Shown here: positions 1 through 64,000 of the stretch, in pieces
Numbering within the stretch: position 1 is the first letter of the stretch
How the letters are laid out: every line of letters begins with the position of its first letter
Assembly (NCBI RefSeq): GCF_003058465.1
Contig: NZ_CP028901.1
Location: 3,286,001 to 3,350,000 of the forward strand
Reading direction: 5' to 3'
Length of the DNA stretch: 64,000 bases
Source: Orrella marina
GTDB taxonomy: Bacteria > Pseudomonadota > Gammaproteobacteria > Burkholderiales > Burkholderiaceae_B
Translations under genes and position numbers: made by a program
Notes under the pieces: model-generated
What the model saw: the letters and a program-made list of their open reading frames with translations, nothing else
What the model was told of the DNA's origin: nothing
Database searches by the model: none

Positions 1-108
1 GTGAATGTTCTGATTCATCCCGGTGGACACGATTCCATTTGATTCAAGGGGCGTTTTGCGCCTGGAAGGCGTCATACTCGTTCGCTTCTTCGGCGGTGAC
101 GGCGATAC

Positions 109-963
109 TCAGCTGGTGTGCCCCGCCTCCCGAATGATCCCCCGTAAAGGAGACACATCTCCAAAGTCCCGCCCAATGGCCAGGCAGACGTGAGACATAT
201 CCGGGATTGTATCGTTGGTGGGATCGAGTTCAAGCCAGTCGCCGGGCGCACCCGGGCAGTAGACGCTCACCCAGGCATGGGATGCGTCAGCGCCACGCAG
301 ACGTGGCTGACCGGGCGGTGGCGTCGTGAGCAGGTAACCACTTACATACCTTGCGGCCAATCCGATGGCCCGCAGGCAGCCGATCATGATGTGCGAGAAG
401 TCCTGACAGACACCATGCCGGTTTACAAACGCCTGGGCGAGCGGAGTATGAATTTCGGTCACACCTGAAACGTAGCTGAAGTCTTCATAGATCCGGTGAT
501 TCAGATCCAGGCACGCTTGTGCAAGGGGAGTACCCCGGTTGAACGAAGGCAGGGCGTAGTCCCTGAGTTCGGACAACCAGGGAATGTAGGGGCTGGGCCA
601 GACAAACTCTGATGCAGGATCAAATGGCTGATCGAGCGAATATTTCATGCCCGCCTCGATCATGTCCCACGCAGGCGTTTGCGCCGGATCAAAAAATGTG
701 TAGCGTGGCAATTTCCGGACTTCACTCAGCGCTGTGACCACCAGGTTCTGGTGGGCATGTGTGAGGGTAAAGAAAAGTCGCGAGTTTCCGAACGCATCCA
801 CGTCTTCGTGCCTGGAGTCCACGTCGGGCTCGATGCAGACTTTGCTGGAAAGTCGCTTTTGCCAGGGTGTCTCGACTGGGCGCAGATAGGCCAGATGCTG
901 TGCCAGCAGCACATCGGTCTGGTAAAGATAATGTGTCTGATGCTCGATTCGGATATGTTTCAT
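109..963 (-). CDS. Transglutaminase-like cysteine peptidase-fold protein, C-terminus frameshifted
   Basis: The protein has an N-terminal bacterial transglutaminase-associated domain (about residues 1-80) and a transglutaminase core. The catalytic triad is visible as Cys186 (in HGVCQDF), His229 (in DASHAW) and Asp247 (in ELDPTND). Proteins of this kind are encoded with circularly permuted ATP-grasp and alpha-E proteins and are predicted to act in peptide-bond formation or cleavage of a small peptide tag; no substrate is known. The gene starts 38 bp after the ATP-grasp/alpha-E gene, so the two are probably one operon. The frame stops at 109, but the next frame continues to a stop at 44 with a family-like ending (GGGAHQLSIAV). 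One extra G in the five-base run at 139-143 would restore a 306-residue protein. The fold and family call is sure; the end is not. Confidence 0.88.
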   Translation of the reverse strand: MKHIRIEHQTHYLYQTDVLLAQHLAYLRPVETPWQKRLSSKVCIEPDVDSRHEDVDAFGNSRLFFTLTHAHQNLVVTALSEVRKLPRYTFFDPAQTPAWDMIEAGMKYSLDQPFDPASEFVWPSPYIPWLSELRDYALPSFNRGTPLAQACLDLNHRIYEDFSYVSGVTEIHTPLAQAFVNRHGVCQDFSHIMIGCLRAIGLAARYVSGYLLTTPPPGQPRLRGADASHAWVSVYCPGAPGDWLELDPTNDTIPDMSHVCLAIGRDFGDVSPLRGIIREAGHTS

Positions 964-1001
964 CGGGCGCTCCGTGAAGCCTCGGTGTCAGGATCGGGAT
1001 G

Positions 1002-3548
1002 TCAAGACGCAAAATGCTGATCTGACACGTGGGCAAACAGTCGCTTGCCAATTTCGTCGGAGATAGCGTAACCGGTTTGCCCGGCGCCGCAGATCTGGGC
1101 GATCAGCGAGGTGATGGCGTCGTCCTGCCACTGGAGATCGGGCAGCTGGGTCATGATGGCATCCCTGTCTGGCAGTACTTGAAGCTGGGTACGCAGGTCG
1201 CTGATGACTGAAACAATGGACCGAGGATTGGTTGGGTCCATGGCGATCAGATCCAGCAGTGCCAGAATATCCTGCTGGCGCTGGTAACGGCTACGAAACG
1301 TGATGGTGCTGTCAAAAAGCACCAGTAACGAGTCAAACCCGCGAGGACTGTAGACTGCTGCATGCCGAAAGAAGGCATCAACAACCTTCGACAGGTGAAT
1401 CAGCCTTTCAATCAGTCGGCCTGCGGTCAGCAAACGCCATCCCAGATCGCGAGTCATGCGGTCAAGCTGAAACCCGACCAGTGCAGCCAGCGGCACTTCG
1501 ACCAGGTCAAGCTGTTCGATCGCGTCAATGAGATACTGAGAGTGTCGCTGAGAGGATGCGGATGTCTCGTTCTGTGCTGATTTCAGGAGTGCCTTGATGC
1601 GCCCCGGGATTTCGACGTGCTCTGGCGGCAGACGGTCGCGCACGCTACGCATGATGCGCTCCAGTGTGTCGACTGTATCGTAGAGTCCGCCCACACCCGG
1701 TTGCCACAGACGTTGCATCAGATTGCGTCCAAACGCGGCCGGGTCCGTCTGGATTCCTGGTGTGTCGGAGTTGATCAGGCCTTGCTGGACGGCCAGTTCG
1801 CTCATTGCATCGTGCAAGGGCGGGTGGCTGTCGCGCTGGTTGATACTCAGCAGCACCAGGCTCTCGCGCGCGCAGCGCAGCATGGTTTCAGCCCGCTCCG
1901 TGTAGCGTCCCAGCCAGAACAGATTCTCGGCTGATCTGCTTGAGACCAGCTCATGTTCGTTGTACCGCTTGGGCAGACCGCCACTTGTGGGCAGCATAGA
2001 GTATGTGTCGACCTCCTCGTCGGTCATGATCCAGGTGTCCAGCGTGCTGCCGCCACTACGCATGGAGACGACATGGGGATCGACCGCCGCAACACGGGTC
2101 ATGCCGCCCGGCATGACCTGCCAGCTGCCGTCTGGACCTACGACGGCGTAAAAGCGCAGCATTGCAGTGCGGGGTTCGATTGAATTGCTGCGCCAGGTGG
2201 GCACCTGAGAGAACGGGAGATAGGTTTGCGTGGTGTAGATAGCAGGTTGCTGCTCGATCCGTGCGCGCCACGTGCTCAGTTGCTCCTGGTTCAGGAGCGA
2301 TGCAATCACCGGTTCGAAATTGGTTGACTGTCGCGTAGAAAACGTCGGTTTGATCACCTGGGTACCAAGATGTGGTGACACGTCCTCCCAGGCTGCACCT
2401 TCCCCGCACCACCATGTGTGCAGAGACGGTATTTTCAGCGGTTCTCCCAGCAGATGCTCGCTGATGGATGGCAGAAATCCCTGGATTGAGGGTGACTCCA
2501 GAAAGCCGGTTCCCAGTGCATTGGCAACGACCACCTGCCCGGCCCGCACGGCTTGAAGCAGTCCAGGCACCCCGAGCGCGGAGTCGGCACGCAATTCCAG
2601 TGGATCGCAGAAGTCGTCGTCTAGCCGGCGCAACAAGCCATGAATGCGCTCCAGTCCGTGGATGGTACGCAGGTAGACCTGGCTATTGCGCACAGTCAGG
2701 TCCGCCCCTTCGACCAGCGGGATCCCGAGGTAGCGTGCAAGGTAGGCGTGCTCAAAGTAGGTTTCTGAGTAAGAACCTGAAGACAGCAGGGCGAACTTGG
2801 GCGCCTGCCCGTTGGCGATTGATGTAGTCTGCGCTTCGAGTGCATCCAGGAGGCGGCGGTAACTTGCTCCGATATGCTGGATTTTCATATCCCGGTAGGC
2901 CTGAGTGAACAGGCGCGAGACGATCAGGCGGTTCTCCAGTGCGTATCCGAGTCCGGAGGGTGCCTGGGTGCGCTGACCCACTACCCACCATCTGCCGTCC
3001 GGGCCTCTGGCGAGATCAAACGCCACAACGTGCAGGAAGGTCCCACTGACCGGAGTCACGCCCTGCAAGGCGTGCAGGTAGCCGGGGTTGCCCAGCACCA
3101 GCGCACTGGGGAGGTAGGACGCCTTGAGCAGGCTGCGCGATGTGTAGACGTCATTCAGGATCAGATTGAGCAGCCTGGCGCGTTGCGCCAGGCCAGTGCT
3201 GATCTCGCGCCACTCGCCCGGGTCGATCAGCATGGGAAGCGGATTCAGCGACCAGGGTCGGGCGTAGTCCTGAGATTCAGCGTAGACGTTGTAGGTCACC
3301 CCGTTGAGCCGGATGACGCGGTCGATTGTCTGGGCGCATTCAGGCAGGCTCTCGAAACCGGATAATCCAATGCTGGCAAAGAATGTTTTCCAGGGGCCTC
3401 TCAGTTCACCTTTGTGCGTGCGCAGCTCATCAAAATGTCCCGGCCTGGCGGGCCCGATGTAGGCGTTCAGGGCATCAAGGAGCTCAGCTGACACGGTGGT
3501 GGCAGACAGACCATCAGGTTCTACGGGTTGGCCAGAAGGCAGATTCAT
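1002..3548 (-). CDS. Fused circularly permuted ATP-grasp / alpha-E domain protein
   Basis: About 848 residues. The first ~480 form a circularly permuted ATP-grasp ligase-like domain (formerly DUF404/DUF407). Its hallmarks include YSETYFEHAYLARYLG, the acidic RRLDDDFCDPLE segment and a conserved NALGTG motif. The last ~330 form an alpha-E helical domain (formerly DUF403), beginning near SAENLFWLGRYTERAE. In the divergent module at 4079-6552 the same two domains are separate genes, so this is a natural fusion. The family is predicted to make a peptide-like product together with a transglutaminase, which follows immediately here. The ORF can be extended to a GTG at 3602. I prefer the ATG at 3548, because the extension is encoded by a tandem repeat (YLRYLRY) and lacks a ribosome-binding site. 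Confidence 0.9.
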   Translation of the reverse strand: MNLPSGQPVEPDGLSATTVSAELLDALNAYIGPARPGHFDELRTHKGELRGPWKTFFASIGLSGFESLPECAQTIDRVIRLNGVTYNVYAESQDYARPWSLNPLPMLIDPGEWREISTGLAQRARLLNLILNDVYTSRSLLKASYLPSALVLGNPGYLHALQGVTPVSGTFLHVVAFDLARGPDGRWWVVGQRTQAPSGLGYALENRLIVSRLFTQAYRDMKIQHIGASYRRLLDALEAQTTSIANGQAPKFALLSSGSYSETYFEHAYLARYLGIPLVEGADLTVRNSQVYLRTIHGLERIHGLLRRLDDDFCDPLELRADSALGVPGLLQAVRAGQVVVANALGTGFLESPSIQGFLPSISEHLLGEPLKIPSLHTWWCGEGAAWEDVSPHLGTQVIKPTFSTRQSTNFEPVIASLLNQEQLSTWRARIEQQPAIYTTQTYLPFSQVPTWRSNSIEPRTAMLRFYAVVGPDGSWQVMPGGMTRVAAVDPHVVSMRSGGSTLDTWIMTDEEVDTYSMLPTSGGLPKRYNEHELVSSRSAENLFWLGRYTERAETMLRCARESLVLLSINQRDSHPPLHDAMSELAVQQGLINSDTPGIQTDPAAFGRNLMQRLWQPGVGGLYDTVDTLERIMRSVRDRLPPEHVEIPGRIKALLKSAQNETSASSQRHSQYLIDAIEQLDLVEVPLAALVGFQLDRMTRDLGWRLLTAGRLIERLIHLSKVVDAFFRHAAVYSPRGFDSLLVLFDSTITFRSRYQRQQDILALLDLIAMDPTNPRSIVSVISDLRTQLQVLPDRDAIMTQLPDLQWQDDAITSLIAQICGAGQTGYAISDEIGKRLFAHVSDQHFAS

Positions 3549-4078
3549 CAAAGTTGATCCAGGCGGATAACGTAAATACCGTAAATACGTCGATGCGGTC
3601 ACATTACGCGAAGTTTATCGACAAAATCCGTCCCGCTCCTCAAAATCACTAAAACGGGGCGCGTGACGGCGTGGTTGTATGCAAAAAGGGCTGTCTCGCC
3701 CAGGCTTGGTGCACGTGCAGTGCATACAGTGCGTGTCCGTGCAATCAGAGACTGCTGGCCTGCAATTTGCATACCATCTGATTGCTAACCACCGTCGCTG
3801 GTCCGTTCGGTCTCGCACGACTGAGGGTTTTCATGGGTCAAGCCTCACAGGTCTTGGCAGACGCCTCGAAGTAGCATAAAACCTTTCTTAACGGTAGCGT
3901 AACTGAAAAGAGTATTCCAGCCACTCGTCTTAACGCATATTCTTGGGGGGTGTCGTGTTCATCACCCTGTGCGGTTTCGCAAGCGTGACGGGATCGTTTG
4001 CTTGCACTGCCAACATAACGCGTGTTGTCATGAAGACAGAGTCTGCCGTGATGATCCAAACCAGAGCAGGATGAATTC
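3549..4078. promoter_or_regulatory. Divergent intergenic region between two ATP-grasp modules
   Basis: This stretch separates two divergently transcribed ATP-grasp/alpha-E operons and must hold both promoters. It contains a perfect tandem pair of the 9-mer CGTAAATAC at 3571-3588, just upstream of the preferred minus-strand start. It also has a run rich in GTGCA-type words near 3708-3752. No convincing ORF or RNA gene was seen. The weak AGCAGG at 4065-4070 is the ribosome-binding site for the plus-strand ATG at 4079. I could not assign -10/-35 boxes with confidence. Confidence 0.4.
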
Positions 4079-5554
4079 ATGCCCGAGTCCAGTCGCCTTC
4101 AAATGTTCGATGAAATGCTCTCTGATGCCGAAGTTGCCAGAGAGCCGGATGCCTACCTGAACGCAGATCCCAGACCGCATTACAGGCACTTGCAGCAATG
4201 GTTGCAGTCCCAGGAGATGGACTACCTCCAGGGACGCCATGAGGAAGCCGAGTTGTTGTTCAAGCGTGTGGGCATCACGTTTGCGGTGTACGGCGATGGA
4301 GAGGGCGGTAATACCGAACGAACCATTCCGTTCGATATCGTGCCCAGAATATTCCCGACCGACGAGTGGAAGCGCCTCCAGAAGGGGCTCGAGCAGAGAG
4401 TCCAGGCGCTCAACATGTTCCTGTACGATGTCTACCACGATCACCGGATACTGAAGGCAGGGGTCATTCCTTCCGGGCAGGTGCTTGGTAACAGCCAGTA
4501 CCGACCGGAAATGCAGGGGGTGGATGTCCCGCTTGATGTCTATGCTCACATCGCCGGGATCGATATTGTCCGGGCCACGCACGGTGAAGATGAGGGTGCA
4601 TTCTTTGTGCTGGAAGACAACCTGCGCGTTCCGTCCGGTGTTTCGTACATGATCGAGAACCGCAAAATGATGATGCGGCTGTTTCCGGATCTCCTCGCAA
4701 AGCATCGTGTGGCGCCAGTCGAACACTATCCTGATCTGTTGCTTGATGCTTTGCAACAGGCTGCTCCCGGACAGAAGCGCTATTGCAACGTGGTGGTGCT
4801 CACCCCGGGGATGTACAACTCGGCCTATTTCGAGCACGCGTTTCTGGCCCAGCAGATGGGGGTGGAACTGGTCGAAGGCCAGGATCTGTTCGTGCAGGAC
4901 GATGTTGTCTACATGCGAACCACTCAGGGTCCGCGTCAGGTTGATGTGATCTACCGCCGGGTCGATGATGACTTCCTGGATCCGGAGGCGTTTCGTCCCG
5001 AGTCCGTGCTCGGACCTCCCGGACTCCTGCGGGCCTACCGGGCGGGCAATGTGGCGATCTGCAATGCGGTGGGAACGGGTGTTGCAGACGACAAGTCGAT
5101 CTATCCGTATGTGCCGGAGATGATCCGGTTCTATCTGGATGAGGAGCCGATCCTCTCCAATGTGCCGACGTATATGTGCCGCAAGCCTGTCGAACTCTCC
5201 TATGTGCTGGCGAACCTGGACAAGCTGGTTGTCAAGGAGGTGCACGGTGCCGGTGGCTACGGCATGCTGATCGGTCCCGCGGCGAGCCAGGCCGAGATCG
5301 CGGCGTTTCGCGATCGAGTGATTGCCAGGCCAGAGAACTACATTGCCCAGCCGACGTTGTCGCTCTCGAGCTGTCCCACGCTGGTGGGTGCCGGTCTGGC
5401 CCCGCGTCACATCGACCTGCGACCGTTTGTTCTGTCGGGCAAGCATGTGCGGATGGTTCGAGGCGGACTGACGCGGGTAGCGCTCAAAGAGAATTCGCTG
5501 GTTGTCAATTCATCTCAGGGTGGTGGCACAAAAGACACCTGGATCCTGAACTAG
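4079..5554 (+). CDS. Circularly permuted ATP-grasp protein
   Basis: 491 residues, the usual length for stand-alone circularly permuted ATP-grasp proteins. It shares the family signatures with the fused protein at 1002-3548: YNSAYFEHAFLAQQMG, RRVDDDFLDPEAF, NAVGTGVADDK and a nucleotide-binding KEVHGAGGYGMLIGP segment near residue 385. It ends with the typical GGGTKDTWIL. The family is predicted to be an amide- or peptide-forming ligase using ATP, with unknown substrates. The alpha-E gene follows after 14 bp behind a GGAGG-like site, so the two are co-transcribed and probably form a complex. The adjacent operon carries the transglutaminase that this pair lacks. The long antisense ORF over this gene is a coding shadow. 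Confidence 0.93.
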   Translation: MPESSRLQMFDEMLSDAEVAREPDAYLNADPRPHYRHLQQWLQSQEMDYLQGRHEEAELLFKRVGITFAVYGDGEGGNTERTIPFDIVPRIFPTDEWKRLQKGLEQRVQALNMFLYDVYHDHRILKAGVIPSGQVLGNSQYRPEMQGVDVPLDVYAHIAGIDIVRATHGEDEGAFFVLEDNLRVPSGVSYMIENRKMMMRLFPDLLAKHRVAPVEHYPDLLLDALQQAAPGQKRYCNVVVLTPGMYNSAYFEHAFLAQQMGVELVEGQDLFVQDDVVYMRTTQGPRQVDVIYRRVDDDFLDPEAFRPESVLGPPGLLRAYRAGNVAICNAVGTGVADDKSIYPYVPEMIRFYLDEEPILSNVPTYMCRKPVELSYVLANLDKLVVKEVHGAGGYGMLIGPAASQAEIAAFRDRVIARPENYIAQPTLSLSSCPTLVGAGLAPRHIDLRPFVLSGKHVRMVRGGLTRVALKENSLVVNSSQGGGTKDTWILN

Positions 5555-5568
5555 CTGGAGGTCGTCCC

Positions 5569-6552
5569 ATGCTGTCGAGAACTGCCGATCACCTTTACTG
5601 GATGGCTCGCTATACCGAGCGCGCCGAGAACACAGCCAGAATGCTGGAGGTGAACTACCACATGTCGCTCATGCCGCAGTCTGAAGAGACGGCACAGGCG
5701 GCCTGGCAGGCCATGCTGGATGTGTCCGAGCTGTCCGAGGCGTTTAGCCAGAACTACAGTTCGTTAACACCGAACAACGTGCTGTCCTTCATGACTGTTG
5801 ATGCGGACAATCCTTCGTCCATCATGCAATGTCTGCACGCGGCGCGCGAGAATGCGCGGGCGGTTCGCGGTTCCGTCACCACTGATCTGTGGGAGACGAT
5901 CAATACCACCTGGCTCGATGCGCAGCGACTCGTCGGCCAGGGGGCCTTGCGGCTATCGCCGGGCGAGTTTTTTGAGTGGGTGAAGTTTCGCTCACACCAG
6001 TCCAGAGGTGTCTACACCGGCACACTCATGCGGGACGATGTGTTCAACTTCATCTCTCTGGGCGTGTTTCTTGAGCGTGCAGACAACATCGCCCGACTGC
6101 TGGATGTGAAGTTCCATGCTGCCCAGGAGTACGCGGGCGATCAGATAGACGAAGTGGACGAGTATTACTACTGGGGGTCGGTGCTGCGCTCCGTTTCCGC
6201 GTTCGAGAACTACCGCAAGGTGTACCGCAATGTGATCGAGCCTGAGCGAGTTGCTGAAATGCTGATTCTCAAATTCAACAATCCACGTTCACTCGGGACC
6301 TGTATGGAGCAGGTGGTGGATTTTCTGTACAAGATCCGCAATCGCCAGTCTGGTGCCACCGAGCATGAGGCGCGCAGCATGCTGGCCGAACTGCGTGATC
6401 TTGAGATTGAAGAGATTTTCGCGATGGACATGCACACGTTTCTGACACGGTTCCTTGAGCGCATCAATTTGCTTGGTATCAGCGTCAGCAATCACTTCCT
6501 GATGCCCGTGCAGGCTGCAGACGCGCAAGAGGCCGAGGAGGGGGCGGCGTGA
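5569..6552 (+). CDS. Alpha-E domain-containing protein
   Basis: 327 residues consisting almost entirely of the helical alpha-E (DUF403) domain. It opens with MLSRTADHLYWMARYTERAE, the usual family start, where Trp, Arg, Tyr and Glu are conserved. The frame is open far upstream (to 5176), but that part overlaps the preceding ATP-grasp gene. The ATG at 5569 sits 7 bp after a GGAGG sequence and matches family starts, so it is preferred. Its fixed association with the circularly permuted ATP-grasp protein suggests it is an accessory subunit of a peptide-modifying complex. The function is otherwise unknown. Confidence 0.92.
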   Translation: MLSRTADHLYWMARYTERAENTARMLEVNYHMSLMPQSEETAQAAWQAMLDVSELSEAFSQNYSSLTPNNVLSFMTVDADNPSSIMQCLHAARENARAVRGSVTTDLWETINTTWLDAQRLVGQGALRLSPGEFFEWVKFRSHQSRGVYTGTLMRDDVFNFISLGVFLERADNIARLLDVKFHAAQEYAGDQIDEVDEYYYWGSVLRSVSAFENYRKVYRNVIEPERVAEMLILKFNNPRSLGTCMEQVVDFLYKIRNRQSGATEHEARSMLAELRDLEIEEIFAMDMHTFLTRFLERINLLGISVSNHFLMPVQAADAQEAEEGAA

Positions 6553-6595
6553 TACGCAGGTTCCGTAGCCCACCAGGACATGCGCGTTGAACTGT

Positions 6596-7807
6596 ATGTC
6601 CGTGAATGAGCCTGATCCAGACGCGCGTGGCCCGGTCAATCGATCTCTCATGATCGCACTGACGGGCCTGATGGGTCTGGCGCTGGCAATGGGAGTTGGC
6701 CGGTTCGCCTATACCCCGCTGCTACCGATGATGCAGACAGATCAGGGCATGTCTTTGCAAACCGGAAGCTGGGTGGCGCTAGTGAACATGCTTGGGTATC
6801 TGGTGGGTGGGCTCACCGGCAAATATCTGACTGGTGCGCCGGTTCGCAATCTGCGCCTGGCAGCAGCAGGCATCATTCTGAGTCTGGCGGGCATGGCGAT
6901 GACCGATCACGGCCTGCTCTGGGGGACCTGGCGGCTTGTGGCCGGTATCGCGAGTGCCTGGATGATGATCATGGTCTCCATGATCACCTTGCCACGTCTG
7001 GCGGGTTCGCCGCGTCTGCCAGGGATTGTCTACGCCGGGGTGGGGGCTGGCACGTTGCTCGCTGGACTGCTGTGTGCGGTGTTTGTGGGGCTGGGGTGGA
7101 CCTCGCACGCAGCGTGGCTGTCACTGGCGGGGGTTTCGCTCCTGCTAGCCATCCCGCTGTGGACAGTGTTCGAACGGTCCTGGGATCAGACGGCAGTCGT
7201 AGCCAGTCGTAGCCAGGGCGACTTGCCTGGTGCCGGCGTGGATCCGGCCGTGCAGGCAAGGCTCTGGAGACTGGTCGTTTGCTACGGACTGTATGGTTTC
7301 GGGTACATTCTGCCGGCAACCTATCTTCCAGCACAGGCCAGGTTGCTGTTGCAGGATAGCTGGACTTACAGTCTGGCCTGGCCGGTCTTTGGCCTGGCGG
7401 CCGCGTGTTCAACGCTGGTGGTGGGGCTGGTGGCCTCGCGGCTCGGGTTGTTGCGAAGCTGGGCAGGCGCCCAGGTGGTGCTCACGGCTGGCGTAGCGAC
7501 GCCGATTGTCTGGCCCAGCATGACGGGCATACTGGTTGCCTCACTTTGTGTCGGCGGAACCTTTGTTGTGATCACGCTGGTGGCGATGCAGGAGGCACAG
7601 CGAAGTGGTGGTGCCCGTTCAGGTCTGTGGATGGCCAGGCTGACCGCGTCGTTTGCGTTCGGTCAGGTGCTCGGACCAGCCGTAATTGTGCTGCTGCAGG
7701 GACGGCTGGAAATCGGGCTGGGCCTGGCTGCGACGGCCTTGCTGGTTTCTCTGACAGGATTGGTCTGGCAGTTGCAGCAGGATGGACGCAAGGCCGTCGG
7801 CATCTGA
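6596..7807 (+). CDS. MFS transporter, YbfB/YjiJ family
   Basis: 403 residues with twelve hydrophobic segments spread over the whole length. The N-terminus contains MGVGRFAYTPLLPMMQ, the hallmark of the YbfB/YjiJ subgroup of the major facilitator superfamily. These are inner-membrane secondary transporters of unknown substrate. A TTG at 6587 would add three residues, but the ATG at 6596 is preferred. The gene begins 43 bp after the alpha-E gene and may be read from the same promoter, though a functional link to the ATP-grasp module is only suggested by proximity. Confidence 0.85.
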   Translation: MSVNEPDPDARGPVNRSLMIALTGLMGLALAMGVGRFAYTPLLPMMQTDQGMSLQTGSWVALVNMLGYLVGGLTGKYLTGAPVRNLRLAAAGIILSLAGMAMTDHGLLWGTWRLVAGIASAWMMIMVSMITLPRLAGSPRLPGIVYAGVGAGTLLAGLLCAVFVGLGWTSHAAWLSLAGVSLLLAIPLWTVFERSWDQTAVVASRSQGDLPGAGVDPAVQARLWRLVVCYGLYGFGYILPATYLPAQARLLLQDSWTYSLAWPVFGLAAACSTLVVGLVASRLGLLRSWAGAQVVLTAGVATPIVWPSMTGILVASLCVGGTFVVITLVAMQEAQRSGGARSGLWMARLTASFAFGQVLGPAVIVLLQGRLEIGLGLAATALLVSLTGLVWQLQQDGRKAVGI

Positions 7808-7908
7808 TGCCAATGCACCGGCTCATTTGTCACAACTCGACGCGCCGATGTGAAGTGCTAACCTCGAAATGCTAATCTTTTAGCGATTCTATTGCTGGCA
7901 GGTGCACG

Positions 7909-9264
7909 TTGATCAAAATCTGGTGCTATCACTACATTTCGAGACTGGAGCTCCGCGACGGACTGTTTCACGATGAGTCCATCAACCGTCAGGTCGGGCA
8001 AGCGCATGCTGTTGCGTCTGACCAGTTGGTCGAACGAGCCTGTTGCCTGGCTCAGACCAAGGGTCTGCTCGCGCAGTACAGCCAGATCCGGCATCTGATC
8101 GGTTCGGCGATTGTCGTGCTGCTTGTTCTGGGCCTGATTGCCGGTGGCAGTGCAGCACTGGCAGCCCTGGGGCCGGGAGCTACCCCGGTCAATGTGATCT
8201 GGAGCCTGATGGGCCTGCTGCTGATGCCGACCATCACGCTGATCCTGTGGCTCGTGTCGTTACTGATGCCTGGAGCCGGTGCCCCCTGGTTTGGACGAAT
8301 CTGGCAGACCTTGCTCAACCGTTTCATAGGCCGATCGGATCTGCTCGATGCCTGGCATGCATGGCTAGACACGACGCGTCAGAGCACAACCTTGCGATTG
8401 TGGATGGGGCTGATGTCTCACCTGGTCTGGTTTGCTCTGCTGCTCGGTGGCGTTGTCACCATGCTGGCGGCTTTCAGCTTGCGCCATTACACCTTCTTGT
8501 GGGAAACAACCTGGCTGTCGGTTGACGTGTTTGTGTCGCTGGCCACAGTGATTGGTGCGCCAGCCGGCTGGCTGGGGTTGTCGATTCCGGATGCCAAAGC
8601 AATCGCCGCCAGTGGCAATCAGGCGCTTGTTGATCCGGTTGTGCGCATGCAGTGGGCGAACTGGCTTGTGGGCGCAATTGCCGTGCTGGGTGTGCTGCCT
8701 CGAATGATGGCGGGTGCAGGGTGTGCACTGGTGATCTGGTCCCGACTGCGTCGCCAGAAACCTGACCCGCAAACAGCCTATGCGCAGGCTGTTCTGGCGC
8801 AGATCCGGCATGACGTCGGTACACAACTGCCTGATGGCCCACCGGGCGAGGCAGACCGGTTTGAGCCGGTTGACAGGATCCCCGCGAATCAGCAGGATTT
8901 CAGCGGATCAGTGGTTGTTGGTGTGGACATGACGGCGCTGCCCGACTGGGTGAGTGCCCGGCCCGGACTGGGGGTGGTCGATGACAGAGACAGCCGGCAG
9001 GAGGTGTTTGCAAGGCTTGAAGAGTATCGCCCCGAGCGGCTGCTGATTGTTGTCGATGGAGGTCAGACACCCGATCGCGGCTCGGTGTCCCTGGTACGGG
9101 ATCTCTCAGGCAAGGCGGGACAGGCCAGGGTGTATTTGCAGCCACGTGCCTCCGGTCTGCAGCGAGACGAGCTCTGGCAGGGCAAGCTGGTGGAGTCAGG
9201 CTTGCTGGCACCGTTACAGGATCAGGCGCAGGCCACAGCGTGGCTGCAAGGGGAACTGGCATGA
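7909..9264 (+). CDS. DUF2868 domain-containing membrane protein
   Basis: 451 residues with four to five hydrophobic segments between about residues 65 and 290, ending in a soluble region of about 150 residues. It matches the DUF2868 proteins that sit upstream of a DUF3482 GTPase in Burkholderiales. The start is a TTG; no in-frame ATG is available near the N-terminus. Its stop codon overlaps the ATG of the next gene (ATGA), so the two products are translationally coupled and probably form one membrane complex. The soluble tail contains VVGVDMTALPDW and LLIVVDGGQTPDRG segments, reminiscent of a nucleotide-binding or Rossmann-like fold; that reading is tentative. The biological role is unknown. 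Confidence 0.82.
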   Translation: MIKIWCYHYISRLELRDGLFHDESINRQVGQAHAVASDQLVERACCLAQTKGLLAQYSQIRHLIGSAIVVLLVLGLIAGGSAALAALGPGATPVNVIWSLMGLLLMPTITLILWLVSLLMPGAGAPWFGRIWQTLLNRFIGRSDLLDAWHAWLDTTRQSTTLRLWMGLMSHLVWFALLLGGVVTMLAAFSLRHYTFLWETTWLSVDVFVSLATVIGAPAGWLGLSIPDAKAIAASGNQALVDPVVRMQWANWLVGAIAVLGVLPRMMAGAGCALVIWSRLRRQKPDPQTAYAQAVLAQIRHDVGTQLPDGPPGEADRFEPVDRIPANQQDFSGSVVVGVDMTALPDWVSARPGLGVVDDRDSRQEVFARLEEYRPERLLIVVDGGQTPDRGSVSLVRDLSGKAGQARVYLQPRASGLQRDELWQGKLVESGLLAPLQDQAQATAWLQGELA

Positions 9265-10664
9265 GTCAGCAACACCGGCCAACGATTCACATCGCGATCG
9301 TTGGCCATACCAACACGGGTAAGACCTCTCTGTTGCGAACCCTGACCCGCGACCGGGCGTTTGGCGAAGTAGCCGATGCACCCGGGACCACGCGCAACGT
9401 GCAGGCTGCTTTGTGCTGGCTGGAGGGCAAGGAAGTCCTGGCCTGGTACGACACGCCTGGTCTTGAGGACAGTATTAGTCTGCGGGACTGGATTGAGTCG
9501 ATTCCGAGTGACGGCAGGCGCCTGGAAGGCTCTGATCGGGTCGAGAGGTTCCTTCAGGATGAGCACGCTGCCCGCCGGTTCGAGCAGGAGCGACGGGTTC
9601 TGAAGCAGGTTGTGCATAGCGATGCAGTCGTCTATGTCGTGGATACGCGTGAACCGGTGCTGCCCAAGTATCGGGACGAGCTGTATCTGCTCAATGCATG
9701 TGCCAGACCGGTTCTGCCTGTCCTGAACTTTACGGCCAGTCAGGGGGCGGATCCTGAGCCCTGGGTGCAGGCGCTCGCGCGGCTGGGCCTGCATATCCAC
9801 CTGAGGTTTGATACGGTCACCCCGCCCATCGATGGCGAGGCACTGGTGTTCCAGATGCTGGGCCAGCTTTTGTCGGTGAACCGGGCCGTTTTTGACCGAC
9901 TGGCAGAGCAGGCACAACGCGCCCGCAGGCAGCGACGCCAGGAGGCGCTGGAGCTGGTTGCTCAGATGCTGGTGGATGTGGCTGCGCTGGAGGATTTCAG
10001 TACGGCGTCCGGGAGCGCCACAGAAAAAACAGTTCGCAAGCAGCAAGGTGATGTCAGAAGTGCAGAGCAGCGCTGTGTCGACGGCATGCTGCTTTTGTTC
10101 CAGTTCGGCCGTGATGACTATTTGTCTGGTGATCTGGCCTGGTCAGATGGGGGCTGGGATTCTGATCCGTTCAGTCCAGACGCCATGCGTGAGGCTGGCG
10201 TGCACCTCGGAAAGGGTGCGGCCGCCGGTGCACTGGCAGGGGCGGCCGTTGACGTCATGAGTGCAGGGCTGACGTTAGGCACGGGCACGTTGATTGGTGC
10301 TGCAGCAGGGACTGCCTGGCAAGGAATTGAGCGCTGGGGCACGGATTTGTTTGCACGCGTCAAGGGAGAGCGCTCGGTTCGGGTGAGTGATGCCGTGGTG
10401 CTGGTGCTGGCGGTGCGCCAACTACAGTTGCTCGATGCGCTGGAGCACCGGGGTCACGCAGCACAAGGTCCGGTACGCCTGACGCAGGAGTGGAATGCAG
10501 AGGCCCTTCCAGGAAACGAACTGCTCAAACTGCTTGCCACTGCCAGACGTCATGACGAGTGGTCTTCTCTGCGAGGTGCCTGCGAGGATAGTGAGGCACG
10601 CACACGCGTGGTGGAGCAGGTTTGCTCGCTTTTGAATGATGCGATGCAGCACACAAGTGAGTAA
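9261..10664 (+). CDS. GTPase with C-terminal DUF3482 domain
   Basis: 467 residues. The N-terminal domain is a TRAFAC GTPase: P-loop GHTNTGKTS near residue 18, a conserved Thr in PGTTRN, and DTPGLED as the G3 motif. The expected NKxD is replaced by NFTA, so nucleotide specificity may be relaxed. The C-terminal DUF3482 part has a long Gly/Ala-rich hydrophobic stretch (GKGAAAGALAGAAVDVMSAG), as in membrane-active GTPases. An upstream GTG at 9240 is in frame, but the ATG at 9261 overlaps the DUF2868 stop as ATGA and is preferred. The constant pairing implies a joint role at the inner membrane, not yet defined. Confidence 0.88.
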   Translation: MSQQHRPTIHIAIVGHTNTGKTSLLRTLTRDRAFGEVADAPGTTRNVQAALCWLEGKEVLAWYDTPGLEDSISLRDWIESIPSDGRRLEGSDRVERFLQDEHAARRFEQERRVLKQVVHSDAVVYVVDTREPVLPKYRDELYLLNACARPVLPVLNFTASQGADPEPWVQALARLGLHIHLRFDTVTPPIDGEALVFQMLGQLLSVNRAVFDRLAEQAQRARRQRRQEALELVAQMLVDVAALEDFSTASGSATEKTVRKQQGDVRSAEQRCVDGMLLLFQFGRDDYLSGDLAWSDGGWDSDPFSPDAMREAGVHLGKGAAAGALAGAAVDVMSAGLTLGTGTLIGAAAGTAWQGIERWGTDLFARVKGERSVRVSDAVVLVLAVRQLQLLDALEHRGHAAQGPVRLTQEWNAEALPGNELLKLLATARRHDEWSSLRGACEDSEARTRVVEQVCSLLNDAMQHTSE

Positions 10665-10828
10665 TCAGGTTACACTGACTGTGACGTCGCTTGTACCAGT
10701 CCCCGCGGCGATGCTGGCCTTGCTGCGCCAGCCGCTCATCACATTGATGAGTTTCATCTAAAGATTTCGCATGTCCTGATTGGAGTTGGCCGACAAGGCT
10801 GACCGACATCGCGAATGGAGTATCAATT

Positions 10829-12163
10829 TTGTCTACAAATCAAATGTTTTCTGGCCTTGGGCTGGATGATCGCCTTGTTCGCGCGTTAAGTGAAGAAGGC
10901 TATGAGAAGCCAACCCCGATCCAGATGCAGGCTATTCCCGAAGTGCTCGCCGGGCGTGACCTGCTGGCCGCTGCACAAACCGGAACCGGCAAGACGGCCG
11001 GCTTTGCATTGCCTATTCTGCACAAGCTGATGAGCTCCCCGGCCAAGGCAACTGCCCCCGGCGCACCTCGCGTGCTGATCCTCACCCCGACGCGTGAACT
11101 CGCCGCCCAGGTGCATGAGTCCGTGGTGACCTATGGTCGTCATGGTTCGGTGACCTCGCTCGTGATGTTCGGTGGCGTCAACATCAATCCGCAGATCTCG
11201 GCCTTGCGCAAGCGAGTCGATGTTCTGGTCGCGACCCCAGGTCGCCTTCTGGACCACGTCGGACAGAAGACGCTGGATCTCTCCAAACTCGAGATCCTGG
11301 TGCTTGACGAAGCCGATCGAATGCTTGATATGGGATTCATTCGTGACATTCGCAAGATCATGACGCTGCTTCCCAGGGCGAGACAGAATCTTCTGTTTTC
11401 GGCAACGTTCTCTGATGAGATTCGTGAGCTGGCCAAAGGCATTCTGACCAATCCCGTTGAGGTATCGGTTGCCGTTCGTAATGCCACTGCAGATCGCGTC
11501 GAGCAGAAGGTTCACATGGTGGATCAGTCACTCAAGCGGGATCTTTTGAGTCACATCATTCGTGGCAGTGGCTGGCATCAGGTTCTGGTTTTTACCCGTA
11601 CCAAGCACGGTGCCAACCGCCTTGCCGAGAAACTGGTCAAGGACGGCTTGTCTGCGGCTGCGATCCATGGCAACAAGAGCCAAAGTGCTCGCACCAAGGC
11701 GCTGGAAGGTTTCAAAACCGGCAAGCTCTCGGTGCTGGTCGCAACGGATATCGCTGCCCGTGGCCTGGATATCGAGCAGCTTCCTCAGGTTGTTAACTTT
11801 GAACTACCAAATATTCCCGAGGATTATGTTCACCGCATCGGGCGAACAGCGAGAGCGGGTGCCCACGGCCAGGCCCTTTCTCTGGTTGACAAGGACGAGG
11901 TCAAGTATCTGAAGGCGATCGAGCGACTGATCAAGCAGCCCATCGTGCAGACCGCTTTGCCAGATGACTGGACACCTGGTCCAGTGACTCCCGAGGCACC
12001 GCGTCCACCCATGCGGTCACATCGCCAGGGTCAGGGACAAGGTCGTGGTCAAGGTTCAGGGCCGGCCAGAGGACAGAGTCGCGGTGCCGCAACTCCAGGG
12101 GCCCGACCCCATACGTCATCAAGCAGACCGCAGCGATCGACCAGAGCGCGACCAACCGCTTGA
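10829..12163 (+). CDS. rhlE: DEAD-box ATP-dependent RNA helicase, RhlE-like
   Basis: 444 residues with the full DEAD-box motif set: Q motif near residue 30 ([10 protein letters not shown]), AQTGTGKT (motif I), PTRELA (Ia), DEAD (II), SAT (III), ARGLDIEQL (V) and [10 protein letters not shown] (VI). The C-terminal ~70 residues form a basic, Gln/Gly/Arg-rich low-complexity tail typical of RhlE proteins, which act in ribosome assembly and mRNA turnover. The start is a TTG at 10829, eight bases after GGAG; an ATG five codons later has no such site. A strong terminator follows the stop by about 25 bp. The family is certain; assignment to RhlE over other DEAD-box groups is likely. Confidence 0.9.
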
Positions 12164-12185
12164 TGGTTAGATGATCTGAAGGACA

Positions 12186-12223
12186 AAAAGCCGGGCTTGT
12201 GGTGATTCACAGCCCGGTTTTTG
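12186..12223. terminator. Rho-independent, probably bidirectional terminator
   Basis: A 7-bp GC-rich stem (CCGGGCT / AGCCCGG, arms 12191-12197 and 12211-12217) with a 13-nt loop is followed by a T-tract on the plus strand. It is preceded by an A-tract that becomes a T-tract on the minus strand. It can end the RNA helicase transcript and also the oppositely transcribed cellulose superlocus that terminates at 12361. Confidence 0.9.
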
Positions 12224-12360
12224 TTTCCGGATGGTGCTGGCCCGTATCAGGCTACTGTCGGGTCAAGATGACCATGTCTGTCGGGTTCTATGAAACCGAA
12301 GGGCGACGTGCTGGCTGGAGTGTGCAACAGCGCGAGCGCACCAGATATCATGCCGGATAC

Positions 12361-15300
12361 TCAGTTGAAATCCACATAGGGGGTCAATCCAGCTGGTTGC
12401 AGCTGCAAGTCTCCCCGCCACGGTTTGAAGAAATATTTCAGGTACACCATCACCCGATTGGGCGCGTAGTTGTCCTGGCTTCTTTGCAGATCAATGGCAG
12501 CGCCCGCTACCCAGTGATTGCCTAACCTGCGCTCGATGGCGCCGCGCAGCGTGTAGCCAAATCCCGTGCCTGTGCTGCCTGTGCTCATGTTCGAGGCCAT
12601 GATGCTGCCCGGGGTGGCGCCTTGACTGATCAGCGCGTTGACCGGTCCTGGCATGGCGCCCATCAGCGGGTAATACGTTTGATCGTTTGTTCTGGCGACT
12701 GACACCGATACGGATCCCTGAATGTAAAACGACCAGTCATCCCAGCGCCGGGCATAGCTAACAGGTAGTCCTAGCGAGGCGTACATCTGCGGGCTGTAAT
12801 AGCCACCTTGTCCAAACGTGAAGTTGCTCAGATCCCGGTCATAGCGCCAGTACATGGCGTTGACCCCGGCAGTCAGCAACTCGTTGGGTTTGTTGATCAG
12901 ACGGCGATAGTATCCGCCCATCAGACGCAGGCGGTTGTTGTCCGCTACGTTCGTTCCGGTGAGCTTGTGATAACCGATATTGGCCCAGACACCATTTTCC
13001 AGTCCCTCATCCCAGCTCAGACTCAGAGTAGCCCCTGTGGCGAGAACGCCTCCCCAGACTGTGCCTGTTCCGGGGTCCGTCGTGCCCGCCAGAGAAAGTA
13101 GCGAGTTTGCCAGCGGACGCCGTGAGACCGTCACGCGCCAGCCCATTTCACCCAGATCACCTTCAAAGTTGACACCCCCCACCCAGTTGGAGACGGCGAA
13201 TGTGGTGGGCGTGTGGCCAATGTCAAACCCCCAGTTCTCACCCTGCCATCCCAGTGCCATTGCTGTGCCTTGAGTGGTCTGTGCGGGCACATTGCTGCAC
13301 CCGGGTAGCGATACGGACTGCCCCGTGGCGGTCTGGCCGTCGAGGATACATGTGCCAAACCGTTCGGTGATCTCGCCATTGCTGCTGGTGTCGAATGAGC
13401 CGGCATTCATGGTGATGTAGTCTGCCCGAAGGAAACCGGTACCTGACTGAACCGGCATATCCAGTTGCAGCATGGTGGTGTTGGCCCGTAGCTGAGACAC
13501 ACCAGGTGTCCCGTCTTGCCTGAACCAGGAATCAGAACTCAGTGTTAGTGTCGGATTGTTCTGCTGGTAGAGTTCTGCTGCATCAGACCGGATGCTACTT
13601 TGAAGCCAGTCCTGGGGTTCGTCAGGCGTACGCATGGCGCGCGTGAAGCTTGAATCATCCAGGGCTGCGGTCGCGTTGGACGGCTCCACGGAGTCAGAAG
13701 TGGTGTCCGGGTCAGAGGGATCGAAGACCGCTGGTCGCAGCAATGGCGAGGATGGCGTCGGGGTTGGCGGCGGAGTGAGAAGCCCAGACGCTACCATGGC
13801 GGTTCGATACAGATCGAGCGCGCCCTGCGGATCATCTGCTGCGATCAGACGGGCGTAGTCTCGATAAACCAGTGGATCCGCTGGGCCTGGGCGTTCGGTG
13901 AGTTTCCTGAAGATGGCAAAGGCCTGGGGCTTGTCGCCAGCGATCGCCAGAATCATCGCCAGCCGTCGCGAAGGCCCAGTCTCTTCGATTGGCACCACTG
14001 GCGGGTTCGCGACCAGACGTTGCCGCACGTCGTTGAGCTTGCCTTGCGCGATCAGCACTTCGAGTTCGCCGAGTCGGGCGTCGATATTGTCCGGTTCTTT
14101 CTTCAGTATTTCCTGGTAAATCTTGAGAGCCTTGGCATCACGGCCAGTCGCGAGTGACCATTCAACCAGCTGGAGCGCGAGCGCCGTGTTTTGTGGGGGT
14201 TGCTCCAGAAGGGCGAATGCACCGTCCACATCGCCCGAATCGTAGAGTGCTTGTGCCTTGGCAATGAGCAAGCGTGTCTTCAGTCGAGTTTGTAACGCGA
14301 TCATATCGTCCGTCCACTGCGCACGCGGCACGGCATCAAGCGCGGTGATTCCCGTTTCCCATTGATCGAGCGACTCCAGCAGCAGGCCGTACGCATAGAC
14401 ACTGATCGGGTCTTTGGTAAATCTGGCCAGATGGCGTTGATAGGCTTGTAATGCCGCCTGGGGCTCGCCTGCCTGCCGAAGGCTGTTAGCCAGACGAAAG
14501 CTCAACCAGGGGTCGCCCAGATCCAGTGCTTGCGCCTGCTCCAGCCATTGAGATGCTTCGAGCCAGTGGCCTTGTGCCTGCGCGGCAAGCGCCTTGTTTT
14601 CCAGATCTGCGACTTGCAAGCCGCGTCGCAAATCAGCCAGGTAGCGCTGTTGAGACGCAGGAAATGATTTGAGTCGCTCCAGGGCGACCGATGGTTCAAG
14701 CGTCGAGAGATACGCCAACAGACCACGTATCGCCGTCGAGTTGGCTGGATCCAGGTCAAAGGCCTGACGATAGTAGCGCCACGCTTGCTCATTCTGGCCT
14801 TGCCCAAGCGCAGTATCACCGAGTCCAACCAGCGCAAACGGGTTCTGAGGGTCCTGCTCATGGGCTTGCTGATACAGTCGGGTGGCGAGCGCCCAGTTCG
14901 ACTTCTCCAGTGCGGTACTAGCCTGATTGAGCAGCATCCAGTACTGTGTCGAGTCGATCAGACTGACCCAGCGCCAGGTCGAGTCGACAAGCAGTTCGTT
15001 TTCTTTGGCGAGCTCGAAGTACTTGAGTGCCTGAGCCCGGTCGTTCATGCGCAGGTACGCCAGCCCGAGGCCCCCTAGCAACTGGGGATCTTCAGGGTAA
15101 GCCTTCACTGCAGCCCTGAGTCTGGAGAGGGCCTTCTCTCCTTCGCCAGCTTCAATCATGTCCAGACCCAGACGGCCGGCCACCCAGACCGGATCGTCGA
15201 GCAATGCGCGCTGGCGACGCAAAATGTCCAGGGCTTCTGTTTCCAGACGGGTTCCTGCGTAGCGCACCACAAAGTCTCCCCACAACGTGGCGGATCGCTC

Positions 15301-16527
15301 GGTGACAGGCAGGGTGCTGAGATACTCAAATTCGCGCGCAGACGCAATCTCGCGCTGACTGGAGATTCTGGAGAGTTCGTGCAGGTACTGCAGACCCTGT
15401 TCAGGCCTGTCATCATCAAAGCTGTAGTTGGCCAGTGCGATCAGAATGTCCGGATGACGGGGGTACTTCTTTAGGAGTGCCTGGAGTTGCTGGTCTGCCT
15501 CCTGCCGGTCAACCTGTTCGCGCCCGCGTAGCCGCCAGTACTCGACCGCCAGATCCACCGTCGGGTAGGCACCCTTGAAGAGTGCGTCATATTCTTTGCG
15601 TGCGTCGCCTACACGCCCGACCGCAGCAAAAAGCCTGGCTTGCGCCAGCAGTTTTTGTGCCTCCTCGGTCGTGAGCTCAACCAGTGCTTTTGCCTGGGCC
15701 AGTGCTTGCGATCCGGGCGCTACTTCCTCAAGGGTCTTGAGATACAGACGGGCCGTCTGGACGTAACCCAGCACCAGAACCAGCCAGGAGTAGGTTTCCG
15801 CGACGATCAGCATGATGCCGAAGAACGCATCGAGCGGGTCATCCAGGTTCAGAGTGGAGCTGTAGCGCCACCAGAGGTAACGGGTCGAGACCGTCAATGA
15901 CAGCACGATCAGCACGAATGTGGAGAATCTTGAAGGGATGCGCTTGACCACCAGTGCCATGACCCACAACAAAGCCACGAATATCGACTGGGCGAGCAGA
16001 CTGAACGGCTGGGTCACCAGCAGGGCGGCAAGCGGAAAGCTGATGATCACGACGCTGCCGTAAATCAGCACCCGGGTGGCCAGACTTGATGTGGCATGCA
16101 TCTGTGATAGCCGCCGCATACTTGCAGCAGACTGAAGGCGGTTCGGGATTCGCCCCAGGAAAGCCAGATAAGTCTGCCGGATCTGCCGGGCAGACTGCCT
16201 GATGCGCTTGCGCAGTCTGGACGCACCTGGCTGGATATGCCGCACGGGCAAGACCGTGACAACCCAGAGAAGTTGCAACAGATAGCGGACTGGATCGGCG
16301 AACTGATAGGGTCGATTGTTCAGATGGGCAAACCACGGATGCATGCGTGCCCTGAGGGCGATCCAGCTCTGACTGTCGAGTCGTAGAAAAAGGTGGGCCA
16401 GAATCATGCCCGCAGCGTAGAGCAGCGAAGTCACGCGTCCCATCTCGCGATTGATACGCGCGCTTTGGTAGGCGGAGTGTATCGCCCCCTGTGATCGATG
16501 ACTCAGAAGGAAATTGCGTCCGTTCAT
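12361..16527 (-). CDS. BcsA(N-terminal)-BcsC chimeric ORF from an in-frame internal deletion
   Basis: From the ATG at 16527, which overlaps the bcsQ stop as ATGA, the ORF encodes 1388 residues. Residues 1 to ~257 match the N-terminal membrane region of E. coli-type BcsA (DPVRYLLQ, VTQPFSLLAQ, SLTVSTRYLWWRYSSTLN, AETYSWLVLVLGY). The next residues (ARLYLKTLEEVAPG) match BcsC from about its residue 85 and continue through TPR repeats to the complete C-terminal outer-membrane barrel. Missing are the BcsA glycosyltransferase and PilZ domains, all of BcsB and BcsZ, and the BcsC signal peptide. The junction is near 15755. In BcsA, what follows these membrane helices is cytosolic, so the TPR/barrel part should not reach the outer membrane. 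I infer a non-functional relic or assembly collapse. Confidence 0.85.
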   Translation of the reverse strand: MNGRNFLLSHRSQGAIHSAYQSARINREMGRVTSLLYAAGMILAHLFLRLDSQSWIALRARMHPWFAHLNNRPYQFADPVRYLLQLLWVVTVLPVRHIQPGASRLRKRIRQSARQIRQTYLAFLGRIPNRLQSAASMRRLSQMHATSSLATRVLIYGSVVIISFPLAALLVTQPFSLLAQSIFVALLWVMALVVKRIPSRFSTFVLIVLSLTVSTRYLWWRYSSTLNLDDPLDAFFGIMLIVAETYSWLVLVLGYVQTARLYLKTLEEVAPGSQALAQAKALVELTTEEAQKLLAQARLFAAVGRVGDARKEYDALFKGAYPTVDLAVEYWRLRGREQVDRQEADQQLQALLKKYPRHPDILIALANYSFDDDRPEQGLQYLHELSRISSQREIASAREFEYLSTLPVTERSATLWGDFVVRYAGTRLETEALDILRRQRALLDDPVWVAGRLGLDMIEAGEGEKALSRLRAAVKAYPEDPQLLGGLGLAYLRMNDRAQALKYFELAKENELLVDSTWRWVSLIDSTQYWMLLNQASTALEKSNWALATRLYQQAHEQDPQNPFALVGLGDTALGQGQNEQAWRYYRQAFDLDPANSTAIRGLLAYLSTLEPSVALERLKSFPASQQRYLADLRRGLQVADLENKALAAQAQGHWLEASQWLEQAQALDLGDPWLSFRLANSLRQAGEPQAALQAYQRHLARFTKDPISVYAYGLLLESLDQWETGITALDAVPRAQWTDDMIALQTRLKTRLLIAKAQALYDSGDVDGAFALLEQPPQNTALALQLVEWSLATGRDAKALKIYQEILKKEPDNIDARLGELEVLIAQGKLNDVRQRLVANPPVVPIEETGPSRRLAMILAIAGDKPQAFAIFRKLTERPGPADPLVYRDYARLIAADDPQGALDLYRTAMVASGLLTPPPTPTPSSPLLRPAVFDPSDPDTTSDSVEPSNATAALDDSSFTRAMRTPDEPQDWLQSSIRSDAAELYQQNNPTLTLSSDSWFRQDGTPGVSQLRANTTMLQLDMPVQSGTGFLRADYITMNAGSFDTSSNGEITERFGTCILDGQTATGQSVSLPGCSNVPAQTTQGTAMALGWQGENWGFDIGHTPTTFAVSNWVGGVNFEGDLGEMGWRVTVSRRPLANSLLSLAGTTDPGTGTVWGGVLATGATLSLSWDEGLENGVWANIGYHKLTGTNVADNNRLRLMGGYYRRLINKPNELLTAGVNAMYWRYDRDLSNFTFGQGGYYSPQMYASLGLPVSYARRWDDWSFYIQGSVSVSVARTNDQTYYPLMGAMPGPVNALISQGATPGSIMASNMSTGSTGTGFGYTLRGAIERRLGNHWVAGAAIDLQRSQDNYAPNRVMVYLKYFFKPWRGDLQLQPAGLTPYVDFN

Positions 16528-17255
16528 GGTCGAGCCTTCACATGCAGCTGTAACCAGGTAGCCAGTGATTGCGCATCCAGTGAGGCACTGCAATCCGGAA
16601 AGGCGCGTGTGACAGGCGTCATCAAGGCCAGTGCTTCATGCACGCATTCATCACGCTTGACCGTCACCGGTAGCAGTCTGTCGTGGTAGCGCGCTGTCCA
16701 GTCGACGATCAGATCGTTGGGCAGATCCCTTGAAGGGTCCTGCATGTTGGCCAGCAGCCGGGCCCTGGCGGGCCAGGATGTTTGTGCTAACAAGATATGG
16801 CATGCCACATCGACACTTGCAACCACGATCCGCAGGTCAAGGACAGTTTCAAGGGCTTCTTGCGTTGCCAGATGACAGGGCACACCGATCAGTATCCAGT
16901 CTGGTGACGGTTGCAGTCTGACGAGATCCTTGAGCCAGTTGAGCGAACCCGTCTGTGCCGTTGCCTGGAGTGATAAATCATGGTCAATGAGTCCAAACCG
17001 TCCGAAAGGAATCAGCGTTAACCCTTGTGTGATCTCGAATGCATGCTCGTTCCAGGACTCTCCGATTTGCTGGCCATGCGCCCAGCCAGTCGGATCTTCA
17101 AACGATACGTTAAAGTGCAGTCGGAGCATGTCGCTCGTGTTCAGATCGATGACCAGTACCCGCTGACCGGAGTCCAGTAAGGCGTCGGCGAGCATGGCAA
17201 CCATGCTGGTGGTGCCAACTCCACCCCGCAGCCCTTGTATCCCGATCGCTCTCAT
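16524..17255 (-). CDS. bcsQ: BcsQ, MinD/ParA-like ATPase of the class II cellulose locus
   Basis: 243 residues, similar along its length to E. coli BcsQ: the variant Walker A GLRGGVGTTS near residue 8, LRLHFNVSFEDPTGW, LIPFGRFGL, and DVACHILL. BcsQ is an SRP/MinD-type ATPase that forms a cytosolic complex with BcsR and BcsE and helps assemble and localise the cellulose secretion machine. The start overlaps the bcsR stop as ATGA, and its own stop overlaps the start of the BcsA-BcsC chimera, so the operon is tightly coupled. It differs strongly from the second BcsQ at 37075-37845, which is a more typical ParA. With its native BcsA deleted it may be idle or may serve the other synthase. Confidence 0.9.
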   Translation of the reverse strand: MRAIGIQGLRGGVGTTSMVAMLADALLDSGQRVLVIDLNTSDMLRLHFNVSFEDPTGWAHGQQIGESWNEHAFEITQGLTLIPFGRFGLIDHDLSLQATAQTGSLNWLKDLVRLQPSPDWILIGVPCHLATQEALETVLDLRIVVASVDVACHILLAQTSWPARARLLANMQDPSRDLPNDLIVDWTARYHDRLLPVTVKRDECVHEALALMTPVTRAFPDCSASLDAQSLATWLQLHVKARP

Positions 17256-17491
17256 GAGCCCTCCGTCTCGACCAAGGGCCCGCGTGATCTGCTCGAGCGA
17301 TGAGCATGCAGATCAACCTCGGCTAGCAGCGGCCAGCGGATGAGAGCATCTTCGCGTGCCTGCTGTGTGGCAATGTCGACGTAGTGGAACTGTCCGCCCG
17401 GCAGATGCTGTTTAAGCGAAACCAGATCATCAGCAGGTCGAAGCGTGCTGCCGGTATGGAGTTCGAAGACGGAATCAGGAGCGTTGTTCAT
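17252..17491 (-). CDS. bcsR: BcsR-like cellulose biosynthesis regulator
   Basis: 79 residues. The segment DDLVSLKQHLP and the later ALIRWPLLAEV line up with E. coli BcsR (DIVALKQAF and ALKRWPLLAEF), which is otherwise only 62 residues. BcsR binds BcsQ and is part of the cytosolic BcsRQE vestibule on BcsA. The ATG overlaps the bcsG stop (ATGA), and the stop overlaps the bcsQ ATG (ATGA). The C-terminal 15 residues (HRSSRSRGPLVETEGS) are extra and basic. The family call rests on this short but specific match and on the bcsG-bcsR-bcsQ context. Confidence 0.85.
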   Translation of the reverse strand: MNNAPDSVFELHTGSTLRPADDLVSLKQHLPGGQFHYVDIATQQAREDALIRWPLLAEVDLHAHRSSRSRGPLVETEGS

Positions 17492-19178
17492 TGTGGGTAC
17501 TCAATCCAGTTTCTGCCACCCAGGCGGATGAACGGCGAGTCCTGGTAGCGCATCACGATCGTGCCGTCATTTTCGTTGATGTGCTCGGTCTCGGGCAGCC
17601 CCTTGATCAGCGCTTCCCAGTTGATACGGGTCTCTTCGAAGGTGTTCTCGTTCAGCACTCTGGCAATCAGATCAGACAGCGCCAGAAAGCTGGTCGGCCC
17701 GGTGACATGAACAGGCGAGACGGGTGATGTGTCGGCAGTGCCGATCAGACGCACGCCCACTGGTACGTGAGTGATGTCATAGGTCGGAATCTCGCGCATG
17801 CCGGCAATCTGCATCTTGTCGGCTTTGAGTGCTGCACCATGCTCAGGAATAAAGATGACCATCACCCTGCGATCGCTCTGTTCGAGTTCGGTCATAAACT
17901 GCATGATCCCGTCGAGCAATTTCTCTGCCCGGGGCCGATAGGGTGCGGTGCGGCCTCCGCCGTCAGCAGTCGCTTCACGGTTGCCGTCATGCAGTGTGAT
18001 GGTGTTGTAAAGCAGTGCGACCCGGTCTGCGTTCTCGTTCAGACGCTTTTGCCACCAGTTGCTCAGGGTGCTGTAGTCGTCCCAGATCGGGGATCCATCG
18101 AACCCGGTCAGGCTCGGTCGCATGTCGGTCGGGATGTAAGGTGCAGGCAGGTTGCCGTTAGTCCGGATCTCGTCCAGAAACCCTTGAAATTTGCCATCGT
18201 GGTTCAACGCCGCTTCTGATGTGAAGCCAAGGGTGTTCAGGGTCTGGAACAGATAGCAGGCCGAGTCACCTTCCTTGTAAAGATCGGCGTGGGGCGTCTG
18301 ACCGCAGTTTGCCCTGAGCATGCGCAAGACAGCGGGACCGCTGTACGACGTTGAAGAGCTGAAGTTGTCAAAGATGACATCCATGTCCTTGAAGATGGGG
18401 TGAATAGTCATGTCCACCTCCTGCAGGTCGGACCAGGCCAGTGAGCAGATGCTGATGACCAGGATGTCAAAGGGCGGTCCTGACGTCGTTGAAGGAAAGT
18501 TCACGCGACGCGTGCTTTCCCGCTTGTAGAAGTCGCTTAGATAGGAGTTGAGGACGTCGTCGGTGGGTTTGCCTGTGGACGCAGCAGGTCCTTGCGCAAC
18601 AACCTCTGGCATGTCGGCGGCACCTGCGCCCGTGTTCGGGGCTATCGCACGCTGGGCCTGGGCGATGGTTGTGATGGCAGGCTGGGTGATCCAGGTCGGT
18701 AGTGTGACGTACTGGTTCAGTGCGATGCCTGTCAGGGTCAGCACGGTCAGCGTCGTGAGTCGTAGCCACTGGTAAAGATAGAGGTATACGACCAGGGTGA
18801 TGAAACCTGCTCCGACGAGTTGCCAGTTGATGAAACGTTCAATCAGTTCAAGCAGGTACCAGAGCGAGAAGCTGAAGACCTCAGGTTGCGCCAGAAGTCG
18901 TTCGATGGGCGGGTACCAGGAGTCGTGGTACAGCAGGGCGATCGCGAACGGGATGGCGATGATGTGACGGATCCTGTTGAGCCAGCCATGGCCTAACGGA
19001 AACAGGAGTGCCGCAGCAAACAGGATGTTGTAAAAACGTTGAACTGCAGGTAGCCATTCCAGAAAAGCAGCAGCTTGATCAGAAAATAGAAGTTCCAGTG
19101 CCCAAGTCCGGTCCAGCGGACAGTCGTGTCCGGTAGCGTCCGCGAGTTCACTTCGTTTGATGGCATGTTGTCCTGCAT
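17488..19178 (-). pseudogene. bcsG: bcsG, cellulose phosphoethanolamine transferase, frameshifted
   Basis: The N-terminal piece (19178 to about 19037) contains GHWNFYFLIKLLLFWNGYL, as in E. coli BcsG. The frame then breaks at a five-base A/T run (19032-19036), and the next ~100 residues continue in the -1 frame (FYNILFAAALLFPLGHGW, then ERFINWQLVGAGF) into the periplasmic catalytic domain. That domain has the nucleophile region STSYSGPAVLRMLRANCGQ, the LLYNTITLHDGN segment and PEHGAALK. Adding one base to the run gives a 563-residue protein, close to the 559 of E. coli. BcsG transfers phosphoethanolamine from phospholipid to cellulose. Whether the break is real or a sequencing error cannot be decided here. 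Confidence 0.88.
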
Positions 19179-19443
19179 GAGTTGGTGTGCGGCAAGGTCG
19201 TTTTAACTGGTCAGTTCAATTAGCGTCGATGTTTATGTGAGGAATAGTCGATCCGACGGTTCCATGTGTCAGCATGCGCGAGCGGTCGATATCGGTAAGG
19301 GCTCAGTGATATGGAGGATTGGCAGTTTACGACTGTTATGTGCACGCCGTTGATAAGTTTGAGGGTTTAACTCAGGTCGCAGCATTGAGGGATGTTCCAG
19401 CATGATTGCTCCACGATAGCGGGCGCGCGGGTGCGCTGCCTGC
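19179..19443. other. bcsE-bcsG spacer, no bcsF recognised
   Basis: In enterobacteria a small membrane gene, bcsF, lies between bcsE and bcsG. Here the 265-bp spacer holds only a hydrophilic 44-codon reading frame on the minus strand with no transmembrane segment. I see no bcsF, promoter or terminator that I can support. Confidence 0.45.
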
Positions 19444-21066
19444 CTAAACGAGTGACAGGCGGACACGCTGCGGCGCATAGCGAATGGCATTCTCGCCCGG
19501 TGCTGACTCGGTAGCCGGGTCTGTCGATGCTTGTGGCACATCATCAAGCTGGCTCATTCTCTCTTCGATATGCTGAAGCGCGCCTTGAATGCTGGACAGA
19601 TCTTCGAACACAGTGTGGTTGATGAAGATTTCGTCAAACGGCAGGCGAAACAGTTGTTGCAAGACGGCGGGTACTACCTCGGGTAAACATCCGTGCAGAA
19701 AAACGTAGACCTCGTCGGCAACACTGCAGGCCAGATCTTCAAAACGCCTTATGTTCAGCTGGTTCAACGCCTGCTGCGCAGAAAGCCCGGGCACTGGCTG
19801 CATCGAGACCAGCAGACCTAGAAACTCCATCGACTTTTTGTTCGCTTTTGATGCGCCATTCTTGGCCCCGGTCTGTCTGGAGTCTTTCAGATCCTGTTTG
19901 ATTCTGGCGTGAACTCGGGTGAGGAATGTCGATGGTGCGACGACCCCATGAACTCCTCTGATATCCTCTTCGGGGAACAGTGAATCGACGGACTGGCTTA
20001 GCTCCCGCGTGTAGCGCACCGTCTGGATATTCTCCAGCAAGGACTTGAATCGCGTGTAGCTAAGATCCGTACCAAGCACGAGCGTGGCGCCGCAATCGAG
20101 CAGATTCTGTTCGTCTCGCAGACGCAGTTGACTGATGCTCTCTCGCACCACCAGTTTGATTAATGGTCCACGCTCGCGTCGCAAGGAATGGATGAGTCGA
20201 GCGATCTCGGGGAGTTGCTGAAAGCTGTTCAATGCAAATATGACTGTTGCGTTGACTTGCTGTCGGGCCCGTTCATACACCTGCTCCCGAGAGTCTATGA
20301 TCTCCCAGCCAGCTTCGTGGATTTGCCCAAAATCCTTCAGCACGGATCGCTCGATGATGTATCGATTACCATCGGCCACCGTTGGCATCGGGTCCTGTGC
20401 GGTCATATCCGCTTGAACGTGTAGTTCGTCGACTTTCTGAATGATGCTGAGGTTTCGGACACCTGTCACACCGAGTGCCGAGCGCCAGTATGCGCAACGA
20501 TATTCCAGCTGCGTCTCGGAGATTCTCGTTAGATGCACGAGCCCGGCCAGCAAATCGTTGTTCTCCAGCATGGCACTGCTGTTGCGCGTCAGGTTGCCGC
20601 CTGTACTCAGGATGAGCGCGGCACAGTCATTCTTTGCAATCCATTGTTGCGCGCTGGCAAGTATGGCACGACGGTGTTCCTGGCTTATCTGGCTAGTGAC
20701 ACTCTCTGGCAGCATCAGGATGATGGTGCGCTGATGCGGCCGAATTGTTGCATCAAGATCATTCGTCAGTGTTTTAAGTGCAGTCAACGACCCTTCGATA
20801 AAACGAAATGTTCTGAGATCGTGCGCCGAAATGGTGTCCTGCATTCGCTGAACTGATGCCGATGCATCCGATGTTGTGATCAGTACTCCTCGAGTGCTGA
20901 CATCAGCTTTTCTGAGGATCTGACGCAGCAACAGTGTGCAGTCATCCCACTCATCGAAATTGATCAGATAGATGGCACCTGTGCGCAGGCACTCCATTTC
21001 GACGGGGAGTCCGTCGATGGTGATTCTGTAAAGAAAATCCGGAGTGCTACTAGTGTTGTCTGGCAT
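19444..21066 (-). CDS. bcsE: BcsE, c-di-GMP-binding cellulose regulator
   Basis: 540 residues, close to E. coli BcsE (523). The best-conserved block is LIHSLRRERGPLIKLVVRE followed by LRLRDEQNLLDCGA. This is the GIL-domain region containing the RxxD c-di-GMP motif (Arg315, Asp318). BcsE sits on the cytosolic side of BcsA with BcsR and BcsQ and raises cellulose output when it binds c-di-GMP. The residues upstream form the degenerate NTPase/REC-like part. It lies in the same direction as bcsG, not divergent from the synthase genes as in E. coli. The preceding 240-bp spacer carries two sets of short tandem repeats, so it may have its own promoter. Confidence 0.9.
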   Translation of the reverse strand: MPDNTSSTPDFLYRITIDGLPVEMECLRTGAIYLINFDEWDDCTLLLRQILRKADVSTRGVLITTSDASASVQRMQDTISAHDLRTFRFIEGSLTALKTLTNDLDATIRPHQRTIILMLPESVTSQISQEHRRAILASAQQWIAKNDCAALILSTGGNLTRNSSAMLENNDLLAGLVHLTRISETQLEYRCAYWRSALGVTGVRNLSIIQKVDELHVQADMTAQDPMPTVADGNRYIIERSVLKDFGQIHEAGWEIIDSREQVYERARQQVNATVIFALNSFQQLPEIARLIHSLRRERGPLIKLVVRESISQLRLRDEQNLLDCGATLVLGTDLSYTRFKSLLENIQTVRYTRELSQSVDSLFPEEDIRGVHGVVAPSTFLTRVHARIKQDLKDSRQTGAKNGASKANKKSMEFLGLLVSMQPVPGLSAQQALNQLNIRRFEDLACSVADEVYVFLHGCLPEVVPAVLQQLFRLPFDEIFINHTVFEDLSSIQGALQHIEERMSQLDDVPQASTDPATESAPGENAIRYAPQRVRLSLV

Positions 21067-21127
21067 GGCTTGCCCTCGTGCGTGACTCTGACCTGTGTTG
21101 ACGGCCTTGTTGCAGCGTCGTTGATTG

Positions 21128-21148
21128 ATAACCTATAACCTATAACCT
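21128..21148. repeat. Three tandem copies of 7-mer ATAACCT
   Basis: Three perfect, contiguous copies of ATAACCT (AGGTTAT on the coding strand of bcsE) lie 62-82 bp upstream of the bcsE start. The spacing is compatible with a promoter or 5'-leader element. Copy number could vary by slippage. Confidence 0.85.
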
Positions 21149-21196
21149 GTAAGGCGATAACTGGTAAAGGCCTTGCTCGTCTGCTCCTGGTCAGTA

Positions 21197-21230
21197 TGGG
21201 ACAAATGGGACAAATGGGACAAAAGGGACA
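21197..21230. repeat. Tandem 9-mer TGGGACAAA, 3 perfect copies plus a partial one
   Basis: Copies lie at 21197-21205, 21206-21214 and 21215-21223, with a partial copy AGGGACA to 21230. The repeat sits in the wssI-bcsE spacer, about 130 bp upstream of bcsE and 75 bp downstream of the wssI stop. A plus-strand ORF across it encodes repeated MGQ, but nothing supports translation. Confidence 0.88.
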
Positions 21231-21305
21231 GAGGCTGGATTCCGGTCGTTCCGCTGACGATCGTGACCAAGGAGTTGCGCGCATATACCGAATTAGCTGG
21301 TCTCA

Positions 21306-22589
21306 TCAGCGTGTCGGCAGGTTATCCATCCAGGATTGCTCGTGCGCAGAGATGGGCATTTGCAAGACGCGCTCGGGAATCTCCCAGAAAACTACTTTTG
21401 GTGGTGCTTGCCGGTACTCATTCGATGACAAGTATTTCTGTGCGGAGCCCCAGAAATCTCCACCGTCCATGGCAAAGCTAGGCACGGGTGTCTGTAAGGC
21501 CATTTCGAGAAACGGTACGAATGAAGATGTCCTGGAAAACGAGGTTCCGATCAAAGCTGCCGAGGGCAGGTTGGTGTCACCGAACAGGTCCAGTGCAGTG
21601 TCATTCGTGTCGCTCGTACCGTCGCCCACATCAGACTCGGTAAGGGAGTTCAGTGTCTGGATGGGGTGAATTTCGATTGGCTCAACGACATCCGGTTTGG
21701 GTCGTAGCGATAGTGGCAACCAGTCGATGCCTGCCAGACGAACCAGGTCGCCATCGCGTGGCTGTCGTTTGCCCAGGCTGAGCGCATAAGACTGTCTGGG
21801 CGTGAGATCCATATTCAGCAGATCTACTGTGCTGGCGATTGCCTGTGCCGATCCGTGAGCGCCGGTTTGAGTCCAGTGTGTGTCCGTTTCAAGGAATGCC
21901 TGTTCATTGCTCGTTTGACCGTTTCTCTTGTCGCTCGCTTCGTTAATCGCCGTCAACCCTTCCAGAAGCGACGTGTGATGCACGCCAGCGTCGGTCAGGG
22001 CCTGCTCCCAGCGTGCGAGACGGTCTGCGCTCGAGTGTGGGCGATAGACGTTACACAGTTGTGCCTGCTGGACCCGGCTCTTGTCCGGGACGGTGGCCAC
22101 CACCAGTTCTGTCCCATTGGCTTTGAGGAGATCGCGTACTCTGATCACCGTCTCCAGGCGTCTTGCAGCATTCTGTGTGGCGTATGGGTACACCGACAGC
22201 TCATCAGTCAGGAAAAGCCAGTTTTTACAGCCTCGCCGAACGCGTGGCCCGAGGGATCCCGTGATGAGCCAGCTCGCCGCGCGCTCTGCGTCAGCCAGGG
22301 CAGTGGGCAGAGGCGTATCGGCGATTTCGTCTGCCAGATGCAGAGCACTCTCACCGCTGAGGACCCCTTTGAGGCTCCATGTCGAAGCGTTTAAATCGAT
22401 CCGGCCGGTTGCAAGACTCCAGGCGATCGAAGCCGCGCCAGCCACAAGCGTGAGCAGCATGACAAGTCCGGCAATCCGGGCGGCAGACTGCGAGGGTTGT
22501 GCCGGCTGCTCATCATCAGTACCGGAGTTGGTCTGCCTCAGGTTTTGAGGGGAGACGTTCTTGACTGTGTTCATCAGGGCGGTCTTCAT
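21306..22589 (-). CDS. wssI: WssI/AlgX-like polysaccharide O-acetyltransferase
   Basis: 427 residues starting at the ATG at 22589, which follows GGGAGAGG with good spacing; the in-frame extension to 22832 only overlaps wssH. One N-terminal hydrophobic segment (residues 38-60) anchors or exports an SGNH-like domain of the AlgX/AlgJ type. It has a D-x-H motif at Asp236-His238 (DTHW) and a Ser nucleophile at about 350 in IGTSFSR. In Pseudomonas wss operons WssI acetylates cellulose in the periplasm, using acetyl groups passed across the membrane by the MBOAT protein WssH. Its place at the end of wssFGHI fits this role. It is the last gene before the 240-bp spacer to bcsE. Confidence 0.85.
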   Translation of the reverse strand: MKTALMNTVKNVSPQNLRQTNSGTDDEQPAQPSQSAARIAGLVMLLTLVAGAASIAWSLATGRIDLNASTWSLKGVLSGESALHLADEIADTPLPTALADAERAASWLITGSLGPRVRRGCKNWLFLTDELSVYPYATQNAARRLETVIRVRDLLKANGTELVVATVPDKSRVQQAQLCNVYRPHSSADRLARWEQALTDAGVHHTSLLEGLTAINEASDKRNGQTSNEQAFLETDTHWTQTGAHGSAQAIASTVDLLNMDLTPRQSYALSLGKRQPRDGDLVRLAGIDWLPLSLRPKPDVVEPIEIHPIQTLNSLTESDVGDGTSDTNDTALDLFGDTNLPSAALIGTSFSRTSSFVPFLEMALQTPVPSFAMDGGDFWGSAQKYLSSNEYRQAPPKVVFWEIPERVLQMPISAHEQSWMDNLPTR

Positions 22590-22603
22590 GATATGCCTCT
22601 CCC

Positions 22604-24010
22604 TTAGAACTGAAAATAAAGGAAAGGCACGGCCTGCCGGCTTGCAATCAGCGCCATGGCCAGAACGAACCCGAACACAGGCCACAAATCCGCGAACGCC
22701 AGTACTGGGCCCGGCGTAAGTCGTCGTGCGGTATCGCGTGCCAGCGGTGCGACGATACATGCCAAGCCCAGTGCGATCGCCACCAGTTGTGCAGACTGCA
22801 ACGTTGTTCTGAGAGCCTCGCCCAGGGCCCATCCCTGCATTCCGATCTGTGCTCTGTATAAAGACAGCGCACTCTCAAAGTCGGTTGCGCGAAACACCAC
22901 CCATGCCATGCAGACAAACAGCAAGGTGCCTGCCCTGGAAATCAGCCCTGGTATCGCCGGCAGGCTCGAGCGGCTCCAGATCCGGGCGGTGGCCAGTGCG
23001 AACCCATGCAAAAGCCCCCAGACCAGAAAATTCCAGTTGTCGCTGCCGTGCCACATTCCGGCAATCGCCATGGTGGTGATCAGGTTGGCGTATGTGCGAA
23101 TAGACCCCTTTCGGTTTCCGCCAAGCGGGATGTACAGATAGTCCCGGATCCAGGATGAGAGCGAGATATGCCAGCGACGCCAGAAGTCCTGAATACTGTT
23201 GGCCAGATAGGGGTGGTTGAAGTTCTCCGGGAACCGGAACCCCAGCATCTGTCCCAGGCCGATGGCCATGGCACTGTAGCCGGCAAAGTCAAAGAAAAGC
23301 TGCAACGAATAAGCCAGGCAAGCGAGCCAGGCATCCATGAATGTTGGTTCAGGCAGGGCAAAGGCCGTTTCAACCAGCGGGGAGAGTGTGTCGGCAATCA
23401 GCACCTTCATGCACATACCGACCATGAATCGGCGCGCGCCCAGTGCAAAGCTGTTCCAGCAAAACGGACGACTGGCGAGCTCTCGCTCGACCCACTCGTA
23501 GCGGATGATCGGACCGGCAATCAGTTGACCGAACATCGCAAGGTAGGCGCCAAACCACACAAACCGTCTCTGTGCCTGAACTTCCCTGCGGTAGACATCC
23601 ACGAGATAGGAGATCGATTGGAGGATAAAAAACGACAGGCCGATCGGCAGCACAATCTGCTGCCAGGCCACCGACATCCCGCCTGCATAGACGATCAGGT
23701 CACTAAGCGTTTCTATCAGTATGTTGATGTATTTAAACCAGAACAGCGTCGCGGCGTTGATGACAATTAACAACACCAGCACCCATTTGCGTGAGCGATT
23801 GTCAGCCAGACGATCCAGGACCAGACCACCTGCCCAGGCTAGCGCGGTGACACCGATCAGCAGTAGTAGGAAGGCTGGACTCCACCAGCCATAGAAGATC
23901 CAGCTTCCGATCAGCAACGTGGCATTGCGCGCCGGCTTTGGGCAAAGCGCATAGATCGCCAGAAACGCTGGCAGAAAGAGCGTCAGGAACTCGATCGAGG
24001 AGAAGATCAT
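22604..24010 (-). CDS. wssH: WssH/AlgI-like MBOAT acyltransferase
   Basis: 468 residues with about ten hydrophobic segments. It has the AlgI-type MBOAT hallmarks: NFNHPYLANSIQDFWRRWHI, SSWIRDYLYIPLGG, and the catalytic His in AGMWHGSDNWNFLVWG. AlgI/WssH proteins move acetyl groups from cytosolic donors across the inner membrane for O-acetylation of an exopolysaccharide. It starts 8 bp after wssG and is followed 14 bp later by wssI. In alginate operons this protein works with AlgX/AlgJ; here the neighbouring bcs genes point to cellulose as the substrate. Confidence 0.92.
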   Translation of the reverse strand: MIFSSIEFLTLFLPAFLAIYALCPKPARNATLLIGSWIFYGWWSPAFLLLLIGVTALAWAGGLVLDRLADNRSRKWVLVLLIVINAATLFWFKYINILIETLSDLIVYAGGMSVAWQQIVLPIGLSFFILQSISYLVDVYRREVQAQRRFVWFGAYLAMFGQLIAGPIIRYEWVERELASRPFCWNSFALGARRFMVGMCMKVLIADTLSPLVETAFALPEPTFMDAWLACLAYSLQLFFDFAGYSAMAIGLGQMLGFRFPENFNHPYLANSIQDFWRRWHISLSSWIRDYLYIPLGGNRKGSIRTYANLITTMAIAGMWHGSDNWNFLVWGLLHGFALATARIWSRSSLPAIPGLISRAGTLLFVCMAWVVFRATDFESALSLYRAQIGMQGWALGEALRTTLQSAQLVAIALGLACIVAPLARDTARRLTPGPVLAFADLWPVFGFVLAMALIASRQAVPFLYFQF

Positions 24011-24018
24011 CGCAAGAC

Positions 24019-24696
24019 TTAGTTCGCGACAGAATCTTTGATGAAAAACAGACTGCGAGCGGGATCGCCTGGCACCAGGAACAGGCTGTAACGCTCACCA
24101 GCTTGCAACGTACCCATATTCAGTGGTTCACCAGTCGGCGTGCCCGAGCAGGTCAGTTGCACCTGTAACGGTACCGGATTGATCTGACGGCGTGCCCATT
24201 TGCCCACTTCACCGTTTTCAAAGAGGAACACCTGTCTGCCTGCGACCTGGACTCCCGGTTGTTTGCAGTCTTCATTCAGGTCGTAGAACGCGACTGATGC
24301 CCGCACGGCCGTGAATCCGTCGCCTTCCTCACGGACTTCACGGATCTGCAGTTTCTGGTCAGAGTCAAATCCGAGCACCGTGACGAACTCGCCAGGCAGG
24401 ATCTTGACCTGGACTGATTCGGTATCGGTGCCCAGCCTGAGCGTGCCGCCAATACTGGTCCCCCCAGTGACTGGCATGTAAGGACTTGCTCGGGACGAGG
24501 TAGTCAGCTCCAGCGAGGCATTCGAGTCTGCCGCCTGCACGCTGAGTGTGTCATCCGTGCTTCCATTGACGAATCGCACGAAAGCAGAGTCCTGGGCCGG
24601 GCCGGTCGGGTAGAGTTTGATTTCTGTGGCCTGAAGGCCAGATCCCGTCGACAGGCTCAGGACGCCAGTGAGGGTGGCGGCAAAAGCAGATTTCAT
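24019..24696 (-). CDS. wssG: WssG/AlgF-like acetylation accessory protein
   Basis: 225 residues with a signal peptide ending near ATEIKLYPTGP. The rest resembles AlgF, a periplasmic beta-rich protein needed for alginate acetylation (AFVRFVNGS, then a late LFFIKDSVAN). WssG is the cellulose-operon counterpart. The ATG overlaps the wssF stop as ATGA, and wssH follows 8 bp later. The protein probably links the MBOAT transporter and the periplasmic acetyltransferases. Sequence conservation in this family is low, so the call leans on gene order. Confidence 0.78.
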   Translation of the reverse strand: MKSAFAATLTGVLSLSTGSGLQATEIKLYPTGPAQDSAFVRFVNGSTDDTLSVQAADSNASLELTTSSRASPYMPVTGGTSIGGTLRLGTDTESVQVKILPGEFVTVLGFDSDQKLQIREVREEGDGFTAVRASVAFYDLNEDCKQPGVQVAGRQVFLFENGEVGKWARRQINPVPLQVQLTCSGTPTGEPLNMGTLQAGERYSLFLVPGDPARSLFFIKDSVAN

Positions 24697-25355
24697 TTCT
24701 TTTCTAGTTTCTGAACGGTCGGTGATTCAAGTAGTTCTTGTGTCAGTGCTTTACCCCAGGACTGATAGCCTGAGCGGGTGAAGTGCTGACCATCGCTGGT
24801 TGCCCATTCTCCTGGCTTGGAAAGCTGTGTGGAATCGATATATTCACATGGTGCCACGTTGGACGCGAGAAATGCTGAAACCTGCCTGGTGCGAACTTCG
24901 GTCTTGTGGAACTTCTGTCCTTCTGTGCCCCACGGAGGTCCAATCCAGACGCACGCAGTGCCAGCTTTAGCAATTGCTTGCGTCAAGCCAGTGACTTGCT
25001 GCCAGGCCCAGGTTTTCGGGAAAACGGGCTCCTTGTAGGCGCCCAGGGTATCTCCCATCACGACGACCAGAAGATTGGGCTTGTATCGCGCGATCATCTG
25101 GTCAATTTCGATGGTCGACGTGCTCGCTGGCAGCACCTTGACCTTGCCGCCTGGCTCACGTTCAGCCGCGCCACATGTTCCTACTGTTGGCTTGAGCCAG
25201 TCACTTGGGTTGGTTCCACACACACCAAATGTGCGCACCTCGGCGCCCTGCTCCTCAAGCCCTGAATGCAACGAATCGATCAGATAATAGGGGACAGTCA
25301 GATGGCTGTCCCCGACAATCAGAATCGATAGCCCTGCTAACGCTGAAGTCAACAT
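24693..25355 (-). CDS. wssF: WssF-like SGNH-fold protein of cellulose acetylation
   Basis: 220 residues. A short hydrophobic N-terminus leads into GDSHLT, the SGNH nucleophile motif (Ser17), and a late D-x-x-H motif is seen at Asp188-His191 (SDGQHF). This is the layout of SGNH hydrolases and acyltransferases. In wss operons WssF lies between bcsC and the alg-like acetylation genes and contributes to cellulose acetylation. The start follows GAGGGGAAG. The nucleophile lies very close to the predicted signal segment, so the export signal may be uncleaved or the start may be further upstream; no better start was found. Confidence 0.8.
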   Translation of the reverse strand: MLTSALAGLSILIVGDSHLTVPYYLIDSLHSGLEEQGAEVRTFGVCGTNPSDWLKPTVGTCGAAEREPGGKVKVLPASTSTIEIDQMIARYKPNLLVVVMGDTLGAYKEPVFPKTWAWQQVTGLTQAIAKAGTACVWIGPPWGTEGQKFHKTEVRTRQVSAFLASNVAPCEYIDSTQLSKPGEWATSDGQHFTRSGYQSWGKALTQELLESPTVQKLEKK

Positions 25356-25380
25356 GGTCTTCCCCTCTTATGTTCTCAAA

Positions 25381-28300
25381 TTAACGACCGTAGGTGATTC
25401 CGTATGGTGACCGATAAGGCTGAACTGGTAAATCAAGTAAAACGTTGCGCTGTGGCTGGAAGTAGTATCGAAGGTAAATACCGCCCGCCCACTCCTGATA
25501 GTCCTGTGCGTTGTCGGCACCAAATGTTGCACCAAACACCAGGTTGGGGTTGAGCCGGTACTCGGCTGATGCTCTCAGGTTATAGCTAAATCCGGTCTTG
25601 CTCTGGCCCGGATAATAGCCGCTACCAAACAGGTTGTTGGCGCCCGCCATCTGCTCTGCATACGCCTGCAACTCCGGATTGTTCGGAAATATGGGCGCAT
25701 CAGACTGTCTGAACTGCTGCATCCCGACTGCACCGTCAAACCTGAAACTCAGCGGACCAGAACGGTGCGCCCAGGATACGGGCACTGACAGGGCGTAATA
25801 CTGCTGGGGACTGAAGTAACCGCCACTGCCGTAAGTGAAATAGCCCAGATTCTTCTGATAGAAGGTCCCGTTCAGGTTGACACCGGCCATCAGCCTGGTG
25901 TCTGACTCTTCAATGACCCGGAAATAGGCACCCAGATTGAACTCGGTGCGCTGGTTGGTTGCCACATTCTTGCCTCTGAGGCTGTGCCAGGCAGCAGAAC
26001 CGTAAATGCCGGCTTTGCCGAAATCTTTAGAAAGAGTCAGGCGGGCGCCCGTGGCCATGACGCCACCCCATTCGAGTCCGAGATCATCGTAGCGACGACC
26101 TGCAAAGGACAGCATGCTATCGGTTACGGGCCGACGTGAAATGTCCAGGCGATAACCCATCGTCGCGGCATTGTCGAGCGTGCCACTGAAAAGCGCTCCG
26201 CCTGTGAAGTTTGTCTCCTGAAATCCGATCGGCGTCACACCTGCGTCGAACTGCATGCCGCGCAGGCTATAACCAACGGACAGCCCAACACCGCTTTGAC
26301 TCGAGTCATTAACCCGCAACGGGCTGTACTGCAGCAGATTGGCAGGACCGACGTAGGTTGGCACACTGCCGATCGCACCAGCGTCGAGCGTGACGGGGGT
26401 GACTCTGACATTCATTCGGCCATTCCCAACGGGAAATGATGCTTCCATCGGCGCCTGGACTTCTGTCAGTTGACTGGTGCCCGATTCGCCACTCCGGCTG
26501 CGGAATTCCACGCCCCCAATGGCTTGCGCGCTGCGCTGCTCGTACAGCGTCTCGAGTTCTCGTGCCAGATCAGATGAAGTTGCCGCAGCGACCTGGGTCG
26601 GTTGTGTGGCAAATGGATTGCCGGTTGTGTCTGACGGCTCTGTGCCCGCGGTGCGTGCGGACTGTGTGTCGGGGGCTTCGAGTGCTAACGCTCGCTCCAG
26701 CAAGGCGACTGCGTCTCCGGTTCGGCCCGAGTCCCTGGAGATGCTGGCAGCCGAGACCAGCACATCCCTGTTGTCGGGAGCGAGTTCGACCGCTTTCTCG
26801 GCTTCTCGAGCTGCTTGACGGTCATTGCCCATCTGCTGGGCAAGCAAAGCCAGCCCCAGGTGAACTTGCGGGTTGTCAGGGTCGGCAGCAAGCAGCTTTT
26901 CGTAGATGGCGAGCGCTTTTTCCGGCTGGCCGGAAGCAGCATACATGCGGGCCAGTGCACCCTGGGCCGCCAGGTCATCGGGGCGACGCTTGAGCACCGG
27001 AGCAATGACATCGTAGGCAGCTGCGAGTTCGCCCCTGGCGGTCAACTGGTCTGCCTGTCTGACCCGATAGCCGTCAGCGAGCGCATCGACTTGTTCACGT
27101 TGGGATGCCGTCAGCTTGCTTTCCTGCAACTGGCGCAACATGAGTGAAGCGTCCAGATCTTGTCCGGAGGCCAGCAACAAGCCCGCATAAGCGATGGTCG
27201 CGTTCACCCCGCGAGTGCCCCCTTCATTACGGATAGGCTTGAGCAAGGCGAGTCCGCGACTGGTTTCGCCGATATCGACGTATGCGCGGGCGACTGCATT
27301 GGTGACAGGCCAGTCATTGCCTGCATCGCTACGAATCTGTTCGAGCCACTTGATGGCTTGGGCTTTCCGTCCAGAGCGAGCCATGTTGACTGCTTCCCTG
27401 ATCTGCAGCTGACGATTTGCGGTCGCGTAAAGCTGATCCATGGGCGCGGTGCGCAGATCCGCTGGAATACGATCCAGCATTCGCAGCGTCTGGTTCCAGT
27501 TCTGTTCTTCCGATGCCATGATGGCACTGATGTAAAGCACTTCCGGATTGTCGGGACTGGCCTTGACCAGGTCATTGATGATCTGGTCAGCCTCCTGGGT
27601 GCGGCCAGCGTCACGGTAAGTCTGAGCCAACTCGTATCTCACCCATGGGCTCTCCGGATTCGCCAGTAGCGCCTGCTCCAGCAGTCTGCTGGCCTCGGCC
27701 GGATCACCAGAAAGTCTGGTGGCACGACTCAATCCAAATAGTGCCTGGGAATCACCTGGCTTGCGCTTGAGGATGGCTCGATAGGCATTGGTCGCCTGAG
27801 CAGTCTTGCCTTCCTCAAGCAGAATGTCCGCAAGCACAATGTTGGCAGCCACCTCCCCAGGAGCGAGTCGCGTACTCTGTGTTGCAATGCGGCGTGCCTG
27901 GGTCAGGTCGCCTGCATCCAGAGCCGCCTGTGCTTGATCCACATTTACCCAGTAGCGGGCCGTATTGAGGGACGACTGCCAGGCGGCATTGCCGCGGCGA
28001 GCTCGTGTGAGGTAGTCCAGTGCCAGCTTCCAGTTACCTTCCCGCATGGCTAGCACGCCCATTCCGCCGAGTGCTTCAGAGTCATTCGGGCGCTGGGTCA
28101 GTATTGCCTCAAACTCTGCTCTGGCAGTTGCCGTGTTGCCTGCATCAATCTCCTTGAGTGCGGCATTTGCGCGCTGGCGAAGCGGGTCGGGGGGCGCCTT
28201 GGGGGCGGGCTTGCTTGCCTCGGCGGTAATGGCCTCACCTTCTTCGAGTAGTTCGCGAATTTCCGTGTCATCGGGATGCTTGTTCAGGTACTCACGATAG

Positions 28301-29013
28301 AGTGGCTGCACTGATGCTTGCGGGGGGCTGAGCCAGATCAATGCATCGCGCCAGCTTTCAGCCGCGTCATTACCGATTTCCGAGTTGGCGGACAGTCGGG
28401 CCAGACGGGCAATGCCTTCGGTCCGGGTTTCTTCCTTGCGAGCCAGATGCCGGGCAAGCGCCAGTTCGAGATTCGCATCTTCAGGTGACTGTTTTTGAAG
28501 ACGCCTGAGGTTATCGATCGCGACATCCATACCACCGGGCGTATAGCCAAGCAACGTGTAATAGTCCCTGCCGACTGATCCCACGGGCTGCTGCCCCTGA
28601 AAGATCTGCTCGTACTTCTGAACTGCGGTGTCGACATCAGACGATGCAACCGCCTGACGCACATCTTCCAGGAGTACCTTGCTTTGTGCGGAGGCCAGCT
28701 TGATGTCCTGCCGGAGCTGGACCACGAGCGGGCTGGAGGGATTGGTTTGTTCCAGTCGCTGCAGGTAGCTGCGTGCACGGTCGATGCGACCAGCGCGCAG
28801 ATCGATCGTGGCAAGTCCGTATAGTCCTTGCGGATTGTCGGCACTGACTTCGAGCAGCTTGTTCCAGGCCTCTGCTGCGCGCTTGCTGTCGTCCCGTTGC
28901 TGCCAGAACAGGCCGCGCTCAATCAGCGCCTGGTTAATGTCGTTCTGCGCAAAACTGGCCTGGCTGAGTAACGCGACAAGAACGCCACAGGCTATCCGGT
29001 TGTGTTTAAACAC
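25381..29013 (-). CDS. bcsC: BcsC, cellulose export TPR/outer-membrane barrel protein
   Basis: 1210 residues. A cleavable signal peptide ends at about SQASFAQ (residue 23). Many TPR repeats follow to about residue 800, forming the periplasmic scaffold, and then a C-terminal BcsC porin domain (VGYSLRGMQFDAGVTPIGF, FTYGSGGYFSPQQYYAL). BcsC exports nascent cellulose across the outer membrane. The start overlaps the bcsZ end by 22 bp. This is the intact BcsC of the window; the chimeric ORF at 12361-16527 carries a second, more E. coli-like copy of the same TPR/barrel architecture without its signal. Its sequence is clearly different, so it is not a recent duplication. Confidence 0.93.
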   Translation of the reverse strand: MFKHNRIACGVLVALLSQASFAQNDINQALIERGLFWQQRDDSKRAAEAWNKLLEVSADNPQGLYGLATIDLRAGRIDRARSYLQRLEQTNPSSPLVVQLRQDIKLASAQSKVLLEDVRQAVASSDVDTAVQKYEQIFQGQQPVGSVGRDYYTLLGYTPGGMDVAIDNLRRLQKQSPEDANLELALARHLARKEETRTEGIARLARLSANSEIGNDAAESWRDALIWLSPPQASVQPLYREYLNKHPDDTEIRELLEEGEAITAEASKPAPKAPPDPLRQRANAALKEIDAGNTATARAEFEAILTQRPNDSEALGGMGVLAMREGNWKLALDYLTRARRGNAAWQSSLNTARYWVNVDQAQAALDAGDLTQARRIATQSTRLAPGEVAANIVLADILLEEGKTAQATNAYRAILKRKPGDSQALFGLSRATRLSGDPAEASRLLEQALLANPESPWVRYELAQTYRDAGRTQEADQIINDLVKASPDNPEVLYISAIMASEEQNWNQTLRMLDRIPADLRTAPMDQLYATANRQLQIREAVNMARSGRKAQAIKWLEQIRSDAGNDWPVTNAVARAYVDIGETSRGLALLKPIRNEGGTRGVNATIAYAGLLLASGQDLDASLMLRQLQESKLTASQREQVDALADGYRVRQADQLTARGELAAAYDVIAPVLKRRPDDLAAQGALARMYAASGQPEKALAIYEKLLAADPDNPQVHLGLALLAQQMGNDRQAAREAEKAVELAPDNRDVLVSAASISRDSGRTGDAVALLERALALEAPDTQSARTAGTEPSDTTGNPFATQPTQVAAATSSDLARELETLYEQRSAQAIGGVEFRSRSGESGTSQLTEVQAPMEASFPVGNGRMNVRVTPVTLDAGAIGSVPTYVGPANLLQYSPLRVNDSSQSGVGLSVGYSLRGMQFDAGVTPIGFQETNFTGGALFSGTLDNAATMGYRLDISRRPVTDSMLSFAGRRYDDLGLEWGGVMATGARLTLSKDFGKAGIYGSAAWHSLRGKNVATNQRTEFNLGAYFRVIEESDTRLMAGVNLNGTFYQKNLGYFTYGSGGYFSPQQYYALSVPVSWAHRSGPLSFRFDGAVGMQQFRQSDAPIFPNNPELQAYAEQMAGANNLFGSGYYPGQSKTGFSYNLRASAEYRLNPNLVFGATFGADNAQDYQEWAGGIYLRYYFQPQRNVLLDLPVQPYRSPYGITYGR

Positions 29014-30197
29014 CCTTTCCCCCAGGTCAGAGATAACGTTCCGTCAGGTCGGAAACGGTACATATTGTTGAGCCACCCCAGTCCGAAGAGGCTAAGGACA
29101 TAGTCGTAATAGGGCGGTTGCTGGTCGATACTGGCTTCAAGTCCAGCAGTCCTGAGTAACGCTGAGTTCACGCGCTGATACTGTTTCTCCAGTAAGTCAG
29201 GTTGCCGGTTGGCGACAAAGTAAGGTAGTAGTGCCGCAGAGAATCCGAATGGTCCATTGCGATAAAGCTCACCAGTCTGGGTGTTGACGACTTCAGGGGG
29301 GAACTGCTGGCTGTCATTCCGGGTTGCAGTAATCATCCCGTCAAGCGACTTCAATATCCGACTGTAAAGCGGATCGCGGTGATCAGTCATGCCAGCCCAG
29401 AGGTAGGTACGAATGGCGTCATAGCTGCCATCGGGGCCTTTTCTGGGATCGACCATGAACGACGGTGGTGATTGCTTTGCCTGGTAAGTGGTCCAGTTTG
29501 GTGCAAAGCCCTTTGGTGACGTTTTGGCGATCAGGGTCGCTGTGTTATCCGCGATTTTCGACCAGGGGCCATTGGGTCGTTCGAGTGCAAGGCGCCGTAA
29601 CAATGGGACAGGCATGTAACTGGCATTGAGTTGCCAGGTTTGCTCTTCCGGATTGAAGAACCACTCGCGGCCAGGCAGAAGCATCTCACCAAGCCCGGGT
29701 AACGAATCGACCTCCTGTGCCTCGATGAGATCCAGCAGATTGTGAGCCTGCCTCGTGTAAGTGGGTTCGCTCCAGAGGCGGCCGGCTTCGAGCAATGCGT
29801 ACGCGTACCAGAGATTGGCATCCGATGCGGAGTTTGGGTCTAGCACCCGCCAGGATCCGTCGTCGGCCTTGCCCCATATCCATGCCGGCAATTGGCGGGT
29901 GGGGTCGCCACCGCTCAGGTTGTCGATCGACCAGTTCCACATCCGGTCGAACTGGTCGCGGTCGTCGGCAACCAAGGCAAAGAACATGCCGTAAGACTGT
30001 CCTTCTGACGAACTGTGCTGCATCGGTGTACTGGCGTCCAGCACCCTGCCGCTGTCCTGGATGAAGTGGTTCTCGAACGCACTCCACAAAGCCCACTCTG
30101 CCTTCTGGCAGGTCGTGCTCGTAGCGGACAGCGCTGGCTGCAGTACCATCATCACCAGAAAACTACCAAGTGCTCCGATCTTGCTTGCTCGCATCAT
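28992..30197 (-). CDS. bcsZ: BcsZ, periplasmic endo-1,4-beta-glucanase (GH8)
   Basis: 401 residues with a signal peptide ending near PALSATST. The GH8 catalytic acid is Glu65 in SSSEGQSYGM, and the conserved Asp126 lies in SASDANLWYAY; a further conserved Asp is in DGSYDAIRTYLW. BcsZ cleaves cellulose in the periplasm and tunes polymer length and output. It starts 7 bp after the second bcsB and overlaps bcsC by 22 bp. The length is slightly above the 368 residues of the E. coli enzyme. All active-site positions are kept, so it is probably functional. Confidence 0.94.
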   Translation of the reverse strand: MMRASKIGALGSFLVMMVLQPALSATSTTCQKAEWALWSAFENHFIQDSGRVLDASTPMQHSSSEGQSYGMFFALVADDRDQFDRMWNWSIDNLSGGDPTRQLPAWIWGKADDGSWRVLDPNSASDANLWYAYALLEAGRLWSEPTYTRQAHNLLDLIEAQEVDSLPGLGEMLLPGREWFFNPEEQTWQLNASYMPVPLLRRLALERPNGPWSKIADNTATLIAKTSPKGFAPNWTTYQAKQSPPSFMVDPRKGPDGSYDAIRTYLWAGMTDHRDPLYSRILKSLDGMITATRNDSQQFPPEVVNTQTGELYRNGPFGFSAALLPYFVANRQPDLLEKQYQRVNSALLRTAGLEASIDQQPPYYDYVLSLFGLGWLNNMYRFRPDGTLSLTWGKGCLNTTG

Positions 30198-30204
30198 GTG
30201 CTCC

Positions 30205-32595
30205 TCACGAGCCTTTTCGGCGACGAAACAGACGTCTGTAGACGGATATCAGAAAAAGCAGCAACAGCGCCAGAAAAATTGCACCGACCCACCAGTACGA
30301 CAGAGCACCTGGCCAGTACTGGACGATGGTCCATTCAAGTCCGCGCCAGAATCCGAGTTCTCCAATGGAATAACTGTACTGCGAAGCCAGTGGAGTCACC
30401 CCGTTTGGGTGGATGACGGCAAGGCTACCCATCAGGTTGCCACTGAAATCGTCTCCACCCAGCAACGCTTTGTTCACCAAAGCGAGTCCCTGTGGCTGAC
30501 TGCTTGCGATCAGCACAACACTGCGGCCAGGTGCGACGGGTGATTCGAATCCGGCAACAATTGCTACTTCGCCGGCACTATCGTAGACGAGGTCGTTACG
30601 TACTGGGCTCTGGACCGTGCGCGGATCCGGTGGGATCCAGTCCACCGATCTGAAGAGAAGATCCGATGTTCCGAATCGCTTTCGCTCGCCTGCCAGCATG
30701 GCCGGCATGTGTTCTGACCATCCCTCGAGCCAGCGCTGGTCGCCGGAAGAGATGATCACAATGTCTTTGTCTGTAACTTCCAAACCAGACTGACCCAGTC
30801 TCACGGTGAGGTGGGTGCCGGGATAGCCCGTCGACGCGCCGAATCGACCCATCAGTGTCAGATACGCCGAGACATCTTCGGAGGAGGGGGGCGATGCAAG
30901 GATGACGGCGGTCTGCGAGAGATCCGCGAGCCGTGTGTATGGAAAGCCGGTCCTGCCAAAGGCCTCGAGGTTCGGTAGCGGCATGAAGTGCGGATAGCCG
31001 CTGAAGTCAATTGTCGAGTCCGGATCAATCCGGCCGCGTACGTTGTCGATGATGATGTCCCGACAAGCACCTTCCTTGATGTAGTCAAACATGAACCGGA
31101 ACTCAAGCTCAGACTGAGACTTCAGCAGATCCAGCGGAACCCCCATCTTCACATCTACAGGAAACATGGAACCAGGATCGAGTTTCTTAAGCCACGATTC
31201 GTCCTTCATCTCTTCGGCTGATTCCAGTGAGAAAGAGCGCAGAAATTGTTCGTTGGCGCTGACGATCAGTGCGGAATCTGTCGTGCCCGGTTGAACGGTG
31301 TAACGGTAGCGCAGGTCGACTGGAACCGGGTGTGCTCTCCAGCCAAACAAGTCGGGAGGCAAACGAAGGTCCATTCTTACGGGGCCACCTTGATAGCCGA
31401 TCGAATTCAGATTCTGCTCTGGAATCAGCTCGCCGAACCGGACCGGTCGGTCGGTACGAACCCAGTTCGGTGCGTCATACGGCTGCCGAGGATCGATCTG
31501 GTCGATCTGGCTGATTGTGACAGCCTGCCCGGTCAGTGTGGCCGCGCCTGTGACGAGTGCTTGAGCGGCCTGCCTGATCTCCTGTGCGTTGCGACCCATC
31601 ACCCATAGCAGCTTGCCACTGGAGTCGTTCGGATTGGCAGTAATGGCCAGAGTCGGGCCCGAGACAGCCGGCAATGATGCTGATGTGTCTGATTTCATCA
31701 GCACGATGGCATTACCTTTGGCGGGATAGCTACCATCGAGGTGAGCAGAAAACAATGCGCCGCGGTAACTGGCCAGAGCGCCAAACCATGACGCGATCAT
31801 GCCGGCCGACTCCAGCGTCGTCTCCGTTCTGTCATTGGCAAAGACAATGGGGAGTTGTAGTGTGCGAGAGTCACGTTGGTCAAAGAATGGAACCGGGAGC
31901 TTGGACAGCTCGTTCGGCAGGGGGATGTGATCCACATTCAGTGACAAGGTACTTTTGTTGCTGATGCTGGCCCACAGGCTGGAATGCAGGGGGTCTTCGC
32001 ACTCCAGGGTGTAGTGACCAATCAGCTGAAATCTCAACTGGTTGAATTCGGTGAACAGATGTGCGGGCAGATTGATATTTCTTCTCAGCGTTCTGCCTGC
32101 TTCGTCACGTGGCACCGGAATGGAGAAGGCAATCTCGTCATTGACCAGAACGTTGATATGAGAATACTCACTGAGCAGAGCGGGTGAGTAGCTATAGGTC
32201 AGGTCCACTTCGGCACGAGTGACCAGCTCGTCAGCCCTGACATTGAAAAATACACTGTCACTGCCGTCGATGCCGCGCAGGCTGAAAGGGTAGCGTGCAC
32301 CGAGCTCTTCGAAGGTGTAGCGGTGATTGGGCTCAACGACCTTGGGCGGGCGCGATGGAATCGGTGACGGTGTTTCCAGTGACTTCAGATTCAGTGCCGG
32401 TGCTTCAACACTCGTCGCAGACGCAGATGCTGACGGCAGTGTAGGCCAGGCGGACGGGTCCGGATTAAGTTGCTGACCGAAGGCCACGCCTGTGCTACCC
32501 AGCGTCAAAGCCGCAACCTGCATAATGGCAGCAAACGCAAAAACCGCAGTGGCCGGTGCTGGACGTAATTTGCTGGACAAGAAGGCGGTTTTCAT
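30205..32595 (-). CDS. bcsB: BcsB paralogue 2, cellulose synthase periplasmic subunit
   Basis: 796 residues: a signal peptide near residues 15-40, a Pro/Ser/Ala-rich linker, tandem jellyroll (CBD) and ferredoxin-like domains, and a C-terminal membrane anchor (WVGAIFLALLLLFLISVY) followed by a basic tail. The conserved LIGHYTLECEDPLH and APNWVRTDRPVRFGEL motifs are present. BcsB stacks on BcsA and guides the polymer through the periplasm. It lies 11 bp after a second full-length bcsB and shares motifs with it along its whole length. The linker before the first domain is longer than in the other copy. Both copies look complete. Confidence 0.92.
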   Translation of the reverse strand: MKTAFLSSKLRPAPATAVFAFAAIMQVAALTLGSTGVAFGQQLNPDPSAWPTLPSASASATSVEAPALNLKSLETPSPIPSRPPKVVEPNHRYTFEELGARYPFSLRGIDGSDSVFFNVRADELVTRAEVDLTYSYSPALLSEYSHINVLVNDEIAFSIPVPRDEAGRTLRRNINLPAHLFTEFNQLRFQLIGHYTLECEDPLHSSLWASISNKSTLSLNVDHIPLPNELSKLPVPFFDQRDSRTLQLPIVFANDRTETTLESAGMIASWFGALASYRGALFSAHLDGSYPAKGNAIVLMKSDTSASLPAVSGPTLAITANPNDSSGKLLWVMGRNAQEIRQAAQALVTGAATLTGQAVTISQIDQIDPRQPYDAPNWVRTDRPVRFGELIPEQNLNSIGYQGGPVRMDLRLPPDLFGWRAHPVPVDLRYRYTVQPGTTDSALIVSANEQFLRSFSLESAEEMKDESWLKKLDPGSMFPVDVKMGVPLDLLKSQSELEFRFMFDYIKEGACRDIIIDNVRGRIDPDSTIDFSGYPHFMPLPNLEAFGRTGFPYTRLADLSQTAVILASPPSSEDVSAYLTLMGRFGASTGYPGTHLTVRLGQSGLEVTDKDIVIISSGDQRWLEGWSEHMPAMLAGERKRFGTSDLLFRSVDWIPPDPRTVQSPVRNDLVYDSAGEVAIVAGFESPVAPGRSVVLIASSQPQGLALVNKALLGGDDFSGNLMGSLAVIHPNGVTPLASQYSYSIGELGFWRGLEWTIVQYWPGALSYWWVGAIFLALLLLFLISVYRRLFRRRKGS

Positions 32596-32606
32596 TGCTT
32601 TATTAC

Positions 32607-34895
32607 CTACACGTTATCGTTTGGCTGGTGCGCACTGGGAGATCCGACCAGCAGACGGCTCTGGGCTCTGGCACGCAGTGACAGGTACAAGACGACCGCA
32701 GTCAGCACGGCACCCACAAGAAAAATCACGAACAGAATGCCCGGGTGATCGGACAGAAACCAGAGGACGCTCTGAAAGACGCCCAGGCTGCCGACGTAGT
32801 AGGTCTGCGCGGTTGAAAGCGATTCGATCCGGTCATTGCGTACGGAGACGAGGCTGCCCTGGAATTCTTGTGCCTGATCATCATCGAACAGCATGAACTG
32901 CACCGCCTCCTGCATACTCTGCCCACCCTCACCGGCGACGACCACGACGCTGCGTCCACTGGTGACTGGTGATTCGAAACCTGCTACGTAAACGCCATTG
33001 ACGGGCCTGGTGAGCGGGAGCGGTGTCTGGTGGCTGAACGGGTTGGTCGTAAAGAAACGTTTCAGCGAAGTCCACCAGTCACTTTGGGTTGTTTCAGGTG
33101 CGGGCGCTGGAATGTGATCTCGCCATCTGGCAAGAATGCCGGTGGAATCATCTGTCGCAATCAGAAGCAGGTCTTTCTCTTCCAGATCGTTCGCCTCGCG
33201 CCTGACCGTCAGGCCGGTTGCGGGATAGCCCGTGGTCTGGCCAATCTTTCCCAGAATGGTCAGGAACGTTGCTATCTCATGCGTGCCCGCGTTTTGCGAA
33301 AGCAGGACAACGGACTCTGACAGGTCGGCCATGCGCGAATATGGAAACCCCGCCGTGCGGAATGCGGCAAGATCAGGCATGGCCATATGATGGGGCAGAC
33401 CAGTGAGGTCGATTGTTGATTGCGGGTCAATCCCGCTGTGGCGTGTGTCGAGCATGCTGCCACCACATTCCGTTCGCAGCGGAGTCGGGTACTTGAACTG
33501 AAACTGTAGCTGAGCCTGAGACTCCAGCAGTGGTAGCGGCAAGGGGATTGTCTGACTGGCGATGCCGGGTACCTGGGTCAGTGCTCCCCAAGCCCCTTCA
33601 TAAGAGTCTCCAAGCTTGACTTCCTGCACGAACTGCTGGTTGATCAGCACCACCAGTGTAGAGTCCTCCACCTTGCTCAATGGCGTGTATCGATAGCGCA
33701 GATCCATGGGAACAGTGAGGGTGCGCCAGCCAGAAAGATCGGGAGGAAGCCGAACGCCCATGCTGATCGGTGGCGGATCAAAACCTGCAACCGTCATGTC
33801 ACCGGAGGGAAGTAGTTCGCCCAGATAAACCGGACGATCCGTGGGCAGCCAGTTGGGTGCGTCGTAGGGCTTGCGTGGCTCAGCCTGAATGTCCTTGGCT
33901 TGCACGGTCGGCCCGGACAGTGTCTGCGCGCCCAGAGCAAGCGAGACAGCCGCTTTGCGAATCTCATCATCATCGCGTCCCATGACCAGCAGAAGCTTGC
34001 CCGTCAGGTCGTTGGGGTTGGTGCGCATCGCCAGAGTGGGCCCCTGGATGGAGGGCAGGTCTACACCTGGCAGTGATTCGTTCGGCCCGAGCACGATGAT
34101 GGCATGTCCGCTGGACGGAATGCCCTCCGATGCAATCGAGATCTCCGTTCCCCGATAGGAGGCGAGTGCTCCGAGCCAGGACGCAAGAATGCCGGCTGCC
34201 TCTAGCCGACGATCCGATGGGCGGCCAAGTATGAATGCCATCTTCTGCATGCGCAGGTCCCTGGCATCAAAGAACGGCACTGGCAGGATGCCCAGATCGT
34301 CAGGCAACGCACGCGGTTCGGCGTCGAACACCAGCTTGCTGGACTGATCAATGGAGACCCACAAATCTTGATGCAACGGGTTCTCGCAGCCCATGGTGTA
34401 GTGACCAATCAGTTGCAACTCGAGCACGTTGTAGGGCTCCAGTCCGGCCACGGGCAGGTCGATCTGGGTGCGGTTTAACGAAGTGGCTGACCGTGCGGGG
34501 AGTGGCAGCGTGGCAATTACACCTCCATTCAGTAAAACATTCAGATGCGACAGGTTTTCGAGGAGTGCCGAGGAGTAGGTGTAGGCCAGATCAAGCGTCA
34601 GGCCCCGGATATGCTGATCTTCTCGCACACCGAATGCGACCCCCCTGCGGGCATCCACGCCGCGAAGGTCCCATTGGGGAGCATTGCTGTAAGGGTCCAG
34701 TCGGATGGCGTATTGCCGGGTGCTTGCGGGCTTGCTACCGTCGTACGAGCCGGCATTCCAGCCGGCACTACCACCGACACTCTCACCATGCGGATTTGCC
34801 GGTTCGGTTTGGGCCCAGGTGGCACAGGCTAGACTGGCAGCGATTGCTGCCAGACAGCTCCTGAGATTCAGCCAGGACCGTTTTGGCGTTCTCAT
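32607..34895 (-). CDS. bcsB: BcsB paralogue 1, cellulose synthase periplasmic subunit
   Basis: 762 residues from the ATG at 34895, which overlaps the bcsA stop as ATGA; the open frame upstream to 35057 lies inside bcsA. A signal peptide ends near ACATWAQ. The BcsB body has LIGHYTMGCENPLH, ASWLGALASYRG, APNWLPTDRPVYLGEL and a paired Cys in RTECGG. It ends with one transmembrane helix (ILFVIFLVGAVLTAVVLYL) and a short tail. As the copy adjacent to bcsA, it is the likely partner for the BcsA transmembrane core. The second paralogue follows after 11 bp. Two BcsB proteins could form a mixed periplasmic crown. Confidence 0.92.
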   Translation of the reverse strand: MRTPKRSWLNLRSCLAAIAASLACATWAQTEPANPHGESVGGSAGWNAGSYDGSKPASTRQYAIRLDPYSNAPQWDLRGVDARRGVAFGVREDQHIRGLTLDLAYTYSSALLENLSHLNVLLNGGVIATLPLPARSATSLNRTQIDLPVAGLEPYNVLELQLIGHYTMGCENPLHQDLWVSIDQSSKLVFDAEPRALPDDLGILPVPFFDARDLRMQKMAFILGRPSDRRLEAAGILASWLGALASYRGTEISIASEGIPSSGHAIIVLGPNESLPGVDLPSIQGPTLAMRTNPNDLTGKLLLVMGRDDDEIRKAAVSLALGAQTLSGPTVQAKDIQAEPRKPYDAPNWLPTDRPVYLGELLPSGDMTVAGFDPPPISMGVRLPPDLSGWRTLTVPMDLRYRYTPLSKVEDSTLVVLINQQFVQEVKLGDSYEGAWGALTQVPGIASQTIPLPLPLLESQAQLQFQFKYPTPLRTECGGSMLDTRHSGIDPQSTIDLTGLPHHMAMPDLAAFRTAGFPYSRMADLSESVVLLSQNAGTHEIATFLTILGKIGQTTGYPATGLTVRREANDLEEKDLLLIATDDSTGILARWRDHIPAPAPETTQSDWWTSLKRFFTTNPFSHQTPLPLTRPVNGVYVAGFESPVTSGRSVVVVAGEGGQSMQEAVQFMLFDDDQAQEFQGSLVSVRNDRIESLSTAQTYYVGSLGVFQSVLWFLSDHPGILFVIFLVGAVLTAVVLYLSLRARAQSRLLVGSPSAHQPNDNV

Positions 34896-37078
34896 GACTG
34901 AGCCGGCCTCCGGCTCCAGACCCGACTCGCCCGGTTGCCAATCGCCTTGCCGGACTCCCGGATCAGCAGAAAAACGCCTCGCACCCCAAACCGGCCGATC
35001 TGCCTGATGGCGCTCAGAGGAGAGTCTGGAACCGTGTTGACCCATTTCTGAGCCCACAGATCCGCGCGTCCGAAGGTCATCTGTGAGAGTCGCACTTGCT
35101 GTTCGATCGACAGCTCATAGAAGCGCAGCCCGATCCTGTTGTCACTGTTGAATCGAACTCTGGCCGGAAAGATCTCTTCTTCGTCACCCCGAAACAGCGA
35201 GACGTACACCAGCTCTCCCAGTTCGATGTTCAGGGGACCCTTCATGACCAGACCCAGGCCGTCTGCGGAAAAGTCACTGGTGTGACACACAAACCGGTGT
35301 CCGGTGGGCAGTGCCAGTGTGGCCGGGATGCTGAAGTTCACACGAGGTGACGCGCGCAACTGCTTCTGTTCCCCAGCAACGGCCACACTGGCACCGCAAA
35401 TGACGACGTTGTGTGTTGTCCAGACCAGGTTGAAGACGGCCGTGTAGATCAGAGACTGGTCACCGCCACTTGTGAGGATCAGCCAGATACCGATGAACAT
35501 ACCTGCCACGTTGAGCAGCAGCAAAATGATGTAGGGGCGTGCAAGCACCCAGTCAAAGTATGACTCGTTCTTGATTCCACCTTTCGCAGTGACATTGAAA
35601 GTTGCCTTGTCTGGATTGATCAGCGTGGCCAGTGTTGGTCGCATGAGATACCAGGCCAGTACCGACTCGTAAACCTCGTTCCAGAAAGAATGGCGAAATC
35701 GACCCTGGATCTGCAGGTTTGTGATCTGTGCGTGCAGAATGTGAGGAAAGACATATGCGAGAATCATCAAGGGGGCGGCCTGAAAGACGTGAGCCCCGAA
35801 AAAAAGATAGGCCAGCGGTGCAGTCAGAAACACCAGCCGTGGAAGACCATAGAAAAAGTGCAGCGAAGCACTGAGGTAGCAGATTCGCTGGCTGAGCTTC
35901 AGACCTTTGATGACCAGCGGATTGTGGTTGCGCATGATCTGCGCCATGCCACGCCCCCAGCGGATTCGCTGACCGATGTGGCGTGACAGCGTCTCGGTTG
36001 CAAGCCCGGCCGCCAGTGGCAGGGCCAGGTAGGCCGTATTCAGCCCGATGCTGTTCATCTTGAGAGCGGTAAGCGCGTCTTCGGTCACGCTTTCAGTGGC
36101 CATGCCACCGACCTGCATCATGTGCTCCCGGCGAATAACTGCGCAAGACCCGCAAAAGAATGTGGCGTTCCACAGGTCATTACTATCCTGAGTCAGACCG
36201 TAGAAAAGCTGCCCTTCATTAGGAACCCGATTGAATACATCCAGATTCTGCTCCATCGGATCGGGGGAGAAGAACACGTGTGGTGTCTGCAGCATGGCGA
36301 GCTTGGGATCTTTGATGAACCAGCCCAGTGCGATTTGCAGAAACGATCGAGTCGGTATGTGGTCGCAATCAAAAATCGCGACAAATTCGCCATCCGTCTT
36401 CTCTAATGCAGCATTGATGTTGCCTGCTTTTGCGTGCTTGTTGTCCGGGCGAATCAGGTAGCCGATGCCAGCTTGCTCGCAGAACTCGCGTAACTCATCT
36501 CGACGACCATCATCGAGCACGTAGATGTTCAGACGATCCGATGGCCAGTCGAGCAGTTTGGCAGCGACGGCAGTCTGCCGTACTACCGAGATCGGCTCGT
36601 TGTAGGTTGGAATAAAGACGTCGACAGACGGCCAGGTCGAGCTGTCCGGCGGCATGAATGCAGGCTTGCGCTGCAGCGGCCATGCCGACTGAAAGTAGCT
36701 CAGAAAGAGCGTGAGCATCGCGTAAAGCTCTGCCATCATCAGACCGTAGCCGAACATCGCATCGACCCAGTTCTCAAAGCCCAGTGTTTCTGTGACGCGC
36801 CAATACAGATAGCGCAGACTGGCCGCAGATGAAAGCATCATCAGTATCAGCACAGCCAGCCGATTGGTCGAAACCCTGGTGATGGCGTAGGCCGTGGCGA
36901 AAGTAATGAGACCGAACAGAATCTGGTGAGTCAGGCTCAGTGGAGTGACAACCACGCTGATAAAAAACAGCAACGAAACAGACAGTGCGAGCCACTGAAA
37001 GATCGGATAAGACCACACAGGAAGGCTGACAAGCGAATTGCCAGCTTTGGCTATCCTGGCTCTGAAAGTGGGGGTCAT
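34892..37078 (-). CDS. bcsA: BcsA, cellulose synthase catalytic subunit
   Basis: 728 residues from the ATG at 37078, which overlaps the bcsQ stop as ATGA. After four N-terminal helices comes a GT2 domain with all catalytic motifs: DDG (Asp189), DCD (237-239), TED (Asp334) and QRIRW (370-374). More helices follow, then a PilZ domain with RASPR (Arg575 to Arg579) and DFSADGLG (from Asp602), which bind c-di-GMP. The enzyme polymerises UDP-glucose and passes the glucan through its membrane channel; c-di-GMP should open the gate. All residues expected for an active, c-di-GMP-dependent synthase are present. It is the only complete BcsA in the window. Confidence 0.96.
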   Translation of the reverse strand: MTPTFRARIAKAGNSLVSLPVWSYPIFQWLALSVSLLFFISVVVTPLSLTHQILFGLITFATAYAITRVSTNRLAVLILMMLSSAASLRYLYWRVTETLGFENWVDAMFGYGLMMAELYAMLTLFLSYFQSAWPLQRKPAFMPPDSSTWPSVDVFIPTYNEPISVVRQTAVAAKLLDWPSDRLNIYVLDDGRRDELREFCEQAGIGYLIRPDNKHAKAGNINAALEKTDGEFVAIFDCDHIPTRSFLQIALGWFIKDPKLAMLQTPHVFFSPDPMEQNLDVFNRVPNEGQLFYGLTQDSNDLWNATFFCGSCAVIRREHMMQVGGMATESVTEDALTALKMNSIGLNTAYLALPLAAGLATETLSRHIGQRIRWGRGMAQIMRNHNPLVIKGLKLSQRICYLSASLHFFYGLPRLVFLTAPLAYLFFGAHVFQAAPLMILAYVFPHILHAQITNLQIQGRFRHSFWNEVYESVLAWYLMRPTLATLINPDKATFNVTAKGGIKNESYFDWVLARPYIILLLLNVAGMFIGIWLILTSGGDQSLIYTAVFNLVWTTHNVVICGASVAVAGEQKQLRASPRVNFSIPATLALPTGHRFVCHTSDFSADGLGLVMKGPLNIELGELVYVSLFRGDEEEIFPARVRFNSDNRIGLRFYELSIEQQVRLSQMTFGRADLWAQKWVNTVPDSPLSAIRQIGRFGVRGVFLLIRESGKAIGNRASRVWSRRPAQS

Positions 37079-37845
37079 CGACCAGCTCCCGGGCTGGATA
37101 GCCTGGCGCTGACCCACTTCGCGCATACACGCAAGTCACTCGCACCTTCACTGAAGGGAGCGTACTGCAACACGCTTTGTCCCCAGGCGAGCGCTTCGCT
37201 GATGGACTGGTCCTGATGGATCCGTCCAACGATACGTTCTCCGAACGATGCACGTAGCATCGACAATACATCGCGACTGAGTGCGCGGCTCTGGTCGCTC
37301 TGGTTGACGACCACGCCGTAGTCGCGAAACTCTGATCTGCCGATGCAATAAGTATCGAACAACGATTTCATTTGCGGCAAGGTCACGTATGAACCGGCGT
37401 CAGGTAGCACCACTGTGAGCGCCACAGTGGCAGCTGTGAGTGCCTGGGTCATGTAAACCGACGGTCCTGGCGGCGTGTCGAGTACCACGACCGCGTTGTC
37501 CGGCATGCTCAGTTGATTGAGTCTCTCTACCAGCCAGCGAGGGTTGTCAATCAAGCGGCCCTCGAAGTCCCTTCTTTGCGTCTCCGTGCACTCTCCGTAC
37601 GACAACAGCGCTACACCGGAAGGTGTCATCTCGATCAGTTCGCCAAAATTTGACGCGTCCGCACTGACAAGTCCGGGCGCACTGCCCGCTTCGAATGAAA
37701 AGTGAAACCGCAGTCCATTCTGAGGATCAAGATCAATTGCCAGTGCCGGGTGACCCAGTTCGTGCAAGGCAACGGCCAGATTGGCAGCGACCGTGCTCTT
37801 ACCGACGCCGCCTTTTGCTGAAACGATCGACAGAACATTCTTCAT
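37075..37845 (-). CDS. bcsQ: BcsQ/WssA-type ParA ATPase of the class I cellulose operon
   Basis: 256 residues with a canonical deviant Walker A (KGGVGKST at residue 11), a switch I Asp in IDLDPQNGL and Walker B VVVLDTPPG. It belongs to the MinD/ParA family, often named BcsQ or YhjQ in cellulose operons, which positions the cellulose machine. It overlaps the preceding bcsP by one base (TAATG) and bcsA by ATGA, so production is coupled to the synthase. Unlike the BcsQ at 16524-17255, it has the full P-loop lysine pair and is expected to hydrolyse ATP. Confidence 0.9.
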   Translation of the reverse strand: MKNVLSIVSAKGGVGKSTVAANLAVALHELGHPALAIDLDPQNGLRFHFSFEAGSAPGLVSADASNFGELIEMTPSGVALLSYGECTETQRRDFEGRLIDNPRWLVERLNQLSMPDNAVVVLDTPPGPSVYMTQALTAATVALTVVLPDAGSYVTLPQMKSLFDTYCIGRSEFRDYGVVVNQSDQSRALSRDVLSMLRASFGERIVGRIHQDQSISEALAWGQSVLQYAPFSEGASDLRVCAKWVSARLSSPGAGR

Positions 37846-38369
37846 TAGCGGCTTAAGCGACTGAACAGTGAGCGGATAGAGCCGGCAGGCTCTGGTGCCG
37901 CGGCAGGCGGTGGTGTGACTGGTTGTTCAGGATGCGAGGCAAGTGGTGCTCTGCGGCCCTCGAGTCGCTGGAACAGGGCACGGAGATCCCCGGACGTCTC
38001 GTGTGCGGACTGTGACTGCGCAACGGCAGGTGGCTCTACCCGGGCGTGCGAGGGAGGAGCGAACTGCGTAGCTGGCGCAGTATCCCTGTACTCAGCCGAT
38101 GCGACCGGAAACAACGGTTTTGGGGCAGCCGAGGATGTCGCAGCAGTACTGGACTGAGGAACAGAGCTGAAGGGTCGTGGCAGGGGGGCACGTGATGTGA
38201 CCGGCGTCACGGGCTCAGGTGCATCGGATTGAACATGAATACGCTGAAATACCGGCCACCGTTCACGGGTTGCCCGGTTTTGCTCGGTCTCGTAGATTTC
38301 CTGATACTGATCTGTGTTCTTCTCGCCGAACATGGCAAAAAGCTTGGTGACATCTTCCGATTTGCTCAT
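37845..38369 (-). CDS. bcsP: BcsP-like proline-rich cellulose accessory protein
   Basis: 174 residues, mostly a Pro/Ala/Ser-rich disordered region between short ordered ends. The N-terminus carries DVTKLFAMFGEK. The C-terminal part carries two copies of a short motif, DLRALFQRLEG and SIRSLFSRLSR, spaced about 40 residues apart, the second ending the protein. Proline-rich partners of BcsD (BcsH, BcsO, BcsP) use short motifs to dock on BcsD filaments. The position between bcsD and bcsQ is that of betaproteobacterial bcsP. The name rests on this position and composition; sequence identity cannot be judged for such a protein. Confidence 0.7.
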   Translation of the reverse strand: MSKSEDVTKLFAMFGEKNTDQYQEIYETEQNRATRERWPVFQRIHVQSDAPEPVTPVTSRAPLPRPFSSVPQSSTAATSSAAPKPLFPVASAEYRDTAPATQFAPPSHARVEPPAVAQSQSAHETSGDLRALFQRLEGRRAPLASHPEQPVTPPPAAAPEPAGSIRSLFSRLSR

Positions 38370-38420
38370 GGAAATACCTTAAGAAAGACTTTCTGGCAAT
38401 GGATTCGGCATAAACTGCTC

Positions 38421-38861
38421 TTATCCTACTAATCTAAACGAAAAAACGCCAGTATGTGCTTCATTTGTTTGATGAACTTTCAAGTGATCTCCTGCTCCTG
38501 CGGCACGAAACCACTGCTGGTACACCCCTTGCAGGAAGTCAGCGAAGCTCCCATATTCTGGTGCCTGGGCTGGAATGCACTCGTGAGTGATTTCCAGGTA
38601 ATCGCTGTGCTCGATGAAGGTCACCAGGCCCCAGCCAAGCCGGCTCCAGTGCAGATTGGCCTCGAGCTCCAACTGCGCGATCGATTCACATGCTGGTAGT
38701 GCCAGGTCCTGTCCTGCACGAATGCCGGCATTGACCAGCAGATGCCGTGCCTGCTCTTCGCCCAGCGTCGCAAACACTTCATATAGAAAGGGGTTGAGGA
38801 GGGCGCTCCAGTTACTGTCGCGGCGCTGGCTCTCAAGGTAAGCGGTCAGTTTGCTCTGCAT
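38421..38861 (-). CDS. bcsD: BcsD, cellulose synthase subunit D
   Basis: 146 residues, within the usual range for BcsD (about 155). Conserved BcsD features include LLNPFLYEVFATLGEEQARHLL near residue 21, an NAGIRAG turn, and LHWSRLGWGLVTF followed by LEITH. BcsD forms octameric channels that assemble into an intracellular or periplasmic scaffold ordering the cellulose synthases, and it marks class I operons. The ATG is preceded by TGGAG. It is the first gene of the 26.5-kb cellulose superlocus, so the main promoter should lie upstream of 38861. Confidence 0.88.
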   Translation of the reverse strand: MQSKLTAYLESQRRDSNWSALLNPFLYEVFATLGEEQARHLLVNAGIRAGQDLALPACESIAQLELEANLHWSRLGWGLVTFIEHSDYLEITHECIPAQAPEYGSFADFLQGVYQQWFRAAGAGDHLKVHQTNEAHTGVFSFRLVG

Positions 38862-39986
38862 CGCAAAACTCCAGTTGATGAACAGTTGATTCCGGAAAGA
38901 GTGGGAACACGGACAAACCGGCCAATCCGGTCGTTCGTATTGACCAACTTGGGCCTGATGTGGGATTTGATACGCGCCCTTGAGTGGGCGCGAGACGAAT
39001 CAGTCGCACACAGAAAATGATCGAGACGACCGCAGCTATTCTGGCGATCACGACAAAGCGGTGTGGGAAGATTCAAAACGGCGTTCAGCGGCTTACCAGC
39101 CAAAGCCGTTGGAGGCGTTAGCAGCCGAAGAAAACGACAGCTCATAATGAAATGACGAAAAGCTTGGCAAGGCGGAGCTACGAGCTTCTGGCACGTATTC
39201 TTGAAGCATAACCTTGCGTCAGAGCGATGTTGAAGAGTAACCCGCGCGCCAGGCTCTGGTCTTTGAAAACTCGGCGTTCAGATTATGGTCAACCATCGAG
39301 TCGAATTTTATGCAATCGAAATGCTTTGTCAACGAGAATGATTTTATTTCAAGTGTGTTGAATCCGGCCTTGAGCAGGGATGAGAAAAGTTGTGCTGTCT
39401 GCCTGCATGGATCTTTGCACGGGCCCGCGGGTGAATCCGCAGCCTGATTGTGCGAGGTCAGGTGTGACGGGTGTCCGGGTCATGGGCAACCATTTGATTA
39501 GAAAAAACTAATGGGAATTGAAGGAACAGAGAATGGTTGTGCCAAAGCACTTCTGCCCACCAGATGTGGTTGATTCGTTGAAAGAAGTTGCACACTCTTT
39601 GCACAAACAGAGCACCGTTGCGACGAAGCCATTCTCTTGCGAATGGCTTCGTTCATGGCAGCGGTACATCTGAGATGAACAACTCCTGGTGCCATGGCTT
39701 TTATGAGTCTGTCTTCCAGACACGGAGGCCGGACCTGGTACCTCACTGAAGCGGTTCAGGCGTCTGCTACAGGGCGTTGAGGCAAGGTACAGCGCCTGTG
39801 AGTTCTAGTGAGTGTTTTGATGGCTCGTTGTGGGTAAAGCTTAGTTCAGTGCTATCCTGGAAACGTCCTGGCGAGCCGTGTTTGGGGGGCGTTCGATGTG
39901 CCTTGTGTACCGGTGATATGGCACCTCAAGTGACGATTGTCCTCAGAACGATGAGTAGCCTCTCCCTCCCAAAGGTAGAGTTCCAA
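38862..39986. promoter_or_regulatory. Long divergent intergenic region upstream of bcsD and the helicase
   Basis: About 1.1 kb without a gene I can support; open frames on both strands are short and match nothing recognisable. It must contain the promoter of the cellulose superlocus (minus strand) and of the helicase (plus strand). An AT-rich segment near 39290-39360 is a plausible promoter area. A perfect stem-loop lies at 39623-39652. The size is unusual for this otherwise compact window and may reflect eroded genes or a regulated leader. Confidence 0.4.
39623..39652. other. Perfect 12-bp stem-loop
   Basis: Arms ACGAAGCCATTC (39623-39634) and GAATGGCTTCGT (39641-39652) are perfectly complementary with a 6-nt loop, TCTTGC. 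No T-tract follows on either strand, so it is not a typical terminator. It could be an operator, an attenuator-type leader structure or the remnant of a mobile element end. Confidence 0.75.
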
Positions 39987-42926
39987 ATGAATACGCAATC
40001 ATCCCTGTTGTCGGGGGGCGAACAGAGCCCGCTGTTACCCGCATTGCGTCGGGCACTCAGCCAGGCGACAGAGATCGAGATTGCTGTTTCATTTATACGG
40101 TCAAGTGGACTTGACCTGATATTCGGAGATCTCGAGGTTGCTTTGTGCTCACAGACGCGTCGAGTGAAGTTAACGATTCTTACCAGTGACTACATGAGTG
40201 TCACTGACCCCAGGGCTTTACGACGTCTCATGCTTCTGGTCGAACGTGGCGCCAGCATCCGGGTATACGAAACGGATGGTTCGGATAGTTTTCACCTGAA
40301 GGCCTACATTTTTGTGCGGACTGAACATGGCAGACTTGCCGGGGCAGATGTGTTTGTCGGGTCCAGCAATCTCAGCGCAAAAGCCCTGACAGACGGACTT
40401 GAAAGGAGCTTTCACCTGGTCTATCCGAACGAGGCAGACACCTCTTCAGAGCGTCAGGTCAATGAGATCAGGCAGCGGTTCCGGCAGTTGCAGCGCAAGC
40501 CTCAGGTCCAGGAGTTGAGTTTTGAGTGGATCGAGCGGTACCAGGCCCGTCATGAACAGGCTCAGAAGGTTCTGCCGTTCGATCAATACTTGAATGAAAA
40601 AGCAGATAATCCGACTCCCAGACTGCATCAGCGACATGCGTTGGCTGCGTTGCACGCCGCACGTACGCGCGGAATGACAAAAGGTCTGGTCGTGCTCGCT
40701 ACGGGCATGGGCAAGACCTACCTGGCAGCATTCGATGCCCGCCAAATGCAGGCAGGCAAAATCCTGTTCGTCGCACATCGGGAGGAGATACTGTTGCAGG
40801 CACAGGAGAGCTTCCTGGGGGTCATGCCCAGAAAGCGGGTCGGCATGTATGGGGGCAAACAGAAAGATCCGGAATCCGACCTTCTCTTTGCATCGATCCA
40901 GACCATGGGTCGCGCCGCGCATCTCGAGCGCTTTGGTAAAGACCATTTTGATTACATCATCGTCGATGAGTTTCATCATGCTGCAGCAGGTAGCTATCAG
41001 CGGTTGCTTGCCTACTTCAGGCCCCGGTTCCTGCTCGGGCTCACAGCCACGCCGGATCGTACGGATGGCTCTGACATTCTTCAACTTTGTGACAACAACC
41101 TGGTTTACCGCAGGGATTTGTTTGATGGCATCAGTGATGGACAACTGAGTCTGTTCAGCTATTACGGAATCTTCGACAAGGATGTGAACTACGAGCATAT
41201 TCCCTGGCGTAACGGCCGCTTCGAGCCGGACGCTTTGTCAAATCAGCTGGCAACCCGAGGTCGCGCCCGTCATGCGCTCACCGAATGGCAGGACAAGGCA
41301 CAACTGCGAACACTGGCTTTTTGTGTTTCCCAGAAACATGCAGATTTCATGGCGACTTATTTCTGCGAAGCCGGTGTTCAAGCGGGTAGCGTTCACAGTG
41401 ACTCTGAAATCACCCGTTCCGAAGCGCTTGAGCAGCTGGCCCGAGGAAAGCTGAAAGTTCTGTTCTCGGTAGATCTGTTTAATGAGGGAGTGGACTTGCC
41501 ACAGATCGACACGGTGATGATGCTGCGACCGACCGAGTCAAGAATCCTTTTTCTTCAGCAACTTGGCCGGGGGCTACGTCCTAGCGAAGGCAAGGATCGT
41601 CTTGTCGTCATCGACTTCGTGGGAAACCACCACAGCTTTCTCAATCGGCCCGAGATGCTGCTCGGCTCGGTTTTTACGCACAGACCGACTCGCAAGCAAC
41701 TGGTTGACGTTGCTCAAAGAGCCAGTGAAGTCCTGCCGGCCGGCTGCTATGTGAATTACGACCTCGAGTTCATCGAGTTTCTTGACAGCCTGGTTCAGGA
41801 TAATCTTGGTGGTCAATACCGTCGACTCAGACAGACGCTGGGACGTCGACCGACATTGCTTGAGTTCTGGCGCAGTGGCGCAACCCTGTCGAACCTGCGT
41901 CGTAACTACGGAAGCTGGTGGGAGTTCGTTGACGAGCAAGGGGATGCCAGTGCGCAAGAGCTGGCTATCCTGGAGTCATGCACGCAATGGTTCAGAGACT
42001 TGACCGTCACTCGGGTCTCCAGTTCCATCAAGCTGGTCATGTTGCAGGTGATGTGCGAGCACAACGCGTTTGGACGGGCGGTAACCATTCAGGAGCTCGC
42101 CCGCTGGATCAGGGAGTGGCTACTGCTCAATCCACGAATACTGGTGGACAGCCCGCTGTCTTTGCAGCCGCTCGAGAACGTGTCTGAGGCGGAGTGGGTC
42201 ACGCATCTTCGCAAAACGGCTGTAAATGACTGGTGTGAGGCCGAATCAGGTATGCAGGCGGTGTGGTTTCGTCAGGACGGCTTGCTGTTGCGATTCAGTC
42301 AGCGTATCGATCCGGGCGATTCAAGACTATGTGGTCAGATGACCTCGGAAATCCTGGCGTGGCGACTGAGTGCCCATTTACAGGCGCTGGAAACGGATAG
42401 TTCGACGAATCCGCTGGCCAGTGCACCAGCCAGCTCGCAAGCCAATCTGCAGGCCAGGGTTGGCGAGTACTTCATGCGCGAACAGATACCGCCTCTCTTT
42501 GGTAAGCAGTTCAATCCCGGAAACTGGAGTTCAGGACATGTCGTGTTGCGCCAGCCTGCTGTCCAGATCTTGCTTGTGACGTTGAACAAGCAAGGTAAGG
42601 CAACGCAGCACCGATATCATGATTATTTCATGGACGAAGCGCATTTTCATTGGCAATCACAGAACAGCACCAGTCCCAACAGTAATCGCGGGATGGCACT
42701 CATCCGGCACTCAGCTTTCGGATCAAGGATCTATCTGTTTGTGCGGGAAAACAAGCTTGGCCAGAACAAGAAGGCGGCACCATTCCGGTTCTACGGTGAG
42801 GTCGACTACGTCCGTCACGAAGGGAGTCAGCCGATGAGTATTGTGTGGAAGCTTCAGGATCCGGGGCCAGTCGGCGAGCAGTTTGACGGCGCAATTGCAA
42901 ACGATTGTGCAAACAATACACGCTGA
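39987..42926 (+). CDS. PLD-nuclease / SF2 helicase / DUF3427 protein
   Basis: 979 residues from the ATG at 39987; the 70-codon extension upstream looks non-coding. An N-terminal phospholipase-D-like domain has His103-x-Lys105 and SSN at 126-128 (one HKD motif). It is followed by an SF2 helicase with ATGMGKT (from residue 238), DEFHH (motif II, about 327), TATPDR (III) and LGRGLRP (VI). The C-terminal third ends in a DUF3427-type region (HRYHDYFMDEAHFHWQSQN). Such proteins occur singly or in defence islands and are thought to act on invading or damaged nucleic acid. Here it stands alone, with an AGGTAGAG site upstream. An antiphage role is inference. Confidence 0.85.
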   Translation: MNTQSSLLSGGEQSPLLPALRRALSQATEIEIAVSFIRSSGLDLIFGDLEVALCSQTRRVKLTILTSDYMSVTDPRALRRLMLLVERGASIRVYETDGSDSFHLKAYIFVRTEHGRLAGADVFVGSSNLSAKALTDGLERSFHLVYPNEADTSSERQVNEIRQRFRQLQRKPQVQELSFEWIERYQARHEQAQKVLPFDQYLNEKADNPTPRLHQRHALAALHAARTRGMTKGLVVLATGMGKTYLAAFDARQMQAGKILFVAHREEILLQAQESFLGVMPRKRVGMYGGKQKDPESDLLFASIQTMGRAAHLERFGKDHFDYIIVDEFHHAAAGSYQRLLAYFRPRFLLGLTATPDRTDGSDILQLCDNNLVYRRDLFDGISDGQLSLFSYYGIFDKDVNYEHIPWRNGRFEPDALSNQLATRGRARHALTEWQDKAQLRTLAFCVSQKHADFMATYFCEAGVQAGSVHSDSEITRSEALEQLARGKLKVLFSVDLFNEGVDLPQIDTVMMLRPTESRILFLQQLGRGLRPSEGKDRLVVIDFVGNHHSFLNRPEMLLGSVFTHRPTRKQLVDVAQRASEVLPAGCYVNYDLEFIEFLDSLVQDNLGGQYRRLRQTLGRRPTLLEFWRSGATLSNLRRNYGSWWEFVDEQGDASAQELAILESCTQWFRDLTVTRVSSSIKLVMLQVMCEHNAFGRAVTIQELARWIREWLLLNPRILVDSPLSLQPLENVSEAEWVTHLRKTAVNDWCEAESGMQAVWFRQDGLLLRFSQRIDPGDSRLCGQMTSEILAWRLSAHLQALETDSSTNPLASAPASSQANLQARVGEYFMREQIPPLFGKQFNPGNWSSGHVVLRQPAVQILLVTLNKQGKATQHRYHDYFMDEAHFHWQSQNSTSPNSNRGMALIRHSAFGSRIYLFVRENKLGQNKKAAPFRFYGEVDYVRHEGSQPMSIVWKLQDPGPVGEQFDGAIANDCANNTR

Positions 42927-42962
42927 TCCGGGGCACAGGTGTTCTGGCGCCGCAATTTCAAT

Positions 42963-43760
42963 TTAGCGCCCGGCTTGCTGGCACTCAAGGAATCCACGTA
43001 TCAGTTTGAGCACGGTGGACGGGTGTTGGCGATGCGGCATGTGCCCGCAAGCCGGCAGAATGTGAAGGTTTGCAGGCCCTTGCGTTCGAGACACCAGATG
43101 ATGCGGATGATCGGTCGACCCATATTCGTCATGGTCACCATGCAGACATAGAAAAGCGCACCGGACTTTGGGCAACCATGCGTCGAGGTTCCAGTCTTTA
43201 AAGGCGTCAGAACACCAGGTGTCGACCCATGCACGCAATACCCAGTATGCCTTGGCCCCGTGATACTTCTCTAGCCGTTGCATCTGCCCGTCTTGTGCGA
43301 ACTGTGTTTCAACGGCGCGGATACCATCCAGAATCTGGCGGTCGACATAGCCTTGTGCCGCGATGGTGATGAGACCTTCGCAGGATTGTGGTGAGGTCGC
43401 TGCGCAGCAGATGGCCATCCCGCCACCCACGCTGTGTCCGAGCACGACAAACCGGGAGACGTCGAAATACTGGCGGATGGTTTCAAAGTCGGTACAGACC
43501 TCGCGCTCCACAAAATCTGATGCCAGTCTGTCCGCGCGTGAGGATGACTGACCGAAGCCCATTCGGTCATAGGCAATGACGCAGCGTCCCGTGGCGCTGG
43601 CCAGTTGTCCCGGGAAATCTCGCCAAAGGGCGACGCAACCGAGTGAGTCATGCAGCAGGATGATCGGGACACCGGTTTGCCTGGGTGGCGTCCAGCACTG
43701 GGCAAAGAGGGTTCCATTCTGCGTACTGACGCGGTGTTGTTCAATGGTGATCGCAGGCAT
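42963..43760 (-). CDS. Alpha/beta hydrolase
   Basis: 265 residues with a standard alpha/beta-hydrolase fold: nucleophile elbow GHSVGGG (Ser near residue 109), a late Asp in HGDHDEYG, and a catalytic His in CGHMPHRQHP. The oxyanion region is LLHDSLGC. It is probably a soluble esterase or carbon-carbon hydrolase. It is the last gene of the minus-strand set that includes the PEP-mutase-like lyase and the AtuA/DUF4387 pair, so it may act on an intermediate or lactone of that pathway. It ends 36 bp from the convergently transcribed helicase. Confidence 0.82.
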   Translation of the reverse strand: MPAITIEQHRVSTQNGTLFAQCWTPPRQTGVPIILLHDSLGCVALWRDFPGQLASATGRCVIAYDRMGFGQSSSRADRLASDFVEREVCTDFETIRQYFDVSRFVVLGHSVGGGMAICCAATSPQSCEGLITIAAQGYVDRQILDGIRAVETQFAQDGQMQRLEKYHGAKAYWVLRAWVDTWCSDAFKDWNLDAWLPKVRCAFLCLHGDHDEYGSTDHPHHLVSRTQGPANLHILPACGHMPHRQHPSTVLKLIRGFLECQQAGR

Positions 43761-43824
43761 GAAACATCTTTATCCAGGTTAGATGTGTGACTCAGGCCGC
43801 CCGGCAGGGTTGTTGGTCAGACGG

Positions 43825-44724
43825 TTAGCCACGCTTGGGCATGTGAATGGCTCCAAGCGTGGCTTGCTCAAGCTTGTACATATCTTCAAGCCCGATCGCT
43901 TTCTCTACTCGTGCCCGGATCTGAACCATCTCGTCGTTGTCCAGTCCGTGTTCGCCTGTTTCGTTCAGGTGGGAATAATAGGCGAACAGTGTTTTTGCGA
44001 CAACGTTGATGGAGCTGATGGCGTCATAGAGAATCTTGTATCCCCACTGATCGAGCTGGTCCCGTGTATATACACCACGGTTGAACTTGTTACCGGTGCT
44101 GTTCACGTAGACCAGTGGCACGTGAGGAATGTCTTGCCGGGCATTCCGGGTATCCTCATCGCTGTCAGGGAATATCATGATCATGTCTGCGCCGGCCTCG
44201 ACATAGGCATTGCACCGACGCACTCCTTCTGCGTATCCGTGTGTACGCATGGCATCGGTCCGCACGACAATGACAAAGTCCGGGTCCTGCCTTGCCTGCT
44301 TTGCAGCATGGATCTTCTGGATCATCTCCTCCATCGAAATGACTTCCTCGACCCCCATATGATAACGGGCGCGTTTCGGAAAAAACTGGTCTTCGATGTG
44401 GATGGAAGAGGCTCCCGCCTGCTCGAGCACTTTGACTGTTCGCATGACGTGCAAGGGATCTCCCCAGCCTGCCCCTGCGTCGACCATGAGAGGCAGGTCA
44501 GACACCTGACGAACGCCTCGAACGATCTGCGCGACCTCTTCGAGCGACATTAGTGGCTCGGTGATGGCGGTGTGTGCACCCATGGCGTAGCCACCAAGAC
44601 ACAGAGCCTCGAAACCACAGGCCTGGGCAATTCTCGCACTCAAAGGATTAAAAATAGCAGGCTGTATGAGACATCCAGGTTTGTTGATCAGTGCTCGGAA
44701 TTGCGACTTGTGGTTTGCAGACAT
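43825..44724 (-). CDS. Isocitrate lyase/PEP mutase family protein
   Basis: 299 residues with the TIM-barrel features of the family: VDAGAGWGDP near residue 81, SIHIEDQ (Glu111, Asp112) and VRTDA. The loop that in isocitrate and methylisocitrate lyases reads K-K/R-C-G-H is KRARYH here, so the catalytic Cys is missing. That argues against a lyase acting on isocitrate. It favours an oxaloacetate decarboxylase, phosphonopyruvate hydrolase or carboxyvinyl-carboxyphosphonate-mutase-like activity. It lies between the hydrolase and the DUF4387/AtuA pair on the same strand. The substrate is unknown. Confidence 0.85.
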   Translation of the reverse strand: MSANHKSQFRALINKPGCLIQPAIFNPLSARIAQACGFEALCLGGYAMGAHTAITEPLMSLEEVAQIVRGVRQVSDLPLMVDAGAGWGDPLHVMRTVKVLEQAGASSIHIEDQFFPKRARYHMGVEEVISMEEMIQKIHAAKQARQDPDFVIVVRTDAMRTHGYAEGVRRCNAYVEAGADMIMIFPDSDEDTRNARQDIPHVPLVYVNSTGNKFNRGVYTRDQLDQWGYKILYDAISSINVVAKTLFAYYSHLNETGEHGLDNDEMVQIRARVEKAIGLEDMYKLEQATLGAIHMPKRG

Positions 44725-44832
44725 AAGGCAGTTCTCCAGTTCAGGTGTGGGTTATTCAGGCGAATATTGAAGATCGCGAATGACCCGAAACGAGGTTGGT
44801 GAAGGATTGGCATATTTGCGCGGAAAAGCTGG

Positions 44833-45162
44833 TCAGGCTGTCCCGGTCGTTGTGACGGGCAAGTACATGAGCGGCACGTGTTGCTGGGAGCCATACACAT
44901 CAGAATCGGCAAGGTCTCCTGATCCGACCAGACGAGGCATGGTGACCTTGATGGCAAGGACCTGGGGATACGCAATGATTCTGACGTCCTCAGATGGGAC
45001 CTGATATCGATTGGCAATGATTTGAGCGTCAAGCGCGGCGCTGCGGGTGACATGGTCATAGGCTTGCTGATCTTTGAAAATCACATCAATCGTCAGCACA
45101 AATGCCCCTGCATTCTTTGAGCGGAGAATGCGGGCATAGTCCATCAGTTTCGGATTACTCAA
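44833..45162 (-). CDS. DUF4387 domain-containing protein
   Basis: 109 residues covering the whole DUF4387 domain: LRSKNAGAFVLTIDVIF, VPSEDVRIIAYP, and a final DVYGSQQHVPLMYL. The TTG at 45162 is preceded by AGGAG with six bases of spacing and overlaps the AtuA stop by 8 bp; the ATG at 45144 is the alternative. DUF4387 proteins are almost always encoded next to AtuA-like (DUF1446) proteins and probably form a subunit of the same enzyme. The open frame extends far upstream, but that is a shadow of AtuA. Confidence 0.85.
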   Translation of the reverse strand: MSNPKLMDYARILRSKNAGAFVLTIDVIFKDQQAYDHVTRSAALDAQIIANRYQVPSEDVRIIAYPQVLAIKVTMPRLVGSGDLADSDVYGSQQHVPLMYLPVTTTGTA

Positions 45163-46576
45163 CTTTTTCTCCTGATTCGTTGAACTGGATATATTCGATC
45201 GGAAAGACTTCGAGCGGATCGTCGAGCTCCATGGCGTGCCAGACCGTGAATCGATAAGCTGGTCCAACAGAAACGTCTGATGGCGAGAACGGCATGGCCA
45301 CGTTGCCTGCTGTACACAATCTGCCATCGAACTCGGTGTGCATGGCGATGTAGCGCGCTTTGGCCAGCACTGCCAGGGCTTGCTGTTCGGTCTGCGCGAC
45401 CACATCCAGCATCAGTCCAATCTCATGTGGCATCTCGTAGGCCTGGGGTTCTCTCGATCCGAGCACTGCATCGAGTCCGTAGCGTCGAATGGTCAAGGTG
45501 TATTGATCCGTCGTAATGCCCATCCCGAGCGCCTGCTGGGCTGTGCGCTCCTTGATCTGCTCGCTGAACTCACGTATTCCGGCAATCAGGATCGGGTCGC
45601 GTATGCCCGCGATCACGATCGCCCGCCATCCGCACAGGTCTGCGCCTTCAAGCTTGACGGTGTATCGGGATGCGGGTGTGAATGTCGAGCCAGAGACTCT
45701 GACCGCCCGATCATTGATGGCTTCGTATTGGCATTGACTGGTATCCACGATGCCTGACGGTTCCACGAACTCGAAGGGTGACGGGTTCTCGTACATCGTA
45801 TGGGCAGCAACGCTAGATGGTGTGCAGCGCTTGTCCGGGTGTGCGGGCTCCACCACGAAGCTGTCGTGTCCGAGCGTTCCGATGATGCAGTCCTGGCCGG
45901 TTTTGGGGCTGGCGATCGTGGCGCCGCACTCAATGGTCTTCCCAAGGTGCCAGGCCAGTCCGGGAGAAAAGCCGCGCATCTGAGGAACGGCGGCGTAGAT
46001 CGCGCTGTCACTGCATCGTCCGGCCAGGATCACGTCGGCGCCCCGGCTGATGGCTTCAATCAGGGGATCCGCGCCCATCATCGCGACGATGCGGGTGGAT
46101 TTTTCAAGCGTTTCTTCATTAAGGTCAAAGCCTGGCCAGATGCCATGAATGCGGCCTTCCTGCAATCGCCTGACCATTAGCTCTCTGGGTGGCTCAGAAT
46201 GAATGATGGCAAGCTTGAGAGACAGCTTGTGCCGGCCGATCAGCGCCTGAACAATGGATCGTGTCAGCTCCAGATGGGGCTCCCCACCCCCACCACCACA
46301 CGATCCAATGATCAGTGGAACATCAGCTTTTCTGGCGGCCAGCAATAGCAGTTCCAGGTCCCGTTCGATCGACTGCTCTGAAACGTATGGTTTGCCGGCG
46401 CCCAGATAGTATGGGCCGGGGTCCATGGAGCCGGCATCGGCCCCGATGAAGTCAATTCCCTGGGTCATTGCCGCCTCGAGCGCTTCTTTGGTGAACCCGT
46501 ATCCGATACAGGCTGTAGCTGCCAGCATGCGTATTGTGCTGTGATGGTTTTGCAAATCCCGTTGGTGTGGTGTCAT
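45155..46576 (-). CDS. Acyclic terpene utilization AtuA-like (DUF1446) protein
   Basis: 473 residues from the ATG at 46576 (a start at 46621 is possible). Family marks include ATACIGYGF, IGADAGSMDPGPYYLG, SCGGGGGEPHLE and ILAGRCSDSAIYA. The prototype AtuA belongs to citronellol/geraniol catabolism in Pseudomonas, but the DUF1446 family is wider and its reaction is unproven. It overlaps the DUF4387 gene and lies downstream of a LysR regulator in the same direction. None of the other atu genes is present, so the substrate here is probably a different branched or hydroxylated acid. Confidence 0.88.
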   Translation of the reverse strand: MTPHQRDLQNHHSTIRMLAATACIGYGFTKEALEAAMTQGIDFIGADAGSMDPGPYYLGAGKPYVSEQSIERDLELLLLAARKADVPLIIGSCGGGGGEPHLELTRSIVQALIGRHKLSLKLAIIHSEPPRELMVRRLQEGRIHGIWPGFDLNEETLEKSTRIVAMMGADPLIEAISRGADVILAGRCSDSAIYAAVPQMRGFSPGLAWHLGKTIECGATIASPKTGQDCIIGTLGHDSFVVEPAHPDKRCTPSSVAAHTMYENPSPFEFVEPSGIVDTSQCQYEAINDRAVRVSGSTFTPASRYTVKLEGADLCGWRAIVIAGIRDPILIAGIREFSEQIKERTAQQALGMGITTDQYTLTIRRYGLDAVLGSREPQAYEMPHEIGLMLDVVAQTEQQALAVLAKARYIAMHTEFDGRLCTAGNVAMPFSPSDVSVGPAYRFTVWHAMELDDPLEVFPIEYIQFNESGEKVE

Positions 46577-46655
46577 GGTATGCCTTTGTTGTTTCTCGTG
46601 ATCACAATGTCTGTTTCGCATGGCTGTCCTATTTGCCTTGCAAGAACGGAACGCC

Positions 46656-47612
46656 TCACTTGACTCGCTCGCGCGTAACTGGATCCGTTGTTGCTTCAGC
46701 TTTCAGACGGGGCACGGGCTCAAGGCCGTGGCTGCCCGGATGGGTCCGATAGACCTGGGCTGCGGCATCCCAGAACGCCTCGATCAGCTGTAGTCTGGGT
46801 GAGCCCCTGTCCCATAGAAGCCCAAGTTTTCTCGCGGGGCACACGGGGTTCAGGGGCATGGTCAGCACATCGGGGCCCTGACGCCACAAGTGCCAGGAGC
46901 TAGGCACGATCGCGTTGCCTAAACCTCTGTGAACGAGTGCGACGATGGTTTCTGTGGACGCAAGCTCGTAGTTTCCGTGTGGGGTGACGCCAATCGACTT
47001 CAAGTAGATGTCAATCCGGTCACGCACCCAGCTGCCTCGGTGGTACCGGATGAAAGGCTCATCCTTGAGCAACTGCATGGGGTCCTTTCCTTGATGTCTG
47101 ACCGACGTCAGCAGAAAGAATGGCTCTTCGGTCAGATATCGCCAACCCAGACTCTTGGGCAAGGTGAAACTCGGTTCGATGGCGATCGCTGCGTCCAGCG
47201 TATGGTTCTCCACCATGCCGTAGAACTCGGCCGAGATGCCCGAGACAAGGTTGACCCGTATATCCGGGTAACGTGAGTTGAGCACCACCAAGATGTCGGC
47301 CATCTTGTGCGTGAGCACCGTACTGCCAGCGGCCAGTTGAAGTTCACCTCGCAGCTCGTCGGCATTGGCCATTGCGGCTAGCGAATCAACTTCTTCAACA
47401 ATCTTCTGCGCCTGCAAAAGGATGCGATGACCTGCATTGGTCAGGTGCACGACTCTGCCTGCCCGGCGCACCAGTTCGGCGCCCAGTTCCTGTTCGAGTG
47501 CACGAATCTGTTGCGCCACGCCTCCGTGCGTCAGGTTCAGACGTCTGGCCGCCTCAGCCATGGATCCATACCGGTGCACAGCCAGTAATGTCGAAAAGAG
47601 TTTGGTATTCAA
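46656..47612 (-). CDS. LysR-type transcriptional regulator
   Basis: 318 residues: an N-terminal winged helix-turn-helix (about 1-60, AEAARRLNLTHGGVAQQIRA) and a LysR effector-binding domain. The start is a TTG (LNTKLF) at 47612; no ATG is near. It is divergent from the Bug receptor gene and upstream of the AtuA operon, from which it is separated by about 80 bp, so it probably controls both. The effector is unknown but is likely a carboxylic acid taken up with the help of the Bug protein. Confidence 0.88.
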   Translation of the reverse strand: MNTKLFSTLLAVHRYGSMAEAARRLNLTHGGVAQQIRALEQELGAELVRRAGRVVHLTNAGHRILLQAQKIVEEVDSLAAMANADELRGELQLAAGSTVLTHKMADILVVLNSRYPDIRVNLVSGISAEFYGMVENHTLDAAIAIEPSFTLPKSLGWRYLTEEPFFLLTSVRHQGKDPMQLLKDEPFIRYHRGSWVRDRIDIYLKSIGVTPHGNYELASTETIVALVHRGLGNAIVPSSWHLWRQGPDVLTMPLNPVCPARKLGLLWDRGSPRLQLIEAFWDAAAQVYRTHPGSHGLEPVPRLKAEATTDPVTRERVK

Positions 47613-48040
47613 AACGATAAGAATCCTATCTTTTTATGATATCGAAGCATGGCCCTGTTGCGCTAATACATCGCTATCATGAAACACATTGAATACAGCC
47701 CCAAACTGGTACAGGTACAGACCAGGACCGATATGATTTTTATTCTGTACCTGAATACATTGAATTGAAAGACATTTTTTAATAGGCCAAAGAAACATGA
47801 TCTGGGTTTCAAGGCAAGCTTGAGCAGTTCAGGTTGCAAATGCAAATTGGTCATTCACCGATGCAGAGGCAATGCTGTCCTATGGGACATGATTTTCCTT
47901 ATCGTTTAAGGATTGCTGAAGCAGAGTGTCCACGGTTCGGCTCCTGCCCTTTCTGACCTGGTCACGCAGCAGGTGAACGTCTCCAGCAGTTTCGTTGCAG
48001 GTAGCAAGCGTCATTTCCACCCAAAGAGAAGAGGTTCATC
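47613..48040. promoter_or_regulatory. LysR-Bug divergent control region
   Basis: 428 bp without a gene. The region is AT-richer than its flanks. It has a perfect 9-bp inverted repeat (CAGGTACAG 47712-47720, CTGTACCTG 47745-47753, 24-bp spacing) and a smaller TCCTTA/TAAGGA repeat at 47896-47912. Both are plausible binding sites for the adjacent LysR protein. An AAGAGAAGAGG stretch before 48041 provides the ribosome-binding site for the Bug gene. Confidence 0.5.
47712..47753. promoter_or_regulatory. Perfect 9-bp inverted repeat, candidate LysR operator
   Basis: Arms CAGGTACAG and CTGTACCTG are separated by 24 bp, so their centres are 33 bp apart, about three helical turns. Both flanks contain GAATACA-like words. 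It lies about 100 bp upstream of the LysR start and 290 bp from the Bug start. The operator role is inferred from symmetry and position only. Confidence 0.4.
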
Positions 48041-49033
48041 ATGAATAAACGACGCCATACATTGAAGACAGCATTGGCCGTGTGCGCCATGGGCGCAATC
48101 GGCTCGGCTGCAGCCGTGTTTCCGGCAACTGTTCTGGCGGACAAATGGCCTGAACGTCCTGTTCATATCGTGGTGCCATTTGCGCCCGGTGGCAGCAATG
48201 ATGTCATTGCACGTCGACTGGCGGAGAGCTTGCGTCAGTCAACCGGTCAGGCTTACATCGTGGAGAACAAGCCAGGCGCGGGAAGTGTTGTCGGAGCCGG
48301 ACACGTTGCGAAGTCTGATCCGGATGGCTACACCATTTTGTTCGTCTCTGGTTCGCTTGCCACATCGGCGGGAGCCCAGAAAACACCGTATGACACCAAA
48401 ACCGCGTTCGAACCGATCACGACGGTGGCTGAAGCACCATTTGTGCTGCTGACACGGGAAGGATTCCCGGCGAAGACTGTTCCCGAACTTATAGAGTATG
48501 CAAGGGCCAATCCAGGCAAAGTTAATTACGGCACCGCAGGTCTGGGTGACAACGCGCAGTTGATGACAGAGCTGCTCTCGCGTGAGACGGGCGTCACGAT
48601 GCAGGGCATTGCATACAAAGGGATCAGCCCTGCCCAGATCGATCTGATTGCCGGAAGGATTGACATTCTGTTCACGACCATTGCCTCCATTAAGGGGACA
48701 CCGGCCGATAGCCTGCCCAAGATTGCGTTTACCGGTGCGACCCGGGATCCGGACTATCCCGATATCCCGACCGTCAAAGAGCAGACGGGTCTGGATTACG
48801 TGGTCAATGTCTGGTGGGGAACATTCGGGCCTGCGGGCATGGACCGGACAGCGCGTGATACCTTGAACACAGAGATCAGGAAGGCGGTTGCAACGCCGGA
48901 GTTTACGCAGTTCCTGGCGACGCTTGGTTCCAGACCGGCGACATCCACGCCTGATGAGTTGCGCGAGTTGCTCGCCAAGGATGTTGATCGCTGGACTGAA
49001 ACCGCCACTGCGATCGGTATTCGTCCGCAGTAA
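48041..49033 (+). CDS. Bug family (TctC-like) periplasmic substrate-binding protein
   Basis: 330 residues with a signal peptide (basic start, hydrophobic core, cleavage near VLADKWPERP). The Bug signature IVVPFAPGGSNDVIAR, the ENKPGAGS motif and the DIPTVKEQTGLDYVV segment are present. Bug proteins bind carboxylates, amides or aromatic acids and are very abundant in Alcaligenaceae, often without a dedicated TctAB permease, as here. It is followed by an amidase and an isochorismatase-like hydrolase, which suggests an amide or N-carbamoyl compound as ligand. Confidence 0.92.
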   Translation: MNKRRHTLKTALAVCAMGAIGSAAAVFPATVLADKWPERPVHIVVPFAPGGSNDVIARRLAESLRQSTGQAYIVENKPGAGSVVGAGHVAKSDPDGYTILFVSGSLATSAGAQKTPYDTKTAFEPITTVAEAPFVLLTREGFPAKTVPELIEYARANPGKVNYGTAGLGDNAQLMTELLSRETGVTMQGIAYKGISPAQIDLIAGRIDILFTTIASIKGTPADSLPKIAFTGATRDPDYPDIPTVKEQTGLDYVVNVWWGTFGPAGMDRTARDTLNTEIRKAVATPEFTQFLATLGSRPATSTPDELRELLAKDVDRWTETATAIGIRPQ

Positions 49034-49063
49034 CTCTTTCTTGAGATTCATCTGGAAGTTGAC

Positions 49064-50746
49064 ATGACCACGAGCAATGACGAGGCAAGGTTTCTTGAAC
49101 TTGCAGCACAGTACATCGGTGACAGTTCAATCAGGATGCATGGTGTTGTCGCGCGGACCGATCCGACGGTCCTTGCCTCGGAGGTTGTTCGTCTGAACCG
49201 CAACGTCATGCAGGCAGCGAGCAAGGGCGTGGACCCATTTCTCCAGCCTGCCAGCTTCCAGAGTCTCTTGCTTGAAAGTGCACAATGCGCAACACAACAA
49301 AGTGGTGCGTCACCAGAACGTCGGTCAGCGTCTCGTTCGGTGTCCCGAACGATGCCCTTATCCCAGCCGGGCTCGTCGCACCCGACTCTGACTCAGACAG
49401 CACGACTGCTGCGCGAAGGTACGGTGACTTGCGTGGAACTTGCCCAGACAGCACTCGACAAGGTCACGGCAACGCAGCTTTCGCTCAACGCGTTTCTGAT
49501 CACCTGGGCGGACAATGCGATGGAGACTGCTGCAACTCTGGACCGCGAGTTGCGGGCAGGTCGGGATCGCGGCATCTTGCATGGTATTCCACTGGCTCAT
49601 AAAGACTGCTTCAACGTTTTTGGGCATGCAGCGACGATCGGCTCCAAAGCCAGACCAGCTGTACCCGCCAGTACTAACGCGACCATTATTGACCGTCTGG
49701 AGCTGGCAGGTTCAATTAATGTGGGCACGTTGAATCTGAGTGAAATGGTTGCTGGTCCGACAGGTCAGAATCCAATCTTCGGGGATTGCGGCAACGCGAT
49801 CGACCCAGAGAGGATATCGGGAGGGTCTTCCAGCGGCTCAGGAAGTGCTGTTGCCGCTGGAATCGTGTATGGCTCGATCGGTAGTGATACCGGTGGCTCC
49901 ATCCGGATACCGGCATCGCTCAATGGCTTGTATGGCATGAAGCCTACGTATGGACGCATCTCTAGGGCCGGATGCTTCCCGAGAGCGTACTCGGTCGACT
50001 GCCCCGGACCGCTTGCCCGGACTGCTGAGGATTGTGCCGCCCTTCTTCAGGCAGTTGCCGGTCACGATCCGGCCGATCCATCCTCTTTGCCCGGCGATGT
50101 GCCTGACTATCTTGGCTCCCTTGACCACGCGGCTTTGGGCAGTCAGGTTGCCACGCTGGATCTGGGTGAGGGGTACGAATGTGATCCGGAGATCGCGACT
50201 GTATTTGAAGGGTTTGTGGGCTCTGTTGAGCAGATGTTTGGCACTGTGCGCGATGTCCTGTACCCGGAAGTGGAACGGTGCAATGCGCTCAGTGACGTGA
50301 TATCCAAGGTTGAGGCAGCCACGGTACATGCGCAGTGGATGCGCCAGAATCCACAGACCTACTCGCAATCGGTTTACACCCGCACGGAAACCGGCCTTCA
50401 TATTCCGGCGGTCCGTTACATGGAAGCACTGGTTTGCCGTATAGAGGTCCTCCAATCGTTTCTGAGGGAGCAGATGCAGGATAACGACATCCTGATCTGC
50501 CCAACGGTGACGATTCCGACACCGCTACGTGGCGAGGTGGATATGGATAGTCCCGACGCCATGATGCGTACTGTCCGGGCGCTGACCTGTCTCACACGCC
50601 CGTTTAACTATCTGGGGTTACCCGTCCTGACTATGCCAATTGGCAGGGACAGCAACGGGATGCCGATTGGTGCCCAGATCATTGGTCGACCACTGAGCGA
50701 AGCCCGACTACTTTCATTTGCGCACCTCATGTCTGCAACGGCTTGA
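49064..50746 (+). CDS. Amidase, amidase-signature family
   Basis: 560 residues. The amidase-signature core starts near residue 108 with catalytic Lys180 (LAHKDCF), the Ser-rich GGSSSGSGSAVAAG loop (253-266, cis-Ser) and nucleophile Ser279 in DTGGSIRIP. The first ~105 residues are extra: a helical stretch (5-75) followed by a Ser/Arg-rich linker (78-105). This is longer than the usual family N-terminus. The gene lies 30 bp after the Bug gene and 45 bp before the isochorismatase-like gene. The three probably import and hydrolyse an amide. Confidence 0.9.
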   Translation: MTTSNDEARFLELAAQYIGDSSIRMHGVVARTDPTVLASEVVRLNRNVMQAASKGVDPFLQPASFQSLLLESAQCATQQSGASPERRSASRSVSRTMPLSQPGSSHPTLTQTARLLREGTVTCVELAQTALDKVTATQLSLNAFLITWADNAMETAATLDRELRAGRDRGILHGIPLAHKDCFNVFGHAATIGSKARPAVPASTNATIIDRLELAGSINVGTLNLSEMVAGPTGQNPIFGDCGNAIDPERISGGSSSGSGSAVAAGIVYGSIGSDTGGSIRIPASLNGLYGMKPTYGRISRAGCFPRAYSVDCPGPLARTAEDCAALLQAVAGHDPADPSSLPGDVPDYLGSLDHAALGSQVATLDLGEGYECDPEIATVFEGFVGSVEQMFGTVRDVLYPEVERCNALSDVISKVEAATVHAQWMRQNPQTYSQSVYTRTETGLHIPAVRYMEALVCRIEVLQSFLREQMQDNDILICPTVTIPTPLRGEVDMDSPDAMMRTVRALTCLTRPFNYLGLPVLTMPIGRDSNGMPIGAQIIGRPLSEARLLSFAHLMSATA

Positions 50747-50791
50747 GGTGCGCTATTACGCAAGACTGATTTACAAAATAAAGAGGCCGGC

Positions 50792-51559
50792 ATGACATCG
50801 AAACCATGGGATCAATATCTGGGAGATCAGGATCGTAAGGTTCTGGAGAAGGGTAAGTTCGCTCGCCGGATGGGGTTTGGAAGCAAGCCCGCGATCATCG
50901 TTGTGGACGTCCAGAAGTTCATGGTCGGAGTCCAGGGCGAGGAAGATCAGTGGCCTTCGAGCGGAGGGCAGTCGGCACACGATGCGGTTGCACAGATTGT
51001 CTCGCTGGTGGGGCAAGGGCAAAAGCATGGCGTGCCCGTCTTTTTTACCCGCTTCGAGATTGCCCCGGATGGCCGAGACATGGGCGTCTATGCAAGAAAG
51101 CGCGATTTGCTGTCGAATCCACACTGGTGTCTGGCGGGGGAAGTGGGCTCGGAAATGGTCGATGCGCTGATTCCGACTGACAATGACATCGAGTTCGTCA
51201 AGAAAAAGCCGAGCTGCTTTCATGGAACGCCATTGCTGGGATATCTCATCGATCGACAGATCGACACCGTGATCATTGTCGGAGGATCGACCAGCAACTG
51301 TGTGCGGGCAACGGTGTTTGATGCGGCCTCCTACAACTACAGGGTCATCATCCCGCAACAGGCCGTGTTTGATCGCTTTCCGATATCCAACGCCATCAGC
51401 TTGTTTGACATGGACCGGCAGTTCGCGGATGTGGTCGATGTGTCGGAGGTTAGGAACTATTTTGAAGGACTGCCGATACCAGCAGACAGACAGGTATGGC
51501 TAGAGCGCGCTGATTCTTTTTGTGATCGGGTTACCGGTTGCGATCAAGCCGCAGATTGA
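50792..51559 (+). CDS. Isochorismatase-family cysteine hydrolase
   Basis: 255 residues with the Asp-Lys-Cys triad: Asp39 (VVDVQ), a Lys in FVKKKPSCF and a Cys in GGSTSNCVRAT. It resembles N-carbamoylsarcosine amidohydrolase-type members. The end is unusual: after the normal C-terminal strand and helix (EVRNYFEGLP), the frame continues for about 25 residues into DNA that belongs, in another frame, to a truncated Bug gene. The native C-terminus may therefore have been altered by the deletion that removed the 5' part of that gene. Function is likely amide or carbamoyl hydrolysis together with the upstream amidase. Confidence 0.88.
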   Translation: MTSKPWDQYLGDQDRKVLEKGKFARRMGFGSKPAIIVVDVQKFMVGVQGEEDQWPSSGGQSAHDAVAQIVSLVGQGQKHGVPVFFTRFEIAPDGRDMGVYARKRDLLSNPHWCLAGEVGSEMVDALIPTDNDIEFVKKKPSCFHGTPLLGYLIDRQIDTVIIVGGSTSNCVRATVFDAASYNYRVIIPQQAVFDRFPISNAISLFDMDRQFADVVDVSEVRNYFEGLPIPADRQVWLERADSFCDRVTGCDQAAD

Positions 51560-51881
51560 TGGCGGTGAACTCAAACCGATTGCCCAGTTCTGGCCCGAAA
51601 GAACCTCTAGTCTGCCGGATGTGCCAACACTGAAGGAAATCGGGGTGGATCTGACGCTTAGCGTCAACCTGGGCATCTTCTCGCCGACAGGCACACCTGA
51701 GGACATCATCAAGACTGTGAGCGACGCGGCTCAGAAGGTTCTGACATCTCCAGAGTACCTGGAGTGGGCGTCGAGCCGTATGGTCAATCCAGCGTTCTTG
51801 CCGGCCGCAGATTACGCGGCACTGGTTGATCAGGAGCGCGTGTTGTATCAGCGGATTGTCCCTACGCTCAACTTGAACTAA
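51522..51881 (+). pseudogene. 3' remnant of a Bug/TctC receptor gene
   Basis: The 119-residue frame matches only the C-terminal third of a Bug protein: LPDVPTLKEIGVDLTL, then PEDIIKTVSDAAQKVL and an ADYAALVDQE ending. A complete Bug protein has about 320 residues and a signal peptide; both the signal and lobe 1 are absent. The possible GTG at 51522 has no ribosome-binding site and lies within the isochorismatase gene. It is not a copy of the intact Bug at 48041, since the sequences differ clearly, so it records loss of a second receptor. Confidence 0.88.
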
Positions 51882-52230
51882 GGGAGATGACTCAAGTTTG
51901 ATTTGAACGGTGCGACCACTACCGTCTTCCAGTAAGTCCGAACAGGAGGATTGTTGTGGTCTTTCCGCGTTGTGGTCTTTCCATCAAGCAAACGAGGGTT
52001 GCAGAAACACGAACCCCTCAGAGTCTGTGCTGACACCTTCCTGTACAAAGTTCGTGTACCTCTCGTACATACTACGACGTCATCACATCAAGGCACTTGC
52101 AAGCCTGCTTTACAATCCGCGACACGCTCGCGTCACGCTAGTCCCTGGGTGTCTGCATCTGCGCTTGCGTCACCTGTTTCAGGCAGAACGGACATCTAAC
52201 ACCGCGGTTATCCCTTGCCCTACAGTGGAG
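51882..52230. other. Degraded spacer before the MFS pseudogene
   Basis: About 350 bp in which no frame encodes a recognisable protein. The first hundred codons expected for the MFS transporter that follows should lie here, but only scattered, out-of-frame, unconvincing similarity is seen. It is probably eroded coding sequence. Confidence 0.4.
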
Positions 52231-53301
52231 ATGCCTGCCGAATTCATCGCATCCCGTGTTTCGGGGAAGGTTAGCAAGCCGGCATTGGCGTTGACATGGG
52301 TGGTGGGGATGCTCACGCTGGGCACGGCGACACCACACATTCTTCGGGCCATCGGTGTTCTCTGTCCATGGCAGCATGTGCTCGCGGGTGCAACGCTACT
52401 GGCCCTGATCGGTGGGGGGCACTGGTCTTCGCGGTTGGCGATGGTCCGTATCGTTCGTCACCCGGTGCAGCCTTGCGTCTGAATGCGAAAGACCTTCGAA
52501 CGCTTTTACAAACCCTGAGATTGCGTGCGTCAGTTGGTGGCTACCTCCGACACATGTGGGAGCTTTATGCCTTCTGGGCTGTCGTACCCATACTGTGTGC
52601 GGCCATTGTTAATGCAATGTATACAGGCGTCCCTCATGGTGCAATCATTACGTCTGATCCGCGCGGTGCTGGTCTGGAATTGATGTACTGGTTGATTGCC
52701 ATTGTCGTTGCAATCGGCGCGGCCAGCTGTCTGCTTGGCGGGTATGCAAGCAACTGGATCGGAAGCGCTCGTGTGGCGTTCATTGCGCTCGCAGGGTCCG
52801 GGCCTGATCTGTCTCGTTTATCCTCTGATATCGCCTTCTGCCGTCACGTTCAAAGTGGTTCTGTTGCTGCTGTGGGGTGTTTCGGTGGGTGCGGACCCTC
52901 CACAGTTCTTGACCATGTCGTCGCAGGCAGCCCCGAGTGCCTTGCCCGGGCCTGCGCTCGAGCTGCAAAACGAAATCGGGTTCCTGATTTCCGCGATCTC
53001 GATTGTGCTGCTGAGCAAAGCCATGCCGTACTGGGGTGAAGGTGCCTCGCGGTCGCTGGTGCCTTGGCCCCTACTCGGGCTATGGGCCATGCACAGTTTG
53101 TTACGCTCAGACACAGTGGGTTCAGCGAGTGATGCAGGGGCCTCAGAACCTCTCTTTATGCTTGAGCCCTCACTTTGCATGTCCAGCCTGGACGTAGGAC
53201 ACTACTTTGTGCCCAGCGCCACGCTGCCCATCGGGACTGTCAGGGCAGGCGTGGATCGTCGGGCACTGATCAGACCATGGCCTCGCAGACGGCTTTCGTG
53301 A
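52231..53301 (+). pseudogene. MFS transporter pseudogene, truncated and frameshifted
   Basis: Three successive frames spell the C-terminal two-thirds of one MFS transporter. VVGMLTLGTATPHILRAIG is in the first frame; GDGPYRSSPGAALRLNAK and HMWELYAFWAVVPIL are in the second, after a break at the six-G run near 52411-52416. LICLVYPLISPSAVTFKVV and LLLLWGVSVGADPPQFLTMS follow in the third frame, after a break near 52787-52800. No intact N-terminal half is visible. Real similarity fades near 53110 and the frame runs on to 53301, overlapping the convergent dehydrogenase gene. The upstream break sits in a homopolymer and could be a sequencing error; the missing N-terminus could not. Confidence 0.75.
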
Positions 53302-54355
53302 ATGCGGAGCATCTTGCCGTTCCGCCCAGATCGGTCGGCACGACTTCGCCTTTTTCGAGGACGGTGTTGACGGCAGCTTCGATCCGGCCGGCTGCCTGAG
53401 CCAGTTGCGGGTCATTGTGACAGGTCGATAGCCAGTTGAGCATCAGGCAGGCCGAAAGCAGGGTGGCCACAGGGCTTGCCAGGTCTTGACCGGCGATATC
53501 CGGAGCCGATCCATGAGCCCCTTGAAATAGTCCGTGATTGTCACCGAGCTCTGCAGAGGGGGATACTCCCATGCCGCCCACAGTTGCGGCACCGAGATCT
53601 GAAATGATGTCGCCGAACATATTCTCGGTGACGATGACGTCATAGAAATCCGGTCGTTTGATTTGATGCACCGTCATCGCGTCGGCGTAGGCGTAATCTG
53701 TCTCGACGTCAGGGTAGTTGACACCGACTTCATTACACACGGCACGAAAATAGGCGTACGAACGCAAGATGTTGGCTTTGTCGCAGATCGTCACGCGTGG
53801 TTTGCCATCACGCAGTGCGCCGTTTCTCTGGCGTGCCAGTTCGTATGAGAATCGCGCAACGCGCTCGATTCCTTTGCGTGTCATCACGAGCGTATCGGTT
53901 GCCACTTCGTCTCGCATGACGATCCCGCCACCGCGGCTCGCGTACAGGCCCTCGGTGTTCTCTCGTACGATCACGTAGTCGATTGATCCGCCGTCATGAT
54001 CCCTTAGGGGAGAACGGACGCCTTTGAGTAGCTTGATGGGACGCATGTTTGCGTACAGGTCCAGACGGAACCGCAGGCGCAGGTGCAGGTCATTGCCCAC
54101 TTCGGTGCCGTCAGGGTAGGTGATGCCAGGCATGCCAGCTGCTCCGTGCAGGATTGCATGCATGTCCCGGCAGGCAGTGAAGGTATCTTCGGGTAGAACT
54201 TCACCCGACTTCTGGTAATGATCCGCTCCGCCATCGAGCATCTCGAAATGCAGCGTGTCAGAACCCAATGCTTCTTTGAGTACAGTGATTGTGGATTGTG
54301 CGACTTCAGGTCCGATCCCGTCACCTTCAATGGTGGCAATGTTGTATCGCGCCAT
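53270..54355 (-). CDS. Isocitrate/isopropylmalate-type dehydrogenase
   Basis: 361 residues of the beta-decarboxylating dehydrogenase family: IEGDGIGPEV at the N-terminus, IVRENTEGLYASRGGG (substrate loop), catalytic Lys in TICDKANILR, and metal-binding Asp residues in ENMFGDIISDLGA. NAD specificity is suggested by the GAHGSAPDIAG adenine loop. The RENTEG motif is shared with tartrate, homoisocitrate and related dehydrogenases, while LeuB has REL/REP types. It therefore probably oxidises a (2R,3S)-hydroxy-dicarboxylate other than isopropylmalate. The start has GAGGGG upstream. Confidence 0.9.
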   Translation of the reverse strand: MARYNIATIEGDGIGPEVAQSTITVLKEALGSDTLHFEMLDGGADHYQKSGEVLPEDTFTACRDMHAILHGAAGMPGITYPDGTEVGNDLHLRLRFRLDLYANMRPIKLLKGVRSPLRDHDGGSIDYVIVRENTEGLYASRGGGIVMRDEVATDTLVMTRKGIERVARFSYELARQRNGALRDGKPRVTICDKANILRSYAYFRAVCNEVGVNYPDVETDYAYADAMTVHQIKRPDFYDVIVTENMFGDIISDLGAATVGGMGVSPSAELGDNHGLFQGAHGSAPDIAGQDLASPVATLLSACLMLNWLSTCHNDPQLAQAAGRIEAAVNTVLEKGEVVPTDLGGTARCSAFTKAVCEAMV

Positions 54356-55236
54356 GTGAGTTATCCCCTCTGTTGTTCATGACGCCAGTATGCCAAGCGG
54401 CAGGTGTGGTGTGCATGGGTGAGCATCTGGTGGGCTCCATATTCGGGTACTTGTCACTCCATCTTTCGTTGACCGCTTCCGTCAATCTGCTCTGATGGGT
54501 CAGTCGCAACGAATTCGCTTTATCCTGCTGATGGCAATGCCTCGTTATCTGGAACACAGTCAAGAATCTTGTTTCAGGTGAGTATTCCGCTTGATCGTGA
54601 CCACCTTCGGACCATCAGCTGGGCGTTGCTTCTGGACAATTGAATTTGTAGGCGTGATTCTGGCGTCGACCCTGTGACCAGGGCCGGCGTTGAGTAGCCA
54701 GAGGAACTTCGTTGGTGTTCCGGAGAGCACTGGTGGCGATCAGGGATTCAATCTGAGAGAGATGCTGCTGCGAGTGCAGGTATCCAATCGATATCAAAAT
54801 ACTCTGAAGAAGATCCTGCATCTGAACGGTTGATGCCTCAGGGCGTTAGGTCGGCAGATATTGGTTACCGATGTTGTCCTGAAGTAAGCCGACAGTGGTG
54901 CGAGTACTTCACGCATGGACGTAGTCTTGTCCGTTCTGTGATGTGCGGCAGGATGACAGGTTGGTGGAAAGACGCCATCCCTGTTCATGTCAGAGGACTT
55001 GATTCGATGATCATGTGACTGAACAGTGACTGCGCGCTGAAGGCGACTTCCCATACTTGGAGCCAGCCTTCCCGGAAACAACAGGTTGTTGTGAAGCGGT
55101 AAGACTTTAAAGGTCTTACAAACGATAAATTAAGTGTTAGACATTGCATGTCCGGTGTTTCAAACTTCATCCAAACATCATAAGAACCCTATCAATCGGA
55201 ATGTTGTGGGGTTCAATATAAATCGGAGACTGTTTC
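54356..55236. other. Gene-free stretch with a palindrome
   Basis: About 880 bp without a supportable gene. Short minus-strand frames of 68 and 95 codons overlap each other and match nothing. The only clear element is an inverted repeat at 55099-55119. Together with the pseudogenes just upstream, this looks like a zone of gene decay separating two catabolic operons. The promoter of the SDR gene is presumably between 55120 and 55236. Confidence 0.5.
55099..55119. promoter_or_regulatory. Inverted repeat upstream of the SDR gene
   Basis: Arms GTAAGAC (55099-55105) and GTCTTAC (55113-55119) are perfectly symmetric around TTTAAAG. It lies 118 bp upstream of the SDR start, a position suiting a regulator site. 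The LysR gene further downstream is a candidate binder, but this is unproven. Confidence 0.45.
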
Positions 55237-56136
55237 ATGTTTATCCCGGAATTGTTCAAGGGACATCGCGTGTTGGTGACAGGTGGGGGAACTGGTCTAG
55301 GCAAGGAGATTGCGGAGCATCTTCTGTCGCTTGGTGCAACGATCTACATCTGTGGTCGGCGTGAATCTGTGTTGCAGGAAGCGGCGCAGGAATTGATGGA
55401 CCAGCACGGAGGATGCGTCAAGTGGGTTTCTGTTGACTTGCGGGATGCAGCGTCAGTTGACGCCGCCATCGAATCAATCTGGGCGGATGGTCCGCTGACT
55501 GGACTGGTCAACAACGCAGCCGGCAATTTCATCAGCAGGACGGAAGATTTGTCTCCGCGTGGTTTTGATGCCGTCGCCAACACCGTTTTACATGGCACTT
55601 TCTATGTCACGCATGCGGTGGGCAAGCGCTGGATCGAACAAGGCCTCAGGGGGTCGATTCTGTCGATTGTGGTGACCTGGGTTAAAACTGGCTCACCCTA
55701 TGTGGTGCCTTCAGCGATGTCCAAGGCCGGGATTGACGTGATGACCAAGTCCCTTGCAACGGAATGGGGACACTATGGTATTCGACTCAATGCCATCGCA
55801 CCCGGTATCTTCCCGACCGAAGGCGCGACGGCTCGCCTGCGTCCCGCAGACAATCCTCACGCGCGCGAAATTGCAGACAATCCAATGCGTCGGCTTGGCA
55901 GGATGTCCGAGTTGACCAATCTTGCTGCGTTCCTGATGGCTGATGGAGCCGAGTGGATCAATGGTGAAACCATCTCCATTGACGGCGGTTATCACCTCGC
56001 TCAAGGTGCATACTTTACTCATTACTCTGAATGGACTGATGAGCAGTGGACGCAGGCTCGTGAACGCATCAAGGCGCAGACCGCGAAGGACAAGGCTTTG
56101 CGAACGGCGGATACAGGGCGCAAGACTCAGGCCTGA
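55237..56136 (+). CDS. SDR oxidoreductase, 2,4-dienoyl-CoA reductase-like
   Basis: 299 residues with a Rossmann N-terminus (TGGGTGLGKEIAEHL), NNAAGNF at about residue 93 and a C-terminal IDGGYHL. NNAAGNF is typical of 2,4-dienoyl-CoA reductases. Where classical SDRs have YxxxK, this protein reads PSAMSK, so the catalytic Tyr position is Ser while the Lys remains. Dienoyl-CoA reductase relatives also depart from the standard tetrad. The last 30 residues are a charged extension. It opens the acyl-CoA catabolic island and probably reduces an unsaturated acyl-CoA with NADPH. Confidence 0.86.
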   Translation: MFIPELFKGHRVLVTGGGTGLGKEIAEHLLSLGATIYICGRRESVLQEAAQELMDQHGGCVKWVSVDLRDAASVDAAIESIWADGPLTGLVNNAAGNFISRTEDLSPRGFDAVANTVLHGTFYVTHAVGKRWIEQGLRGSILSIVVTWVKTGSPYVVPSAMSKAGIDVMTKSLATEWGHYGIRLNAIAPGIFPTEGATARLRPADNPHAREIADNPMRRLGRMSELTNLAAFLMADGAEWINGETISIDGGYHLAQGAYFTHYSEWTDEQWTQARERIKAQTAKDKALRTADTGRKTQA

Positions 56137-56327
56137 GCAATCGGCTGTGCGTCAGATTGAATGGTGCAGATACATTCATGAGCTGGTTTTAGAGGCCAGG
56201 GAACGCGGTTGATGGTGAGGCCCGGATGATTGTGTTGCAAAGAATCGGGTGGTGGGGTGTCGACAAGGCCGATAGATAGGCCGGCCTGTTAGTCGGCAGT
56301 TCATGATTTCTGAGTTGTGAGAATCGA

Positions 56328-57218
56328 TTGGAATTACGTCAGTTGCGCTACTTTCTGGCGGTCGCCCAGGAGCTTCATTTCGGACGTGCTGCCGAGAAGG
56401 TTCATATTGCCCAGTCCCCGCTGTCGCGGCAGATCCGTCAGCTCGAGGACTCGCTGGGCGTGAAGCTTTTCAATCGAACCCGGCACCGCGTGGAGCTCAC
56501 AGAGGCAGGGCGTGCTTTCATCGCGCATGCCCGAGCGGTCCTGGCGACGACCGAGCAGGCCCGTCAAGGTGCGGTCAAAGCAGCCGCAGGGCTGTACGGC
56601 AGGGTTTCGATCGGATACACGAACTCCGCGATCTATACCTTGTTTCCGCGACTGCTGGTGCAACATCGCCGTACCCACCCGCAGGTCGAGATTGTCTTGC
56701 GTGACAGCCTGCTCACGCCCATGCAGATCGATGCGCTGATCGACCGCAAGCTGGATATCGGATTCTTGCGCCCACCCGTCGGAAACGCGGCAATCGAGAC
56801 TTTTGTGGTCGCCAGGCAGACTCTTTTAATGGCGTGCCCGGCTGGTCATCCTCTGTTGCAGAATGAGGAAGTGGATCTTTCCCGGTTTGCCGATCAACCG
56901 TTTGTGATGTTCTCCAGGGGACTGGACTCTGCCCTGACGACCACCATGTTGCGTGTCTGTCACGAGGCCGGGTTTCATCCACACATCGAACAGGAGGTGG
57001 GTGACGTGCCGACGATGATCAGCCTGGTTGCCCACGGGATGGGGGTCGCGCTGGTTCCTTCCTCAGCGCGTGAGATGGAGTTTCGGGGAGTGGAGTTTCG
57101 CAACATCAAGGGCGTAGAACAGGAGCTTGTCATGGCTATGGCGTGGAACCAGGAAGTGGAGTCACCGGCGCGGGACAGCTTCATCAAACTGGTCAAAGCA
57201 GTTGTTGAACAGGAATGA
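56328..57218 (+). CDS. LysR-type transcriptional regulator
   Basis: 296 residues. The N-terminal helix-turn-helix (LRYFLAVAQELHFGRAAEKVHIAQ) is of the CatR/BenM-like subgroup, which governs aromatic and acyl-acid catabolism. A two-lobe effector-binding domain follows (IGYTNSAIYTLFPRLL and later). The start is a TTG, since the family normally begins with MELRQLRYF. It lies between the SDR and the enoyl-CoA hydratase on the same strand and probably regulates this cluster. Confidence 0.9.
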   Translation: MELRQLRYFLAVAQELHFGRAAEKVHIAQSPLSRQIRQLEDSLGVKLFNRTRHRVELTEAGRAFIAHARAVLATTEQARQGAVKAAAGLYGRVSIGYTNSAIYTLFPRLLVQHRRTHPQVEIVLRDSLLTPMQIDALIDRKLDIGFLRPPVGNAAIETFVVARQTLLMACPAGHPLLQNEEVDLSRFADQPFVMFSRGLDSALTTTMLRVCHEAGFHPHIEQEVGDVPTMISLVAHGMGVALVPSSAREMEFRGVEFRNIKGVEQELVMAMAWNQEVESPARDSFIKLVKAVVEQE

Positions 57219-57297
57219 ACATGCACCCAATCCAGATGGCCGAGATCGGGACTGAATCTGTGCTGGAACTTGTAAAAGAAACGTTCAGGAGCGCGTT

Positions 57298-58131
57298 GTG
57301 AGTCAATGGAATCGAACAGAAGGAGAGTTGTTGCAGACGTTGATCGACGGGGTCCTGATTCTGTCTCTTAATCGACCGAAGCAGCACAACGCGCTCACCC
57401 TCGGTATGTACGCGGGTTTGCGTGATGCGCTGGTTCAGGCTAACCAAAGCCCTGATGTAAGAGTCGTGGTTCTGGAGGGTGTTGGCGCGTCGTTCTGCTC
57501 CGGAGGTGATGTGTCGCGAATGGCATCGAACGCCACGGCAAGCGCAAAGGAGGGGGCATCATCCGATCAGGCCACTCGTGAGGCGGACCTGAGACGTCGC
57601 ACGGAGATCGTTGAACTCTTGCATCAGACATCGAAGCCAACGATCGCACTGCTGCGCGGTCACGTGGTCGGTGCTGGATTGTCTCTCGCGCTTGCCTGTG
57701 ACATTCGACTTGGGGACGCGACGATTCGCATGATGACAGGGTTTGCCCGGGTCGGGTTGTCGGGCGACTTTGGTGGCCACTACTTTTTGCCGCGTATTGT
57801 TGGTATGGCCAGAGCGCGCGAGATGTACTTGCTGTCCCGACCGGTTCTGGGAGAGCAGGCGCTTGAACTGGGGTTGGTCACTGAACTCGTCGATGCCGGG
57901 ATCCTGCGTGAGCACGGACTGAAGCTGGCCCGAGACCTAGCCGATGGCCCCACGTTTGCCTATGCCAGTATCAAGGCCAATCTGAACGACGGACTGGACG
58001 CCGATCTGTCCAGGATGCTTGATCTTGAGGCGCAACGGCACGTCGCGTGTGTCGAGTCAGCAGATCACAAAGAGGCTGTCACGGCGTTTCAGCAAAAGCG
58101 CGCTCCGCAGTTTCGTAACCACACAACTTGA
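57298..58131 (+). CDS. Enoyl-CoA hydratase/isomerase family protein
   Basis: 277 residues with the crotonase fold: ILSLNRPKQHNALTLGM near the N-terminus, the oxyanion motifs ASFCSGGD and RGHVVGAGLSLALACD. The region that carries the second catalytic Glu in true hydratases reads LSGDFGGHYFLPRIVG, so an Asp or none takes that place. The enzyme may be an isomerase or act on an unusual acyl-CoA. It starts with GTG at 57298 and is followed after 59 bp by the CoA-transferase genes, so it is part of the same pathway. Confidence 0.87.
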   Translation: MSQWNRTEGELLQTLIDGVLILSLNRPKQHNALTLGMYAGLRDALVQANQSPDVRVVVLEGVGASFCSGGDVSRMASNATASAKEGASSDQATREADLRRRTEIVELLHQTSKPTIALLRGHVVGAGLSLALACDIRLGDATIRMMTGFARVGLSGDFGGHYFLPRIVGMARAREMYLLSRPVLGEQALELGLVTELVDAGILREHGLKLARDLADGPTFAYASIKANLNDGLDADLSRMLDLEAQRHVACVESADHKEAVTAFQQKRAPQFRNHTT

Positions 58132-58190
58132 AAGCTGCACATGAAGACAGCAAGGTAACCAGACAGAATGACCGTCAGACAGGATAAGAA

Positions 58191-58868
58191 ATGATTGATA
58201 AACGTGTTCAGAGTATCGCGAACGCCCTGGAGGGTTTGCGAGATGACTCCACGATCTTGGTGGGAGGATTCAGTACCTCGGGCAGACCTTCCGATTTGCT
58301 GCGTGGTGTGCTCGAGTTGGGCATCAGGGGCCTGACGTTGATTGCCAACAACGCAACGACCGGCACGGATGTGGTGGCAGACATGCTTCACGCCGGTGTC
58401 ATCCGCAAGATTGTCTGCTCGTTTCCTCGCGGTATCGAAGGGCATAGCATTTTTGATGATCTCTACCAGGCCGGAAAGATTGATATCGAGCTTGTTCCTC
58501 AAGGAACACTGGCGGAGCGGATCCGGGCAGGTTCGGCGGGTATCGGCGGTTTTTTTACCCGGACGGCGGCCGGTACTGAGTTGGCCAAGGGCAAGGAGTC
58601 CCGCATGATCGACGGCAAGTTGTACGTCCTGGAGCAGCCTTTGCGCGCGGATGTGGCCTTGATACGCGGGCAATGTGGCGACCGGATGGGTAATCTGACG
58701 TATCACCGCGGTGCCAGGGTAAACAATCCGGTGATGGCGGGGGCAGCAGACCTCACCATCGCGCAGGTGGCCCAGATTGTCGAGGTGGGTGCGATTGATC
58801 CGGAACACGTCGTCACACCCGGAATTTTTGTGGATCGTCTGGTGGAGGTCACATGCAGCAAGGAGTGA
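58191..58868 (+). CDS. CoA-transferase subunit A
   Basis: 225 residues of the SugarP_isomerase/CoA-transferase I family, A subunit: VGGFSTSGRPSDLL at about residue 24, NNATTGTDV, LVPQGTLAERIRA and GIGGFFTRTAAGT. It pairs with the next gene, overlapping it by 16 bp. A and B subunits together move CoA from a donor such as succinyl-CoA to a 3-oxo or other carboxylic acid. Context suggests it activates the acid imported by the Liv transporter downstream. Confidence 0.9.
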   Translation: MIDKRVQSIANALEGLRDDSTILVGGFSTSGRPSDLLRGVLELGIRGLTLIANNATTGTDVVADMLHAGVIRKIVCSFPRGIEGHSIFDDLYQAGKIDIELVPQGTLAERIRAGSAGIGGFFTRTAAGTELAKGKESRMIDGKLYVLEQPLRADVALIRGQCGDRMGNLTYHRGARVNNPVMAGAADLTIAQVAQIVEVGAIDPEHVVTPGIFVDRLVEVTCSKE

Positions 58869-59563
58869 AACCCAACTTGGGCGCACAGTCGCCCACGCCG
58901 TGCGGACTGGCGCGAGAAGACATTGCGCGTGTAGTCGCCAACGACATGCCAGATGGCGCTTACGTCAATCTGGGCATCGGCTTGCCGACCAAGATCGCGA
59001 ATTATGTGGCGCGTGAGAAGGAGGTGCAGTTGCAGAGCGAGCAAGGGCTTCTCGGTCTTGGCCCGGCACCCGAACCCGGACAGGAAGACCCCGATGTAGT
59101 CAACGCTGGCAAGGGGTTCGTGACGCTGTTGCCAGGTGCATCCGTGTTCAGTCATAGCGATTCGTTTCTGATGATTCGCGGCGGGCATATCGACATCGCC
59201 TGTCTTGGTGCATTTCAGGTGGCTGCAAACGGTGACATTGCCAACTGGTCAACGGGATCTGACAAGTTCGCGCCGGGCGTGGGTGGTGCGATGGATCTGG
59301 CTGCGGGTGCCAGACAGGTCTGGGTGTTGATGGAACACTGCCAAAAGGATGGCGCACCCAGAGTGCTGGAAAGGTGCACATATCCCTTGACCGGTATGGG
59401 TTGCGTCAACAGGATCTATACCAATTTCGCGCTCATGACCATTACCGAAGCAGGCTTGCGGGTTGATCGAATGGTTGAAGGTATGACGCTGGAGGACTTG
59501 CAGGCAATTACGCAGGCAAGCTTGATATTGGCACCGGACTGTAGCGTTTACCGTCCGGACTGA
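58853..59563 (+). CDS. CoA-transferase subunit B
   Basis: 236 residues with the B-subunit marks LGIGLPTKIANYV and SEQGLLGLGP, where the Glu is the CoA-carrying catalytic residue. The usual family sequence is SENG, so Asn is replaced by Gln. Further on it has GGHIDIACLGAFQV and GGAMDLAAGA. The ATG at 58853 is preceded by GGAGG; a GTG at 58865 is less likely. It forms the catalytic half of the transferase with the gene before it. The SEQG variant is mild and probably active. Confidence 0.9.
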   Translation: MQQGVKPNLGAQSPTPCGLAREDIARVVANDMPDGAYVNLGIGLPTKIANYVAREKEVQLQSEQGLLGLGPAPEPGQEDPDVVNAGKGFVTLLPGASVFSHSDSFLMIRGGHIDIACLGAFQVAANGDIANWSTGSDKFAPGVGGAMDLAAGARQVWVLMEHCQKDGAPRVLERCTYPLTGMGCVNRIYTNFALMTITEAGLRVDRMVEGMTLEDLQAITQASLILAPDCSVYRPD

Positions 59564-59639
59564 CAGTTTCAAGAAACGCGCTTCGCGACTCTGAAGCCAG
59601 TGTCGTAGCGCGAATGTAGTGAGTGAATCTTTTCGATCA

Positions 59640-59666
59640 CCAGACTTAGGAATGTGTATGGTCTGG
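59640..59666. promoter_or_regulatory. Inverted repeat upstream of livK
   Basis: Arms CCAGAC (59640-59645) and GTCTGG (59661-59666) with a 15-bp spacer lie 26 bp before the livK start. This is a possible operator or a 5'-leader hairpin. The GAGGGG ribosome-binding site follows it. Confidence 0.4.
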
Positions 59667-59691
59667 ATAACAACATAGTGAGGGGACTGAA

Positions 59692-60807
59692 ATGAAGAAA
59701 TTACTCAGCGCACTGGTGATTTGCCAGGCCATGGTTGCTGGATCAGCGGTTGCGCAGGATATCAAACTGGGGGCAGCATTTCCGTTGAGCGGACCCAATG
59801 CCGAAGCAGGACAACTCTTTGCAACAGGTATCGATCTCGCGGTCGAACACATCAATGCTGATAAGCGTTTGAATGGATCGTTTGGTGTGGTCTACGAAGA
59901 CAGTCAGGCCTTGCCGACCCAAGGTGTGATTGCCGCCAACAAACTGATCAACGTTGAGCGTGTGCCCTATATTCTTTCAGCTTACACCGGTGTGTCCAAG
60001 GCAGTCGCACCACTCGGTCAGCGTAATCAGGTTGTGATTGTGAATGGGGGTGGTGTGGGTCCTGACCTGGCGGAACTCGGACCGTACTTCTGGAACGTCA
60101 TTCCTCTGGCCAACCTGGAAGTAGCCACCATGGTGCCATTTCTGGTCAAGGACAAGGGTCTCAAGCGCGTGGCCCTCGTTTACATCGATGATCCACTTGG
60201 CGATGCCGCAAAAAAGGTGCTCGACAAGGAACTCAAGGCGGCAGGTGCCGAATTGGTGGGGGCGTTCTCTATCCCCGCATCGGCCCAGCAGTTCTCGGGT
60301 ATTGCAGCGCGTGTGAGAGATACCCGTCCCGATGCCGTCTACATCGCATCCTATGGCAACCAGCAGGTGCAATTGACCAAGCAGTTGCGAGACAACGGGG
60401 TCAGTCAACCCATCGCGAGTTATTCGGTTTTTTCAATGCCGTCGATGCTTGCACTTCCAGAGGCCCAGGGCAGCTTCTTTACCAGTCAGGAAGTGAATCG
60501 CCAGAGTCAGGATGCGCGTACCCAGCGCATGGTCAAGGACTACACAGCCAAACATGGCAAGGAGCCGAACACCTACGCTATCAACTACTACAACGCCACG
60601 ATGTTGTTCGCAGATCTGGTCGAAGCACTGCAGAAGGAAGGCAAGGCGATAACGGGCGCCAACCTGCTTGAGAAGCGTCAGGCGACTCCTTCGTTTCAGT
60701 TTGTCGGTTCGACTGTTTCGTTCCAGGATGACGGTACGGTCAGGGCACCGGTTCAGGTGAACGAGATTGCCAATGGAACGACCAAGATCGTCAAACCCGG
60801 CAAATAA
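59692..60807 (+). CDS. livK: Branched-chain amino acid-type ABC transporter substrate-binding protein
   Basis: 371 residues with a signal peptide cleaved near GSAVAQDIKLG. The mature part is a Peripla_BP_6/LivK-type receptor (IKLGAAFPLSGPNAEAGQLF, NAINYYNATMLF-like end). It is the periplasmic binding protein of the livKHMGF cassette. In Burkholderiales such receptors often bind aromatic or alicyclic acids, not leucine, and the acyl-CoA genes upstream favour such a ligand. Confidence 0.9.
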   Translation: MKKLLSALVICQAMVAGSAVAQDIKLGAAFPLSGPNAEAGQLFATGIDLAVEHINADKRLNGSFGVVYEDSQALPTQGVIAANKLINVERVPYILSAYTGVSKAVAPLGQRNQVVIVNGGGVGPDLAELGPYFWNVIPLANLEVATMVPFLVKDKGLKRVALVYIDDPLGDAAKKVLDKELKAAGAELVGAFSIPASAQQFSGIAARVRDTRPDAVYIASYGNQQVQLTKQLRDNGVSQPIASYSVFSMPSMLALPEAQGSFFTSQEVNRQSQDARTQRMVKDYTAKHGKEPNTYAINYYNATMLFADLVEALQKEGKAITGANLLEKRQATPSFQFVGSTVSFQDDGTVRAPVQVNEIANGTTKIVKPGK

Positions 60808-60831
60808 TCAGCTTCAAGGAAGAGTGGCGTC

Positions 60832-61704
60832 ATGCTGTATTTGCAACTATTGGTTAACGGCATACAGACCGGGGCGATGTATGCCCTGATTGCCGCGGGA
60901 TTCTCGCTGATCTTCGGGATGACCAGGGTGTTTCACGCGGCACATGGTGCCACCTTCACGATTGCCGGTTTCGTGTTCTACGAGTGTTACCAGGTGTTCG
61001 AGCTCGGACTGATCCTCTCGGTTCTGGGCTCGGCCCTGGCTGCGGGTCTGTTTGGCATGTTGCTCAACCGCTGGGTCTATGTGGTGATTCAGCGCCATGA
61101 GGGGTCGTTTTTTACCGTCTTTGCGGCGTCATTTGGTGCTGCGATCGTGGTCGAGAACCTGATCGCCATTTTCTTTGGCAAGGGTCTGATGACGGTCAGC
61201 ACCGACTGGAGCCGCAGTGTCGAGATGATGCCGGGGCTCTTTGTTGCACCGATGTCGTTTGTCGCGGTGATTGTGGCCATCGTCTGCTTTGCCATTTTGC
61301 ACTGGCTGTTCACCCACACGAGTCTGGGGGTGGCGCTACGGGCGCTGGGCGAGAATCCGATGCTGATCGATGTGTTCGGTCTGAACCAGCGCGAGCTTGG
61401 CAAGTACGCCTTTCTGATTGGGTCCGTGCTGGTGGTGCCGGCTGCGGTGCTCACGGCCACGACCACCGGTTTGAGTGCCTCGATGGGGCATCACATCATG
61501 ATGATCAGTATCGCGGCCACGATCGTGGGGGGTGTGGGCAGTCTGCGAGGCGCGGCCATGGCCGGGATGCTCTTTGGACTGGCCGAGAACCTGAGTCTTG
61601 CATTCTTTGAGCCGCAGTGGAGCGAAGCGGTCACCTTCGTGATCCTGTTTCTTTTCATCATCTTTCGTCCGGGCGGTTTCTACGGGCGAGCCATCGTGTC
61701 ATAA
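60832..61704 (+). CDS. livH: ABC transporter permease, LivH family
   Basis: 290 residues with about eight transmembrane segments. It starts LLVNGIQTGAMYALIAAGFS, the standard LivH N-terminus, and has the EAA-like GLSASMGHHIMMISIAATIVGG region near residue 205. It forms half of the inner-membrane channel. The stop is followed five bases later by livM. Confidence 0.92.
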   Translation: MLYLQLLVNGIQTGAMYALIAAGFSLIFGMTRVFHAAHGATFTIAGFVFYECYQVFELGLILSVLGSALAAGLFGMLLNRWVYVVIQRHEGSFFTVFAASFGAAIVVENLIAIFFGKGLMTVSTDWSRSVEMMPGLFVAPMSFVAVIVAIVCFAILHWLFTHTSLGVALRALGENPMLIDVFGLNQRELGKYAFLIGSVLVVPAAVLTATTTGLSASMGHHIMMISIAATIVGGVGSLRGAAMAGMLFGLAENLSLAFFEPQWSEAVTFVILFLFIIFRPGGFYGRAIVS

Positions 61705-61709
61705 AAGCC

Positions 61710-62594
61710 ATGCTTGCCTATCTTCAGAACATTTTCATCCTGTTCTCGATCAACGCGATTCTGGCGCTGACGCTGAACTTCATCATGGGCTATGCGGGCA
61801 TCTTCTCGCTCGCCCATGCCATCTTCTTCGGGGTGGGGGCCTATACGGCTGCCTACGTGGCGTTGAACTTCACCGATTCGCTACTGCTGTGCATGCTGGC
61901 GGCCATGGGCTTGTCCGCCATTCTGTCCATGGCACTGGCCTTGCCCGCGCTGCGCGTGCGCGGTGAGTACTTTGTAGCGGCGTCCCTGGGCCTGCAGATT
62001 ATTGGTGTGACCATCTTTTCTGAATGGAAGTCGGTCACCGGTGGTCTGGGCGGCATGGTCGGCATTCCGCCGCCGGTGCTGTTTGGCTACACGTTCACCA
62101 GTACCAGCCAGTTCGTGGGGCTGTCGCTGGCGATTTTGCTGGGGGTGCTGGGGGTGCTGGCGCTACTGGTCAGGGGCAGCTTTGGACGGAGCCTGATGGC
62201 CATTCGCGATAGCGAATCGGCCGCCCAGGCCTACGGCAAGCACGTCAACGCGATCAAGACGCTGTCGGTTGCGGTGTCAGCGGCGCTTGCGGCGCTGGGT
62301 GGCGGCTTGTACGCGTTTTACATGAGCTTTGTGAACGTCGAGGTGTTCACGCTGAACATGTCGATCCTGCTGATGGCGATGGTCATCATCGGAGGCACCG
62401 GCACGTTGATGGGGCCACTCGTGGGGGCGGCCATCGTCATGGCACTGCCTGCGGCACTGACCTATCTGCCGTTCATTCCGCCGGGCGAGCTCGGCACGAT
62501 CCAGCAGATCATCTATGGCGCAGCCATGGTCATTCTGATGATGTACCGGCCGGGTGGTCTGGTTGGTGGACGCAGCAAGGAAAAGTCAGCATGA
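61710..62594 (+). CDS. livM: ABC transporter permease, LivM family
   Basis: 294 residues from the ATG at 61710; an in-frame extension into livH is not used. It has the LivM motif NLIMGYAGIFSLAHA-like start (LNFIMGYAGIFSLAHAIFF), GEYFVAASLGLQI, and a late GGTGTLMGPLVGA. It forms the second half of the channel with LivH. Its stop overlaps the livG start as ATGA. Confidence 0.92.
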   Translation: MLAYLQNIFILFSINAILALTLNFIMGYAGIFSLAHAIFFGVGAYTAAYVALNFTDSLLLCMLAAMGLSAILSMALALPALRVRGEYFVAASLGLQIIGVTIFSEWKSVTGGLGGMVGIPPPVLFGYTFTSTSQFVGLSLAILLGVLGVLALLVRGSFGRSLMAIRDSESAAQAYGKHVNAIKTLSVAVSAALAALGGGLYAFYMSFVNVEVFTLNMSILLMAMVIIGGTGTLMGPLVGAAIVMALPAALTYLPFIPPGELGTIQQIIYGAAMVILMMYRPGGLVGGRSKEKSA

Positions 62595-63337
62595 GTCAAA
62601 CGCGTTCCTCGAACGAGATCCTGCTCGAGATCCGGGGTCTGAACAAGAATTTTGGTGGTTTGCAGGCGATTTCCGAAGTGTCGCTGGATTTGCCTGCGGG
62701 GATCATTACGACCCTGGTCGGACCCAACGGCGCGGGCAAGACGACGCTGTTCAACATGGTGACCGGGCACCTGGTGCCTACGAGCGGAACCATCCACTGG
62801 CTTGGCGAGCCGCTGGTGAGCATGCCCCCCTGGAAAATCGCGCGAAAGGGGATCGGGCGCACCTTTCAGGATCTGCGGCTCTTTAATCACATGACCGTGC
62901 AGGAGAACATCCAGAGCGTCATGGAGAACAGCAGCTGGCTGTGGCAGTTCGGTGCCTCTGATGCGGCGCGCATCGACGAGATTCTGGAGGAGACTGGCCT
63001 GGCGGCCAAGCGCAACGAGCGGGCCGTGGATCTGGCGTATGCCGAGCGCAAGTTTTTAAGCATGGCCCGGATCATGGCAGCCAAGTCCAAACTTTGGCTG
63101 CTCGATGAGCCAGCCTCGGGTCTGGATCCACGCTCATTCGATCGTTTCGTGGCGTTGCTCAAGGACTACGCGCGTCGAGGGGTGACGATCTGCATCATCG
63201 AGCACAACCTCGATATCGTGATCCAGCTCTCGGACACGGTGGCGTTTCTGGATCAGGGCAAGGTGCTGGCACAAGGATCGTCAGAGGAGATTCTGAAAGA
63301 TCCCCATCTGGCTGCAATTTACTTTGGAGATCGATGA
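62591..63337 (+). CDS. livG: ABC transporter ATP-binding protein, LivG family
   Basis: 248 residues: Walker A GPNGAGKT near residue 46, a Q-loop and Walker B LWLLDEPASG. The expected LSGGQ signature is replaced by DLAYAERKFLSMA, as is common in LivG-type proteins that read LSYGQ. It powers the permease together with LivF. It overlaps livM and livF by ATGA. Confidence 0.92.
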   Translation: MSQTRSSNEILLEIRGLNKNFGGLQAISEVSLDLPAGIITTLVGPNGAGKTTLFNMVTGHLVPTSGTIHWLGEPLVSMPPWKIARKGIGRTFQDLRLFNHMTVQENIQSVMENSSWLWQFGASDAARIDEILEETGLAAKRNERAVDLAYAERKFLSMARIMAAKSKLWLLDEPASGLDPRSFDRFVALLKDYARRGVTICIIEHNLDIVIQLSDTVAFLDQGKVLAQGSSEEILKDPHLAAIYFGDR

Positions 63338-64000
63338 GCATGTCGACATCGTCTTGGTTTTTGGAAGGTCGCGGGCTCAAGGTCGGCTATGGCGGGCGCC
63401 CCGTGCTCGAGGGGTTTGATGTCAGACTCGGGTACGACGAGGTGCTGTGTCTGATCGGTCACAACGGGGCCGGCAAGTCCACGTTGCTCAAAGCCCTGTT
63501 CGGGCTGGTGGCCCCATCGTCCGGTGAGGTCTGGCTCGAGGGCAAGCCGATCCGGAGTCTGAATTCCCGGTTCATGAATGCCAATGGCGTGGCCATGGTG
63601 CCCGAAGGACGCGGGATATTTCCGGGGCTGAGTGTGGCCGAGATCATGCGGCTGGGGTTCTGGGCGGCCGGGATCAAGCCGGCTGATCAGCAGGCGCGCC
63701 TGGAGTGGGTGTTCGAGATTTTGCCGATGGTCAAGCGGTTCTATAACCAGCGTGCCGGCACGCTTTCGGGTGGGCAGCAGCAGATGGTGTCGCTGGGCCG
63801 TGCGTTGCTGAGTCAGCCGCGTTGTCTGTTGCTCGACGAGCCGTCGATCGGACTGGCACCGAAGCTGTTTCAGGACCTGATGGGCCCGATCAAGGCGTTG
63901 CAGCAAGAGCGAAAGATGTCGATCCTGATTGTGGAGCAGAACGTCAAGGAGGCGCTCAAGATTTCGGACCGGGTGATCGTGATGAAGTCCGGGGCACTGA
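63334..64000 (+). CDS. livF: ABC transporter ATP-binding protein, LivF family (partial, cut at window edge)
   Basis: 222 codons are present before the window ends. It carries Walker A GHNGAGKST, signature LSGGQQQM and Walker B LLLDEPSIGL. The start overlaps the livG stop as ATGA; a second ATG two codons later is possible. It completes the livKHMGF importer. Only the last few residues (usual length about 235) are missing. Confidence 0.92.
   Translation, partial: MSMSTSSWFLEGRGLKVGYGGRPVLEGFDVRLGYDEVLCLIGHNGAGKSTLLKALFGLVAPSSGEVWLEGKPIRSLNSRFMNANGVAMVPEGRGIFPGLSVAEIMRLGFWAAGIKPADQQARLEWVFEILPMVKRFYNQRAGTLSGGQQQMVSLGRALLSQPRCLLLDEPSIGLAPKLFQDLMGPIKALQQERKMSILIVEQNVKEALKISDRVIVMKSGAL

Follow-up and report, generated by a model that had tools for sequence, protein, structure and literature searches.

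An in-frame BcsA'-'BcsC fusion in Orrella marina as a probable deletion relic of an E. coli-type cellulose operon

In the stretch of Orrella marina DNA analysed here (64,000 nucleotides, referred to as the window), a single frame of 1388 residues joins the N-terminal region of BcsA directly to BcsC (Table 1). The initial annotation offered three explanations for such a frame, namely a relic, an assembly collapse, and a new membrane-TPR protein scavenging the BcsRQE complex. Which of them fits the locus? Our answer, held with a probability of roughly 0.85, is that the frame is the relic of an E. coli-type operon (bcsE-G-R-Q-A-B-Z-C) that underwent one internal deletion of about 5.4 kb between bcsA and bcsC.

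Table 1. Features of the window that bear on the fused frame
Feature	Position	Strand	Evidence
BcsA'-'BcsC fusion, probably by deletion, 1388 aa	12361..16527	-	ORF, NCBIfam, relative alignments
BcsC part: TPR array without signal peptide and first repeat, complete BCSC_C barrel	12361..15747	-	Pfam, P0001 alignment
Junction; Ala-Arg residues compatible with both parents	15747..15753	-	alignment to P0001 and P0013
BcsA part, residues 1-260: N-terminal region and four hydrophobic segments	15748..16527	-	P0013 alignment, hydropathy
bcsQ, intact; stop overlaps fusion start	16524..17255	-	Pfam, NCBIfam
bcsR, 79 aa, looks intact	17252..17491	-	PF10945
bcsG, frameshifted near 19035; N-terminal piece 18993-19178, main piece listed 17488-18744	17488..19178	-	relative alignments
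bcsE, full length	19444..21066	-	PF10995 7-511 of 513
Four genes between the bcs sets: ALGX-domain, DltB/AlgI-like, two with weak matches only	21306..25355	-	domain matches
Second, complete operon: bcsP, bcsQ, bcsA, two bcsB, bcsZ, bcsC	25381..38369	-	domain matches, catalytic motifs

The fused frame has no internal stop, and the reading stays open on to 16593. In a 1410-aa reading, longer by 22 residues at its N-terminal end, the NCBIfam BcsA profile NF008558 (profile 6-255) covers residues 27-281, and the NCBIfam BcsC profile NF008520 matches from residue 276, starting at profile position 76. The fusion scores 1091.5 bits against the NCBIfam BcsC cut-off of 858. The ORF, the profiles and the alignments thus bear out the in-frame chimera described at first. 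The breaks had been placed at about residue 257 of BcsA and residue 85 of BcsC, which is close; according to the alignments, the join is at residue 260/261, with BcsA 1-260 followed by BcsC from residue 95 (numbering of the closest relative). The break is placed no more finely because residues 259 and 260 (Ala-Arg) fit both parents. By codon comparison the relatives differ at the junction, and the matching stretch rests on these two residues.

The BcsA part is identical to the BcsA protein P0013 at 187 of 260 residues. It keeps the N-terminal region and the first four membrane segments of BcsA, according to the NF008558 match and to hydropathy, which gives four segments between 153 and 253, when overlapping windows are merged into one, besides a weak one at 30-50. 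The GT2 motifs DDG, TED and QxxRW are absent from the fusion by motif search, and the Pfam scan of the fusion gave no GT2 and no PilZ match. On the BcsC side, many TPR matches are retained and the barrel is whole (PF05420 1-335 of 336, 370 bits). The first 94 residues of P0001, the closest relative on this side, contain the signal peptide and the first TPR and have no counterpart in the fusion. What is missing between the halves is therefore the rest of BcsA with its glycosyltransferase and PilZ domains, all of BcsB and BcsZ, and the start of BcsC with its signal peptide and TPR#1. The BcsC of E. coli contacts BcsB through TPR#1 alone (PMC11379886).

Relocation of the core to another place in the genome was considered and rejected. 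The whole-genome searches found a glycosyltransferase-bearing BcsA, two BcsB and one GH8/BcsZ in the second operon only, and one further weak BcsA match at 892414 (E 3.6e-4, 30% over residues 278-376, 99 residues). These results indicate that the core was lost, not moved. The initial description of a cellulose operon without its core is thus true for the first operon, and it missed that the window has a second, complete bcs operon starting 9 kb from the fusion. The BcsA of the second operon has the motifs DDG, DCD, TED and QRIRW and a PilZ domain match. The four intervening genes lie downstream of this operon and are probably for polymer acetylation; the labels AlgI and AlgJ used below are our own tentative assignments. 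Since the second operon is complete and carries the catalytic motifs, the strain probably still makes cellulose, which may be acetylated. A working second operon would relax selection on the first.

The arrangement without the deletion can be seen in related genomes. Twelve stretches were fetched from 11 of the 100 family genomes with a match of any strength, the high scorers being chosen. Nine stretches from eight genomes, G224 contributing two, allowed both sides of the break (BcsA residue 261 and BcsC residue 95) to be located; in L055, L056 and L058 at least one side could not be located. In all nine measured stretches (L048-L054, L057, L059), the kinds and order of genes around the break are like those of the Orrella operon. 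The difference is that bcsA and bcsC are separate, with bcsB between them and, except in L059, which has no bcsZ match, bcsZ too. The distance between the two sides is 5437-5504 bases in eight stretches, in agreement with the loss of 5-6 kb proposed initially, and 4348 in L059. L048 and L049 are the fullest, with the order AlgI-AlgJ-bcsE-bcsG-bcsQ-bcsA-bcsB-bcsZ-bcsC; in both, homologues of the ALGX-domain and DltB/AlgI-like genes also stand just upstream of bcsE. In G118, a strong match outside the fetched set, the two sides are far apart on one contig (82544-86236 and 227626-228450).

The database search gave P0001 as its closest protein. This BcsC has 1222 residues and is encoded on a 5158-base JGI metagenome contig. 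Past the join it is identical to the fusion at 1124 of 1128 residues, the differences being at 360, 870, 959 and 1119. It has its own BcsC N-terminus with a hydrophobic segment at 11-29. In a BcsZ search, its contig was not among the 120 listed of 5532 matches. Because P0001 is nearly identical and has its own N-terminus, a virtually identical population would have an unfused bcsC, and the deletion would be recent. The same protein is also what an assembly artefact would lead us to expect, in which about 5.4 kb of a truly complete operon, from bcsA to bcsC, would have been left out during assembly. We regard this as unlikely, and none of the observations points to it. The genome is a single contig of 4,227,194 bases with 99.99% completeness and 0.26% contamination, and only the two residues at the join suit both parents. 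No long repeat was seen at the locus besides a pair inside the two bcsB genes, which was the sole direct repeat of at least 25 bases found in 12000-38500; the scan covered this region as assembled, where repeats reaching into the lost DNA are invisible.

The state of bcsG also argues against an artefact. The initial annotation had bcsG-R-Q upstream coupled to the fusion. Of these genes, bcsR and bcsQ look intact, but bcsG does not. Each of the four full-length relatives (P0116-P0119) needs two frames of the window DNA for its alignment, with the switch after residue 49 of the relatives (69 in P0117), which places a frameshift near 19035. Upstream of its GTG, the main bcsG frame continues for 157 codons without a stop, and no start codon is among them. 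The nearest database bcsG, P0115 (374 aa, JGI, four member sequences, 98% identical), starts at the same place as the main piece and matches it at all but 4 of the first 370 residues, after which it has another tail and stops early. P0123 (263 aa) has the same tail. We take this as a 5' lesion common to the population and a second, 3' lesion in the database copies. A contig edge at exactly the end codon of P0115 is a possible but unlikely alternative to the 3' lesion. Going by their near-identity, P0001 and P0115 are probably from the same species. As the bcsG lesion seems common to the window and the metagenome copy, the locus would be decaying in nature too, and not in the assembly only.

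Decay of the E. coli-type operon may reach beyond Orrella marina. The 19.4 kb fetched from G126 contains a broken E. coli-type bcsC only (pieces 440-615 and 762-1222), with no other bcs query above 50 bits; another BcsC is on contig C33. This assembly has about 210 contigs, and thus it is weaker evidence. As for other elements, no BcsF gene was recognised between bcsE and bcsG in the window, and L048 has at the BcsF position a 62-aa frame with no Pfam match. No Rfam family and no tRNA was detected in the window. Promoter-like sites number 7 against 5.1 expected, and terminator-like sites 12 against 9.7 expected.

According to these results, we propose the following history. The operon would have been decaying before the deletion, with bcsG frameshifted and a complete second operon next door. 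A single internal deletion of about 5.4 kb would then have occurred between bcsA and bcsC, probably between short matching stretches encoding Ala-Arg, although the lost DNA itself is not visible. The frame would have been kept by chance, as one in three deletions would do so. The event would be recent, to judge from a bcsC almost identical to that of the unfused metagenome relative. BcsC requires a signal peptide to reach the periplasm. The fusion, if made, is predicted to have four membrane segments, with its N- and C-termini both cytosolic. The TPR array and barrel of BcsC would be trapped on that side, lacking the signal peptide and the repeat that docks on BcsB, and the product would be neither a synthase nor an export channel; for this reason we read the fusion as a non-functional relic. 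Most simply, one would expect the protein to be inactive and perhaps unstable. The N-terminal domain of E. coli BcsA is on the cytosolic face (PMC11379886).

If the fusion were instead a new functional protein, it would be a membrane-anchored cytosolic TPR scaffold, whose BcsA N-terminal domain could bind BcsQ, BcsR, BcsE or BcsG. The fully open frame, its start codon overlapped by the bcsQ stop, and the intact appearance of bcsE, bcsR and bcsQ are consistent with this, as is the co-purification of the E. coli BcsA N-terminal domain with BcsG (PMC11379886). Such a function is nevertheless highly improbable, because the near-identical relative P0001 is unfused, bcsG, one of the putative partners, is frameshifted, and the fusion was found once. 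In addition, a cytosolic barrel is expected to misfold. A more specific form, in which the fusion sits in the inner membrane with a cytosolic TPR arm, recruits BcsR, BcsQ, BcsE or BcsG through the BcsA N-terminal domain, and alters the second operon, for example by diverting shared accessory proteins, is to our mind extremely improbable.

The search for a second occurrence of the junction bears on this point. The junction is spanned by none of 114 database homologues, as judged from table lengths, domains and coverage and from the alignment of some sequences; the highest coverage is 84%, and the search scored only the 7992 candidates sharing most words. The BcsA-side matches among the 114 are BcsA proteins, the best being P0013 (72% identical). 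The fusion is absent from the eight other genomes of the genus, where the fusion query gave no barrel match and, in four, weak TPR-part matches only. Among the matches listed for 268 family genomes, the own genome alone shows one match across the join. When named genomes were searched for the fusion, 17 stretches fitted the pattern and none was confirmed, with a single-protein query that catches close relatives only. No match to E. coli genomes was obtained by megablast, as expected at such distance. A plasmid tblastn search matched 189 records, the best 20 of which cover the BcsC side, from residue 241 or 250 to residue 1386 or 1387. Conservation of the same junction in more than one lineage, as a functional gene fusion would show, was thus not seen. 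The expectations for a deletion relic were borne out by a close relative with a separate gene, the loss of the core, and a neighbouring lesion. With a near-identical unfused BcsC and the decay of bcsG, the relic is the best supported of the three initial readings, and nothing positive speaks for the proposal of a protein scavenging BcsRQE. The locus looks like a recent one-off deletion in a decaying, redundant operon rather than a novel type of protein.

The exact phrase 'BcsA-BcsC fusion' was absent from the literature searched, which excludes most subscription journals, and no report was found there. One database protein, P0010 (1358 aa, one contig), is like the fusion in that BcsA is joined in frame to BcsC (BcsA profile 1-486, BcsC profile 277-1157). 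It differs in being 38% identical, in its break points, and in keeping most of the glycosyltransferase domain, and it is either an independent event or an assembly chimera. Its other break points indicate that BcsA'-'BcsC deletions, or assembly chimeras, recur. Among bcsA-bcsC deletions, only in-frame ones are visible as long proteins.

Other in-frame joins inside bcs operons are known. Natural BcsA-BcsB and BcsZ-BcsC fusions occur in Zymomonas (PMC7112194), for whose bcs operons gene fusions and pseudogenes are reported (PMC8088579). P0044 is a BcsQ-BcsA fusion with 47 member sequences and keeps the domains of both proteins. The Zymomonas fusions and P0044 resemble the Orrella fusion as in-frame joins, but they join neighbours, whereas the Orrella fusion has lost bcsB and bcsZ and retains only parts of bcsA and bcsC. 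An artificial BcsB-BcsC fusion has been made for structural studies (PMC11379886). In invasive Salmonella, stop codons are present in bcsG and bcsC (PMC6611641). That case is alike in the decay of a cellulose operon through lesions of structural genes, but the lesions described there are point lesions, and the Orrella fusion is a deletion of the core.

If P0010 is real and no assembly chimera, there would be two unrelated BcsA'-'BcsC frames, and loss of the DNA between bcsA and bcsC would seem to be a recurrent event. Because the Orrella frame exceeds the NCBIfam BcsC cut-off, a pipeline may label it BcsC and so predict a cellulose system of the E. coli type where none could function. The relic itself is of little import; it shows that this strain is losing one of its two cellulose operons.

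The bcsG gene of the window is disrupted by a frameshift (17488-19178, minus strand). Two database copies of bcsG, P0115 and P0123, have a common early 3' end, and this end is different from that of the window gene. A broken E. coli-type bcsC was observed in one family genome, G126, the assembly of which consists of about 210 contigs. In the 19.4-kb stretch fetched from this genome (L056), bcsC lies at positions 14027-16160 and is interrupted by an internal gap, and besides the broken bcsC, no bcs match above 50 bits was detected in the 19.4 kb.

Other bcs fusions are present in the database. The protein P0010 is a further BcsA'-'BcsC fusion, found on one contig, in which the glycosyltransferase domain is mostly retained. 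P0044 is a BcsQ-BcsA fusion of 1122 residues with 47 member sequences.

The second operon contains bcsB as two tandem copies, which show 40% identity over the aligned stretch.

Features of the second operon and of other genes in the window
Feature	Position	Strand	Remark
bcsB, one tandem copy	30205-32595	minus	second operon
bcsB, other tandem copy	32607-35057	minus	second operon
Protein of 1049 aa (PLD-like, helicase and DUF3427 domains)	39777-42926	plus	adjoins second operon
Genes for circularly permuted ATP-grasp (two genes), Alpha-E and transglutaminase	109-6552	both	

Three overlapping frames are located at 51910-53301 on the plus strand, and one of them has a sub-threshold match to MFS that is weak and partial. 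These frames are perhaps the remains of a broken transporter gene.
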